This document shows positions 1 through 41,604 of a DNA stretch of 41,604 nucleotides, in pieces. Positions within the stretch are counted from its first letter, which is position 1. Every line of letters starts with the position of its first letter. Source of the DNA: Terriglobia bacterium. Its GTDB lineage: Bacteria; Acidobacteriota; Terriglobia; UBA7540. A model generated the notes under the pieces. The model ran no database searches, was not told the origin of the DNA, and was given only the letters and a program-made list of their open reading frames with translations. Position numbers and translations under genes: made by a program. The stretch lies in contig JASHON010000144.1 of NCBI GenBank assembly GCA_030041095.1, forward strand, positions 1 through 41,604. The letters are read 5' to 3'.

Positions 1-94
1 CGCGAACCGAGCCCGGACGGAAGTCGCCCAGTTGGGTGATCTGGTGCACGACCATAGAGCGGTCCTTCTCCAATGCTGGAAGTGATTCGGCCAT
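1..94 (-). CDS. DUF6788-like protein, 5' part only
   Basis: The reverse strand has an ATG at 94 preceded by a strong AAGGAGG at 105-99, and it stays open to the window edge. The 31 visible residues begin MAESLPALEKDRS and run into QLGDFRPGS. I recognise the LGDFRPGS stretch from the start of DUF6788-type proteins, which are often found near transposable elements. The rest of the gene lies outside the window. The function is unknown. The assignment rests on a short motif and is therefore moderate. Confidence 0.6.
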   Translation of the reverse strand, partial: MAESLPALEKDRSMVVHQITQLGDFRPGSVR

Positions 95-112
95 AAGACC
101 TCCTTGTCTTAG

Positions 113-125
113 TGTATACTATACA
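113..125 (-). promoter_or_regulatory. Palindrome TGTATA-C-TATACA in front of the DUF6788-like gene
   Basis: This is a perfect 6-bp dyad around one base. Read on the reverse strand it contains TATAGT, usable as a -10 box for the gene starting at 94. Being symmetric it could also be a repressor operator, but no regulator gene is adjacent. Confidence 0.35.
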
Positions 126-176
126 TTAAGAAGAAGCCTTCTGGCAGCCAAACCATTCAAAGCGCCACTTCTATGT

Positions 177-204
177 CGCGCACCCATCCCTTGCTGGGTG
201 CGCG
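177..204. repeat. 10-bp perfect hairpin upstream of the toxin-antitoxin pair
   Basis: The arms CGCGCACCCA (177-186) and TGGGTGCGCG (195-204) are perfectly complementary around an 8-base loop. No T-run follows on either side, so an intrinsic terminator is not supported. Its position about 45 bp before the antitoxin start suits an operator or a transcript-folding element. Confidence 0.4.
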
Positions 205-248
205 GTTCCGTGGCATAGTACGTAATATCACTACATCCAGGAGAGACC

Positions 249-494
249 ATGGAGAAGCCAGTTTCTGCCGCAGATGCAAACCGTAAGTTCTCGAAGCTCC
301 TCGGCGCCGTCCGTGAAGGGCAAAGCTACGTCGTGACAGCACACGGGAAAGCGGTGGCTAGAATTATACCTGCCGCAAGGGATGGCGGGGTGGCGCGAGC
401 GGCGCGAGCGACCCTTTTGAAGAGACTCAGGTCAGAACCCGTGGTTACCATCGGCCGCTGGACTCGGGATGAGCTTTATGAGGACGAACCGTGA
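249..494 (+). CDS. Phd/YefM-family antitoxin
   Basis: This 81-residue protein is the antitoxin of a type II toxin-antitoxin pair. The N-terminus has the typical Phd/YefM order: a VSAADANRKFSKLLGAVREGQ helix-turn region, then VVTAHGKAVARIIP, the strand that ends the DNA-binding fold. The C-terminal third is charged and should wrap around the toxin. The start is an ATG with AGGAGAG at 239-245. Its stop overlaps the GTG start of the PIN toxin, a common arrangement for stoichiometric co-translation. Such pairs usually repress their own promoter, and the hairpin at 177-204 is a candidate site. Confidence 0.88.
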   Translation: MEKPVSAADANRKFSKLLGAVREGQSYVVTAHGKAVARIIPAARDGGVARAARATLLKRLRSEPVVTIGRWTRDELYEDEP

Positions 495-949
495 GGCTGG
501 CTCTTGACACGAACATTCTAGGCTACGCCGAAGGCGTCAATGGCGCTGCCATGAAGGGTGCAGCGCTCCAACTGATCGAGAGGCTTCCCCAGGAGACAGT
601 GTTTGTGCCCGTGCAGTCGCTCGGCGAGCTTTTCAACGTGCTGGTGCGAAAGGCAGGCCGGTCGCCCGGAAAAGCGCGCCGGGCGGTCCTCTCATGGCAG
701 GATGCCTTTCCTCTGATCGAGACTTCCGCTGAAGTCATGCTTGCAGCGACGGACCTCGCAACAGACCATCAGCTCAGTATCTGGGATTCCGTGATCTTTT
801 CTGCGGCCGCCGCCACTGGATGTCGCCTGCTCCTCTCGGAAGATTTGCAGGAGGGGTTCACATGGAGAGGAGTTACCGCCACGAATCCGTTTTCGACCCG
901 GAAGCATCCACTGCTCGCGGCCGTGCTTGCCGGGAGCCCCCAATCCTGA
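491..949 (+). CDS. vapC: VapC-type PIN-domain toxin
   Basis: This 152-residue PIN-domain protein is the predicted ribonuclease toxin of the pair. The acidic Mg-binding residues of the family are visible: D6 in LALDTNIL, E46 in SLGELFNV, D99 in SIWDSVI and D118 in SEDLQEG. The start is GTG at 491, overlapping the antitoxin stop, and no other in-frame start fits the LDTN motif. VapC toxins cleave tRNA or rRNA when freed from the antitoxin; the target here cannot be read from the sequence. The C-terminal ~25 residues extend beyond the PIN core. Confidence 0.88.
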   Translation: MRLALDTNILGYAEGVNGAAMKGAALQLIERLPQETVFVPVQSLGELFNVLVRKAGRSPGKARRAVLSWQDAFPLIETSAEVMLAATDLATDHQLSIWDSVIFSAAAATGCRLLLSEDLQEGFTWRGVTATNPFSTRKHPLLAAVLAGSPQS

Positions 950-1059
950 CCGCACTTCACGGGGCGGCTGTTTCCCGGCAACTTGGTTTCTGGGAGGGCT
1001 TGGGAATCGCCGCCCGTGTCCCTGGGTAAACAGTAGCCCACAAGGAGGGACCAACCTAC

Positions 1060-1122
1060 AAATACTGGGACTCTTCGCTGTACTCAGAAGCACATTCGTT
1101 GAAAGCGTCTCTCAGCATCCTG
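1060..1122. repeat. Direct repeat copy 1, flanking the NTF2-like gene
   Basis: A ~62 bp sequence beginning AAATACTGGGACTCTTCGCT and ending GCATCCTG recurs at 1658-1719 in the same orientation with about 85% identity by eye. This copy stops one base before the stop codon of the NTF2-like gene. The remainder of 950-1060 holds nothing I recognise. Confidence 0.7.
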
Positions 1123-1632
1123 TCAGGGAAGGCCGGTTTCGAAGCGCGGGTCGAGCACCTTCCGGGCGGTCTCAGCCCCGAAAACCGGAAGCGACGCGTC
1201 CGTAAGGAGCCCGACTTGCTTAAGCACGGAAGCTTGATCCCAATAGATGTGCTCGTGCGCAAGTTTACCGTCCCGGAACTGCACGATGGCAACCAACGGC
1301 ACTTCCACGTGGCGATGGGTCGGAGGGACCCCGGGCAACATCCAGGGCATCTCCTGGGTGTGTGTGAAAGAAAAGATCATCTCGTCAACGAGCTGGTTTT
1401 CTCCCACGGTCCGCGAGACGGGCGTGAGCACCGTGTCCGGTGGCATGGTGGGGATAAAGCGCCGCGAATAGAAGTCACGCAAGGCAGCTTTTCCGAAGCC
1501 GCCGGTCATCACGGGAACATGGTTAACATAAGCGTCGTCCACCATGGTGGCTAGCGTCGCTTCCGTATCACGCGTTCCAAATTCATGGTTGGTGTGCTCT
1601 TCCCATAGTTGAGCTAGATCAGTTTTCGGCAT
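1123..1632 (-). CDS. NTF2-like / SnoaL-type small protein
   Basis: The 169-residue product has the layout of the SnoaL/NTF2-like alpha+beta cone. An N-terminal helix (LAQLWEEHTNHEFGTRDTEATLATMV) is followed by DDAYVNHVPVMTGG, and a C-terminal strand (VPLVAIVQFRDGKLAHEHIYWDQASVLKQVGLL) is typical of the ester-cyclase/SnoaL-like group. The family includes polyketide cyclases, isomerases and many proteins without known activity, so no reaction is assigned. The gene is monocistronic, lacks a clear ribosome-binding site before the ATG at 1632, and sits between two copies of a direct repeat. Confidence 0.75.
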   Translation of the reverse strand: MPKTDLAQLWEEHTNHEFGTRDTEATLATMVDDAYVNHVPVMTGGFGKAALRDFYSRRFIPTMPPDTVLTPVSRTVGENQLVDEMIFSFTHTQEMPWMLPGVPPTHRHVEVPLVAIVQFRDGKLAHEHIYWDQASVLKQVGLLTDASLPVFGAETARKVLDPRFETGLP

Positions 1633-1657
1633 GGGAGGATTCTAGCACATCGAAAAC

Positions 1658-1719
1658 AAATGCTGCGATTCTTCGCTGCCCTCATAAGGACATTCGTTGA
1701 AAGCGTTTTCAGCATCCTG
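1658..1719. repeat. Direct repeat copy 2, flanking the NTF2-like gene
   Basis: This matches 1060-1122 with one small gap and a few substitutions, including the shared ACATTCGTTGAAAGCGT core. It starts 26 bp upstream of the NTF2-like gene start and ends exactly where palindromic element A begins. Confidence 0.7.
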
Positions 1720-1860
1720 CTATACAAGCTGCGGAAAAACTCGACGCCGCCGCGAACGTAGCGCCGGCATCTTGCCGGCCACTCCCTTCAATTCAACGGA
1801 GGCCGGCAAGATGCCGGCGCTACGCCAACTCCCGAAAGACTTTTTCCGCAGCCTGTATAG
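1720..1860. repeat. Palindromic intergenic repeat, copy A (REP/MITE-like)
   Basis: This 141 bp element has terminal inverted repeats. CTATACAAGCTGCGGAAAAA at the left is matched by the complement of TTTTTCCGCAGCCTGTATAG at the right, with one mismatch. Inside, GTAGCGCCGGC..GCCGGC at 1758-1779 is the exact reverse complement of 1802-1823, so the whole unit can fold back on itself. It encodes no protein. Copies B (24768) and C (35837) share the order tip, GTAGCGCCGGCATCTTGCCGGC-like core, TTGAATTGAAGG or ACTCCC region, tip. Confidence 0.88.
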
Positions 1861-1926
1861 CCGTAATTCACCAGAAGCCCGGGATAAGCCGATGCCGGAG
1901 TGCTCCGGCGCAGTTCCGAGGGTTTT

Positions 1927-1989
1927 GATTCACAGCGGATTCACACAGATTCACAAGCGGTTGACGCAAACCAGCGTATATCAGAGAAT
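1927..1989 (+). promoter_or_regulatory. Promoter with three phased GATTCACA repeats, before the first dynamin leader
   Basis: GATTCACA occurs three times, at 1927, 1938 and 1948, spaced 11 and 10 bp, about one helical turn. TTGACG at 1961-1966 and GAGAAT at 1984-1989, 17 bp apart, form a plausible sigma70 promoter. The predicted start is near 1996, at the 5' end of the riboswitch aptamer. The repeats look like an activator binding array, but no regulator is identified. Confidence 0.45.
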
Positions 1990-1997
1990 GAAATCTA

Positions 1998-2071
1998 GCG
2001 GTGTTGGAGTTCGCCCTTAACCGCCCCTTGAGGGGAAGATAACTCCTGCAAGGTTTTCAGGCGGTTGAGGG
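1998..2071 (+). promoter_or_regulatory. Fluoride (crcB-type) riboswitch 1, leader of the first dynamin operon
   Basis: GGTG (2000-2003) and CGCC (2012-2015) form P1. The loop GGAGTT can pair with AACTCC (2041-2046) as the pseudoknot. CCCC-TTGA-GGGG (2024-2035) forms P3. The AGATAACTCCTGC tail matches the family's GAUGACUCCUGC 3' end except for one base. GGCGGTTGAGGG at 2060-2071 can pair with CCCTTAACCGCC at 2014-2025 (one G-U pair), a credible competing helix. From 2072 to the gene start I see only a plain leader. Confidence 0.75.
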
Positions 2072-2155
2072 TTCTTGGTTTCTCCCTCCGTAGTTTTCCC
2101 CGCCTGGAATGCCCTGCGGTGCAGAGTTTCAGATACCGATTAAAGGCGGCGAGCG

Positions 2156-4225
2156 ATGGAACCGCACGAAGAGCTGAATTCCAATCACAAACGTCACCTG
2201 CTCACCAGCGCGCAATACGTCGATAACCTTCTCGCGGATATCGAAGGCATCCTTGCTTCTTCGCTTTCCAAGTCCCCGTTCCCCAAGTACCGGTTGGACC
2301 TGAGTCCCGCGCAGGCCAAGCTAGTCCAGGACTACATCGCCCGCATCCGCGCGCAAATGGTTCAAGTGCTGAAGAGCCAGGGCATTTCGCCTTCAGGTCC
2401 CACGATGGGAGCTCGCCATTCCATTCGTGCCACGCTGGAATTTGCGGATATCGCCTTTGACGAATGCCGGCCCCAAGCCATGCGAGGCTACGGCAGGGTT
2501 CCACCGTCAGTCGTGCCGGAATTGAACGGCTTGGTGGATGAAATGCGAAGCATTCTGCGTCAGCTCAACAACTACCTGGGCCAGCAAGCCGACGGCGATC
2601 TCCAACGTCGTCTTGAACGGTTGAACGGTGCGGCGGGCGGGCTGGAGCTGCTCGGAAAGATCGAGCGGATCGTGCGCGAGCGCGGCCTGGTGGAGTTTCG
2701 TCCGGCACTTTCCATCATTGTCGATAAGCTCGAATCCCCGGCTTTTCAGATTGCGGTTTTTGGGCGCGTCAGCTCGGGAAAATCTTCCCTCCTGAACCAC
2801 ATTCTTGGGACTGACGTGCTCCCCGTGGGCGTTACACCCATCACCGCTGTGCCCACGCGGCTCGTCTACGGGCCGGAGGTCAGGCTCACCGTGTCATCGC
2901 TGGACCGAAAGACGGAGCAAACGTCGATCGATCGTCTTCCCGAGTTCGTGAGCGAAGAGCACAACCCGGCGAACGGCAAGCACATCACCCGGATTGTAGT
3001 CGAAATGCCGTCGGCCCGCCTCGAAGCTGGCGTGGTGCTGGTGGATACACCGGGGCTTGGCTCGCTGGCCACGGCCGGCGCAGCAGAAACCATGGCCTAT
3101 CTTCCTAACTGTGACCTCGGTGTGGTGTTGATTGATGCAGGTTCCACGCTCACGGAGGAGGATCTTGCCACGATCCGGAATCTCTACGAGGCGGCTATCC
3201 CGGCCTTTGTCTTGCTCAGCAAGGCGGATTTGCTGAGCCCGGCGGATCGCGCGCGCGTGGTGAGCTACGTCGCAAGCCACATCAGGTCGCAGGTTGGCAT
3301 TGACCTTACGGTCTGGCCCGTGAGCTCACAGCGCGAGCAGGCGAGCCTGTTGGACGAGTGGTTCGCGAGTGAGATTCAGCCGCTCTTCAGGCGGCATCAG
3401 GAGTTGGCGCGGCAATCCGTGCATCGCAAGATCGCTGCCTTGGGTGATGCCGTCGAAGCAGCGCTGAAAGTGCGGTTGAACGCTTCGGCCAAAGGTCCGA
3501 TAAAAGACGTGAAGGCCATTCGGGAAGCACAGACGAGGCTTCGGCAAGCCGGAGGGGAATTCGACGGGATCCTGGAGTTTTGCTTTAAGGCCAGCTATGA
3601 AGTCGGAGAGCTCGCAGACCTTGCCCTACGCCGTGCGGCAGCGGAGATCGCTCGAAGCTGGTGCGGTCACGACAAGCCGAAGATGGAGGAGAAAGAGTCG
3701 TTGACTCGGAACCTGATCGCCACGGCGTCGGAAGGAGCGAATCGGATTTTTGACAAGCTGGTGGGGTTGGCGCGGAGTCTCGAACAGGGCCTCGATGCAA
3801 CCAGGCAAGCCGTCACCGCCGAGGTGGGAAGCGAGCAGCGAGTCTTCGTCTCTTTGGTGAAGGAGATGCCACTGGTCGATCCCGGCCCATTGGAGATCCG
3901 CCTTCGACGCGGTTTCCTGTCGATGCTCGGCGAGCGGGTGACGCGATGGCGAATCCGAAGGAAGCTCGAGGAAGAGGTGGGGCCGCGCGCCGTCGAGGTC
4001 TTTCGCGCCTATGGACGGCTGATCGAGGCGTGGTCGAGGAGAACCATTTCCGAGCTTCACCGCAATTTCGACGCTCAGGCCGACGCTCTCCGCGCCCAAC
4101 TGGAGCAGTTGGCCGAAGGCCGTAAAGCTGGTCCCGAAGAGGCGGAGGCGCTTCAGCAAGACCTGGCCGACCTCTCCAGAATTCAGGGCCAGGAACAGAC
4201 ACCCGCAAGGAGCTTGACCGGCTAA
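2156..4225 (+). CDS. Dynamin-like GTPase 1
   Basis: This large GTPase of 689 residues has dynamin-like protein character. G1 is GRVSSGKSS (203-211), a switch threonine lies in PVGVTPITAVPT, G3 is DTPGLG (from 297), and G4 is SKAD (355-358), where Ser replaces the usual Asn. A ~195-residue helical segment precedes the GTPase domain, much longer than the ~65 residues in the other three GTPases of this window. The C-terminal half is predicted helical and charged, as expected for a stalk. The family binds and remodels membranes through GTP-driven oligomers. The ATG start is the first after the riboswitch leader. It heads an operon with a Cys/His protein and a second dynamin-like gene. Confidence 0.85.
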   Translation: MEPHEELNSNHKRHLLTSAQYVDNLLADIEGILASSLSKSPFPKYRLDLSPAQAKLVQDYIARIRAQMVQVLKSQGISPSGPTMGARHSIRATLEFADIAFDECRPQAMRGYGRVPPSVVPELNGLVDEMRSILRQLNNYLGQQADGDLQRRLERLNGAAGGLELLGKIERIVRERGLVEFRPALSIIVDKLESPAFQIAVFGRVSSGKSSLLNHILGTDVLPVGVTPITAVPTRLVYGPEVRLTVSSLDRKTEQTSIDRLPEFVSEEHNPANGKHITRIVVEMPSARLEAGVVLVDTPGLGSLATAGAAETMAYLPNCDLGVVLIDAGSTLTEEDLATIRNLYEAAIPAFVLLSKADLLSPADRARVVSYVASHIRSQVGIDLTVWPVSSQREQASLLDEWFASEIQPLFRRHQELARQSVHRKIAALGDAVEAALKVRLNASAKGPIKDVKAIREAQTRLRQAGGEFDGILEFCFKASYEVGELADLALRRAAAEIARSWCGHDKPKMEEKESLTRNLIATASEGANRIFDKLVGLARSLEQGLDATRQAVTAEVGSEQRVFVSLVKEMPLVDPGPLEIRLRRGFLSMLGERVTRWRIRRKLEEEVGPRAVEVFRAYGRLIEAWSRRTISELHRNFDAQADALRAQLEQLAEGRKAGPEEAEALQQDLADLSRIQGQEQTPARSLTG

Positions 4226-4227
4226 CC

Positions 4228-4989
4228 ATGAAGAACACCCCTGCTTCAGATGCGCCTCCTCTGCGTAAGGCGGGCTGGTTCACAGGGCTTGCTTTAGAGG
4301 ACGCACTGCCCAGGGATGGCTGTGTCATTTGTGAGGCTCTCAACACATCCGTGCGCCAGCACATCTTTAATTTCCTTTACGAAGGCATGATGTCCGGTGA
4401 TGTGAGGGAAGAATTTCTGCAGGGAGGCGGTTTCTGTGCAGAGCACTTCCGGCAGGCGAAAGCTATAGAACAAGAGAGCTGGACCGATGGTTTCGGCGTG
4501 GCTGTTTTGTGCGAAAACCTTTTGGCCAATGTGTTGGAAGAACTCGAGGCTTCCAAACCGACAAATCAGAACGGCTCCATGCGCCGTCTCTTGCGGGGCC
4601 AAAGACGGCGGTTACGGGAACCGCTCGCTGCGGCGAGAGATTGCATCGCTTGCGCGGGCGCGCGCGAGTCCGAGCAGCGTTATCTTGAAGGGCTGGAAGA
4701 AATGCTTAGCGAGCCTGCCTTCAATGCTCGCTATCAGCAATCCAAAGGGCTTTGTCTCGTGCATCTCCGGCTCGCGGTTCAAGCCTGGACTTCGTTATCC
4801 GCGCTGCATGTGGTTCGTGAAGTCGCTAAGGTCAAGACTCAAAAACTCGTCACAGAGCTTCGGGAATTTGAGCGCAAGCACGACCATCGATACAGAAGTG
4901 AGCCACGAGGTCAGGAGTCGTCCTCACCCGAGCGCGCCATTGAATTTCTTACGGGGTCAGACTGCCGAGGGCTGGCTCGAACGAAATAG
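4228..4989 (+). CDS. DUF6062-like Cys/His protein linked to dynamins
   Basis: This 253-residue soluble protein has a twofold metal-site pattern: C32-x2-C35 with C70-x2-H73, then C139-x2-C142 with C176-x2-H179. Each half therefore supplies a CxxC and a CxxH, consistent with two zinc or iron sites. The pattern resembles DUF6062, whose function is not established. The same double pattern is fused to the C-terminus of the dynamin-like protein at 13505-15256, which argues that this protein works with the dynamin-like proteins encoded on either side. The ATG follows the stop of the first GTPase by 2 bp, so the two are very likely co-translated. Confidence 0.75.
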   Translation: MKNTPASDAPPLRKAGWFTGLALEDALPRDGCVICEALNTSVRQHIFNFLYEGMMSGDVREEFLQGGGFCAEHFRQAKAIEQESWTDGFGVAVLCENLLANVLEELEASKPTNQNGSMRRLLRGQRRRLREPLAAARDCIACAGARESEQRYLEGLEEMLSEPAFNARYQQSKGLCLVHLRLAVQAWTSLSALHVVREVAKVKTQKLVTELREFERKHDHRYRSEPRGQESSSPERAIEFLTGSDCRGLARTK

Positions 4990-5004
4990 TGGGGTCAGAC
5001 GACG

Positions 5005-6831
5005 ATGAGACTCAACACGGAACGTGAGGATGAGGCTTCGCTGTCCTCCCGTAGAGCGATCAACTCAGACGGCGCCGAAAGATTGCGACGTCTGGGAGAG
5101 CTGGGGGAGGAATTGGGAGCGGACCGCGTAGTCGAACAGGCACAGGAACTGGCCACGCGTGTCGCGGAGGGACGATTCTTCCTTGCCTGCATTGGCCAGT
5201 TCAAGCGCGGAAAATCAACTGTGATTAATGCGCTCATCGGCGATTCTATACTCCCCTCAGGCTTCATTCCGGTCACTACGGTGCCGACGGTCGTTCGATT
5301 TGGCCCCGAACGTAGAGCCCGTATCCGGCGAGAAAGCGGAACTTGGGACGAGATACCGGTTTCGAATCTGAGCCTCTACGTTTCGGAGGAGCTCAATCCT
5401 GAGAACGCGAAACGGATCTCAGGCGTCGAAGTGTTCATGCCGGCGCCGCTCCTCAAGGATGGTATGTGTCTGGTGGATACGCCGGGCCTCGGCTCCGTCT
5501 TTGCCGGCAATACGGAGGCAACGCGTCACTTCTTGCCGCGTATCGATGCAGCCTTAGTGGTCATCGGAGCGGATCCGCCGCTTGCCGGAGAAGAGCTGAA
5601 GATGGTTGAGGTCGCTGGACGGCAGGTTCGAGACCTAATCCTGGTCCTCAACAAGGCTGACCGGACGACGGACGCCGAGCGCGCTGCTGCGATGGACTTC
5701 ACCCGGCAACTTCTGAAGAAACGGCTGCAGCGGCCCTTTGGGCCGGTGCTTGAGGTGAGTGCCCTGGAGCGCTTAGAAGGCCGCGGTCCGGAGCGCGACT
5801 GGGATAAGCTCGTTGCCGCTCTTGAGCGGCTTGCCCAGGATTCCGGATACCGTCTCATCCGTGAGGCTTGCGAGCGCGGCATCGAGCGGTTCAGCGAGCA
5901 ATTGCTTGCTATTGTCGATGAGGAGCGTGAGGCTCTTCTCCGCCCCATCGCCGAATCCGAACGACGCGTGGCCGCGATCGGGGATACGATCCGGTCGGCG
6001 GAACGTTCGATGCGAGAGCTGGGATTTCTCTTCATGGCCGAGCAGCAGCGCCTCTCCGACATTTTCGTGGAGCGCCATAGGTCATTTGTCAAGGCCGCTT
6101 TGCCCAAAGCAAGAGAAGAGCTTGAAAAGGCACTGCGGAATGCTCCCCGCCGAATGGGCCCTGCGTACCGGCGAAACGCCATGCACGCAGCTCAGAAAAT
6201 TGTGAGCCAGCTCGTGCTGCCTTGGCTGGAGACGGAGCAGGCAGAGGCCGGGCGCGAATACCGCGAAGTCACACGGCGCTTCGTACAAATTGGAAACGAT
6301 TTTCTCACAAAGCTCACCGACGCCGGCGTCGGCGAACTGGCTCGTATGCCACACGCGCTGGATTCCGAAAGCGGATTTCAAGTGAAATCTCATTTCACCT
6401 TTCTCAGCTTAATTGAAGTGGCCGAGCCGGCCTCACCCTTACGATGGCTCGCAGACTTGTTTCTGGGAGCCATCGGGCTCCGCCATGTGATCGACGCCAA
6501 TGCGTTAGAATTCCTGATTCAACTTCTTGAATCGAACAGCTCTCGGGTTCAAAGCGACATCCTGAACCGAGTTAAGGAGAGCCGCGGCCAGTTGGAGACA
6601 GAGATCAGGAAACTCCTGCATGAAGTTTCCCGCGTTGCGGAACAGGCGCTGATTCACGCCCGCGCAACGCGGGAGGCCGGAGCGTCCGCGATTCAGAAGG
6701 CTCTGGCGCGCTGTGACGGTCTGGAGGTTGAAATCCGAACACTGAAGCTGGCAAACCCTGAAGGAGCAGGAGAGAATGGTGGCCGTCAATTGGAGCCACT
6801 TCCGCCTGATCCTGGATTATCCGTCGCCTAG
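5005..6831 (+). CDS. Dynamin-like GTPase 2
   Basis: This 608-residue GTPase has G1 GQFKRGKST (64-72), the switch region ILPSGFIPVTTVPT, G3 DTPGLG (from 158) and G4 NKAD (216-219). A long helical region follows. A hydrophobic stretch around 476-495 (LRWLADLFLGAIGLRHVI) may be a membrane-contacting paddle, by analogy with bacterial dynamin-like proteins. It is the last gene of the riboswitch-1 operon. Its stop is 2 bp from the stop of the oppositely oriented third GTPase. The short sequence GGGGTCAGAC occurs both near the end of the preceding gene (4953) and just before this start (4991). Confidence 0.86.
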   Translation: MRLNTEREDEASLSSRRAINSDGAERLRRLGELGEELGADRVVEQAQELATRVAEGRFFLACIGQFKRGKSTVINALIGDSILPSGFIPVTTVPTVVRFGPERRARIRRESGTWDEIPVSNLSLYVSEELNPENAKRISGVEVFMPAPLLKDGMCLVDTPGLGSVFAGNTEATRHFLPRIDAALVVIGADPPLAGEELKMVEVAGRQVRDLILVLNKADRTTDAERAAAMDFTRQLLKKRLQRPFGPVLEVSALERLEGRGPERDWDKLVAALERLAQDSGYRLIREACERGIERFSEQLLAIVDEEREALLRPIAESERRVAAIGDTIRSAERSMRELGFLFMAEQQRLSDIFVERHRSFVKAALPKAREELEKALRNAPRRMGPAYRRNAMHAAQKIVSQLVLPWLETEQAEAGREYREVTRRFVQIGNDFLTKLTDAGVGELARMPHALDSESGFQVKSHFTFLSLIEVAEPASPLRWLADLFLGAIGLRHVIDANALEFLIQLLESNSSRVQSDILNRVKESRGQLETEIRKLLHEVSRVAEQALIHARATREAGASAIQKALARCDGLEVEIRTLKLANPEGAGENGGRQLEPLPPDPGLSVA

Positions 6832-6833
6832 CG

Positions 6834-8651
6834 TTAATCGCCACGGGATGCCTGCAGCGCACAGGCGTCCCATGCAGACTGGATCGCTGCGAGTTCCCGG
6901 TCTGCCTCTTCGCACACCGCTGTGGCTGACGATGGGCTGCCGCTTTCAGGAGTCCCAGCTTTCTTCGCCGCGACGGCGCGGTCAAGAGCGCTGAGAACCG
7001 ATTTGCGCGCCTGCTCAGCGTGCTGGTCGAGCGCACGCAGGTAGCGGCTGACACTGTCACTCAGGCGCTCGCGCAAATCAGCCATCAGCCTTCCCGCGTG
7101 ACGATGGAGTTCATCAATGCAGGCGTCGTGCAGTCTGCCCTCGAGATATCGGAAGAACAACGTGCCGGGCAGAAGGAGAGGAAACTGTCCCAGGCCCCAC
7201 GTGGTCAGGCGTTCGAGCCGCAGTCCGAATCTCGATTCTACTTTCAGGTGATCGGGAAGTGGAGATGCCGTCCAGGCGAATCCGAATTCCTCCGTGGCAG
7301 CCTGCTGGATTTGCCGGATGGTCTCAGCAGCTTCGCTCGAAAAGCGCGAGGTCAGCCGCTGGAACTCTTCGCCAATCCTTTTCTCTTCCTTGGCCTTCCA
7401 GTCTTCCGAGACCATCACGATTCTGCCGGCGAGTTCCTCTTCCAGCATTTTCACGTGCCCCTTCCTGGAGCGCTGCCGATTCTGCCGATGTGCCTGAATC
7501 ATTACTTTGCTGAGGCGCAGCTCTTCAGCCTGAGCGAATTCGTTCAATTCCTTTTCAAGACGGCTTTCGAGCGTCCTGACCTCGCCCCGCAGGATGTATT
7601 GTGCTTCGTGGTGACGCCGGTCGAGGGCCTCCCACGCATTCCGGATCCTGCCGATCTTTTCTTCGATGGCGGAGGTGCTGAGCGTGAGGGCACGCCGCTC
7701 GAGTTCGAACGCCAGTAACTGGCTTCGAATGATTCGTCGGAGGGAAGCGCAGGTGGCACGGACCAGCAACTCCTTGCCGTGGGAAGCCAGGAAGCTCGAG
7801 AGAGTTGCCATCAGGTCCGGAAGTCCGCTCGCTTCAGGCGAAGGCCCTTCTGGGGCTCGGCTATCGGCCAGGCCCTGACGTGCGGAGACCGCGAACAGAC
7901 GCAGGTCGCTCGTGGCAATTTGTTCTCGAATTGCGCCGCCAGCAAACTCCATGATCTCCTCTCGCTCACCTGCAGAAACTTGATCCACTTTGTTAAACAC
8001 AAAAAATATTTTGTCGACGTACGCGCGAAGATGACGAAGGAAATCAAGCTCAGACTGGCTCAGCGGCGATTCCGGGGAAAAGACGAAGATCGCAGCGTCC
8101 GAGCGGGGTACGAAGTCATAAGCAATACGGGTGTTGTGCTCGAAAATTGAGCCAATTCCGGGCGTGTCCACCAGGCAAAGACCGTCGCGCAAGAGGTCGG
8201 CGGGATAGAGCACTTCAACCTCAGCCACCTGTTTCTTGTTCTTCGCATTTCCCTTTTCGGTGACGTAGAGCGGAAGGTCACCCATTCCGATCTCGCAAGT
8301 CGAGTTGTCGAGAAATTTAACGTGAACCTTGGGCGTGGCGCCATATCGGACGATGGTCACAATCGAAGTGAGCGGCAAGACTCCGGTGGGCAACAGGCTC
8401 GTGCCTACGAAGGCGTTCAGCAAGCTGGTTTTCCCGCGCTTGAATTGGCCGAGGAAGACCAAATAGAAGCGGCTTTCGAGAAATTTGTGGCGCAGAGACT
8501 CCAGCTCTTGGATCGTTTCCGGCGATTGGAAAATGTCCGGGTTCGCGTCGAGGCGATCCATGATCTTTACGACCACTTCCTGCAGGCTGGCCGGATGAGT
8601 CAACGTCATTCGAACGTGATCGGGCGGAAAGGACTTCGTTTCAGGCGTCAT
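6834..8651 (-). CDS. Dynamin-like GTPase 3
   Basis: This 605-residue protein is closely similar in layout to GTPase 2. G1 is GQFKRGKT (68-75), the switch segment is LLPTGVLPLTSIVT, G3 is DTPGIG (from 162) and G4 is NKVD (220-223). The region after ~300 is charged coiled coil. A hydrophobic patch near 486-510 (LGQFPLLLPGTLFF) could insert into membrane. It is the terminal gene of the six-gene reverse-strand operon under riboswitch 2 and starts 3 bp after the P-loop ATPase stop. A long open frame on the opposite strand is a coding shadow. Confidence 0.86.
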   Translation of the reverse strand: MTPETKSFPPDHVRMTLTHPASLQEVVVKIMDRLDANPDIFQSPETIQELESLRHKFLESRFYLVFLGQFKRGKTSLLNAFVGTSLLPTGVLPLTSIVTIVRYGATPKVHVKFLDNSTCEIGMGDLPLYVTEKGNAKNKKQVAEVEVLYPADLLRDGLCLVDTPGIGSIFEHNTRIAYDFVPRSDAAIFVFSPESPLSQSELDFLRHLRAYVDKIFFVFNKVDQVSAGEREEIMEFAGGAIREQIATSDLRLFAVSARQGLADSRAPEGPSPEASGLPDLMATLSSFLASHGKELLVRATCASLRRIIRSQLLAFELERRALTLSTSAIEEKIGRIRNAWEALDRRHHEAQYILRGEVRTLESRLEKELNEFAQAEELRLSKVMIQAHRQNRQRSRKGHVKMLEEELAGRIVMVSEDWKAKEEKRIGEEFQRLTSRFSSEAAETIRQIQQAATEEFGFAWTASPLPDHLKVESRFGLRLERLTTWGLGQFPLLLPGTLFFRYLEGRLHDACIDELHRHAGRLMADLRERLSDSVSRYLRALDQHAEQARKSVLSALDRAVAAKKAGTPESGSPSSATAVCEEADRELAAIQSAWDACALQASRGD

Positions 8652-8654
8652 GGC

Positions 8655-9515
8655 TCAGACAGGGCTCCGTTTCCGATCATTCGAGTTGCGGCTGCTGATC
8701 AAACAATCGATATACACAAGCTTTGTCTTGATTCGGCATCCGTACTGATATCGCGGGTCCGACGCAAGCGAGCACATCTTCACAATAGCGCCCGGGACGC
8801 AGCGGCTAAGCTCCGGAACCTGTTCTCTGAATTCCTTCAGATCCAGGCTCGCGAGCCTGAAGCGTTCGATACAATCCTCAAGCAGAGCCTGCGCAGCACT
8901 CAGCGGCAGCGGACCGAGGCGAAGTTGCTCGCTTTCCCCCCAATAGAAAAAGTGGCTCGCCATCATGACCGCAGTCTGGGGCTCTTCCTCGGTAGGTATC
9001 AGGCAAACGGGTGTCTGGCGCATCCAGAAGAGTTCCTTGACAACCCGTGCCATGGCAGAGGTCAGACGAGGGCAGTGGTCAAGAAAGACGCGGCAACCGG
9101 CGCCCTCCACGGCACGATAGAGGGTCCCTCTCATCCGGCTTGTCGAAAGCCGTTTCAGCCATGGCTCGAATGTTATCTTGGAAACTCCTGCCAGGTGAAG
9201 CTCGCGCCTCAAACTCGGCTCCTCCGTCTCATACAGAGCGCGGATGAGGCGCCGCAACAAGTCCTGCAGGTCTTTAACGGTCCCGATGTAAAGGCAACGG
9301 CGGCGGATGGCCGGTGGCAATTCAGCGAGGACCTTTCTCACAAGCGCCGTCTTGCCCACGCCAAGCGGGCCGGTGATCATGAAGCTCTTCTCGCGGAGAA
9401 TCGCATTGCGCAGGAGATCGCATTCTTTTTCCCGGCCAACGAAGAACTCGTCGCTGCCGGCCGGCAGGCCAAAAGGAGACTCGCCGCCCGATCGAGGACT
9501 ATGGTTATTGACGCG
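8655..9515 (-). CDS. P-loop ATPase (AAA/STAND-like)
   Basis: This soluble ATPase of about 286 residues begins MRVNNHSPRSGG. I chose the ATG at 9515 because GGGAAG precedes it; an upstream in-frame start would overlap the zinc-ribbon gene further. The DEFFVGREKECDLLRNAI segment and Walker A GPLGVGKT resemble the start of AAA_16/ORC-like NTPases, and VFLDHC is a candidate Walker B. The C-terminal part has no motif I know. Its place between a HEAT protein and a dynamin suggests a loader or regulator in the same assembly, which is inference only. Confidence 0.7.
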   Translation of the reverse strand, partial: RVNNHSPRSGGESPFGLPAGSDEFFVGREKECDLLRNAILREKSFMITGPLGVGKTALVRKVLAELPPAIRRRCLYIGTVKDLQDLLRRLIRALYETEEPSLRRELHLAGVSKITFEPWLKRLSTSRMRGTLYRAVEGAGCRVFLDHCPRLTSAMARVVKELFWMRQTPVCLIPTEEEPQTAVMMASHFFYWGESEQLRLGPLPLSAAQALLEDCIERFRLASLDLKEFREQVPELSRCVPGAIVKMCSLASDPRYQYGCRIKTKLVYIDCLISSRNSNDRKRSPV

Positions 9516-9894
9516 CATGTCTTCCCAACAGGCCAAGAGCGTGTCTCGCGGCGATTCTAACGCGGAGAGCGCCCTCACGGCTTAAGCGATCGAGACACGG
9601 AGCGGCTGCTTCATCACCGAGAGCACCGAGTGCCTTTACCGCGGCCTCCTGCAGGTATGGGTCTTCTGTGCGAGTGGCCGTTTCGATCAGAGCGGGGACC
9701 GCGGCCTTTGACTGAAGTTCCCCTAAAATCGTCGCGGCTCGCAGCGGTACGGTCGGTTCGGGATGTCGGAGCGCCCGGATCAGTTTCAGCTCGTACGATT
9801 CCCCGGCAAAATCTCGAATATCCGCTCCACACGCGGGACACATTTCTGCATGACCGGCGATTTCCGCCCAACATGAAGGGCAGTAATAAATCAT
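9505..9894 (-). CDS. Zinc-ribbon plus HEAT-repeat small protein
   Basis: This 129-residue protein has an N-terminal zinc ribbon with C5, C8, C19 and C22 (YYCPSC...MCPACG). It is followed by HEAT-like helical repeats (PTVPLRAATILGELQSKAAVPALIETA, DPYLQEAAVKALGALGDEAAAPCL, LRVRIAARHALGLLG). HEAT arrays are protein-binding scaffolds. The ATG at 9894 has GGCGGAG just upstream. Its 3' end overlaps the start of the ATPase gene by about 11 bases. It is probably a scaffold subunit of the GTPase system; the partner is not known. Confidence 0.78.
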   Translation of the reverse strand: MIYYCPSCWAEIAGHAEMCPACGADIRDFAGESYELKLIRALRHPEPTVPLRAATILGELQSKAAVPALIETATRTEDPYLQEAAVKALGALGDEAAAPCLDRLSREGALRVRIAARHALGLLGRHARQ

Positions 9895-9921
9895 ATCTCC
9901 GCCTTCAAGAAGCGAAATCCC

Positions 9922-11163
9922 CTACCGCACCCGAAAGACGACGATCGAACCCGCGCACATCAGGACCGCCGCACAAGTAAACGCTACCACAGGGGAAATC
10001 GCCGTCCAGAGCGTTCCCACAAGAACGCTGGCTACCAAATCCGCCACACCATTGACGCTTGCGAGCACTCCATACGCGGTGCCGCGTGCTTTGTCCTCGT
10101 CTACCAGATCGGCCGTGAGCACGCCTTCCAGTGCGTCCACCACCGCAATTGAAAAGCCGCTTGCTCCGAAGAGACACAAAAGGGGAAAAATGTCCCTAAG
10201 CTTCCACCAAAAAGCGGCGCCAAAGCCAATTGCCGCCACTCCCCCCGCAAAATAACCGATTGAAAGGAGGCCGCGTCTTCCCCAACGATCCGAAAGCGCG
10301 CCCACAGGATACGAACAGGCGGCATAAGTCACGTTGTGGCCAACGTAGAGCAGTGCAGCAATCTGGGTTGCGCGTTCAAGACCTTGATTCGGCGCGAGCA
10401 ACTCGGTGGCCGCCAGAATCATGAGGGTGCGCGCAAAATCCCCCATGCCAAAGATTCCAACACCTGACAGGAACCTCCGGAATGAGCGTGGCAGACCGGC
10501 AATGGCTGTCCAGAGCTCAGTCTGGCTCGGATTGTGGCGGGTTTCGGAGATGAGGGATGCGAAAGTGATCCCGGCGCCCAAGCCTGGAACAAGTGTTAGC
10601 AGGAAAACGACGCGAAATGGCCCGGACGGCGCCGCCATTCGCGGGTGAAGGTAAGCGAGCACCCAGACTCCGACGACGGGGCCAATAATAGCGCCCACCG
10701 TATCGCCGGCGCGATGAAATCCGAACACCTTCCCGCGAGCGTCGGAGGGCACTGAACTGGCGAGCAGCGCATCGCGCAGCGGACCTCGAACTCCTCTTCC
10801 GAACCATGCCAGCATGCGCCCCACCAACAGCAGCGGCCATCCGTGGGCGAGCGCAAAGAGCGATTTGGATACTCCTGTCAGGAAATAACCGCCCGCCGCC
10901 AGACCTTTTCGATGACCTAAGCGGTCCGAATACCAGCCGGAGAGAAGCTTCGCGAAACTCGACGTGGAATCGGCGATACCCTCAATCGCGCCCAAGACGG
11001 CGGGGGAAATGCCGAGCACCGCGAAGAAGCCCGGGAGCACGGCGGTCGCCATCTCATGGGAAGCGTCCGAGAGAAGGCTCGTGAGTCCCATTCCCACGAC
11101 ATTGGGGGTGAGCCATGGAGCTTGGGCTGAAGCGTTCACATCAGTCCGCTGAAGTTCGCTCAA
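9922..11163 (-). CDS. MFS transporter
   Basis: This 413-residue major facilitator has about twelve hydrophobic segments. Early motifs are LTSLLSDASHEMATAVLPGFF and the loop motif GWYSDRLGHRKG, the family's loop 2-3 signature; a second-half loop reads GALSDRWGRRGLL. The substrate cannot be told from sequence. It starts at TTG, overlapping the HEAT gene stop as TTGA, with GAGGGG suitably placed upstream. It is the only obvious secondary transporter behind a fluoride riboswitch in this window, and no CrcB/Fluc or CLC-F gene is present, so a role in fluoride or acid efflux is a hypothesis worth testing. Confidence 0.85.
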   Translation of the reverse strand: MSELQRTDVNASAQAPWLTPNVVGMGLTSLLSDASHEMATAVLPGFFAVLGISPAVLGAIEGIADSTSSFAKLLSGWYSDRLGHRKGLAAGGYFLTGVSKSLFALAHGWPLLLVGRMLAWFGRGVRGPLRDALLASSVPSDARGKVFGFHRAGDTVGAIIGPVVGVWVLAYLHPRMAAPSGPFRVVFLLTLVPGLGAGITFASLISETRHNPSQTELWTAIAGLPRSFRRFLSGVGIFGMGDFARTLMILAATELLAPNQGLERATQIAALLYVGHNVTYAACSYPVGALSDRWGRRGLLSIGYFAGGVAAIGFGAAFWWKLRDIFPLLCLFGASGFSIAVVDALEGVLTADLVDEDKARGTAYGVLASVNGVADLVASVLVGTLWTAISPVVAFTCAAVLMCAGSIVVFRVR

Positions 11164-12128
11164 CGATTCGCCCCTCGGGCGCTTGTACCCTTGCGGACAA
11201 CGCGCATGAGGATTGACAGCGTCGTTTCGTGCGGCCAGAAATCCTCAGATTCCCTCATGAGGCGCCGTCGTTGAATTGCCTCCTCGACCACTTCAGGACC
11301 AACTTCGAAATGGGAGATCAACAACTCTTCGCAATCGGCTCGCACTGCCTGGCTCTGCGAAGAGGGGAGGAGCTCGATGGCGGCACGAAACGCTTTTCGC
11401 CGTTGACCGATACTACCCTTTGTGAGCAAGAGCCGGGCAGCATTGAGCTGGACAGCTTCGTTGGGATCGTCGAGGAGATCGTCCAGGTTTCCGATACTTT
11501 CGGGCGGCGCCAGCTCGTAAAGAATTTGCAGGATCCTGGCTCTGCGCCGCTGGCTCGCTCCGCCCTCGCGGCCGTACCGAGTATGTCTCTCTCTCAGAGA
11601 GTCAAGAAGGACTGGAATTCCGATGCTGCCACAGGCGAGAATTGCGCGGCTGGCGGCTTCCGCAACAAAGTCGTCTTCTAACCAATAAATAAGGGAAGGG
11701 ACAGATCGGGGGTCTTTAAGCTTTTCGAGCGCCTCCGCGACGCCCAACAAGGGCTTCTGGTCCAGGAGCTTCAAGAGAGTAGTGCGGACTCGTGGATCAT
11801 CCGGAAAATCCGCCAAAGCAGAGGCCGCTCGGCTCACGACACTCTCTTCTCCCAGTCGGACCGCTGGGTCCGCGATGCCTGCCAGTTGTTCTTTCGCTGC
11901 CTCGATCAAAGCGTTGAGTGCGTCGGCTCCCTTCAGCGTGGAAAGCCCTTCCACCGCCAATAACCTGGCCTGCGGCAAGCTTGACGGCTTCGAGGAGCGG
12001 AGAAACCCTGCGAGCAACGGCACGGCTGCTTTTCCTTCGCCGATCAACGCGACAAGCGCCTGATCACACTGGCTAGGGTCACTCAGTTGTTCAATCAGCG
12101 TTTCAACTCGCTTTTTCACTTCGGCCAT
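11160..12128 (-). CDS. HEAT-repeat protein
   Basis: This 322-residue all-helical protein is built from HEAT-type repeats (for example AVPLLAGFLRSSKP, DALNALIEAAKE, DPRSVPSLIYWLEDDFVAEAASRAIL, NAARLLL). No catalytic motif or signal peptide is visible. Its ATG abuts the stop of the coiled-coil gene with no spacer, and its own stop overlaps the MFS start, so the group is tightly translationally coupled. A scaffold role beside the membrane GTPase is likely. Confidence 0.75.
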   Translation of the reverse strand: MAEVKKRVETLIEQLSDPSQCDQALVALIGEGKAAVPLLAGFLRSSKPSSLPQARLLAVEGLSTLKGADALNALIEAAKEQLAGIADPAVRLGEESVVSRAASALADFPDDPRVRTTLLKLLDQKPLLGVAEALEKLKDPRSVPSLIYWLEDDFVAEAASRAILACGSIGIPVLLDSLRERHTRYGREGGASQRRRARILQILYELAPPESIGNLDDLLDDPNEAVQLNAARLLLTKGSIGQRRKAFRAAIELLPSSQSQAVRADCEELLISHFEVGPEVVEEAIQRRRLMRESEDFWPHETTLSILMRVVRKGTSARGANR

Positions 12129-12599
12129 TCAACTCTCGCCTCTTGTTGAGTCCGAATCGCGTAGGAAAGCGTCTGGAATGTTTCTGCCGAGAGCGATTGC
12201 GATTTCATCCACCAGCCGTTTGCAGTCTTTCGCAAGCTCGGAGATGTACGTGACGTCTTCGTTCGGCGCATGATCAAGCACCGTGTCGAGAAAATGCAGC
12301 CTCTCCTTCATCAATGCCAGCAAGGATTCGGCTTCAAGCCTGCCGTCCTGTTGGATACGCTGCAACTTCAGGCTGCTGGCTGCGGCCGCAATCCTGGAGC
12401 GCAGCCGTCCGGTCAACCTCTGAACAAGTTCCGCTTTGTCCTGCGGGAGAGGGCGGCGCCGCGCAAGGACCGAGTCAAAAGGACGAAACAACTCATTCAG
12501 GCGCATGGCTGATGCCTCTACCGTTCGAAGCGCATTTGCGACTGCCCGTTTTATATCTGATGGCGCTCCCAATAACGTGGTTCCTGGTTCTTCGTTCAT
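12129..12599 (-). CDS. Small helical protein, first gene of the riboswitch-2 operon
   Basis: This is an unrecognised 156-residue protein, highly charged and helical (RLRSRIAAAASSLKLQRIQQDGRLEAESLLALMKERLHFLD), probably coiled coil. The start MNEEPG at 12599 is preferred to upstream ATGs because GGGAGGA stands 8 bases before it and the upstream extension is Pro/Arg-rich and unlike the rest. No signal peptide or membrane segment is seen. It is the first of six tightly packed genes ending in GTPase 3. Confidence 0.6.
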   Translation of the reverse strand: MNEEPGTTLLGAPSDIKRAVANALRTVEASAMRLNELFRPFDSVLARRRPLPQDKAELVQRLTGRLRSRIAAAASSLKLQRIQQDGRLEAESLLALMKERLHFLDTVLDHAPNEDVTYISELAKDCKRLVDEIAIALGRNIPDAFLRDSDSTRGES

Positions 12600-12814
12600 A
12601 CCAGCGTTCCTCCCAATTTCATCAGCGTCGGAGACCCTGATGTGAACCGGCGGTCGCGCGCATACAAGCGGGGTTGGAACTGCAGTCGGGGAAAAGCACA
12701 GGGAGTGGCAGGAAACGAAGCGTCGGCTGAATCGCGGCGACAAACACGAGGTTCCATCTGAGCCTCCACAATCTCGGCTGGCAGGCCATAAAGACGAGCG
12801 CCAGCCAACTCAAT
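12600..12814 (-). promoter_or_regulatory. Leader between riboswitch 2 and the first gene
   Basis: This is about 215 bp of untranslated leader. The only structure I see is a 7-bp hairpin, GGCTGGC (12776-12782) with GCCAGCC (12800-12806), placed directly after the aptamer where an expression platform is expected. It lacks a U-run, so ordinary intrinsic termination is not supported. Confidence 0.35.
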
Positions 12815-12868
12815 GCAGGGGTCATTACCTCGCGACCGCGAAGAAACTGTTAGGCGAACCCCATCGCC
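12815..12868 (-). promoter_or_regulatory. Fluoride (crcB-type) riboswitch 2
   Basis: Read on the reverse strand, the sequence opens with GGCGATGGGGTTCGCC and closes with TAATGACCCCTGC. P1 is GGCG/CGCC. The loop GGGGT pairs with ACCCC, a compensated change from the GGAGT/ACTCC pair of the sister copies, and the P3 arm CGCG..CGCG lies between. The covariation makes this one of the best-supported copies. It controls the six-gene operon from the coiled-coil protein to GTPase 3. Confidence 0.85.
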
Positions 12869-12905
12869 TGTGCGATTATTTCGCACACGCAGTCAGCGTC
12901 AGGCC
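12869..12905 (-). promoter_or_regulatory. Promoter with a perfect dyad, before riboswitch 2
   Basis: On the reverse strand CTGACG and ATAATC are separated by 17 bp and would start transcription at the first base of the aptamer. The -10 lies inside TGTGCGA-N5-TCGCACA (12869-12887), a perfect 7-bp dyad. Such a placement suits a repressor operator, adding DNA-level control to the riboswitch. Confidence 0.45.
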
Positions 12906-13041
12906 GATTCTGAACTTCAGGTTTGGGTCCAGGCCAGACGCAATGTAAACAAGGCACGCACTTTCAAACGTCGGGCTAATCTGAGAAGCTGTCTCGCCAG
13001 GCTCCAGTGTTGGCACGCCCGCGAAACCCACTCACGCACGC

Positions 13042-13326
13042 TTAACTCACCACGCGCTCCAGTGTGTACGTCGTTTCTCCGTTACGCGCGGCTGAATGGC
13101 ATGTGACCTTCCAACGCCTTCCATTCAAACTGTAGACATCCGCGTAAGAATCGTAGAAACCTTGCAGCGTGACCACATGCAGTACACTTCCGGTTGCGGC
13201 GTCAATCCCCACCTCGCGATAGTGGCCTTCGATGCGTATGGCCGTCAAGACATGCTCAGGCAGCTCCACCTCGTTAGGCCAGCCGTTCCTGTCCCTGAAG
13301 ATGAGCGTCTGAGATGAAATGTTCAT
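13042..13326 (-). CDS. Small hypothetical protein (94 aa)
   Basis: This unrecognised protein reads MNISSQTLIFRDRNGWPNEVELPEHVL and then alternating strands to TTYTLERVVS, suggesting a small beta-rich fold. It has no signal peptide, no Cys cluster and no known motif. It follows the fused dynamin gene by 178 bp on the same strand, so it may be the last gene of the riboswitch-3 transcript or have its own promoter. The ribosome-binding site is weak (GGTGA). A genuine gene is likelier than not, from its coherent composition and lack of a competing frame. Confidence 0.5.
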   Translation of the reverse strand: MNISSQTLIFRDRNGWPNEVELPEHVLTAIRIEGHYREVGIDAATGSVLHVVTLQGFYDSYADVYSLNGRRWKVTCHSAARNGETTYTLERVVS

Positions 13327-13504
13327 ACGTCATTCACCGCATTTGTCTCTGATGCAGTGACCACAAATTAGGCTGGCCATTTTGCCCAATGGAGAGCACC
13401 TACATCGCGCGCTTGGCGACACATGCGAGCCTTGGAGCTCCCATGCATATCAGCACCATTTGGAATGCCGCGAGAAACACGGCCTGGATGTTTGATCTCG
13501 ACTT

Positions 13505-15256
13505 TCAGATCAGCCGTTCCACATGCCATGGTGTTCGTAGCCGCTTGTCCCCCGCCAGCAGACTGAGCGCCCGATGGTACGCGACCTTTTCATCCTCGCT
13601 TTCCCAGCCGCGGCGAAGGGCATCGTGTTTTAGGGCATAGCGGCGCATATTGTCAGCGAGCCGTTCGAGAATCGCCGCTTCAAAGTTGATCAGATCCGCT
13701 GCGCCGTCAGAATCGCGTATCAGTTGGAGTAGTTCGGCCAAATGCCACAAACAAATCACGGGCAGATGTCTCGACGTGTTTCGGTTTGTGCGAACACTTT
13801 CCTGCGCCATGTCTTCGAGAACTTGCCGTTCCAAAGCCGATTGCTGCTGGCAAGCGCGGCACTGATCCGCTGGTGGCAGCATCTTACGGACTGACGCTCT
13901 CCGGTCTTCCCCACCGCGGTTTGCCTCAGTCAGCCGTCGGAGCTTTTGGCTTATAGCCGCCAGCACGGCCGGATAGGCAGAGGAGATGCCCTGTGGAGAA
14001 GCGATTTCGGCGTACTGCCAGGTGTGCAGCGGGCAAAGTCCGCCTCTGGCCGCTACCGTATTTCGCTCGTTTTCGTCCATGATGATTTGGTATTGGAACC
14101 TTGCCATATACTTAAACATGCCCTCGGCGACTTTGCTGCACACAGAGCAATTCTTTCGAACGGCAAGCATCAGATCGGCTTCAGCAACGGGGCAGGCTTC
14201 AACCCGGGTGCGTGGTGGAACGACATTCGCGCCCTCTCCCAATTGGCCCCGAATTTCTTTCAAGCTCGTGATGACACGATTCCATTCGCTGGATTTGTCC
14301 CTAAGAACGATAGGCGGGTCCATCTCGGCGATCGAGGCAATGGCCCGCTCGCAAACCCGCGCGAGAAACTCCGAGGTTTTTTCGCCCGTGAGGAAATCAA
14401 CCAGTGCGTCTTCAAGCGGCCCCACACCGCTTCTCGCGAGCTCCCCGGCAGAACTGGAGAGTTTGGCCCCCAACGCCTGGCTCGCAGAAACCGCAAAGAG
14501 CCTCGGAACTTCAATTCCCGCTTCCTTGGCAAGAAGGTCGTGAATGAAGGCAAGGACGCGATTCTGCTCGCCCGAAGGAATCAGGTCAACTTTGTTAACC
14601 ACCAGGAAGATTTTTCTCACATGCTCCCTGACTTCCCGCAGAAATTCGATTTCCTCCCGTCCTAGAGGGGAATCGAACGCCGTAACGAAAACTACGGCGT
14701 CCGCTTCGGGAAGGAATTGCTTCGTGGTCTGCGTATTCTCGCGGATTGCGGAACCGATTCCTGGCGTGTCGACAAAGTAGATTCCCCTGCGCAGAAACTC
14801 CGAAGGAAGCTGGACCTCGGCAGCGACAATCTGGCGCCGATTGCCCGGATTGCCGCTTTCCGTCACAAACTCAGGTAGCTTATGGAGTGGAATTTCGCTC
14901 TTCAAGGCGCTATTCGGATATTCAATCAGGACCCTTTCGGGATTGCCATAACAGACCTTCGTGACTACGGACGTAAGCGGAACAATTCCTACCGGGAGCC
15001 GGTCCATCCCCATCAGCGCGTTCATCAGCGAGCTTTTTCCCCGGCTGAACTGGCCCACTACAGCCAGAACGAAACGGTCTTCAGCCAGCTTGGTAAGCAA
15101 CGACCGCAGCTTGTTGTGGCTTTCTCGCTCAGCTTGTTGGTCGAGCAATCGCAGGCCACGCTGGATAGCCTCTGCCAAATCGAGCTTGAGAGCGTCATAA
15201 TTCCGCAACTGCCCTCCCGCCGAAATATCGGGGCTATCCTCGATCTGTGCCGTCAT
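13505..15256 (-). CDS. Dynamin-like GTPase 4 fused to a double Cys/His module
   Basis: This 583-residue fusion protein has residues 60-300 as a GTPase: G1 GQFSRGKSS (68-76), G3 DTPGIG (from 163) and G4 NKVD (221-224). The C-terminal half differs from the sister GTPases. It carries C370-x2-C373 with C408-x2-H411 and C466-x2-C469 with C502-x2-H505, the arrangement found in the free protein at 4228-4989. The fusion implies that the module acts on or with dynamin-like proteins, perhaps as a metal-binding or redox sensor. The start ATG has GAGGAG upstream. It follows enolase by 12 bp and so is in the same fluoride-riboswitch operon. Confidence 0.85.
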   Translation of the reverse strand: MTAQIEDSPDISAGGQLRNYDALKLDLAEAIQRGLRLLDQQAERESHNKLRSLLTKLAEDRFVLAVVGQFSRGKSSLMNALMGMDRLPVGIVPLTSVVTKVCYGNPERVLIEYPNSALKSEIPLHKLPEFVTESGNPGNRRQIVAAEVQLPSEFLRRGIYFVDTPGIGSAIRENTQTTKQFLPEADAVVFVTAFDSPLGREEIEFLREVREHVRKIFLVVNKVDLIPSGEQNRVLAFIHDLLAKEAGIEVPRLFAVSASQALGAKLSSSAGELARSGVGPLEDALVDFLTGEKTSEFLARVCERAIASIAEMDPPIVLRDKSSEWNRVITSLKEIRGQLGEGANVVPPRTRVEACPVAEADLMLAVRKNCSVCSKVAEGMFKYMARFQYQIIMDENERNTVAARGGLCPLHTWQYAEIASPQGISSAYPAVLAAISQKLRRLTEANRGGEDRRASVRKMLPPADQCRACQQQSALERQVLEDMAQESVRTNRNTSRHLPVICLWHLAELLQLIRDSDGAADLINFEAAILERLADNMRRYALKHDALRRGWESEDEKVAYHRALSLLAGDKRLRTPWHVERLI

Positions 15257-15268
15257 GGCTCGATCTCC

Positions 15269-16576
15269 TCAACTCGCTGAGGCTGCAATAGGCCGCCACC
15301 GCTCGTAAACCGTGCGCCCGGCATAGTGGCTGCTGGACCCCAGTTCTTTCTCAATTTCAAGTAACCGGTTGTATTTGGCAATCCGTTCTCCCCGGCAGGC
15401 AGAACCCGATTTGATCTGGCCGGCGCCGGCGGCCACCGCCAAGTCAGCGATGGTGGAATCGTCAGTTTCGCCTGAACGGTGAGATACGACCGTGGTGTAT
15501 CCATTCCGCCGAGCGAGTTCCATGCAGGCTAAGGTTTCCGTCACCGTGCCGATCTGGTTGAGCTTGATGAGAATTGAGTTCGCAACGCGCTTGCGAATTC
15601 CTTCCTGGAAGATTTGAGTGTTCGTAACGAAGATATCGTCGCCGACCAGTTGTACTCTGCCGCCCAGTCGTTCGGTCATCTTTTCCCAGCCCTTCCAATC
15701 GTCTTCCGCCAGGCCGTCCTCTAACGAGTAGATCTCCGGATACCGGTTAAGCCAGCCCTCCCACAAGGCGATCATCGCTTCGGATGTGCGCTTCGTATGG
15801 TCGGATTTGTCGAAGACGTAGGCGTTGCCGTCGTAGAATTCGCTGGCGGCCGGATCCAGATTTACGGCAATATCCTTACCCGGCTGGTATCCAGCTTTCT
15901 CGATGGCAGCACGCAACACCTCCATGGCTTCTTCGTTCGACTTTAGTCTTGGAGCGAAGCCGCCTTCGTCTCCGACGCTGGTTTCGTAGCCTTTACTCCT
16001 CAGAATGCTCTTGAGAGAATGGAAGATTTCAGAGGCGGCTCGCAGCGCCTCTGCGAAATTGACGGCCCCCGCTGGCGCGATCATGAATTCCTGAAAGTCC
16101 ACGTTATTATCGGCGTGCCTGCCTCCGTTCAGCACATTGAAGCCGGGCACGGGTAACAGGTAAGTTTCGCGAGAGACAAGATGCCGGTAGAGAGGCACTC
16201 TCTCCTCGGCGGCGCAGGCCTTGGCAAAGCCGACGGAAACGCCAAGCAACGCGTTGGCGCCGAGGCGCCCTTTGTTGGGCGTGCCGTCTAAGGCGATCAG
16301 CTTGCTATCGAGGGCGGTTTGGTCGCCCTCGAATCCGGCAAGAGCTTGCTGAAGCTCGCCGACAACGTTTTCGACAGCCTTCCGAACTCCTTTGCCTCCG
16401 TACCGCTTGGTATCTCCGTCGCGCAGCTCCACGGCTTCGCGCTTTCCCGTGGACGCTCCGGAGGGCACTTTGGCTACGCCCACCGCTCTGCTTGCGAGCT
16501 CAACCATAACCTGTATGGTCGGATTACCTCGAGAATCGAGTATTTCCATTGCGTCAAGCTTCTTAATTTTTCCCAT
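15269..16576 (-). CDS. eno: Enolase
   Basis: Enolase converts 2-phosphoglycerate to phosphoenolpyruvate using two Mg ions and is a classic target of fluoride. The 435-residue protein is full length. Visible motifs include [64 protein letters not shown] (catalytic Lys), [10 protein letters not shown] and [18 protein letters not shown]. The start is the ATG at 16576 with AGGAGG upstream; the longer frame adds an unconserved leader. The ATG overlaps the phosphoesterase stop as TAATG. Sitting downstream of a fluoride riboswitch, it may be a second, stress-specific enolase. Whether it tolerates fluoride cannot be judged from sequence. Confidence 0.96.
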
Positions 16577-17295
16577 TACTGTGCCTCCTGGTTGTTCCGC
16601 ATAGGTGGTATTTCTCCCTTGCGCAAGATCATGCAAAGCTCATCGCGCAGAGCCGATTGAATCGGGAGAGCCTGAACCTTCTCCGCCGTAGCTTCGAAAT
16701 TGTAAGGATAGGATTTCAACTCGATCCTGCCATTCTCCCACACGGCATACCGGGCGTTGGGACTGCCCGTCTTCGGCTGGCCGAGACTGCCAGGGTTCAC
16801 CAACATCCGATTGCCAACGGCGCGAACCACCGGAACGTGTGTGTGTCCCACCAGCACAATATCGGACCGAAGATCCCCGAGTTCCTGGATCCAGCGGTGT
16901 GACTCTGCTTCGCAATAACCGAACAAAGGATCGGACGGAATGGCATGGCAAAGATAGAAACGTGTTCCGCCGCGCTCGAGCTCTTCATGCAAAGGCAGAC
17001 TCCGCAAGAAGTGCTTATGCCCGAAAGTGAGCGTGGAATCCGAATAACGGCCCGTCGCCTCGGCCAACAATCGGAAGGGCGGAGAGCACCTTGGGCCTTC
17101 GTGGTAACCGACGGAATGGTCGTGATTGCCGCGCACAATGACGGCAGCGCTTGATTTGAGATGATCGATTACCGGTCCGGGCTCCGGACCGTAATTGACG
17201 AGATCTCCCAGCACCCACAATTCGTCATAGGACTCCGGTAGCGCAGAAAGGGCGTCAAAGTTGCCGTGAATATCAGAGATGATCACGATTTTCAT
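16576..17295 (-). CDS. YfcE/MJ0936-type metallophosphoesterase
   Basis: This 239-residue calcineurin-like phosphoesterase carries the whole metal-binding set: DIH in [27 protein letters not shown], a His in [14 protein letters not shown] and VNPGSLGQP. The family hydrolyses phosphodiesters or dinucleoside polyphosphates with two transition-metal ions; the substrate here is unknown. It lies between the S9-like remnant and enolase in the riboswitch-3 operon. Fluoride commonly inhibits such binuclear enzymes, so it may be a target, or it may remove a stress metabolite. Confidence 0.88.
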
Positions 17296-17317
17296 TGCAG
17301 CAGCTCACTTTCCCGCC

Positions 17318-17548
17318 TCATTTTGCGCTCCGTGTTGCCAGCTCACGTTCAGTCCATTGAAATTTCTTTAGAGTCCCTTTCTGGCCATATTCCTTGCGCT
17401 CTTTAGCCCGCAGGTCACGTGTGAGCAAACCTTGATGCCGCAACAACGGAGGTAGCACCGCTCCATCACCTGGCCGCACATAGACTCGCACGATCACGCT
17501 CTTTCGGCGGCCGGTTGCCAGCGAAACTGCGAAGCCAGTATTCGGCAT
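17318..17548 (-). pseudogene. Internally deleted ribosomal protein S9-like ORF
   Basis: An ORF of 76 residues joins the two ends of S9 and lacks the middle. Residues after [17 protein letters not shown], ending RVYVRPGDG, match the N-terminal GTGRRKSS..ARVFIKPGNG region. [31 protein letters not shown] matches the C-terminal RKAGFVTRD..ERKK..G..KARRRPQFSKR region. About 70 central residues, including the GG turn region, are absent. The usual SKR end is replaced by TER followed by eight extra residues. No rplM is adjacent, unlike normal rpsI. The frame is intact and has stayed open, so a repurposed small protein is possible. It is the first ORF behind fluoride riboswitch 3. Confidence 0.65.
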
Positions 17549-17822
17549 CGTCGGAGGTGACCCTTCGAGCTGTGACCTGGCAGTTACGTCACACCGTTCC
17601 GGCATTACGCACCCTGCTTATCGAGGCGATGCAACCGCGGGCAGTCAAGTAGGGCTTAGTCTGTAACCCGGGCACATGTCGGCAACTAACGCTAACTGCG
17701 GAGATCCCATTTTTCCAGGATTTTTCCGAACCGCAACGCAGGAAATCACCTTGCTGGAAAGGCGACGGCCCCAACGGGGCCGCAATCGGGGTAGCGCTCG
17801 AGGGTTGCCGATGAAGCTCCAA

Positions 17823-17910
17823 GGCGATGACTCCGCGGTCGCAAACTTTCGAAGCCAGGAGTCATCACCTCGGGTTATTACGAGGGCTCTTCGGTGAACT
17901 CCATCACCTC
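17823..17910 (-). promoter_or_regulatory. Fluoride (crcB-type) riboswitch 3 with competing helix, leader of the enolase operon
   Basis: The reverse strand reads GGTGATGGAGTTCACC, then a CCCTCG..CGAGG hairpin, then GATGACTCCTGGC. P1 is GGTG/CACC with compensated bases relative to sister copies, and the GGAGT/ACTCC pseudoknot is intact. Downstream, GGAGTCATCGCC (complement of 17823-17834) can form a 12-bp helix with GGTGATGACTCC (complement of 17858-17869). That would remove the pseudoknot strand, as expected of an expression platform. A further 7-bp GC hairpin lies at 17765-17781. No U-run follows, so the control mode is open. Confidence 0.85.
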
Positions 17911-17911
17911 T

Positions 17912-17940
17912 TTTATACTATCACAACCGCAGAGTTTAAG
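17912..17940 (-). promoter_or_regulatory. Promoter of the enolase operon
   Basis: On the reverse strand, TATAAA (17917-17912) with CTTAAA 17 bp upstream places the start at about the first base of riboswitch 3. The -35 is weak. The interval from here to 18020 separates two divergent riboswitch-controlled operons. Confidence 0.45.
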
Positions 17941-18021
17941 TGTCACCCATCTCGGCGAAGTGGTCGCTGCTGCCGGGGTTCTGCCCGCGAGGCGATAGGG
18001 TTCATCGATCAGTTCAGCGCC

Positions 18022-18051
18022 TTGCCGAAATTCGACGGAGTGCTGTATTCT
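18022..18051 (+). promoter_or_regulatory. Promoter of the metK operon
   Basis: TTGCCG (18022-18027) and TATTCT (18046-18051), 18 bp apart, would start transcription near 18058, immediately before the aptamer of riboswitch 4. Confidence 0.45.
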
Positions 18052-18060
18052 GGTTCGTCG

Positions 18061-18108
18061 AGCGGTGGAGTTCGCTTAAAGCTGCTGTAAGTGGCCAATG
18101 ACTCCTGC
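18061..18108 (+). promoter_or_regulatory. Fluoride (crcB-type) riboswitch 4, leader of metK
   Basis: P1 is AGCG (18061-18064) with CGCT (18073-18076). The loop GGAGT (18067-18071) pairs with ACTCC (18101-18105). TAAA follows P1, a GCTGC..GTGGC stem forms P3, and the 3' end AATGACTCCTGC fits the family. CTCC of the pseudoknot strand could instead pair with GGAG near 18124, around a CGGC-GGA-GCCG hairpin. About 180 bp of leader separates the aptamer from the metK start, and I see no further structure there. Confidence 0.75.
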
Positions 18109-18290
18109 GGCGGAGCCGTCGTGGGAGCGTTGCGTGTTCCTGTCCCCTGCGGTTCTCCCAATCACAACAGAACGGAAAATAAAACGCGTTGTTGAAATTC
18201 GCTCGACGCCGCACAACCGGCGAATGCTGACGTTGGGCTCAAGCAACCGCAATCCTGAACTGCCCGTTCGCCGGAGAAGGAGTACTTCGC

Positions 18291-19430
18291 GTGTCCAAGA
18301 CGAATCCTCATTTCTTTTTCACCTCCGAGTCAGTTACGGAAGGTCATCCTGACAAAATGTGCGATCAGATCGCGGACGCTGTCCTAGACGCTGTGCTTGC
18401 CAGCGATCGAGACGGACGCGTAGCGTGCGAAGCCATGGTCAAGGATTATTCCGTCTATGTGGCTGGCGAACTGACCACATCGGCTGTCGTGCAGGTGAAC
18501 CAAATCGTTCGGAGCACGGTTTCAGACATCGGCTATACGGACGAAGGCGGCTTCACTGCCGATTCTTGCAGGATCTTAGTCAATCTTACGCAACAGAGCC
18601 ACGATATTCACATTGGAGTGGAAACGGGCGGAGCGGGCGACCAAGGCCTGATGTTCGGGTACGCGTGCAACGAAACTGACGAACTCATGCCTTTCACGTT
18701 GATGGCAGCCCACAAACTCTGTCAACGCCTGGCCGAGGCGCGGCGGCAGGGTGTCGTTGATTTCCTGCGTCCCGACGGAAAGGCGCAGATAACGGTTGAA
18801 TATATCGAGGGACGGCCGGCTCGCATTGAGAGCATCGTCGTATCCGCACAGCACAAACCCACCGTATCCATCGATTCCCTTCGGGAGGCCATTCGGGAGT
18901 ACGTGATTAAGCCGGTGCTGCCCGCCCACATGCTCGATGGGAAAACAAAATTCCACATCAACCCAACTGGCCGATTCGTTATTGGAGGGCCGATCGGTGA
19001 CGCCGGCCTGAGTGGACGGAAGATCATCGTGGACACCTATGGCGGTGCCGCACACCACGGCGGCGGTTCCTTTTCTGGCAAAGATCCTACCAAGGTGGAC
19101 AGATCAGCCAGTTACATGGCGCGGTATATCGCGAAGAACATCGTGGCTGCGGGACTTGCCGACCGGGCGGAGGTGCAGTTGGCGTACGCAATTGGCGTCG
19201 CTGAGCCTGTTTCGGTAGCGGTCGATACTTTCGGTACCGGGCGTCTCGACGACGCAGAGTTGGTTAAACTGATTCGGAAGGAGTTTCAATTGACTCCCCG
19301 GGGAATCATTCAGACTCTGAACCTCCTGCGACCGATCTACAGGAAAACCGCCGCTTATGGCCATTTTGGGCGTACCGACCCTGATTTCACCTGGGAGAGG
19401 ACTGACCGGGCCGAGAGCCTCAGGCGGTAA
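18291..19430 (+). CDS. metK: S-adenosylmethionine synthetase
   Basis: MetK makes S-adenosylmethionine from methionine and ATP, using Mg and K and a bound tripolyphosphate. The 379-residue protein carries [15 protein letters not shown] (H19, D21, K22), [45 protein letters not shown] and the C-terminal YGHFGR. It is slightly short at the C-terminus against the usual ~385-400 residues. The start is GTG with GGAGAAGGAG 8 bases upstream. A MetK controlled by a fluoride riboswitch suggests a stress-supplied copy, since fluoride complexes can mimic phosphate at such sites; this is inference. Confidence 0.95.
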
Positions 19431-19643
19431 TTGACCTTTCGGACGACAATCGTCCGCCGCGCTCGACGAACGACCAAAAGAGGCCGGTCAGGGGTTACTG
19501 ACGGCAGCGAGGTTGCACCGTTGGCGGCCCAACTGACATCAGCCCGAAAGTAGCAATTCTGAACTGCGTGCCACCCCGGGCTTTTATATGCGCTGATCGC
19601 ATCAGAGGCCAGCAGCGCACCCCACATCGAATGGACACGCGCC

Positions 19644-20819
19644 ATGGAACACGGACCACCGCAGATGGGTCTTCCGGGCATCGGAGGCAAGGCGGGAGGC
19701 TTCGACTCGTTTGTCGGTAACGCGCAGGCGGTCGCGGTGCTACGCAATTTTCTGGTCACTCGAAACGTGCCACACGCGCTTCTGTTTGCTGGACCGGACG
19801 GGGTGGGGAAAAAGACTCTTGCCATCATGTTTGCCAAGGCTCTCAACTGCGATCAGCTTCGAGACAACTTTTGTGGAGCGTGCGCTCGATGCCGAAGAGC
19901 TCAGGAAATGCTTGACGCGGCCCGCCAGGACCATGAGGCCCGGCGCAGCCTGAAGGATCCCGCAAAACGCACAGAAGGTTTAACCTACTTCGATCTGGAG
20001 CTCGTCGAACCACTGACCCGGCACATCCTCATCGAGCAAATCCGCGAGCTCCGCAATGTAGCCTATACATTCCCGTTCGAACTCCGCCGGCGTGTGCTCA
20101 TCATCGATCAAGCGCAGGCGGTGCATTGGCAAGCAATCGACCTCCTTCTTAAAGTTCTGGAAGAACCTCCTGAAACTACAACGCTGATCCTGATTTGCCC
20201 AAACCGTGGAGAGCTGCGCGTGACCATCCGATCGCGCTGTCACGCGATACGGTTCTCCCCGGTCGACGAGTCCGTCATCCTGAGAGTTCTGGCTGAAGAT
20301 TCGACGGTTGCGCGAGCGCAACAACCGCTGGTTGCCCGGTTGGCGGCGGGCAGCGTCGGCCGGGCGAAGGGCTTCCATCTTGAAGAATTCCAGCGGAAGC
20401 GGCGCCCTTGGTTAGACTTTTTCTCAAGTCTTCTGGATCAGCCGGCCGCTTCTCCGAACTGGAAGCTGCTCTTCGATGCAACGCGGTCCCTCACCGAAAA
20501 TCGGGCTGAGTTCCAAGAGGCACTGACGATAGGGTATACGTTGGCCAGCGACATGCTGCGATTAACGGAAGGGTCGCCGGATTCCGAGGTCATAAACGTT
20601 GACATGGTGGCCCATCTGAAAAGGTGGGCTCCAAGGCTACAATTGAAGGGTATCGAAGCGCTTACTCGAGGACTGGATGAGGTTTACCGGTTTTATTCCC
20701 GCAACGTCAACCTACAACTGAGCTTGGACGCCTTGGCAGTTGAGCTACAGTCCATTGTGGGGCAGGTCATGCGGAACTCGGCGCGGTTGCCTCAAGACTT
20801 CGCGGCAAAGGACCGCTAG
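19644..20819 (+). CDS. holB: DNA polymerase III delta' subunit-like clamp-loader protein
   Basis: This 391-residue AAA+ protein is of the DnaX/HolB type. It opens with FDSFVGNAQAVAVLRNFL, has Walker A GPDGVGKKT (50-58), a zinc module CDQ..CGACARC, a DQAQAVHWQAIDLLLKVLEEPP box near the Walker B position, and the sensor SRCHAIRF. The SRC motif and the presence of a Walker A together leave some ambiguity between delta' and a DnaX-like protein, but the length and C-terminus favour delta'. It is 213 bp after metK, with a small 6-bp hairpin at 19441-19455 but no clear terminator between. Confidence 0.85.
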   Translation: MEHGPPQMGLPGIGGKAGGFDSFVGNAQAVAVLRNFLVTRNVPHALLFAGPDGVGKKTLAIMFAKALNCDQLRDNFCGACARCRRAQEMLDAARQDHEARRSLKDPAKRTEGLTYFDLELVEPLTRHILIEQIRELRNVAYTFPFELRRRVLIIDQAQAVHWQAIDLLLKVLEEPPETTTLILICPNRGELRVTIRSRCHAIRFSPVDESVILRVLAEDSTVARAQQPLVARLAAGSVGRAKGFHLEEFQRKRRPWLDFFSSLLDQPAASPNWKLLFDATRSLTENRAEFQEALTIGYTLASDMLRLTEGSPDSEVINVDMVAHLKRWAPRLQLKGIEALTRGLDEVYRFYSRNVNLQLSLDALAVELQSIVGQVMRNSARLPQDFAAKDR

Positions 20820-20821
20820 CC

Positions 20822-21226
20822 GTGGCTTTACCGGGAAGTTCCCGCCAGAGCTTCTCGGCTGCACTTCCGCCATTCCGGGAAGCCTTCATGTACTTACCGA
20901 AAGTCTATGACCCGGGAGCGCATGCTTACCGCGTGCGATACGCCACCGCAAACATTCTGCGCGACCGTGTCGTGAATGAAGGCGCATTCAACGCATGCTT
21001 TGAAATGGACGATGCGGAGGAGGTGATCTGCGCAATCCTGCGCCGTGGCCTAAAGAACCCCAAGCTGCGTGAGGCACTCGAGAGGAGTCACCTCATCAAT
21101 CTTACCCAATGGCTTGCTCCCCGCCCTGAATTTTCGGAGGCATACTACGCGACAGAGTCGAAGCCTACTGCCGGAAAGGCCCCAAGGGTTGGGGGCAGGA
21201 AGTCGCGGCGTAGCACCCATCCGTAG
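20822..21226 (+). CDS. Hypothetical protein after holB
   Basis: This unrecognised 134-residue protein starts at GTG just after the holB stop, with AAAGGA 11 bases upstream; an ATG at 20888 (MYLPKVYDPG) is the alternative. The central part, YATANILRDRVVNEGAFNACFEMDDAEEVICAILRRGLKNPKLREALERSHLINLTQWLAP, looks like a compact helical domain. The C-terminus is basic and disordered (GGRKSRRSTHP), suggesting nucleic-acid contact. It is probably co-transcribed with metK and holB. Confidence 0.6.
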   Translation: MALPGSSRQSFSAALPPFREAFMYLPKVYDPGAHAYRVRYATANILRDRVVNEGAFNACFEMDDAEEVICAILRRGLKNPKLREALERSHLINLTQWLAPRPEFSEAYYATESKPTAGKAPRVGGRKSRRSTHP

Positions 21227-21239
21227 CGCCCATCCGGAT

Positions 21240-21269
21240 TGACACAGACTCTTACGTCCTGCTATGTTT
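21240..21269 (+). promoter_or_regulatory. Promoter of the MutS-like gene pair
   Basis: TTGACA (21240-21245) and an extended -10, TGCTATGTT (21261-21269), are 18 bp apart. The predicted start near 21276 lies at the aptamer of riboswitch 5. This is the strongest promoter match in the window. Confidence 0.6.
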
Positions 21270-21279
21270 TAGGCGTTAG

Positions 21280-21354
21280 GTGTTGGAGTCCGCCAGTAAT
21301 CCCCCTTCACTCGGGGAAGATGACTCCTGTGAGTCTCAAAGCTCGTCAGGAGTT
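21280..21354 (+). promoter_or_regulatory. Fluoride (crcB-type) riboswitch 5, leader of the MutS-like pair
   Basis: GGTG (21280-21283) and CGCC (21292-21295) form P1. GGAGT (21286-21290) pairs with ACTCC (21324-21328). P3 is CCCC..GGGG, and the 3' strand is GATGACTCCTG. CAGGAGT at 21348-21354 is complementary to ACTCCTG at 21324-21330 and could displace the pseudoknot, as in riboswitch 3. From 21355 to 21548 there is a further untranslated leader with no structure I can name. Confidence 0.78.
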
Positions 21355-21548
21355 GATGATGCCAGCTCGAACATCAAAACCCCACCTTGCTTTATCCGGC
21401 AACTTCAGACCCGATCGGGGAATGTGCCTCGGTATCCTGACGCGCCTGCCTCTGTGAAGACGAGGGCTCTTATCGGATCGTCTCGGCGTATGAACCCGGC
21501 TCTTTGCGGGTCGGCGAGCCGGCGAATGATTTGCCTCGAAGGGCCGCG

Positions 21549-23150
21549 ATGACGGAAGCGCCAAACCAAATCGAGCAGGCCAGCAGGTACACGGCTTTTC
21601 GCAGCATTCTGTTTGACGAATCCCAGACCAATATGCAAAGCGACCGGCAAGATACAGCCGAGTTTTTCGCGGACCTTCACCTCGATCAGATTGTCGCGAC
21701 TATAACGGCTGGCCGTGATGAATACAATCTGGATTCATTTTTCCATATGCCCTTGCGCGATTCCCGGGCCGTCCATTATCGCCAGGATGTCTTCCGCGAC
21801 CTCGAAAATGAATCTTTGCGCGAATGCATCCGGTCGTTTTCAAATGAAATGCGAACGATGCGCATGTTTCTATCCCGGGCCGAAAAGTCTTATTACAAGC
21901 TCCAGAAGCAACGCTGGTTCCTGGATGCTGTGGAGATGTACTGCGGCGCAGCACGGCGCTTAGGGAATTTTCTCGCGAACGCGGACCTGCACGCACGCGG
22001 TCTCCTGGATCTTTGCGACTTTCTGACAAACTATCTCGCTTCCGATGATTTCATCTCTCTCATCGGCGAAACTGAGAAATTGAAAACAGCCCTGTCCACC
22101 ATCACATATTCTCTCCACATTGACGGCAAATGCATCGAGGTCGGCAGGCACAATTCAGAACCGGACTACGGCGCGGACGTGCTCGGAACGTTCGAGAAGT
22201 TCAGGCAGGGCGCAGTCAAGGCGTACGATTTCAACGTCCGGACTACGCCAGAAATGAACCCTATCGAAGCCGCAGTGCTGGAACTGGTGGGTCGGCTTTA
22301 TCCCGAAATTTTCTCTGAACTTGATGCGTACTGCATCCGCCATAACCAATACGTCGACGCGACGATTGCCACTTTCGACCGGGAAGTGCAGTTTTACATG
22401 GCATGGATCGAGCACGTCGATGGGCTAAAACGCGGAGGATTGCCATTCTGCTATCCTGGCGTGAATTCGCGGTCGAAGGACGTGAAAGGGTGCGAGGTAT
22501 TCGATCTCGCCCTGGCGAATGAGCTCATTCGCGAAAATAGACGGGTCGTGACGAATGACTTCTACCTCACGAGTCCAGAACGGATCCTTGTAGTTACGGG
22601 GCCTAATCAGGGCGGGAAAACAACTTTCGCCCGTACCTTCGGGCAACTTCACTATTTAGCCAGCCTCGGCTGTCCCGTGCCGGGCACAGAAGCCAGGCTT
22701 TTCCTCTTCGACCGATTGTTTACGCACTTTGAAAGGGAAGAGGATATTCAAAACCTCAGCGGCAAATTGGAGGATGATTTGCGGCGAATCCGCAGGATCC
22801 TCGAAGCTGCAACCGGAAACAGCATCCTGATTATGAATGAGAGTTTCCTGTCTACAACCCTGGACGACGCTCTGTTTCTCAGCAAGCAGATCATGCAACG
22901 GGTTATCGAACGTGAAATGCTCTGTGTGTGCGTAACTTTCCTTGACGAGCTCGCCTCGTTAACTCAAAACACCGTCAGCATGGCCAGCACCGTGAGTCCT
23001 GCGGACCCGGCACAGCGAATGTTCAAGATCGTCCGGAAGCCTGCCGACGGACTTGCTTACGCCATGGCAATCGCGGAGAAACACCAACTCACTTACGAGA
23101 AGGTGAAACAGCGTATCTCCGAGAACACGCAGAGGCGCAGTGCGTCATGA
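21549..23150 (+). CDS. MutS-like ATPase 1
   Basis: This protein of about 533 residues is related to the lever and ATPase portion of MutS and lacks the mismatch-recognition domain. Walker A is GPNQGGKTT (from 351). The Walker B equivalent reads ILIMNES with E431, Asn replacing the usual Asp. A switch region HFEREEDIQNLSGKLEDDLRRI precedes it. The start ATG at 21549 (MTEAPNQ) is chosen over the TTG at 21504, which adds a basic leader. It overlaps the second MutS-like gene by ATGA. Both follow a fluoride riboswitch; mutS-type genes are a known associate of the crcB motif. Confidence 0.85.
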   Translation: MTEAPNQIEQASRYTAFRSILFDESQTNMQSDRQDTAEFFADLHLDQIVATITAGRDEYNLDSFFHMPLRDSRAVHYRQDVFRDLENESLRECIRSFSNEMRTMRMFLSRAEKSYYKLQKQRWFLDAVEMYCGAARRLGNFLANADLHARGLLDLCDFLTNYLASDDFISLIGETEKLKTALSTITYSLHIDGKCIEVGRHNSEPDYGADVLGTFEKFRQGAVKAYDFNVRTTPEMNPIEAAVLELVGRLYPEIFSELDAYCIRHNQYVDATIATFDREVQFYMAWIEHVDGLKRGGLPFCYPGVNSRSKDVKGCEVFDLALANELIRENRRVVTNDFYLTSPERILVVTGPNQGGKTTFARTFGQLHYLASLGCPVPGTEARLFLFDRLFTHFEREEDIQNLSGKLEDDLRRIRRILEAATGNSILIMNESFLSTTLDDALFLSKQIMQRVIEREMLCVCVTFLDELASLTQNTVSMASTVSPADPAQRMFKIVRKPADGLAYAMAIAEKHQLTYEKVKQRISENTQRRSAS

Positions 23151-24751
23151 AGGCTTTTCTGATGTATCAAAATCGGGACTTCAATCTGATGGCCGTGTTG
23201 CCGCCGGGCGCGGCTGAATTAATACAGGACCTGGAACTCGAGACACTCTTCGCCGCGATGGCGGCCCGCGATCCCTTCCTGCTCGAAGTAGCGAAGAGGG
23301 CCGTTCTGAACAGTCTTGAGGATCCGGAGACGATTCTTTATCGTCAGCAGATACTTGCCGATTGCCTGGCAGGCCCCGCAATGGTCCACGACATCTATCG
23401 CATTGCAGTTGATGCGATCGAGCACGAGAGGAAGGCCTGGGGTTGGATGTCCCCGACGTACCCCGAGGGAACGCTGCATCGATCGGTCGAGCTGCTCCGG
23501 ACCTTTATTGCTCTGCTCAGGAGTCTGAGGCAGATTGCTGACGCTCATCGTTCGGAAGTTCGTTCCGATGGTTTTCGGCAATTGTTCGGCATGTTGACTA
23601 CGGAACTCAGTGACGATTACCTGCGGATCGTCGACGAGCATATTCGCCGACTTGCCTTTCGCCATGGAGTTTTGATGAGCGCCGAACTGGGTGAGGGCAA
23701 CCGGGGGACTCGCTATATACTCCGCAAGCCGCTGGATGAAGGACAGAGCTGGATCGGTCGGGTCCAGGACTGGCTTGGGCAAGTAACTCACCGGCGCCGC
23801 TCGAGCTATGTGTACGAAGTCGACGATCGGGATGAAAGCGGCCTCCAGGCGCTTTCGGAGTTGCGAGGTCAAGGAATCGCTCAGGTTGCCTCCGCGCTTG
23901 CCCAGTCAGCGGATCATATCCTGAGTTTCTTCAAAATGTTGCGATTGGAATTGGGATTTTACGTCGGTTGCCTGAACCTGCGTGAGTCGCTGGCGCGGAA
24001 GGGCGGGCACGTTTGCTTCCCTGAGCCCGCGCGCGCGGACGCGAGGGCGTTCTCCAGCCGCGGACTATACGATGCCTGCCTGTGTCTGAGCATGGAGGAA
24101 AAAGTCATCCCCAACGATGTGGCCGCCGATGGCAAGACGCTGGTGATGATCACTGGCGCCAACCGAGGCGGCAAGTCTACGTTCCTACGCAGCGCGGGCC
24201 TTTCGCAACTGATGATGCAGTGCGGCATGTTCGTGCCGGCGCATTCGTTCCTCGCCAATGTCTGCTCCGGTATTTTTACGCACTTTAAGCGAGAGGAGGA
24301 CGCAGGCATGAAGAGTGGGAAGCTTGACGAGGAGCTCTTCAGAATGAGCTCCATCGTCGAAAATTTGACTCCGAACGCCATGGTCTTGCTCAATGAGTCG
24401 TTCGCCTCAACCAATGAAAGAGAAGGCTCAGAGATTGCAAGACAGATTGTACGAGCCTTGCTGGAAAGCGGCGCTAAGGTTTTTTACGTAACCCACATGT
24501 TCGATTTAGCCAATGGGTTCTGCGGCGCGAAGATGGACACTGCCCTGTTCCTTCGGGCCGAACGGCTTGCCGACGGCCGGCGGACGTTCCGACTGGCCGA
24601 AGCCGAACCACTGCCTACGAGCTACGGCAAAGACCTTTACTGGCGGATCTTTGGCGAGTCGGAACGAGATACCGGAATTACCTCTCTGGAAGGGAGACAC
24701 GATTTAGGCGAGAGCAATCTTCCGGCGATCAAATCCGGACAGCTTGCATAA
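23147..24751 (+). CDS. MutS-like ATPase 2
   Basis: This 534-residue paralogue of the preceding gene has the same lever plus ATPase layout and no mismatch-binding domain. Walker A is GANRGGKST (from 337). The switch reads HFKREEDAGMKSGKLDEELFRM, and the Walker B equivalent is VLLNESFASTNEREG with E417. It starts at ATG in an ATGA overlap, so the two products are probably made in equal amounts and may form a heterodimer, as MutS family members are dimers. No nuclease (Smr) domain is present, unlike MutS2. The DNA or other substrate is unknown. Confidence 0.85.
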   Translation: MKAFLMYQNRDFNLMAVLPPGAAELIQDLELETLFAAMAARDPFLLEVAKRAVLNSLEDPETILYRQQILADCLAGPAMVHDIYRIAVDAIEHERKAWGWMSPTYPEGTLHRSVELLRTFIALLRSLRQIADAHRSEVRSDGFRQLFGMLTTELSDDYLRIVDEHIRRLAFRHGVLMSAELGEGNRGTRYILRKPLDEGQSWIGRVQDWLGQVTHRRRSSYVYEVDDRDESGLQALSELRGQGIAQVASALAQSADHILSFFKMLRLELGFYVGCLNLRESLARKGGHVCFPEPARADARAFSSRGLYDACLCLSMEEKVIPNDVAADGKTLVMITGANRGGKSTFLRSAGLSQLMMQCGMFVPAHSFLANVCSGIFTHFKREEDAGMKSGKLDEELFRMSSIVENLTPNAMVLLNESFASTNEREGSEIARQIVRALLESGAKVFYVTHMFDLANGFCGAKMDTALFLRAERLADGRRTFRLAEAEPLPTSYGKDLYWRIFGESERDTGITSLEGRHDLGESNLPAIKSGQLA

Positions 24752-24767
24752 GAAAACCGACAGTCTT

Positions 24768-24903
24768 TACAAGCTGCGGAAAAACTCAACGACGCCACGA
24801 ACGTAGCGCCGGCATCTTGCCGGCCTCCGTTGAGTTGAAGGGAGTTGCCGGCTGGAAGCCGGCGCTACGTCAACTCCCGAAAGAGTTTTTCCGCAGCCCG
24901 TTT
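24768..24903. repeat. Palindromic intergenic repeat, copy B
   Basis: This has the same design as copy A. A tip TACAAGCTGCGGAAAAACT is matched by AGTTTTTCCGCAGCCCGT. Inside lie GTAGCGCCGGCATCTTGCCGG and GCCGGCTGGAAGCCGGCGC. It lies just 3' of the second MutS-like gene and could serve as its transcription end. Confidence 0.85.
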
Positions 24904-25219
24904 CGCCCGACACGGGAGGTCATTGTGGAGGAGACATTCCATCGGCATCGAGTGCGGCCCGCAGATGCAGGATTCCGTCGAACCGAGAGTGTGGCGAAGA
25001 AGGGCCGCACGGTCTGCGAGCGAGCCTCGACAGGATATCGTGCAAATCGTCTCTGCGCTTGCGGCTTTTGAGCAGTGGGTACGAGGCTAAAGTTAGAGGA
25101 TTTTGACGAAGCTTTGAAGTATCACTTCGCTCGGAGCCCAAACTGATCCTGGGATTCGGAGGCCCTAAGATTGGGGTTGCGGAAAAGTTCTCCTCTCATT
25201 TAAACTGTTTATTTATATC
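24904..25219. other. Intergenic stretch before the hydrogenase-like operon
   Basis: No convincing gene is present. A short open stretch near 25092-25147 reads KLEDFDEALKYHFARSPN and then stops, perhaps a gene remnant. A promoter can be proposed from TTGCGG (25177) and TTTAAA (25199), 16 bp apart, feeding the riboswitch. Confidence 0.4.
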
Positions 25220-25275
25220 GGCGATGGAGCGCCGCCCTAAATAATCCCAGAATGCGCGGGACTGATGGCTCCTAC
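25220..25275 (+). promoter_or_regulatory. Fluoride (crcB-type) riboswitch 6, leader of the hydrogenase-like operon
   Basis: GGCG (25220-25223) pairs with CGCC. The loop GGAGC pairs with GCTCC (25268-25272), a compensated change from GGAGT/ACTCC. P3 is a TCCC..GGGA hairpin, and the 3' strand is CTGATGGCTCCTAC. The GGCTCC strand is also the first half of an intrinsic terminator, which gives a clear mechanism: fluoride binding holds that strand and transcription continues. This is the clearest of the six copies. Confidence 0.92.
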
Positions 25276-25298
25276 CCTGTGGGGTAGGGGCCTTTTTT
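25267..25298 (+). terminator. Riboswitch-controlled intrinsic terminator
   Basis: GGCTCCTACCC and GGGTAGGGGCC form a strong hairpin followed by six T residues, 16 bp before the first start codon. Its 5' arm overlaps the aptamer's pseudoknot strand, so aptamer and terminator exclude each other. Confidence 0.92.
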
Positions 25299-25314
25299 GT
25301 TTATTGGAGCCGAA

Positions 25315-26265
25315 ATGACTTCCCACATTCTCTTCAACCTTTTGCAGGTTGCCGTGGTGATGGCTTTTGCGCCACTCCTTGCGGGGGTTACAAATCGCCT
25401 CAAGGAAGTGATCCAGTCTAAGCATGGGCCGAACATCCTGCAACCTTATTGGGATATATGGAAGCTATTTCATAAGGACGAGGTGATTTCCGACCAGAGC
25501 TCATGGATATTTCGCTTCACGCCTTACTTGGTGTTTATAACTCCCCTATTCGTCACTTTGCTGATTCCGGTTCTCACCAGCTACCCACTCTTCTTCGCCT
25601 TTATGGGCGACATGTTAGGGGCTGGATTCGTCCTCGCACTGGGCGGTTTTTTCTTTACGCTGGCGGCGGTGGATACAGCAAATCCTTACGGTCCTATGGG
25701 GGCAAGCCGGACGCGGCTGGTGGGCTTCCTGGCAGAGCCCGTGTTCATGATTGTTTTCTTCACGGTTTCCTTTATTGCCGGCTCAACCATCCCCTACATC
25801 GTGCAGCAACAATGGGTGCAGCCCCTGTCCCGCTTCTTTGAGCCTGCTCACGTTCTGATCATACTCGCCTTCTTCATTTTGATCCTTGCGGAGGGCGGAC
25901 GCATTCCGGTGGACAATCCCTCCGGTCACTTTGAGTTGGCGATGATCGACGAGTCCAAGGGACTCGAGTATTCCGGCCCTGCTGCGGCGCTCATGAAGTG
26001 GGGCGGTGAAATGAAGCTCTTTGTTTTGATCTGCGTTTTTCTCAATGTGCTGTTTACGCCATGGGGACTGGCTTCCACGACGGCAGTCAGTGACGTGCTG
26101 CTGGCCATTCCGCTGGTTCTTTTCAAGATTCTGATTTTCGTGGTGGTTTTAGTGATCGTGGAGAGCTCGCTGGCTAAGCTGCGATTGTTCCGCATCAGCG
26201 AGTTTCTAGGCGTGGCCTTCATCACGTCAGTTGCAGCGATGATTATGTGGCTGTTTGCGATGTAG
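25315..26265 (+). CDS. HyfC/NuoH-like membrane subunit
   Basis: This is a 316-residue integral membrane protein of the HyfC/HycD/NuoH family, with about eight hydrophobic segments. It joins the soluble redox arm to the antiporter-like subunits. Characteristic stretches are SKHGPNILQPYWDIWKLF, FFFTLAAVDTANPYGPMGASR and EGGRIPVDNPSGHFELAMIDESKGLEYSG. The start ATG at 25315 has GGAG upstream; an in-frame TTG six codons earlier lies in the terminator tail and is rejected. It is the first gene of the seven-gene riboswitch-6 operon. Confidence 0.9.
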   Translation: MTSHILFNLLQVAVVMAFAPLLAGVTNRLKEVIQSKHGPNILQPYWDIWKLFHKDEVISDQSSWIFRFTPYLVFITPLFVTLLIPVLTSYPLFFAFMGDMLGAGFVLALGGFFFTLAAVDTANPYGPMGASRTRLVGFLAEPVFMIVFFTVSFIAGSTIPYIVQQQWVQPLSRFFEPAHVLIILAFFILILAEGGRIPVDNPSGHFELAMIDESKGLEYSGPAAALMKWGGEMKLFVLICVFLNVLFTPWGLASTTAVSDVLLAIPLVLFKILIFVVVLVIVESSLAKLRLFRISEFLGVAFITSVAAMIMWLFAM

Positions 26266-26330
26266 GCGCCGGTCGCGAATATCCGGCCGCCAGTGATGGG
26301 CCGGCGCCACAGGGCTTGAAAGGAGATTGA

Positions 26331-27011
26331 ATGGCAGGCGAATCATTTCTCTATCAGTTCAACGCTCTAACCGGAGGGCTGTTTCTCCTGTGCACGTTTG
26401 GCATGGTAGCGACCCGACAGGTTCAGGGCTGCATGCGATTTTTCATCTTACAGTCGCTCTTCCTGGCGGCCTCGGCGTTCCTGCTCGGGATCCATCCCGT
26501 TTTGTGGGGCCTGCTCGCAGTGGCAGCCATCAATGTCGTCAACAAGCCCATCCTGGTACCGTGGCTTCTTCGCCGCACCATTCCGGAGGAAATCCACACG
26601 CGGCGAGAAATCTCGCAGGTTCTCAACATACCGGCTGCGCTCCTGCTGGCGCTGGCGATTGCGGTGGGCGCCTACTTTCTCACGTTGCCGTGGGTTAACC
26701 TGGCTGGAACTTCGGCCGCGGGAGTGAACATTCCTATCGGACTGGCCGCTTTGCTGCTCGGCGCCTTCACGCTCACGGTGCGGCGGGAGGCGGTGCCACA
26801 GTTGCTCGGTCTGCTCGCCATGGAAAATGGCGCTTTCTTTACCAGCATTGCCATCGCTCCGGAGTTACACCTTCTCGTTGAGCTCATCGTCGCGTTCGAC
26901 GTCTTGATTGCAGTGTTTGTGATCGGCGTGCTCACTCGGGCGATTCACAAGCAGATTGGCACTACCCAAGTTGGCGCACTCGCCGCACTGCGAGAGGAGT
27001 CTTCCCGATGA
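26331..27011 (+). CDS. HyfE-like membrane subunit
   Basis: This 226-residue membrane protein has about six hydrophobic helices. The NuoK-like C-terminal part includes MENGAFFTSIAIAPELHLLVELIVAFDVLIAVFVIGVLTRAI, with buried acidic residues typical of proton-path subunits. Length and layout match hydrogenase-4 component E. The ATG has AAAGGAG placed well upstream. The 3' end overlaps the next gene by ATGA. Confidence 0.85.
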   Translation: MAGESFLYQFNALTGGLFLLCTFGMVATRQVQGCMRFFILQSLFLAASAFLLGIHPVLWGLLAVAAINVVNKPILVPWLLRRTIPEEIHTRREISQVLNIPAALLLALAIAVGAYFLTLPWVNLAGTSAAGVNIPIGLAALLLGAFTLTVRREAVPQLLGLLAMENGAFFTSIAIAPELHLLVELIVAFDVLIAVFVIGVLTRAIHKQIGTTQVGALAALREESSR

Positions 27012-28786
27012 CGGTCTTCGCAATCGTATTGTTGCCGCTCCTTGCGGCCGTCTTGTGCTGGATACCCGCTGTCGGCAAGCGAGCCGCTGCTCCCGTTACA
27101 TTCGTCTCTTCCGCAGGACTCCTGGCGCTTACGATTCATGTAACCGCGCGCGTCGTCGTTCTCGGTAAAGTGGTGGCGCTCGCCAACTGGGTGGAAGTGG
27201 ACTCTTTCGGCGCCCTGATTCTCCTTCTGGTCAGTAGTGTGGGCGTGCTGGCGTGCATCTACTCGCTGGGTTACATGCCAAAGATGACGCACGATTCGTC
27301 GATCCTTCACCACTATTACGGGAACTTTAATCTCTTCATCTTCTCCATGGTGCTTGTTCCAGTCGTGGTCAGTCCGAGCATTGAGTGGTTGGCCGTGGAG
27401 TTCACAACGCTCCTGTCTGTCCTCTTGGTGGGTTTCGAGAGCAATTCAGAGGCCCTCGAGGCGGCGTGGAAATACGCAGTTCTGACCTTGACGGGCGCGG
27501 CGATCGCGCTATTTGGCTTTCTCCTGCTCTTTTGGGCGATGCAAAAGGGCGGAGGAGGCAGTTACACCTGGGCTGGCTTGGCTGCTGTTGCCGCGAAAAT
27601 GCCGCCGGTAGTTTTGAAGACTGCGTTCTTAATGATCCTGGTTGGATTCGGAGCCAAAGTCGGCCTGGTACCACTACATACCTGGTTGCCGGACGCCCAC
27701 AGCCAGGCTCCCACTCCCATCTGCGCACTCCTTTCGGGCGTTGAAACCACGGCGGTCCTCTATGTGATCTTGCGTCTCATGCCGATCGTGCGCCCTGCAC
27801 TCGGTGGTGCCATCGAGCGATGGGCCTTGATTTTTGGCCTTCTCTCGGTTGGAGTGGCGGCGTTCCTGCTGATTCAGGTGCATGACTACAAGCGCCTTTT
27901 CGCCTACTCGACCGTCGAACACATGGGGATCATTCTCACGGCTGCCGGCTTTGGAGGCGCTGCAGCCCACTACGGCGCTATGTATCAGATACTGGCCCAC
28001 GCCGCGACCAAGTCTTTTTGCTTCTTTGCGGCAGGCGCCGTTCTTCTCTTAACAGGAGAGCGCGATATCGCCTCCATCAGGGGACTAATGCAGCGCTCGC
28101 GCGTAGCCGGCTCTGCGCTGCTGGTGGGAGCGCTGGCGATCGCTGGAGCACCGCCCTTTGTCGTGTTTCTGGGGGAGTTTTTGATTCTCAGGGCAGGACT
28201 CAGCGAGGGCCGTTACGTTGCCGTTGGGCTGCTTGCGGTGTTTCTGGTCGTCGCCTTTTTCGGCATCCTTCTGCACGTCAATCGTATGGTCTTCAGCCGA
28301 GTTGCGGGCGAGGCTCGGGTTTTGACCGAGCCGGAACCGCCCACGGGTGAGGAGATTGAGGGAGAAGAGCGACTGGGAAGCCCTCCTTGGATATCGGTCT
28401 CACTAACGCCGGTGGAACGTCCGACGGGGACCGCGTCCGCGCACTTGGCCGAGGCTCTCGAGGCCATGCCCAGCCCGACCGCGAGTCAGGTTGTGCGTGC
28501 TGAGGGCCACAGCTCCGGGCCGGGAGCGTCGGAAGCGCATCCTGCATCGCTCGAAGCGTCCAGCGCGTCCTCATCCCCAAGCTCTGTCCGTACGCGCACG
28601 GATGGACTGTCTGCACCTCCAGTCGTCGCGGATCCAAAGTTTCCGTCCGGATTTGCTGGCGGGCTGCCGTGGCCCTGCGTGCTGACGCTCCTGCTGGCCG
28701 CGATTCCAGTAGTCGTATTTGGTGTTTACGTCCCGCACCCATTGTACGAGCTCTTGAGCCGGGCGGCGGCGGTCATCGGAGGATGA
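27008..28786 (+). CDS. HyfF-like antiporter subunit with low-complexity insert
   Basis: This 592-residue NuoL/M/N-type ion-translocating subunit has the family core GFGAKVGLVPLHTWLPDAHSQAPTPICALLSG and KRLFAYSTVEHMGIILTAAGFG, with the lysines and glutamates used in proton transfer. It is longer than usual HyfF (about 490-530). The excess lies between the last conserved helices, roughly residues 435-550, and is rich in Pro, Ser, Glu and Ala (EPEPPTGEEIEGEERLG, ASSASSSPSSVRTR). Membrane sequence resumes after it with LPWPCVLTLLLAAIPVVVFGV. The insert is probably a flexible soluble loop. Confidence 0.88.
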   Translation: MTVFAIVLLPLLAAVLCWIPAVGKRAAAPVTFVSSAGLLALTIHVTARVVVLGKVVALANWVEVDSFGALILLLVSSVGVLACIYSLGYMPKMTHDSSILHHYYGNFNLFIFSMVLVPVVVSPSIEWLAVEFTTLLSVLLVGFESNSEALEAAWKYAVLTLTGAAIALFGFLLLFWAMQKGGGGSYTWAGLAAVAAKMPPVVLKTAFLMILVGFGAKVGLVPLHTWLPDAHSQAPTPICALLSGVETTAVLYVILRLMPIVRPALGGAIERWALIFGLLSVGVAAFLLIQVHDYKRLFAYSTVEHMGIILTAAGFGGAAAHYGAMYQILAHAATKSFCFFAAGAVLLLTGERDIASIRGLMQRSRVAGSALLVGALAIAGAPPFVVFLGEFLILRAGLSEGRYVAVGLLAVFLVVAFFGILLHVNRMVFSRVAGEARVLTEPEPPTGEEIEGEERLGSPPWISVSLTPVERPTGTASAHLAEALEAMPSPTASQVVRAEGHSSGPGASEAHPASLEASSASSSPSSVRTRTDGLSAPPVVADPKFPSGFAGGLPWPCVLTLLLAAIPVVVFGVYVPHPLYELLSRAAAVIGG

Positions 28787-28787
28787 A

Positions 28788-30377
28788 ATGCTCAACTTGG
28801 CGGGAATGGCGGCAGAGGCGGAGCAAAACTGGCCCGGACTGGTTCAAGCGTGGGTAGACCGGCGAACACCGCTCTGCGAGCTTCGTTGCCCTCCCTCGGA
28901 AATCTTGCCCGAGGTCGTGCATTGGGTTGTGGATGAACTCCTTTTCCGATTCGCCGGTCTAATTGTGGAGCAGGAACCGCAAGAGTGGGATCTCCGGTAC
29001 CTTTTTTACTCAATCCAAGGCCCTCCGCGATGGGCCCGCCTTCGGGTGCGTCAACCTCTCGACACGCCAAAGTTTCCGAGCATCAGCCCTCAGGTTCATG
29101 CGGCAGACTGGTATGAACGGGAAGCGGAAGACCTTTATGGTGTCACCTTTGAGGGACATCCCCGTCTAGGCGACTTTGTGTTGCACGACGACTTGTGGCA
29201 GGAAGCCGTTGCTCCCATGCGGCGCGATTTCGACGAAAAAGCCGCCCTCGCCGAACGGAGACCGGACCTGGACTGGAAGTTCCGACGTATTGTACACGAT
29301 CCTGGCGCGTTTGCGATGCCGGTGGGCCCCATCTATTCCGGGGTGACAGAGTCGGTTCAGTTTCTTCTTGAAACCGTTGGTGAGGATGTGATCCGCGCCT
29401 TTCCGAGGCTTTTTTACAAGTACCGGGCTATCGAGAAGATTGCAGAGGGGCGGAACGTTGATGGATGCCTGCTTCTCGCGGAACGCTTTGCTGCGACGAC
29501 TGCCTTTGCCCACGCTCTGGCCTACTGCCAAGCCGTCGAGACGATCTGCCGCGTGAAACTTCCTCCGCGAGCTCACGCCCTGCGGGTCCTCGTGAGCGAG
29601 CTGGAGAGATTCCGACATCATGTTGGAGTGATTCACGACATTTGCGAATCGACCGGGCTGTCCGTGGCGGCCAGCCAGGCAGCGATCCTCGAGGAAGACT
29701 TGCTGAGGCTGAGCGGTGATTTAACGGGGCACCGCTACCTTTTTGGCCTCGCGATTCCCGGCGGTCTCAGCCGCAATTTGAAAGACGCTGACTGCATCGA
29801 TGCCGTCGAAATGGCTGTGAAGATATTAAAAAGGCTTCAGGAACTTGACGACGGCTTGCGCTATTCCAGCAGTTTCCTCGATCGGTTGGAAGGGGTTGGG
29901 ATTATATCGCCCGGAAAGGCCTGGGAGTTTGGTCTGGTGGGGCCTATGGGCCGAGCCTCGGGCTTGGGAGGTGACTTGCGCAAGGCTCAGCCTTACGCGA
30001 GCTACGAGCATTTTGAATTCGATGTGCCTTTGGAGTCCGAAGGAGACGGCTTCGCACGCTTGCGGGTGCTGATGGCGGAAGCCGCTCAGTCAGTTCGCAT
30101 CTTGTGCCAAGTTCCAGTCCGGCTTGAGGCCGGAGACGTCGCAGTGGGCGTCAGTTTGCAGTCAGGCCGCGCTCTCGGGTGGGTAGAAGCTCCTCGCGGC
30201 GCCACCTTCCACGGCTTGCACTTAGACGAGTCTGGTGTGGTTCTCCGATACCGTATGATCACGCCGTCCTTCGTTAACTGGCACGGCTTCCATCTGGCGG
30301 CCGAAAATTTCGCTTTTCAGGATTTTCCCATCATCTTGGCGACAGTCGGACTGTCGGCGACCGAGAACGACCGGTAG
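28788..30377 (+). CDS. HyfG/NuoCD-like large subunit lacking the [NiFe] cysteines
   Basis: This 529-residue protein fuses a NuoC-like domain (about 1-170) to a NuoD/hydrogenase-large-subunit domain. In true group 4 hydrogenases two CxxC pairs bind the NiFe centre. Here the first pair is replaced by ERFAATT (A235 and T238 at the Cys positions). The C-terminal DPCxxCTDR is replaced by GLSATENDR, closer to the GEVDR end of complex I NuoD. The protein therefore cannot bind a normal [NiFe] site, and the complex fits the Ehr class. AYCQAVET and ELERFRHHVGVIHDI preserve the fold. It starts 1 bp after the antiporter gene stop. Confidence 0.9.
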   Translation: MLNLAGMAAEAEQNWPGLVQAWVDRRTPLCELRCPPSEILPEVVHWVVDELLFRFAGLIVEQEPQEWDLRYLFYSIQGPPRWARLRVRQPLDTPKFPSISPQVHAADWYEREAEDLYGVTFEGHPRLGDFVLHDDLWQEAVAPMRRDFDEKAALAERRPDLDWKFRRIVHDPGAFAMPVGPIYSGVTESVQFLLETVGEDVIRAFPRLFYKYRAIEKIAEGRNVDGCLLLAERFAATTAFAHALAYCQAVETICRVKLPPRAHALRVLVSELERFRHHVGVIHDICESTGLSVAASQAAILEEDLLRLSGDLTGHRYLFGLAIPGGLSRNLKDADCIDAVEMAVKILKRLQELDDGLRYSSSFLDRLEGVGIISPGKAWEFGLVGPMGRASGLGGDLRKAQPYASYEHFEFDVPLESEGDGFARLRVLMAEAAQSVRILCQVPVRLEAGDVAVGVSLQSGRALGWVEAPRGATFHGLHLDESGVVLRYRMITPSFVNWHGFHLAAENFAFQDFPIILATVGLSATENDR

Positions 30378-30391
30378 AGAGGTCCAATAAC

Positions 30392-31147
30392 ATGAGTCGG
30401 TGGGTTATAAGCGGCTTGCGCCAGGGAGTGGTGACGACCTGTTATCCCACGCGCATGGAGACGGCAAAGGGAACGTCGCCTGGCTTGCCAGCGCGTTTAA
30501 CTCCCATGGCCGACGAGTTTGGCCAGGAACTGGTGGACGTTTGTCCCACTGGAGCGATCCACTTCGAGCGTGGAGAGGCGCGCGTGGATTACGGCCGATG
30601 CATTCATTGCTTCCGGTGTTCTCGTTCGGCGCGCTACGTCCTGGAGTGGGAGTCCGGATTCGAGTGGGCGCGGTTCGCAAGTGACGGGTCGAATTTTGTA
30701 AAGGGCGCCGCCTCCTGGCCAAAGGCGTTCCGGAAGTCGATGCACATCCGAGTGGTGGACGCGGGCGACTGTGGCGCGTGCTTGAACGAGGTCAAGCAGC
30801 TCAACAATCCGTACTACAACATGCATCGTTTGGGCTTTTTCATCACTCCCACACCACGCAAGGCGGATATTCTCCTGGTCGTGGGACCCGTCAACGACCA
30901 TACGCGGTTGCCCTTGCAAGCAGCGTACGACGCAATGCCTACGCCGAAGCTGGTGATGGCGGTGGGGGCATGCGCGCTCTCTGGCGGGGTTTTTGGCCCC
31001 AGTTTTGTCACGGGCACAGGTGTGAAAGATGTTTTGCCGGTAGATATCGAGGTGCCGGGATCTCCGCCTCCGCCCTTGGCAATCCTGCACGGTTTGCTGG
31101 TCGCCGCTGGTCGCAAGCCACCGATGCCCGGGCAGGATGGGCGGTAG
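30392..31147 (+). CDS. Ferredoxin-NuoB fusion subunit with an altered proximal cluster
   Basis: This 251-residue fusion has an N-terminal ferredoxin remnant with C51 (DVCPTGAI) and C70, C73, C76 (GRCIHCFRC), enough for one [4Fe-4S] cluster rather than the usual two of HyfH/NuoI. The C-terminal NuoB/HyfI part carries C127 and C130 (DCGAC) and C194 (GACALSGGVFG). The fourth ligand, normally in VPGCPPRP, is S224 in VPGSPPPP (codon TCT, 31061-31063). Ser can occasionally ligate iron, so the cluster may be altered rather than absent. Together with the missing NiFe site, this argues against hydrogen chemistry. Confidence 0.85.
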   Translation: MSRWVISGLRQGVVTTCYPTRMETAKGTSPGLPARLTPMADEFGQELVDVCPTGAIHFERGEARVDYGRCIHCFRCSRSARYVLEWESGFEWARFASDGSNFVKGAASWPKAFRKSMHIRVVDAGDCGACLNEVKQLNNPYYNMHRLGFFITPTPRKADILLVVGPVNDHTRLPLQAAYDAMPTPKLVMAVGACALSGGVFGPSFVTGTGVKDVLPVDIEVPGSPPPPLAILHGLLVAAGRKPPMPGQDGR

Positions 31148-31160
31148 TTAAAAGTTGACC

Positions 31161-33377
31161 ATGTTCTTTACAGTGTTCGCAGTGCTCTTCCTGGCTTTCA
31201 GCGTCGCAGGAATAGTGTGTGCACTGCTTTCGCCCGAACGCGGGGTGGCTCTAAGCCTGGGTTGCTTCGGCGGGGTTGCGTCCGTTGCCATGGGAGCGGT
31301 CGGCGTCTGTGCCCTTATCTCCGACACCCCGTTTGAAGTACGGTTGTGGTCCGTTCCCACGGTCGGGCCTTTGATGTTGTCCGTGGACAAGCTGTCTGGG
31401 TTGTTTCTCCTTGTCTCCGCGTTTGTGTTCCTTGCCACGTCTATTTATTCAGTGGAGTATCTCCAGGCCTATCTGAAGCACTTCAATCTTCGAACGTTGA
31501 GTGTGTGCTACTTCGCAATCATGCTCGCGGTGGGTCTGGTTCTGAGCGCGGCTGACGCGTTGACATTTCTAGTGAGCTGGGAGCTGATGTCGCTATTTGG
31601 CTACGCTCTGGTCAACTATCAAAAGCGTGATGAGCAATCGACGCGCCCCGGTTACCTGATGTTGGTTATGGGAGAAGCGGGCTTCGTCGCGGTGGTATTG
31701 GCATTCCTTGTGATCGGAGGTCGGGGGCCGGGCAACCTTCTTTTCAGCAGCCTGCGCTTGCATTCGGCCTCGCTGGGATGGCATGCGCGGTGGGCGGTTT
31801 TTTTGCTTTCCTTCTTTGGATTTGGCGTGAAAACGGGCTTGGCGCCGTTCAATCGTTGGCTGCCGCAGGCCCATCCGATCGCACCAGCGAACGTTTCCGC
31901 CGTGCTTTCGGGCGTATTACTGAATTTAGGGATCTATGGCATCATCCGAGTCAACGCTGACCTCACGCCCCTGGCAACCGCCGGTCCAGGCTTGGTGGTT
32001 CTTCTCGTTGGAGCTTTTTCCGCTCTGATGGGCATCATGTACGCCAACCGCGATAACGACATGAAAGCAATGCTGGCGAACAGCTCCATCGAAAATATGG
32101 GGATCATCACGACCGCGCTGGGCGCCGGGCTGGTGTTCATGACCTTTCACCAGCCTCTCTTGGCAGGAATAGCGTGGATCGCCGCCTTCTATCAGATGAC
32201 CAATCATTCTGTCTACAAGTCTCTCCTCTTTTTTGGCGCAGGAGCAATTGACCGCAACAGTGGGACGCGCCTGATGGACCGTCTCGGTGGGCTTAGCAAA
32301 CATATGCCGCTGCTGGCTGCGCTTTTTCTCGCGGGCGCGCTATCCATCTGTGCGTTACCTCCCACGAACGGTTTCGTGAGCGAATGGCTCACGCTGCAGT
32401 GCCTGCTGCAAAGCTCCGTGCTGGCATCGCGCTCAGTAAAAGTGCTCTTCGCCCTTGCCGGCGCCGGCTTGGCGCTCACGGCCGGACTCGCCGTAACGTG
32501 CTTTGTCAAAGCATATGCCATGACGTTTCTCGGTATCCCCCGCTCCAATCAGGCTCGACAGCGCGCGCGCGTGCGCTTCCCGATTCGGCTGGCGATGGGG
32601 CTGGGCGCTGTTTCATGCCTGCTGCTGGGAGTGCTTCCAACTTACGTCATTCCCATCCTTGGCCGAGTTTCGGAACTCTTGACCGGAGTGAACGCTGCCG
32701 CTGCGCTCGTGCCGCCATTCTTTAACGGTGCACCAGGACATTCCCGTCTTCCTCATTCTTTCCTGAGTGACTTTCACAACCTGGGGGCCCAGGTCGGGCA
32801 AAATCTTCTTCCGGCCCCGGGGCTTGTCGTGCTGCATCGCGGGCACGCGCAAAACCCTGTTGTCTTTGCCATGTCCACCTCCTACATGCTTCCGGTGCTC
32901 ATTTTGCTTGCGTCAACGCTCTTCCTCGCGGTGCGGTTTGTCCTGGCGCGGCGCTCCAAGACCGTACGCAAGCCTGTCTGGGCCGGGGGGCTTGCATCGC
33001 TTTTCCCGGAGCTAACGTATACAGCAACCGGGTTCTCTAGTCCCGTGCGCGTGACATTCAACGCAGTGTTTCATCCTCAAATGTCTGAGGAACGGCTTGA
33101 ACTCATTGCCGGCCATTTTCGGAACAGCATCACTCGGGTCGTTGGCGAAGTTCATGTTTTCGATAGAGTCCTCTTCCAACCCCTCGTCAACCGCGCGTCT
33201 CATATTGCCCGAACACTCTCGCGGATGCACCATGGCCGGTTGAATGCCTATTCCGCTTATGTGCTCGGTACGCTCTTTGTCGTTTTGTTGCTGAGCCGGA
33301 CGCAAGTGGAAGAGCACGTGGTTCTGAGTCCAGCTCTGATTCTGATCGTCGCCTTGATTCTCGATCGCTTGCTGTGA
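31161..33377 (+). CDS. HyfB/NuoL-like antiporter subunit 1
   Basis: This large membrane protein of about 738 residues has some 14 core helices and a C-terminal extension. Family motifs are LVSWELMSLFGYALVNYQ, FGFGVKTGLAPFNRWLPQAHPIAPANVSAVLSGVLLNLGIYGI and SSIENMGIITTALGAG. The C-terminus, ELTYTATGFSSPVRVTFNAVF, matches the HyfB-specific tail. The ATG at 31161 is preferred to the TTG two codons upstream; neither has a good ribosome-binding site. A paralogue follows directly. Confidence 0.88.
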   Translation: MFFTVFAVLFLAFSVAGIVCALLSPERGVALSLGCFGGVASVAMGAVGVCALISDTPFEVRLWSVPTVGPLMLSVDKLSGLFLLVSAFVFLATSIYSVEYLQAYLKHFNLRTLSVCYFAIMLAVGLVLSAADALTFLVSWELMSLFGYALVNYQKRDEQSTRPGYLMLVMGEAGFVAVVLAFLVIGGRGPGNLLFSSLRLHSASLGWHARWAVFLLSFFGFGVKTGLAPFNRWLPQAHPIAPANVSAVLSGVLLNLGIYGIIRVNADLTPLATAGPGLVVLLVGAFSALMGIMYANRDNDMKAMLANSSIENMGIITTALGAGLVFMTFHQPLLAGIAWIAAFYQMTNHSVYKSLLFFGAGAIDRNSGTRLMDRLGGLSKHMPLLAALFLAGALSICALPPTNGFVSEWLTLQCLLQSSVLASRSVKVLFALAGAGLALTAGLAVTCFVKAYAMTFLGIPRSNQARQRARVRFPIRLAMGLGAVSCLLLGVLPTYVIPILGRVSELLTGVNAAAALVPPFFNGAPGHSRLPHSFLSDFHNLGAQVGQNLLPAPGLVVLHRGHAQNPVVFAMSTSYMLPVLILLASTLFLAVRFVLARRSKTVRKPVWAGGLASLFPELTYTATGFSSPVRVTFNAVFHPQMSEERLELIAGHFRNSITRVVGEVHVFDRVLFQPLVNRASHIARTLSRMHHGRLNAYSAYVLGTLFVVLLLSRTQVEEHVVLSPALILIVALILDRLL

Positions 33378-33515
33378 GTTTCGCGCGATCCCTGCATTTC
33401 ACGAGCGACAGCCGTATGCATTTGAAACGATCAGGCCGCATACCCTGTTGGCTTATGGCGTCGAGAGCGGCCAGCCTGGAAAGAATCAGCTCCGAAGAGG
33501 TTAATTCATTTACGT

Positions 33516-35657
33516 ATGAACACGGTCCATAGTCTGCTCGTATGTTTTTTCGCTTTGTGCTGCGTCGGAATCGTGCTTCCGGTGTTTGTTCCGACACGGA
33601 GGGGCCCCCGCGTCGTCGCGTGGGTCGGCTCCGTGGCGTCGCTGGCGCTGTGCGCCATCGGCGGAGCAACACTGGTCTCCTCCACAGTGTTTCAAGCGCA
33701 ACTCTGGGTGTTGCCGGTGCTCGGACCTCTGACATTCAGCGTCGATTCTCTTTCAGCTTTGTTCTTGTTGGTGGCGGGAGTAGTCTTTTTCGCTACCAGC
33801 ATCTTCACCGCTCGCTTTCTCGATCAATATGCCGGTGACTTCAACCTCCGGGCCTTCGCCGTCACCTATCATGGCTTGCTCGTCTCAGTGGCTGTCATTC
33901 TTCTGGCAGGTGATGCAGTGCTGTTCTTGATGGGATGGGAGGCGATGTCGATACTTGCTTTCCTTCTCGTCAATTGCCAGGGCAGCTACGGCAGAAACCC
34001 CGTCGCCGGTTATTCGATGCTGACCATGGGCGAAGCGGGTTTCGTCGCAGTGGCGCTAGCGTTTTTGCTGCTCGGGAACCATTCCGGTGGATTGTCGTTC
34101 GCGTCGATCCGCACAGCGTCGGTGGTAACAGGTTCGGGCTTACGGTGGTCAGTTTTTCTTCTCTCCTTTTTCGGATTCAGTGTGAAAGCTGGCTTGGTAC
34201 CGTTTAACCGGTGGATGGCCAGGGTGTACGCCGCTGCGCCCGCGAACGTGTGTGCGCTCCTTTCGGGGGCTCTCCTGAATCTAGGGATTTATGGGATCGT
34301 CCGAGTTGACGGCGACTTGCTGCGCCCCTCCTCAGTTCTTCCCGGCTTGATCGTGCTGGGCATTGGAGCTATCTCTGCCCTTGTCGGCATCCTCTATGCC
34401 AATCGGGAACGGGACATGAAGACCATGCTTTCGGAAAGCTCCATCGAGAATATGGGCGTTGTGGCAGCCGGCTTGGGGGCTGGCTTCATCTTCCGGGCTT
34501 CCCATGTTCCGGTGCTCGCAGGGATCGCTTTCATTGCTGCCTTGTATCAGATGCTGAACCACTCGGTCTATAAATCTCTGCTGTTCTTTGGGGCGGGAGC
34601 CGTCGAGTCAAGCACCGGAACTTGCGACATGGATCGGCTTGGCGGCTTGATCAAGTCGATTCCCTGGATTTCCGCCTTCTTCCTCGTCGGAGCCATCTCT
34701 ATCGCTGCTCTCCCGCCGTTGAACGGTTTCGTCAGCGAGTGGCTGACGCTCCAGTCACTGTTGCTGAGCGCCAGTCTGAAGTCCACCGGAGTGAAAGTGG
34801 CTTTCGCCATCAGCGGCGCTGCACTTGCCCTGACTGCCGGACTTGCCGTCACGTGCTTCGTAAAGGCCTACGCAATGAGCTTCCTTGGAATGTCTCGATC
34901 CGAAGGCGCGCCCCGCAGCGGGAGCATTCACCGTTCGATGCGTGTTGCAGCCGCCTTCCTCGCCGTGCTTTGCGTGGCTCTCGGTGTGCTTCCGACTTAT
35001 GTCATCTCGGCTCTCGATGGACCGGTCCAACGGTTGGCAGGATCGAGTGCCGCAGGAGCGCTTGCTCCGCCGTTCTTCGCGACGAGCCCGCAGCACGCCC
35101 AACTGCCACCAGCTTTTGTCTCCGACTTTCATAACCTCGGCGCTCAGATCGGCCAGAACATCCTGCCGGGACCAGGCTTGGTCGTCCTGCATCGGGGCGC
35201 TGCCCGAAATCCGGTGGTGTTTGCCATGTCCACCAGCTACATGATGGTCGTGCTCCTGCTTCTAGTGCTGGGCGCATTTCTCCTGGCCCGTAAGCTTGTT
35301 GGCCGGAAACGAAGCGCCGTGCGGAAAGCCGTGTGGGCGGGCGGATCTCGGCAATTGCTACCTGAGCTCACCTATACGGCTACGGGCTTTTCGAGTCCGG
35401 TGCGGGTGACGTTTAGCGCCGTCTTTCACCCCACAGAAATTGAAGACAGCAGCCAGATGGTGGGCCAGCACTTTCGCATCGCGATTCGAAGACAAGTGGA
35501 GGAAGTACACGTGCTCGATCGGTTGTTTTATCGGCCTATCGAATCGGCCGCAACCTGGTTCGCTCGCGCACTCGCCCGGATGCATCACGGAAGGCTGAAC
35601 GCTTACGTCGCTTACGTATTGCTTGCATTGATTGTGCTGCTGCTTTTGGGCCGCTGA
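33516..35657 (+). CDS. HyfB/NuoL-like antiporter subunit 2
   Basis: This 713-residue protein is clearly paralogous to the preceding one along its whole length: LTFSVDSLSALFLLVAGVVFFATSIFTARFL, LMGWEAMSILAFLLVNCQ, FSVKAGLVPFNRWMARVYAAAPANVCALLSGALLNLGIYGIVRV, and the tail ELTYTATGFSSPVRVTFSAVF. With HyfF this makes three antiporter-like subunits in the complex, a feature of hydrogenase-4 and Ehr-type machines. The 138 bp gap to its neighbour shows no terminator. It is the last gene of the operon; copy C of the palindromic repeat lies 180 bp downstream. Confidence 0.88.
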   Translation: MNTVHSLLVCFFALCCVGIVLPVFVPTRRGPRVVAWVGSVASLALCAIGGATLVSSTVFQAQLWVLPVLGPLTFSVDSLSALFLLVAGVVFFATSIFTARFLDQYAGDFNLRAFAVTYHGLLVSVAVILLAGDAVLFLMGWEAMSILAFLLVNCQGSYGRNPVAGYSMLTMGEAGFVAVALAFLLLGNHSGGLSFASIRTASVVTGSGLRWSVFLLSFFGFSVKAGLVPFNRWMARVYAAAPANVCALLSGALLNLGIYGIVRVDGDLLRPSSVLPGLIVLGIGAISALVGILYANRERDMKTMLSESSIENMGVVAAGLGAGFIFRASHVPVLAGIAFIAALYQMLNHSVYKSLLFFGAGAVESSTGTCDMDRLGGLIKSIPWISAFFLVGAISIAALPPLNGFVSEWLTLQSLLLSASLKSTGVKVAFAISGAALALTAGLAVTCFVKAYAMSFLGMSRSEGAPRSGSIHRSMRVAAAFLAVLCVALGVLPTYVISALDGPVQRLAGSSAAGALAPPFFATSPQHAQLPPAFVSDFHNLGAQIGQNILPGPGLVVLHRGAARNPVVFAMSTSYMMVVLLLLVLGAFLLARKLVGRKRSAVRKAVWAGGSRQLLPELTYTATGFSSPVRVTFSAVFHPTEIEDSSQMVGQHFRIAIRRQVEEVHVLDRLFYRPIESAATWFARALARMHHGRLNAYVAYVLLALIVLLLLGR

Positions 35658-35836
35658 TCGTGATGAATCGAGATTTCCGTTTACGTCGAACTGCGAGGTG
35701 CGGGTCCGAGACCAGCACAGTTTTCTACGGCATCGGAGATATACTGCGGAAAACCCGGTGAAGGTGGGGCTGGTCGAGCCGCATGAGGAGTATCCGTACG
35801 GCTTCAGCTACTTGGCAAAGCGAAAAGCCGCAGGGG

Positions 35837-35977
35837 CTAAACAGGCTGCGGAGAAACTTGGCGCCACCGCGAATGGTGCGCCGGCATCTTGCCGGCATGC
35901 GTTGAATTGAAGGGAGTTGCCGGCTGGAAGCCGGCGCTACGTCAAGTCCCGGAAGAGTCTTCCGGCAACCTGTAAAG
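35837..35977. repeat. Palindromic intergenic repeat, copy C
   Basis: This is a more diverged copy with tip CAGGCTGCGGAGAAACTT, core GCGCCGGCATCTTGCCGGC, then GCCGGCTGGAAGCCGGCGC and a decayed right tip. It lies just beyond the hydrogenase-like operon and so marks the right end of the fluoride-associated block. Confidence 0.8.
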
Positions 35978-36557
35978 CCCGGCCATCGGCGGGCCTGAGT
36001 CGGCATGACTGAAGTCATACCCTGTCTTGAAAATGTGACGGTATTCCGTCACTGGGGCGCCGTGGAGATCGGAACGTCACATTTTCATAGCTTCGTGACT
36101 GTCGCGAAGCGACATGACCAACTGATACAGGGGTACGAAGCGGCTGCCGGAGCGCCCGGGAAACAGCGTACGAAGTGTAGAAACTCCAGGCTCATATAGG
36201 CCGCGGTCCAGGTCGCCGTGCCAGTCCATTCGGGCCTGCCAGTCATCTCAATCACTTTCCTCGTCCCTGAACCTTGTGTTCGTGCGGTATAGTTCCAGTT
36301 CCACCGGCGAGCGACTGGCCGAAGCGGGCGTGAACGTCCTCGATGAGGCCGGCAGCATACATATTCAAGCTGGGCCGAATTAGCATACACTTGTTCTCGG
36401 AAAGCCCGAACCTAAGTGTAGGTTGCGCTTTGTTAAAACGTCGCGGAATGCTCTGCCCGTCTTCGTTGTGTTCGATGAAGAGACACGCCGCGTGCCATGG
36501 TGAACAATGCCTGCAGCCTTTTTTTTGAAGGGAGGAAGGTATTCATGTACTTTTCAT
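35978..36557. other. Gene-free stretch with a 13-bp inverted repeat
   Basis: TGAAAATGTGACG at 36028-36040 is perfectly complementary to CGTCACATTTTCA at 36075-36087, around 34 bases. It could be a degraded insertion-sequence end pair or an operator. No convincing gene lies between here and the GH2 start. GGAGGAAGG at 36531-36539 is a strong purine-rich site near the GH2 gene. Confidence 0.45.
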
Positions 36558-38741
36558 ATGAATCGGACCAAACGCTGGCTTCGCAGTGTAGCCCTTTTTG
36601 GAAGCTTGCTTGTGGCGTCGGCATGCACCGCATCCGCATCGCCTCGCGCCAGTCTCGACGGTTTCTGGCGATTTAGGACAGACCCGTCAGGTAAGGGCAA
36701 AGCTGCAGGATGGGCTGAAAAAATGCCGGACGGAACCCAAATGGTTCGCGTGCCCGGCACGTGGAGCACCATTCGTAAGTACTACTTCTATGTAGGCACG
36801 GCTTGGTATTTCCGGACGTTCACATTTCCGCAGCCTGAACCCGGCGAAAGGATCGAGCTGCATTTTGGCGCGACGTTTTACAGGTCAAGAGTGTGGCTCA
36901 ACGGAAAGGAACTGGGAAGCCACGAGGGAGGTTACACGGCCTATTTCTTCGACGCGACGCCTTATCTTAAACCCGTCAATTACCTCGCCGTGGAAATCAA
37001 CACACAGCCGAGCATGGAGACGATTCCCGGCTGGTCCGGCCGGGACTCTCCCAAGCCTGGCCGCTGGTACGACTGGTGGCCGGACGGCGGAATCGTTCGC
37101 GATGTCTGGCTGAAGATCGGCGCTCCTCAGGTATTGAGGTGGCAGCAAATCCTTTCCGTCGTTTCAGGAGACGCCGCCACGGTGACCGATCATGTGCATA
37201 TTGAAAACTACGCTTCCCGCAAAACTTATGTGCGGCTCACCCTGCACATCGGCGGCCCGGACGGTGCGGAGGTAGCCTCTTCGAATCAACCCCTGACTTT
37301 GGCGCCGGGTCCGACCGTCATTACGGTGAAACTCCAGTTGCACTCGGTCAAGCTTTGGAGTTTTGACAATCCGAACCTGTACCGGCTGCAAGCCGTGCTC
37401 TCTGGCAGGCATGGGGAATCTCTCGACTCGCTCGCCAACAACTTTGGCGTGCGCACGATCGAAATTCGCAACCGTCAACTCTATCTGAACGGCCAGGTGG
37501 TTCGCTTAACAGGGATCGATCGGCACGAAGACTCGCCCTGGGAAGGCCTGGCCGAAACCGAAGGCACCATCCTGCACGACTACGACGATCTGAAAAATCT
37601 GCAGGTCACCATGACGCGTCCCGTTCACTATCCGCAGAATCCCAGGATTTACGACTTTTGCGACCGGCACGGCATTTTGCTGATCCCTGAAATACCGCTG
37701 TGGCATTTTGGCGCGAGCCAGTTTGCCGATCCGAAAGTCATTGCGCTGGCAAAACAGATGATGCACGAAGTTATCGAGCAGGACGGGAACCATCCGAGTA
37801 TTTTCGCCTGGAGCGTTTGCAACGAAAGCGCCACCAACACGCCGCAGGGCGTCGCCTATGTTAAAACAATGCATCAATTCATCAAGTCCCTGGATCCAAG
37901 CCGTTATGTCACTTACGCGGATGATTTGTTGCCGCTGATTAAGAACCCTCGCGACGCCGCCGCCAGCTATGTGGACTTTGTGATGTGGAATGAATATTAC
38001 GGCTCCGGACACGGACCCATCAGCGCTCTTCCGGGCCTCATTGAAAAAATTGGCAAAGATTATTCGGACAAGATGGTCATCATCTCGGAGACGGCTCCTT
38101 ACAGCCCTCTGACCGCTGAACCCAGGCAAGCGCAACGATTCCGCGACGCCAGTATTGGACAGGAGTTGAACCTTTTCGGCAAATACCCTTGGATCGCGGG
38201 CGTGCTCTACTGGTGCTATCAGCCGTATCGCTCACATGCGTTCTTCGCCCGTACCAAGCTCACCGTGCCGGTGCCGGCGCCACGCTCCGCATTTGGCAGC
38301 TTCGGGTTTGTGGACCAAAACCGGCAGCGCCAGCCAATCTACTATGCGTTCAAGAAGTACAACTCACCAGCCAAGCTGAATCTCAGCCTGACCTGGCCGG
38401 AAGGCGACAATTCCGTCGCCCCTCCCGGCGGCTTCAGCGTGACAATCGAACGGCGCAGGCCGGACCAGATTCCTTCTTATCCGCTGGACCGCTATCAGGC
38501 CGTGTGGCAGGCCGTGGACAAGCGGGGAATGGAGGTGGCTTCAGGAGAAGAAACTCTACCCGACATCGGTCCTCCTTATACGCTTCGCGAGAACTGGCAG
38601 CCGCTCACAGCAAGGATCGGGGGACTGACCGTTCGCTTTTGGCTCTACAGGCCGACCGGATTCTTGGCGGCACAAGGAACCTGCTGGTGGCGCCCGCCCA
38701 TCTGGAGATCAGGCATTTGGCGGTGCAGCAACACTCAATGA
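36558..38741 (+). CDS. Secreted glycoside hydrolase family 2 enzyme
   Basis: This is a beta-glycosidase of the GH2 fold (beta-galactosidase, beta-glucuronidase or mannosidase type; substrate not decided). The start MNRTKRWLRSVALFGSLLVASACTASASP gives a typical signal peptide; an ATG at 36507 adds 17 residues and is nearer the good ribosome-binding site, so the start is uncertain. Domains in order are a jelly-roll (LDGFWRFRTD...VPGTW...WYFRTFTFP), an Ig-like part and a TIM barrel with acid/base E423 in SVCNES and nucleophile E511 in IISET. The last ~30 codons (CWWRPPIWRSGIWRCSNTQ) look unlike a GH2 end, and the neighbouring frame reads NLLVAPAHLEIRHLAVQ, so a late frameshift is possible. Confidence 0.88.
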   Translation: MNRTKRWLRSVALFGSLLVASACTASASPRASLDGFWRFRTDPSGKGKAAGWAEKMPDGTQMVRVPGTWSTIRKYYFYVGTAWYFRTFTFPQPEPGERIELHFGATFYRSRVWLNGKELGSHEGGYTAYFFDATPYLKPVNYLAVEINTQPSMETIPGWSGRDSPKPGRWYDWWPDGGIVRDVWLKIGAPQVLRWQQILSVVSGDAATVTDHVHIENYASRKTYVRLTLHIGGPDGAEVASSNQPLTLAPGPTVITVKLQLHSVKLWSFDNPNLYRLQAVLSGRHGESLDSLANNFGVRTIEIRNRQLYLNGQVVRLTGIDRHEDSPWEGLAETEGTILHDYDDLKNLQVTMTRPVHYPQNPRIYDFCDRHGILLIPEIPLWHFGASQFADPKVIALAKQMMHEVIEQDGNHPSIFAWSVCNESATNTPQGVAYVKTMHQFIKSLDPSRYVTYADDLLPLIKNPRDAAASYVDFVMWNEYYGSGHGPISALPGLIEKIGKDYSDKMVIISETAPYSPLTAEPRQAQRFRDASIGQELNLFGKYPWIAGVLYWCYQPYRSHAFFARTKLTVPVPAPRSAFGSFGFVDQNRQRQPIYYAFKKYNSPAKLNLSLTWPEGDNSVAPPGGFSVTIERRRPDQIPSYPLDRYQAVWQAVDKRGMEVASGEETLPDIGPPYTLRENWQPLTARIGGLTVRFWLYRPTGFLAAQGTCWWRPPIWRSGIWRCSNTQ

Positions 38742-38941
38742 AAGTGCCCGTCGTTTGAATCAGATTTTTGCGAGGGGAGAAGGCAGCGAACTTGAGATCA
38801 GTATTCTCAGAGCCTACAGTGGTCCTGCATTATGGTGTATCGCAGGGCCGCTCGCGGACTCGATGTCGCAATGAGAGCCTTGCCGGCGGTGGTACAATGC
38901 TTTGCTTTCAGAGATCACATTGAATCTTCGAGGAGGCGTCC

Positions 38942-40339
38942 ATGAAGCTGAGATTCGCGTTGGGGCTACTCGCCGTGGCTTTCACCGGAACGAGCTGGGC
39001 GGCGGGTAACTTCTATCTTCATGATGGCGACCGCGTACTTTTTTACGGCGACAGTATCACCGAGCAACGGTACTACCCCGTAGCGGTTGAAACTTACGTC
39101 CGCACACGGTTCCCTAATCTCAGGGTGTCGTTCATCGACTCGGCCGTAGGCGGAGCGCGCGTCACAGGAAACTGGGCGGTGCAGTCTGAAGACGAAAGTC
39201 TGGAGCGCGACGTATTCCCGTTCAAGCCGACCGTCGTCACCATCATGCTCGGCATGAACGACGGTTTGTATCAGCCGCTCACCCCAGCCATCTTCAATAC
39301 TTACCGAACCGGGTACGAAGCCATCGTCGGGTCCCTGCAGACGCACCTTCCAGGAGTCAGAATCGTGCCGATCGAGCCGTCGCCCTGGGACGACGTCACC
39401 GTGACTTCAGGTTACAGCTTTCACCCGGAGACCTGGCCTCCTCCCCATACACCCGGCGGATATAACCAGACGATGATCCGCTTTTCGCAATTCGTGAAGC
39501 AGCTCGGTGAGGAGCACCATTTGCTAGTCGTCGATTTCAATATGCCTCTGGTGAAGCTGATGAAAGAGGCAATCAGGACGGAGCCGGCGCTCGCAGGGAA
39601 AATCATTCCGGGCCGGATTCATCCGGGCGCCAGCGGCGAGCTCGCTATGGCGCAGGTTCTATTGAAGGCCTGGGGAGCGCCGGCAACTGTAACCCGAGTG
39701 GAGATCAATGCAGTAGACCGCCGCGTCGAACAATCCGTCAGGACGAACGTCAGCGATCTCGCAGCAAATTCAGGTATCGTTAGTTGGGCCCAGACCGATC
39801 AGTGCCTGCCTTATCCCATCATGACGCTTCACGCTGACGACTGGCCGCAATTTCCTCCTGATCCCTTTGGCCGCGGTGCGACGCGGATCTTCTGGCATTT
39901 GCCGCCGCTTAAAGGCGCCACGATTAACCCGGTCGCACTAATGATCGTCAAATTCATGAAGATGTATCAGCAACTCGATACTGAGATTCTCAAGGTGGGC
40001 GGCCTTCAGGCGTCGTCGTATTCGCTTGCCATTGACGGAGAATCCGTCGGTACGTTCACGCGGGAGCAGTTGGCTGCGGGCGTGAATCTAGCTGAGTACG
40101 AAACTCCAATGATGAACCAAGCCGATAAGGTGCTAGCGCTGGTGTGGAAAGAGGAAGACGTGCGGTTCTTCGGCTGGCGGGCAGTCCAGGTGCCCCTTTG
40201 GAATGATGCAACGCCTGGTATGAGGGAAGCCGTCGATCAACTGCTCGCAAAACTCGGCGAGGAACAAACCGCACTGGCCGCTCAGGCGAGCGCTGACGCG
40301 CAGCCCCGAACTTGGCGATACGAACTGCGGCCAATGTGA
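38942..40339 (+). CDS. Secreted SGNH/GDSL hydrolase with an altered Asp
   Basis: This 465-residue protein has a signal peptide (MKLRFALGLLAVAFTGTSWA). The SGNH blocks are visible: S38 in FYGDSITEQ, a Gly in SAVGGARV, N106 in LGMNDG and H227 in GRIHPGASGELAMAQVLLKAWG. The family's Asp three residues before the His is Gly224 here (codon GGC), so it may work as a Ser-His dyad or be weakened. These enzymes act as carbohydrate or lipid esterases. The region after ~240 is an all-beta extension of unknown role. GAGGAGG precedes the ATG. It stands near the GH2 gene, suggesting joint breakdown of acylated polysaccharide. Confidence 0.85.
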   Translation: MKLRFALGLLAVAFTGTSWAAGNFYLHDGDRVLFYGDSITEQRYYPVAVETYVRTRFPNLRVSFIDSAVGGARVTGNWAVQSEDESLERDVFPFKPTVVTIMLGMNDGLYQPLTPAIFNTYRTGYEAIVGSLQTHLPGVRIVPIEPSPWDDVTVTSGYSFHPETWPPPHTPGGYNQTMIRFSQFVKQLGEEHHLLVVDFNMPLVKLMKEAIRTEPALAGKIIPGRIHPGASGELAMAQVLLKAWGAPATVTRVEINAVDRRVEQSVRTNVSDLAANSGIVSWAQTDQCLPYPIMTLHADDWPQFPPDPFGRGATRIFWHLPPLKGATINPVALMIVKFMKMYQQLDTEILKVGGLQASSYSLAIDGESVGTFTREQLAAGVNLAEYETPMMNQADKVLALVWKEEDVRFFGWRAVQVPLWNDATPGMREAVDQLLAKLGEEQTALAAQASADAQPRTWRYELRPM

Positions 40340-40419
40340 GGGCCGAGTGTAGCGAGCCATTCGCGTTGGAGCTTCCGGTTAGTTCGCTTGGTTGCCCATA
40401 TGCGGCAGTTCTTGTTCCG

Positions 40420-41175
40420 TCAGATTTTCCGCGCTACGATCCGGAGTCGCCGGTAGTCAACATACCATCCGCCGTCACGAAAAAGCGAAGGCTGGAGGAG
40501 CTGTTCCACCCGGCGCACGAAGGCATCTCGCCGCTCTGGTGGGATGGCCGCACAGAAAGCGCCGGCGAACATCGTGATCCAATTGCGCATCCCTTCCTGT
40601 CCCTGATCCAGGGGCGTCGGGCGGTCGAACAACGTGGCAAAAACAACCTCGAATCCGTGGCTCTCCAAGAGGGAGCTGTATTCCGCAATGCCGGGAAAAT
40701 ACCAAGGATTCTTCACCTCGGTGGATGCGCGGCCGAGGAGCTGGAGAGAATCGTAAAACGCCTGCACGAGCGCCTGGACGTTGCCCTTTCCTCCGAACTC
40801 GGCCACAAAGCGTCCTCCCGGCTTCAGGGCTTCATGAACAGATTCAACGACACGCTCGGGCTCGGTGATCCAATGCAGGGCGGCGTTAGAAAAAATCGCA
40901 TCGAACGGGCGGTCAAACCAGAAGTCGCGAGCGTCAGCCACTTCGAAGTGCAAGGCGGGGTAGTTGCGGCTCGCCTCCGCAATCATGGCAGGCGAGCTGT
41001 CAATTCCAATAGTCTCCGAGTCAAAGGCAGCTATTTTCGCAGTGAGGTGGCCCGTGCCGCATCCAAGATCGAGAATGCGCTCGCCGGCTGCTGGAGCAAG
41101 GAGATCGATGAGCTCTGCGCCTCTCTCCCAGACGAACGAATGCTTTGTGTCGTATAGATTGGGGTCCCAGAACAT
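40420..41175 (-). CDS. Class I SAM-dependent methyltransferase
   Basis: This protein of about 251 residues begins MFWDPNLYDTKHSFVWERGAELIDLL, a start typical of its group; upstream in-frame starts add unconserved sequence. Motif I is ILDLGCGTGHLT, the motif II acid is IGIDSS, then VADARDFWFDRPFDAIFSNAALHWI and the post-motif LKPGGRFVAEFGGKGN. This places it with the trans-aconitate-methyltransferase/UbiE-like class I enzymes. The methyl acceptor cannot be told. No clear ribosome-binding site is seen. It is convergent with the SGNH gene. Confidence 0.85.
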   Translation of the reverse strand: MFWDPNLYDTKHSFVWERGAELIDLLAPAAGERILDLGCGTGHLTAKIAAFDSETIGIDSSPAMIAEASRNYPALHFEVADARDFWFDRPFDAIFSNAALHWITEPERVVESVHEALKPGGRFVAEFGGKGNVQALVQAFYDSLQLLGRASTEVKNPWYFPGIAEYSSLLESHGFEVVFATLFDRPTPLDQGQEGMRNWITMFAGAFCAAIPPERRDAFVRRVEQLLQPSLFRDGGWYVDYRRLRIVARKI

Positions 41176-41353
41176 AGACGACTTGGTGAGTTTGACACAA
41201 TAATGCGGGTTCGTCAGATATTTCAAGCATCCCAGTTCGGCCGAAGGCTGCGTCTCCAGCGCCCTCACTGGTTCGGTTAGAGTGTCGCGACCCTCGTATC
41301 GAAAGTCCAGGCACTCTTAGCGAACGCGCACCTTTTGTAAGAATCTAATCTCA

Positions 41354-41500
41354 ATGAGCAGTGGAGTTGAAACAATCCACCTTGGGCAACTCAGGCAGCC
41401 AGCCGGCCAGAGCTCCCTGAATCCAGCCACCAGAACTGGGAGATTGATGTTTGCAGGTCTCAATCCGGGTGTTTATGAGCTTACCGTTCGGATCGCAACA
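41354..41500 (+). pseudogene. Possible fragment of a carboxypeptidase-regulatory-like domain
   Basis: A short open frame contains LMFAGLNPGVYELTVR, a typical end of the beta-sandwich domain found before TonB-dependent transporters and in many Acidobacteriota secreted proteins. It breaks off into unrelated sequence, so it is at best a remnant. The stretch 41176-41353 holds nothing I recognise. Confidence 0.3.
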
Positions 41501-41604
41501 CTACTGCCGCGTATTCGGCGCGGCTTGCCAGATCCAATGGCCCTTTTGGGCCGCAACTTTTTGCTGCTCCATCTCAGAGTTGACCGGCAGCTTCACGTAA
41601 TAAT
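41501..41604 (-). CDS. C-terminal end of an unidentified protein (partial)
   Basis: The reverse strand is open from the window edge to a TAG at 41503-41501. The 33 visible residues include VKLPVNSEMEQQKVAAQKGH and end AAPNTRQ. I do not recognise a family. The start lies beyond the window. The evidence is only an open frame with protein-like composition. Confidence 0.4.
   Translation of the reverse strand, partial: YYVKLPVNSEMEQQKVAAQKGHWIWQAAPNTRQ

Follow-up and report, generated by a model that had tools for sequence, protein, structure and literature searches.

A clade of hydrogenase-like membrane complexes without Ni–Fe ligands and its association with fluoride riboswitches

The window, by which we mean the whole 41,604-nt stretch of DNA that was analysed, corresponds to a single contig in a draft genome of 4.88 Mb. 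Seven genes follow one another on the same strand at 25315–35657 (+), namely those for a NuoH/HyfC-like, a HyfE-like and a HyfF-like membrane subunit, a large subunit, a small subunit, and two HyfB-like subunits. The operon, its leader and the adjoining genes discussed below are as follows.

15269–17295 (−): metallophosphoesterase and enolase genes behind a fluoride riboswitch at 17849–17917 (−) (Pfam, aptamer search)
21504–24751 (+): tandem of two divergent MutS-like ATPase genes, with a weak riboswitch candidate at 21270–21336 (19.9 bits)
25211–25281 (+): fluoride riboswitch aptamer candidate (RF01734) in the operon leader (Rfam, 33.8 bits)
25267–25292 (+): terminator-like stem over the 3' strand of the aptamer, 11 pairs with a T6 tail (terminator scan)
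25315–26265 (+): NuoH/HyfC-like membrane subunit (Pfam NADHdh, 3.1e-33)
26331–27011 (+): HyfE-like membrane subunit (NCBIfam NF008556, E 4.8e-20, under its curated cut-off; no match in the Pfam search)
27008–28786 (+): HyfF-like antiporter-type subunit (Pfam Proton_antipo_M, 3.5e-49; Lys/His/Glu channel residues conserved)
28788–30377 (+): large subunit, a NuoC–NuoD fusion without Ni–Fe ligands (ORF, Pfam, PDB, clade alignment, AlphaFold2 model)
29490–29501 (+): first ligand site, A235-A236-T237-T238 instead of CxxC (HycE and clade alignment)
30354–30365 (+): second ligand site, S523-A-T-E526 instead of CxxC (clade alignment)
30392–31147 (+): small subunit, a ferredoxin-like domain (one cluster) fused to a NuoB/MbhJ-like domain (Pfam, PDB, alignment)
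30542–30619 (+): Cys51, Cys70, Cys73 and Cys76, likely ligands of a single ferredoxin-type [4Fe-4S] cluster (conservation)
30770–31063 (+): proximal (N2-like) cluster, with Cys127, Cys130 and Cys194 kept and S224, no Cys, at the fourth position (alignment)
31155–33377 (+): HyfB-like antiporter-type subunit, copy 1 (Pfam, NCBIfam, channel-residue alignment)
33516–35657 (+): HyfB-like antiporter-type subunit, copy 2 (Pfam, NCBIfam, channel-residue alignment)

The first gene of the operon likely starts at the ATG at 25315, while the listed ORF opens at a TTG at 25297. Before the operon, a palindromic GC-rich repeat of the REP type lies at 24798–24873, to which Rfam gave weak microRNA and sRNA matches only.

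The large subunit (529 amino acids) matched Complex1_30kDa, Complex1_49kDa and, over a short stretch, NiFeSe_Hases in Pfam; a first-pass annotation of the sequence had described it as a NuoC–NuoD fusion. Its nearest relative in the PDB by sequence was E. coli HycE (7z0s_E, E 1.3e-57); in the alignment of the two proteins, AATT of the large subunit is placed opposite CGIC of HycE, and S523 and E526 are opposite the C-terminal CxxC. Both CxxC sites are thus gone, just as had been claimed, and the residue numbers and the C-terminal GLSATENDR had been quoted correctly. An AlphaFold2 model of the large subunit, which was built with 68 of the 81 family sequences introduced below (pLDDT 88.7, pTM 0.91), was superposed on HycE over 522 residues at 2.4 Å (Z 46.4), and the complex I large subunits came next.

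An alignment of five close members served as the query for a scan of genome contigs; the best 80 of the 132 relatives obtained were used, which gives 81 members including the window. None of the 81 large subunits has all four Cys ligands, and one or two of them are left in only four members (L046, L047, L081 and L086). The residues at the Ni–Fe ligand positions are Ala (49), Ser (20), Asn (8), Cys (2) and Thr (2) at 235; Thr (39), Ser (36), Ala (4) and Cys (2) at 238; Ser (80) and Cys (1) at 523; and Glu in all 81 at 526. Around these positions, E232, R233 and Q511-D512 are invariant in all members and H242 is kept in 80 of them, from which it follows that the site is not decaying; as judged from the alignment, the former Ni–Fe site of this clade is a conserved pocket of another kind. 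ERF and FQDFPI are signatures of the clade large subunit, which ends at a conserved DR. When GPIYSG and ERFAATT of the window were compared with GPNHPSAHG and DRIEYLGG of NuoCD, furthermore, the His and Tyr at what we take to be the quinone-binding positions of NuoD were found not to be conserved.

In the PDB, the small subunit matched MbhJ of Pyrococcus MBH (6cfw_J) best, and subunits of 6u8y, which we take to be Pyrococcus MBS (Mbx), matched both the large and the small subunit, a likeness by sequence only. Cys51, Cys70, Cys73 and Cys76 are kept in 78, 78, 77 and 78 of 78 small subunits, respectively; the cysteines in the ferredoxin-like part suffice for one [4Fe-4S] cluster instead of the usual two, which is likely of the ferredoxin type. 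At the proximal cluster, Cys127, Cys130 and Cys194 are kept in 78, 75 and 78 of 78 small subunits, and 32 of 77 have a Cys at the fourth position (224). The Cys residues at 207 and 224 tend to exclude each other; namely, 33 of the 77 proteins have only C207, 28 only C224, four both, and 12, including that of the window, neither (Fisher p 1.4e-7, uncorrected for kinship). The fourth ligand of the proximal cluster therefore seems to have been relocated in part of the clade, with a non-Cys ligand or an open site in the rest. Given that the Fe–S cluster cysteines are conserved and that the fourth ligand seems relocated in part of the clade, electron transfer in the complex has probably been retained. 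No constant oxidoreductase partner was found across the loci of the clade.

In the membrane arm, the equivalents of K229 and H338 of NuoL are Lys and His in 100% of the 72 HyfF-like and 80 HyfB-like proteins; at the position of K399 all of these proteins have Glu, which HyfB and HyfF have too, and the equivalent of E144 is Glu in 62 of the 72 HyfF-like and 74 of the 80 HyfB-like proteins. Also, charged residues common to NuoH or HyfC (e.g., NuoH 157, 213, 220 and 228) are present in 66–67 of 67 NuoH-like proteins, the comparison covering positions conserved in 95% or more. Because these channel residues are conserved, the channels of the membrane arm look functional, and the first-pass annotation was right in describing the membrane partners as intact.

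Partner genes were searched for in the 81 sources by tblastn at 1e-4, and no match was obtained to HycB, HyfA, HycH, HycI, HypA–D, NuoE, NuoF and NuoG with the E. coli queries, nor to FdhF; since several of the sources are short contigs, these absences hold only for the DNA compared. Three weak matches of the HypE type were seen in L102, L050 and L064. A genuine hydrogenase was rejected on account of the ligands missing in 81 of 81 members together with the partner genes missing from the DNA compared, and it is thus well supported by these comparisons that the clade is not a hydrogenase.

In comparison with formate hydrogenlyase-1 (HycB–G) and hydrogenase-4 (HyfA–I) of E. coli, the clade shares the HyfC/E/F/B-like membrane set and a full-length HycE-like predicted fold but differs in having no Ni–Fe ligands and no matches to HycB/HyfA, HycI/HycH and FdhF in the loci, in that the large subunit stops at the conserved DR, and in that the ferredoxin part, which has lost one cluster, is joined to the small subunit. 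With complex I, it has in common the NuoC–NuoD fusion, the NuoB-like and NuoH-like subunits and the channel residues, whereas NuoE/F/G gave no match in the clade loci and the His and Tyr of the NuoD quinone site are not kept. Closer are the energy-converting hydrogenase-related (Ehr) complexes, to which the first-pass annotation had assigned the operon, and which are described in the relevant passages of the literature as having no CxxC motifs and an unknown function (PMC10284858); another paper, in the part concerned, also describes Ehr without Ni–Fe ligands and proposes a possible partnership with formate dehydrogenase for other Ehr lineages (PMC6349859). The assignment stands insofar as the clade has a group-4-like large subunit without the CxxC ligands and Mrp antiporter-like membrane subunits. 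The ligand positions, however, are mostly S, T, S and G in the Ehr-type sequences but A/S, T/S, S and E in the clade, which is also distinguished by the ERF and FQDFPI signatures, a fluoride-riboswitch leader and a separate position in the tree.

This tree contains 59 large subunits, among them 35 of the 81 members, and its root was not inferred. The clade members form one group (SH-aLRT 100, with a stem of 1.47 changes per column) apart from the four-Cys sequences and from 15 Ehr-type sequences, which come from the same phylum, published Ehr sequences not being in the tree. The rows of the tree carry 12 phylum labels, to which the branching does not conform; this suggests that the clade has spread by transfer between phyla, although the labels come from metagenome bins and can be wrong. 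All of the 80 loci (the best 80 of 132) are from metagenome-assembled genomes, with no named cultured carrier among them, and all of the 231 matching plasmid records were below 60% identity, the highest among the 25 matches listed being 36.3%. At E 1e-160 or better, the large subunit was found in 5 of 396 genomes of the phylum of the window, its own included, and at E 1e-100 in 1 of 398 Pseudomonadota genomes, namely the search centre itself; the clade thus looks rare.

In the leader of the operon, the fluoride aptamer candidate scored slightly under the Rfam gathering cut-off of 34 bits, with an E value of 2.5e-7 in a 1.1-kb search and 2.6e-7 in the search of its own genome. The strand at the 3' end of the aptamer, GGCTCCTACCC, doubles as the 5' arm of the terminator-like stem at 25267–25292, and this stem forms in the predicted fold; two terminator-like sites were found against 0.8 expected in shuffles, and the stability of the leader fold is not significantly above that of shuffled sequences (z −1.6, 11 of 200 shuffles as stable). 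With the 3' strand of the aptamer lying within the terminator-like stem, the layout is that of a fluoride ON switch, which transcriptional fluoride riboswitches have according to the pertinent sections of two papers (PMC11077080; PMC8004769). From the sequence and the known riboswitch mechanism, we infer that the leader is a fluoride ON-switch platform. In total, six fluoride riboswitch candidates are present in the window, at 1991–2055 (+), 12809–12877 (−), 17849–17917 (−), 18052–18114 (+), 21270–21336 (+) and 25211–25281 (+); their scores are 36.1 (the sole one over the cut-off, that at 17849–17917), 33.8, 33.2, 33.2, 24.3 and 19.9 bits in descending order. The rest of the genome has a single candidate of 17.3 bits, and the 41.6-kb contig looks like a fluoride-response island.

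The control by fluoride noted in the first-pass annotation turned out to be nearly universal in the clade. Twelve other loci were examined with Rfam, and all 12 have an aptamer above the cut-off upstream of their operon. An aptamer model was then built from 19 training sequences, two of them from the window and 17 from nine loci, and run over all 81 sources, giving 133 matches at E up to 0.1. Sources were counted as assessable if they include the operon start together with 150 nt or more of preceding sequence (68 of 81). Of these 68, 67 have a fluoride riboswitch upstream and on the strand of the operon, 65 of them clearly; with cruder gene calls, the count was 52 of 53. The riboswitch is within 400 nt of the operon start in 58 of the 68 sources and farther up (506–3340 nt) in nine, in seven of which same-strand genes such as those for CBS-DUF190, dynamin-like and enolase proteins lie in between. 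One of the far riboswitches (L039) has a single opposite-strand ORF call within the gap, and the less clear ones are those of L042, where a 1.4-kb gap with opposite-strand ORFs follows a same-strand GTPase gene, and L054. The sole miss among the 68 is L089, where no riboswitch was found with 219 nt before the gene in view. In 13 of the 81 sources the operon start is off the contig; 10 of these 13 are without a riboswitch match, and they are all of the sources without any such match. Between aptamer and gene, 34 of 58 leaders have a T-run, which is a crude indication of a terminator, and the remaining leaders may therefore act on translation or differ in another way.

The leaders of the clade scored 17.7 to 57 bits with the trained model. 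The best score was 14.6 bits in 19 Ehr/hydrogenase loci of the same phylum and the hyc, hyf and nuo loci of E. coli, and 15.2 bits in 11 HyfG-type loci; the 19 loci are those used out of 22 non-clade relatives, and three on short contigs (G295, G215 and G376) were left out. No fluoride riboswitch was found in the 13 Ehr-type loci among these 19, and Rfam detected no fluoride aptamer in three Ehr loci. No riboswitch match comparable to those of the clade was obtained in the 17 loci with verified four-Cys large subunits, which comprise 10 of the 11 HyfG-type loci, 5 of the 19 same-phylum loci, and the hyc and hyf loci of E. coli; the typing of the ligand motif did not include L186 or one control, L122. 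The fluoride link of the clade is thus well supported by these searches.

The list of fluoride-responsive genes reportedly has its primary source in Baker et al. 2012. Formate hydrogen lyase is named among the riboswitch targets in the relevant passages of Weinberg et al. 2010 and of a 2024 review, where it is read with a shift to fermentation (PMC11139923), and the label is repeated in parts of two further papers, one of which is PMC8004769. Among the matches listed from the literature on fluoride riboswitches or crcB and on Ehr or group 4 hydrogenases, no connection between Ehr and fluoride was found. As far as the present sequences can tell, the label “formate hydrogenlyase” does not fit this clade, which questions its repetition in the corresponding passages of the riboswitch papers and the review.

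Across the 81 sources, the neighbours of the operon include dynamin-like GTPases (29), CBS-DUF190 proteins (17), enolase (16), MutS-like proteins (11), CrcB (10) and metK (5), where the clusters were named by Pfam on one or two proteins each. Enolase and CrcB are known fluoride genes, and several of the neighbours are Mg-nucleotide or Mg-phosphate enzymes, a class poisoned by fluoride. The window itself has four related GTPase genes (2156–4225, 5005–6831, 6834–8651 and 13505–15256), the one at 5005 with a Pfam Dynamin_N match, and this cluster beside the complex may serve to repair membranes in the presence of fluoride. MutS-like genes of the cluster to which those in the window belong are present in 10 other sources. 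Also, an S-adenosylmethionine synthetase gene is found at 18291–19430 behind the candidate at 18052–18114 (24.3 bits), and metK occurs in four other sources.

In the genome of the window (95.5% complete), CrcB was not found; three CLC genes are present, one of which (C23) could be CLC-F by its motif. For 50 of the 80 loci, the host genome was searched for CrcB, and 27 of these 50 genomes have it. The genome also has a complex I cluster on another contig, with matches to nuoA, E, F, G, J and K and a NuoCD-type ORF. Contig C24 (L159) carries a different NiFe hydrogenase set with a NAD-binding subunit and hypB, hypC, hypD and hypF. The check for hydrogenase maturation genes that had been proposed was therefore uninformative: hypB, hypC, hypD and hypF exist, but beside another NiFe hydrogenase, and the absence of hyp genes was dropped as an argument.

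The sequence comparisons support the loss of the Ni–Fe ligands, the retention of the Fe–S and channel residues, and the association with the fluoride riboswitch, and from these we infer the switching, redox activity, electron donor and acceptor, pumping direction and physiology of the complex. The reading that we favour, and regard as reasonably probable, is that the complex is a fluoride-induced, redox-driven ion pump of a clade of its own (F-Ehr), which offsets the acid and depolarisation arising from HF entry and F− export. Intracellular fluoride would bind the aptamer in the 5' leader, and the bound pseudoknot would hold the GGCUCC strand, so that the terminator is blocked and the seven-gene operon is transcribed. 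The HycE-fold large subunit and the two-cluster small subunit would form a hydrophilic arm, mounted on a membrane arm whose channels are of the antiporter type. The single ferredoxin-type cluster may be fed by a soluble carrier, for which reduced ferredoxin is the likeliest candidate, and from this cluster electrons would pass through the proximal cluster to an acceptor in the pocket of the invariant E232, R233 and E526 and the near-invariant H242 and S523. The energy released would drive H+ (or Na+) outward. As HF enters and dissociates and F− leaves via Fluc or CLC-F, the net result would be proton entry and a loss of membrane potential; according to the pertinent part of a review, fluoride accumulation lowers the proton-motive force and the cytoplasmic pH, and the exporters depend on that force (PMC11139923). 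Outward pumping would then offset the net proton import and uphold the membrane potential needed by the Fluc and CLC-F exporters, and a redox-driven pump, unlike an F-type ATPase, would be independent of Mg-nucleotide chemistry. The suggestion of the first-pass annotation, that ions may be pumped to counter acid brought in as HF, would fit the conserved channel residues. Against the pump reading, the most frequent neighbours, dynamin-like GTPases and MutS-like ATPases, do not point to ion pumping, and the genome of the window already has a complex I.

The same conserved clusters and channels would also serve a complex running in reverse, in which the ion gradient pushes electrons onto a low-potential carrier for repair in fluoride stress. 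Energy-converting complexes of this superfamily can run either way, and the host has complex I as well; HF cycling, however, already drains the gradient, and fluoride induction of a further consumer is hard to rationalise, which makes this reading unlikely. A somewhat lower probability is given to a secondary cation/proton antiporter of the Mrp type for pH homeostasis with a vestigial redox arm. There are indeed three antiporter-type subunits in the window, and Na+/H+ antiporters are a common class of fluoride-riboswitch targets in the relevant section of the review (PMC11139923), but cluster cysteines kept in 75–78 of 78 small subunits and a strongly conserved pocket are unlike a vestige.

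The novel pocket and the swap of the fourth ligand could also be taken as signs of an enzyme in which chemistry comes first, reducing a metabolite or fluorinated compound of fluoride stress, possibly at the proximal cluster; the neighbourhoods give no clue to a substrate, and the membrane channels would be left unexplained, so that we consider this quite improbable. Another candidate would be a genuine formate hydrogenlyase or hydrogenase-4 that helps cells to turn to fermentation in fluoride stress. Among solved structures HycE is the closest relative, and the passages of the riboswitch papers on crcB/fluoride targets list formate hydrogen lyase, but this reading is hardly conceivable with no member having all four Ni–Fe ligands, no HycB/HyfA, FdhF or maturation homologues in the 81 sources save the three weak HypE-type matches, and no comparable riboswitch in the 17 four-Cys loci. 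In an indirect comparison, furthermore, the formate hydrogenlyase genes of E. coli are down with perfluorooctanoate while crcB is moderately up at another time point, and the part of that paper concerned does not link formate hydrogenlyase to a riboswitch (PMC12595759).

If the ion pump idea is true, cells would meet fluoride by export together with a nucleotide-independent ion pump that pays for the export. We propose more tentatively, as a view that could well prove wrong, that what is called “formate hydrogenlyase” in the fluoride super-regulon represents a separate class of energy-converting oxidoreductase for fluoride stress, namely a redox-driven pump that has spread between phyla and reduces its acceptor near a proximal Fe–S cluster with a movable fourth ligand. 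To our knowledge, no Ehr complex before it would have had its environmental trigger identified. This clade of Ehr carries its own physiological label in the form of a fluoride sensor on its mRNA, and its role is hence directly testable.

The tandem duplication of the HyfB-like gene in the window (31155–35657) is shared in part; in a rough count, truncated loci included, 13 of the 81 sources have two copies. Near the right end of L106, in the vicinity of CrcB and CBS-DUF190 genes, the opposite strand encodes a second copy of the large subunit.
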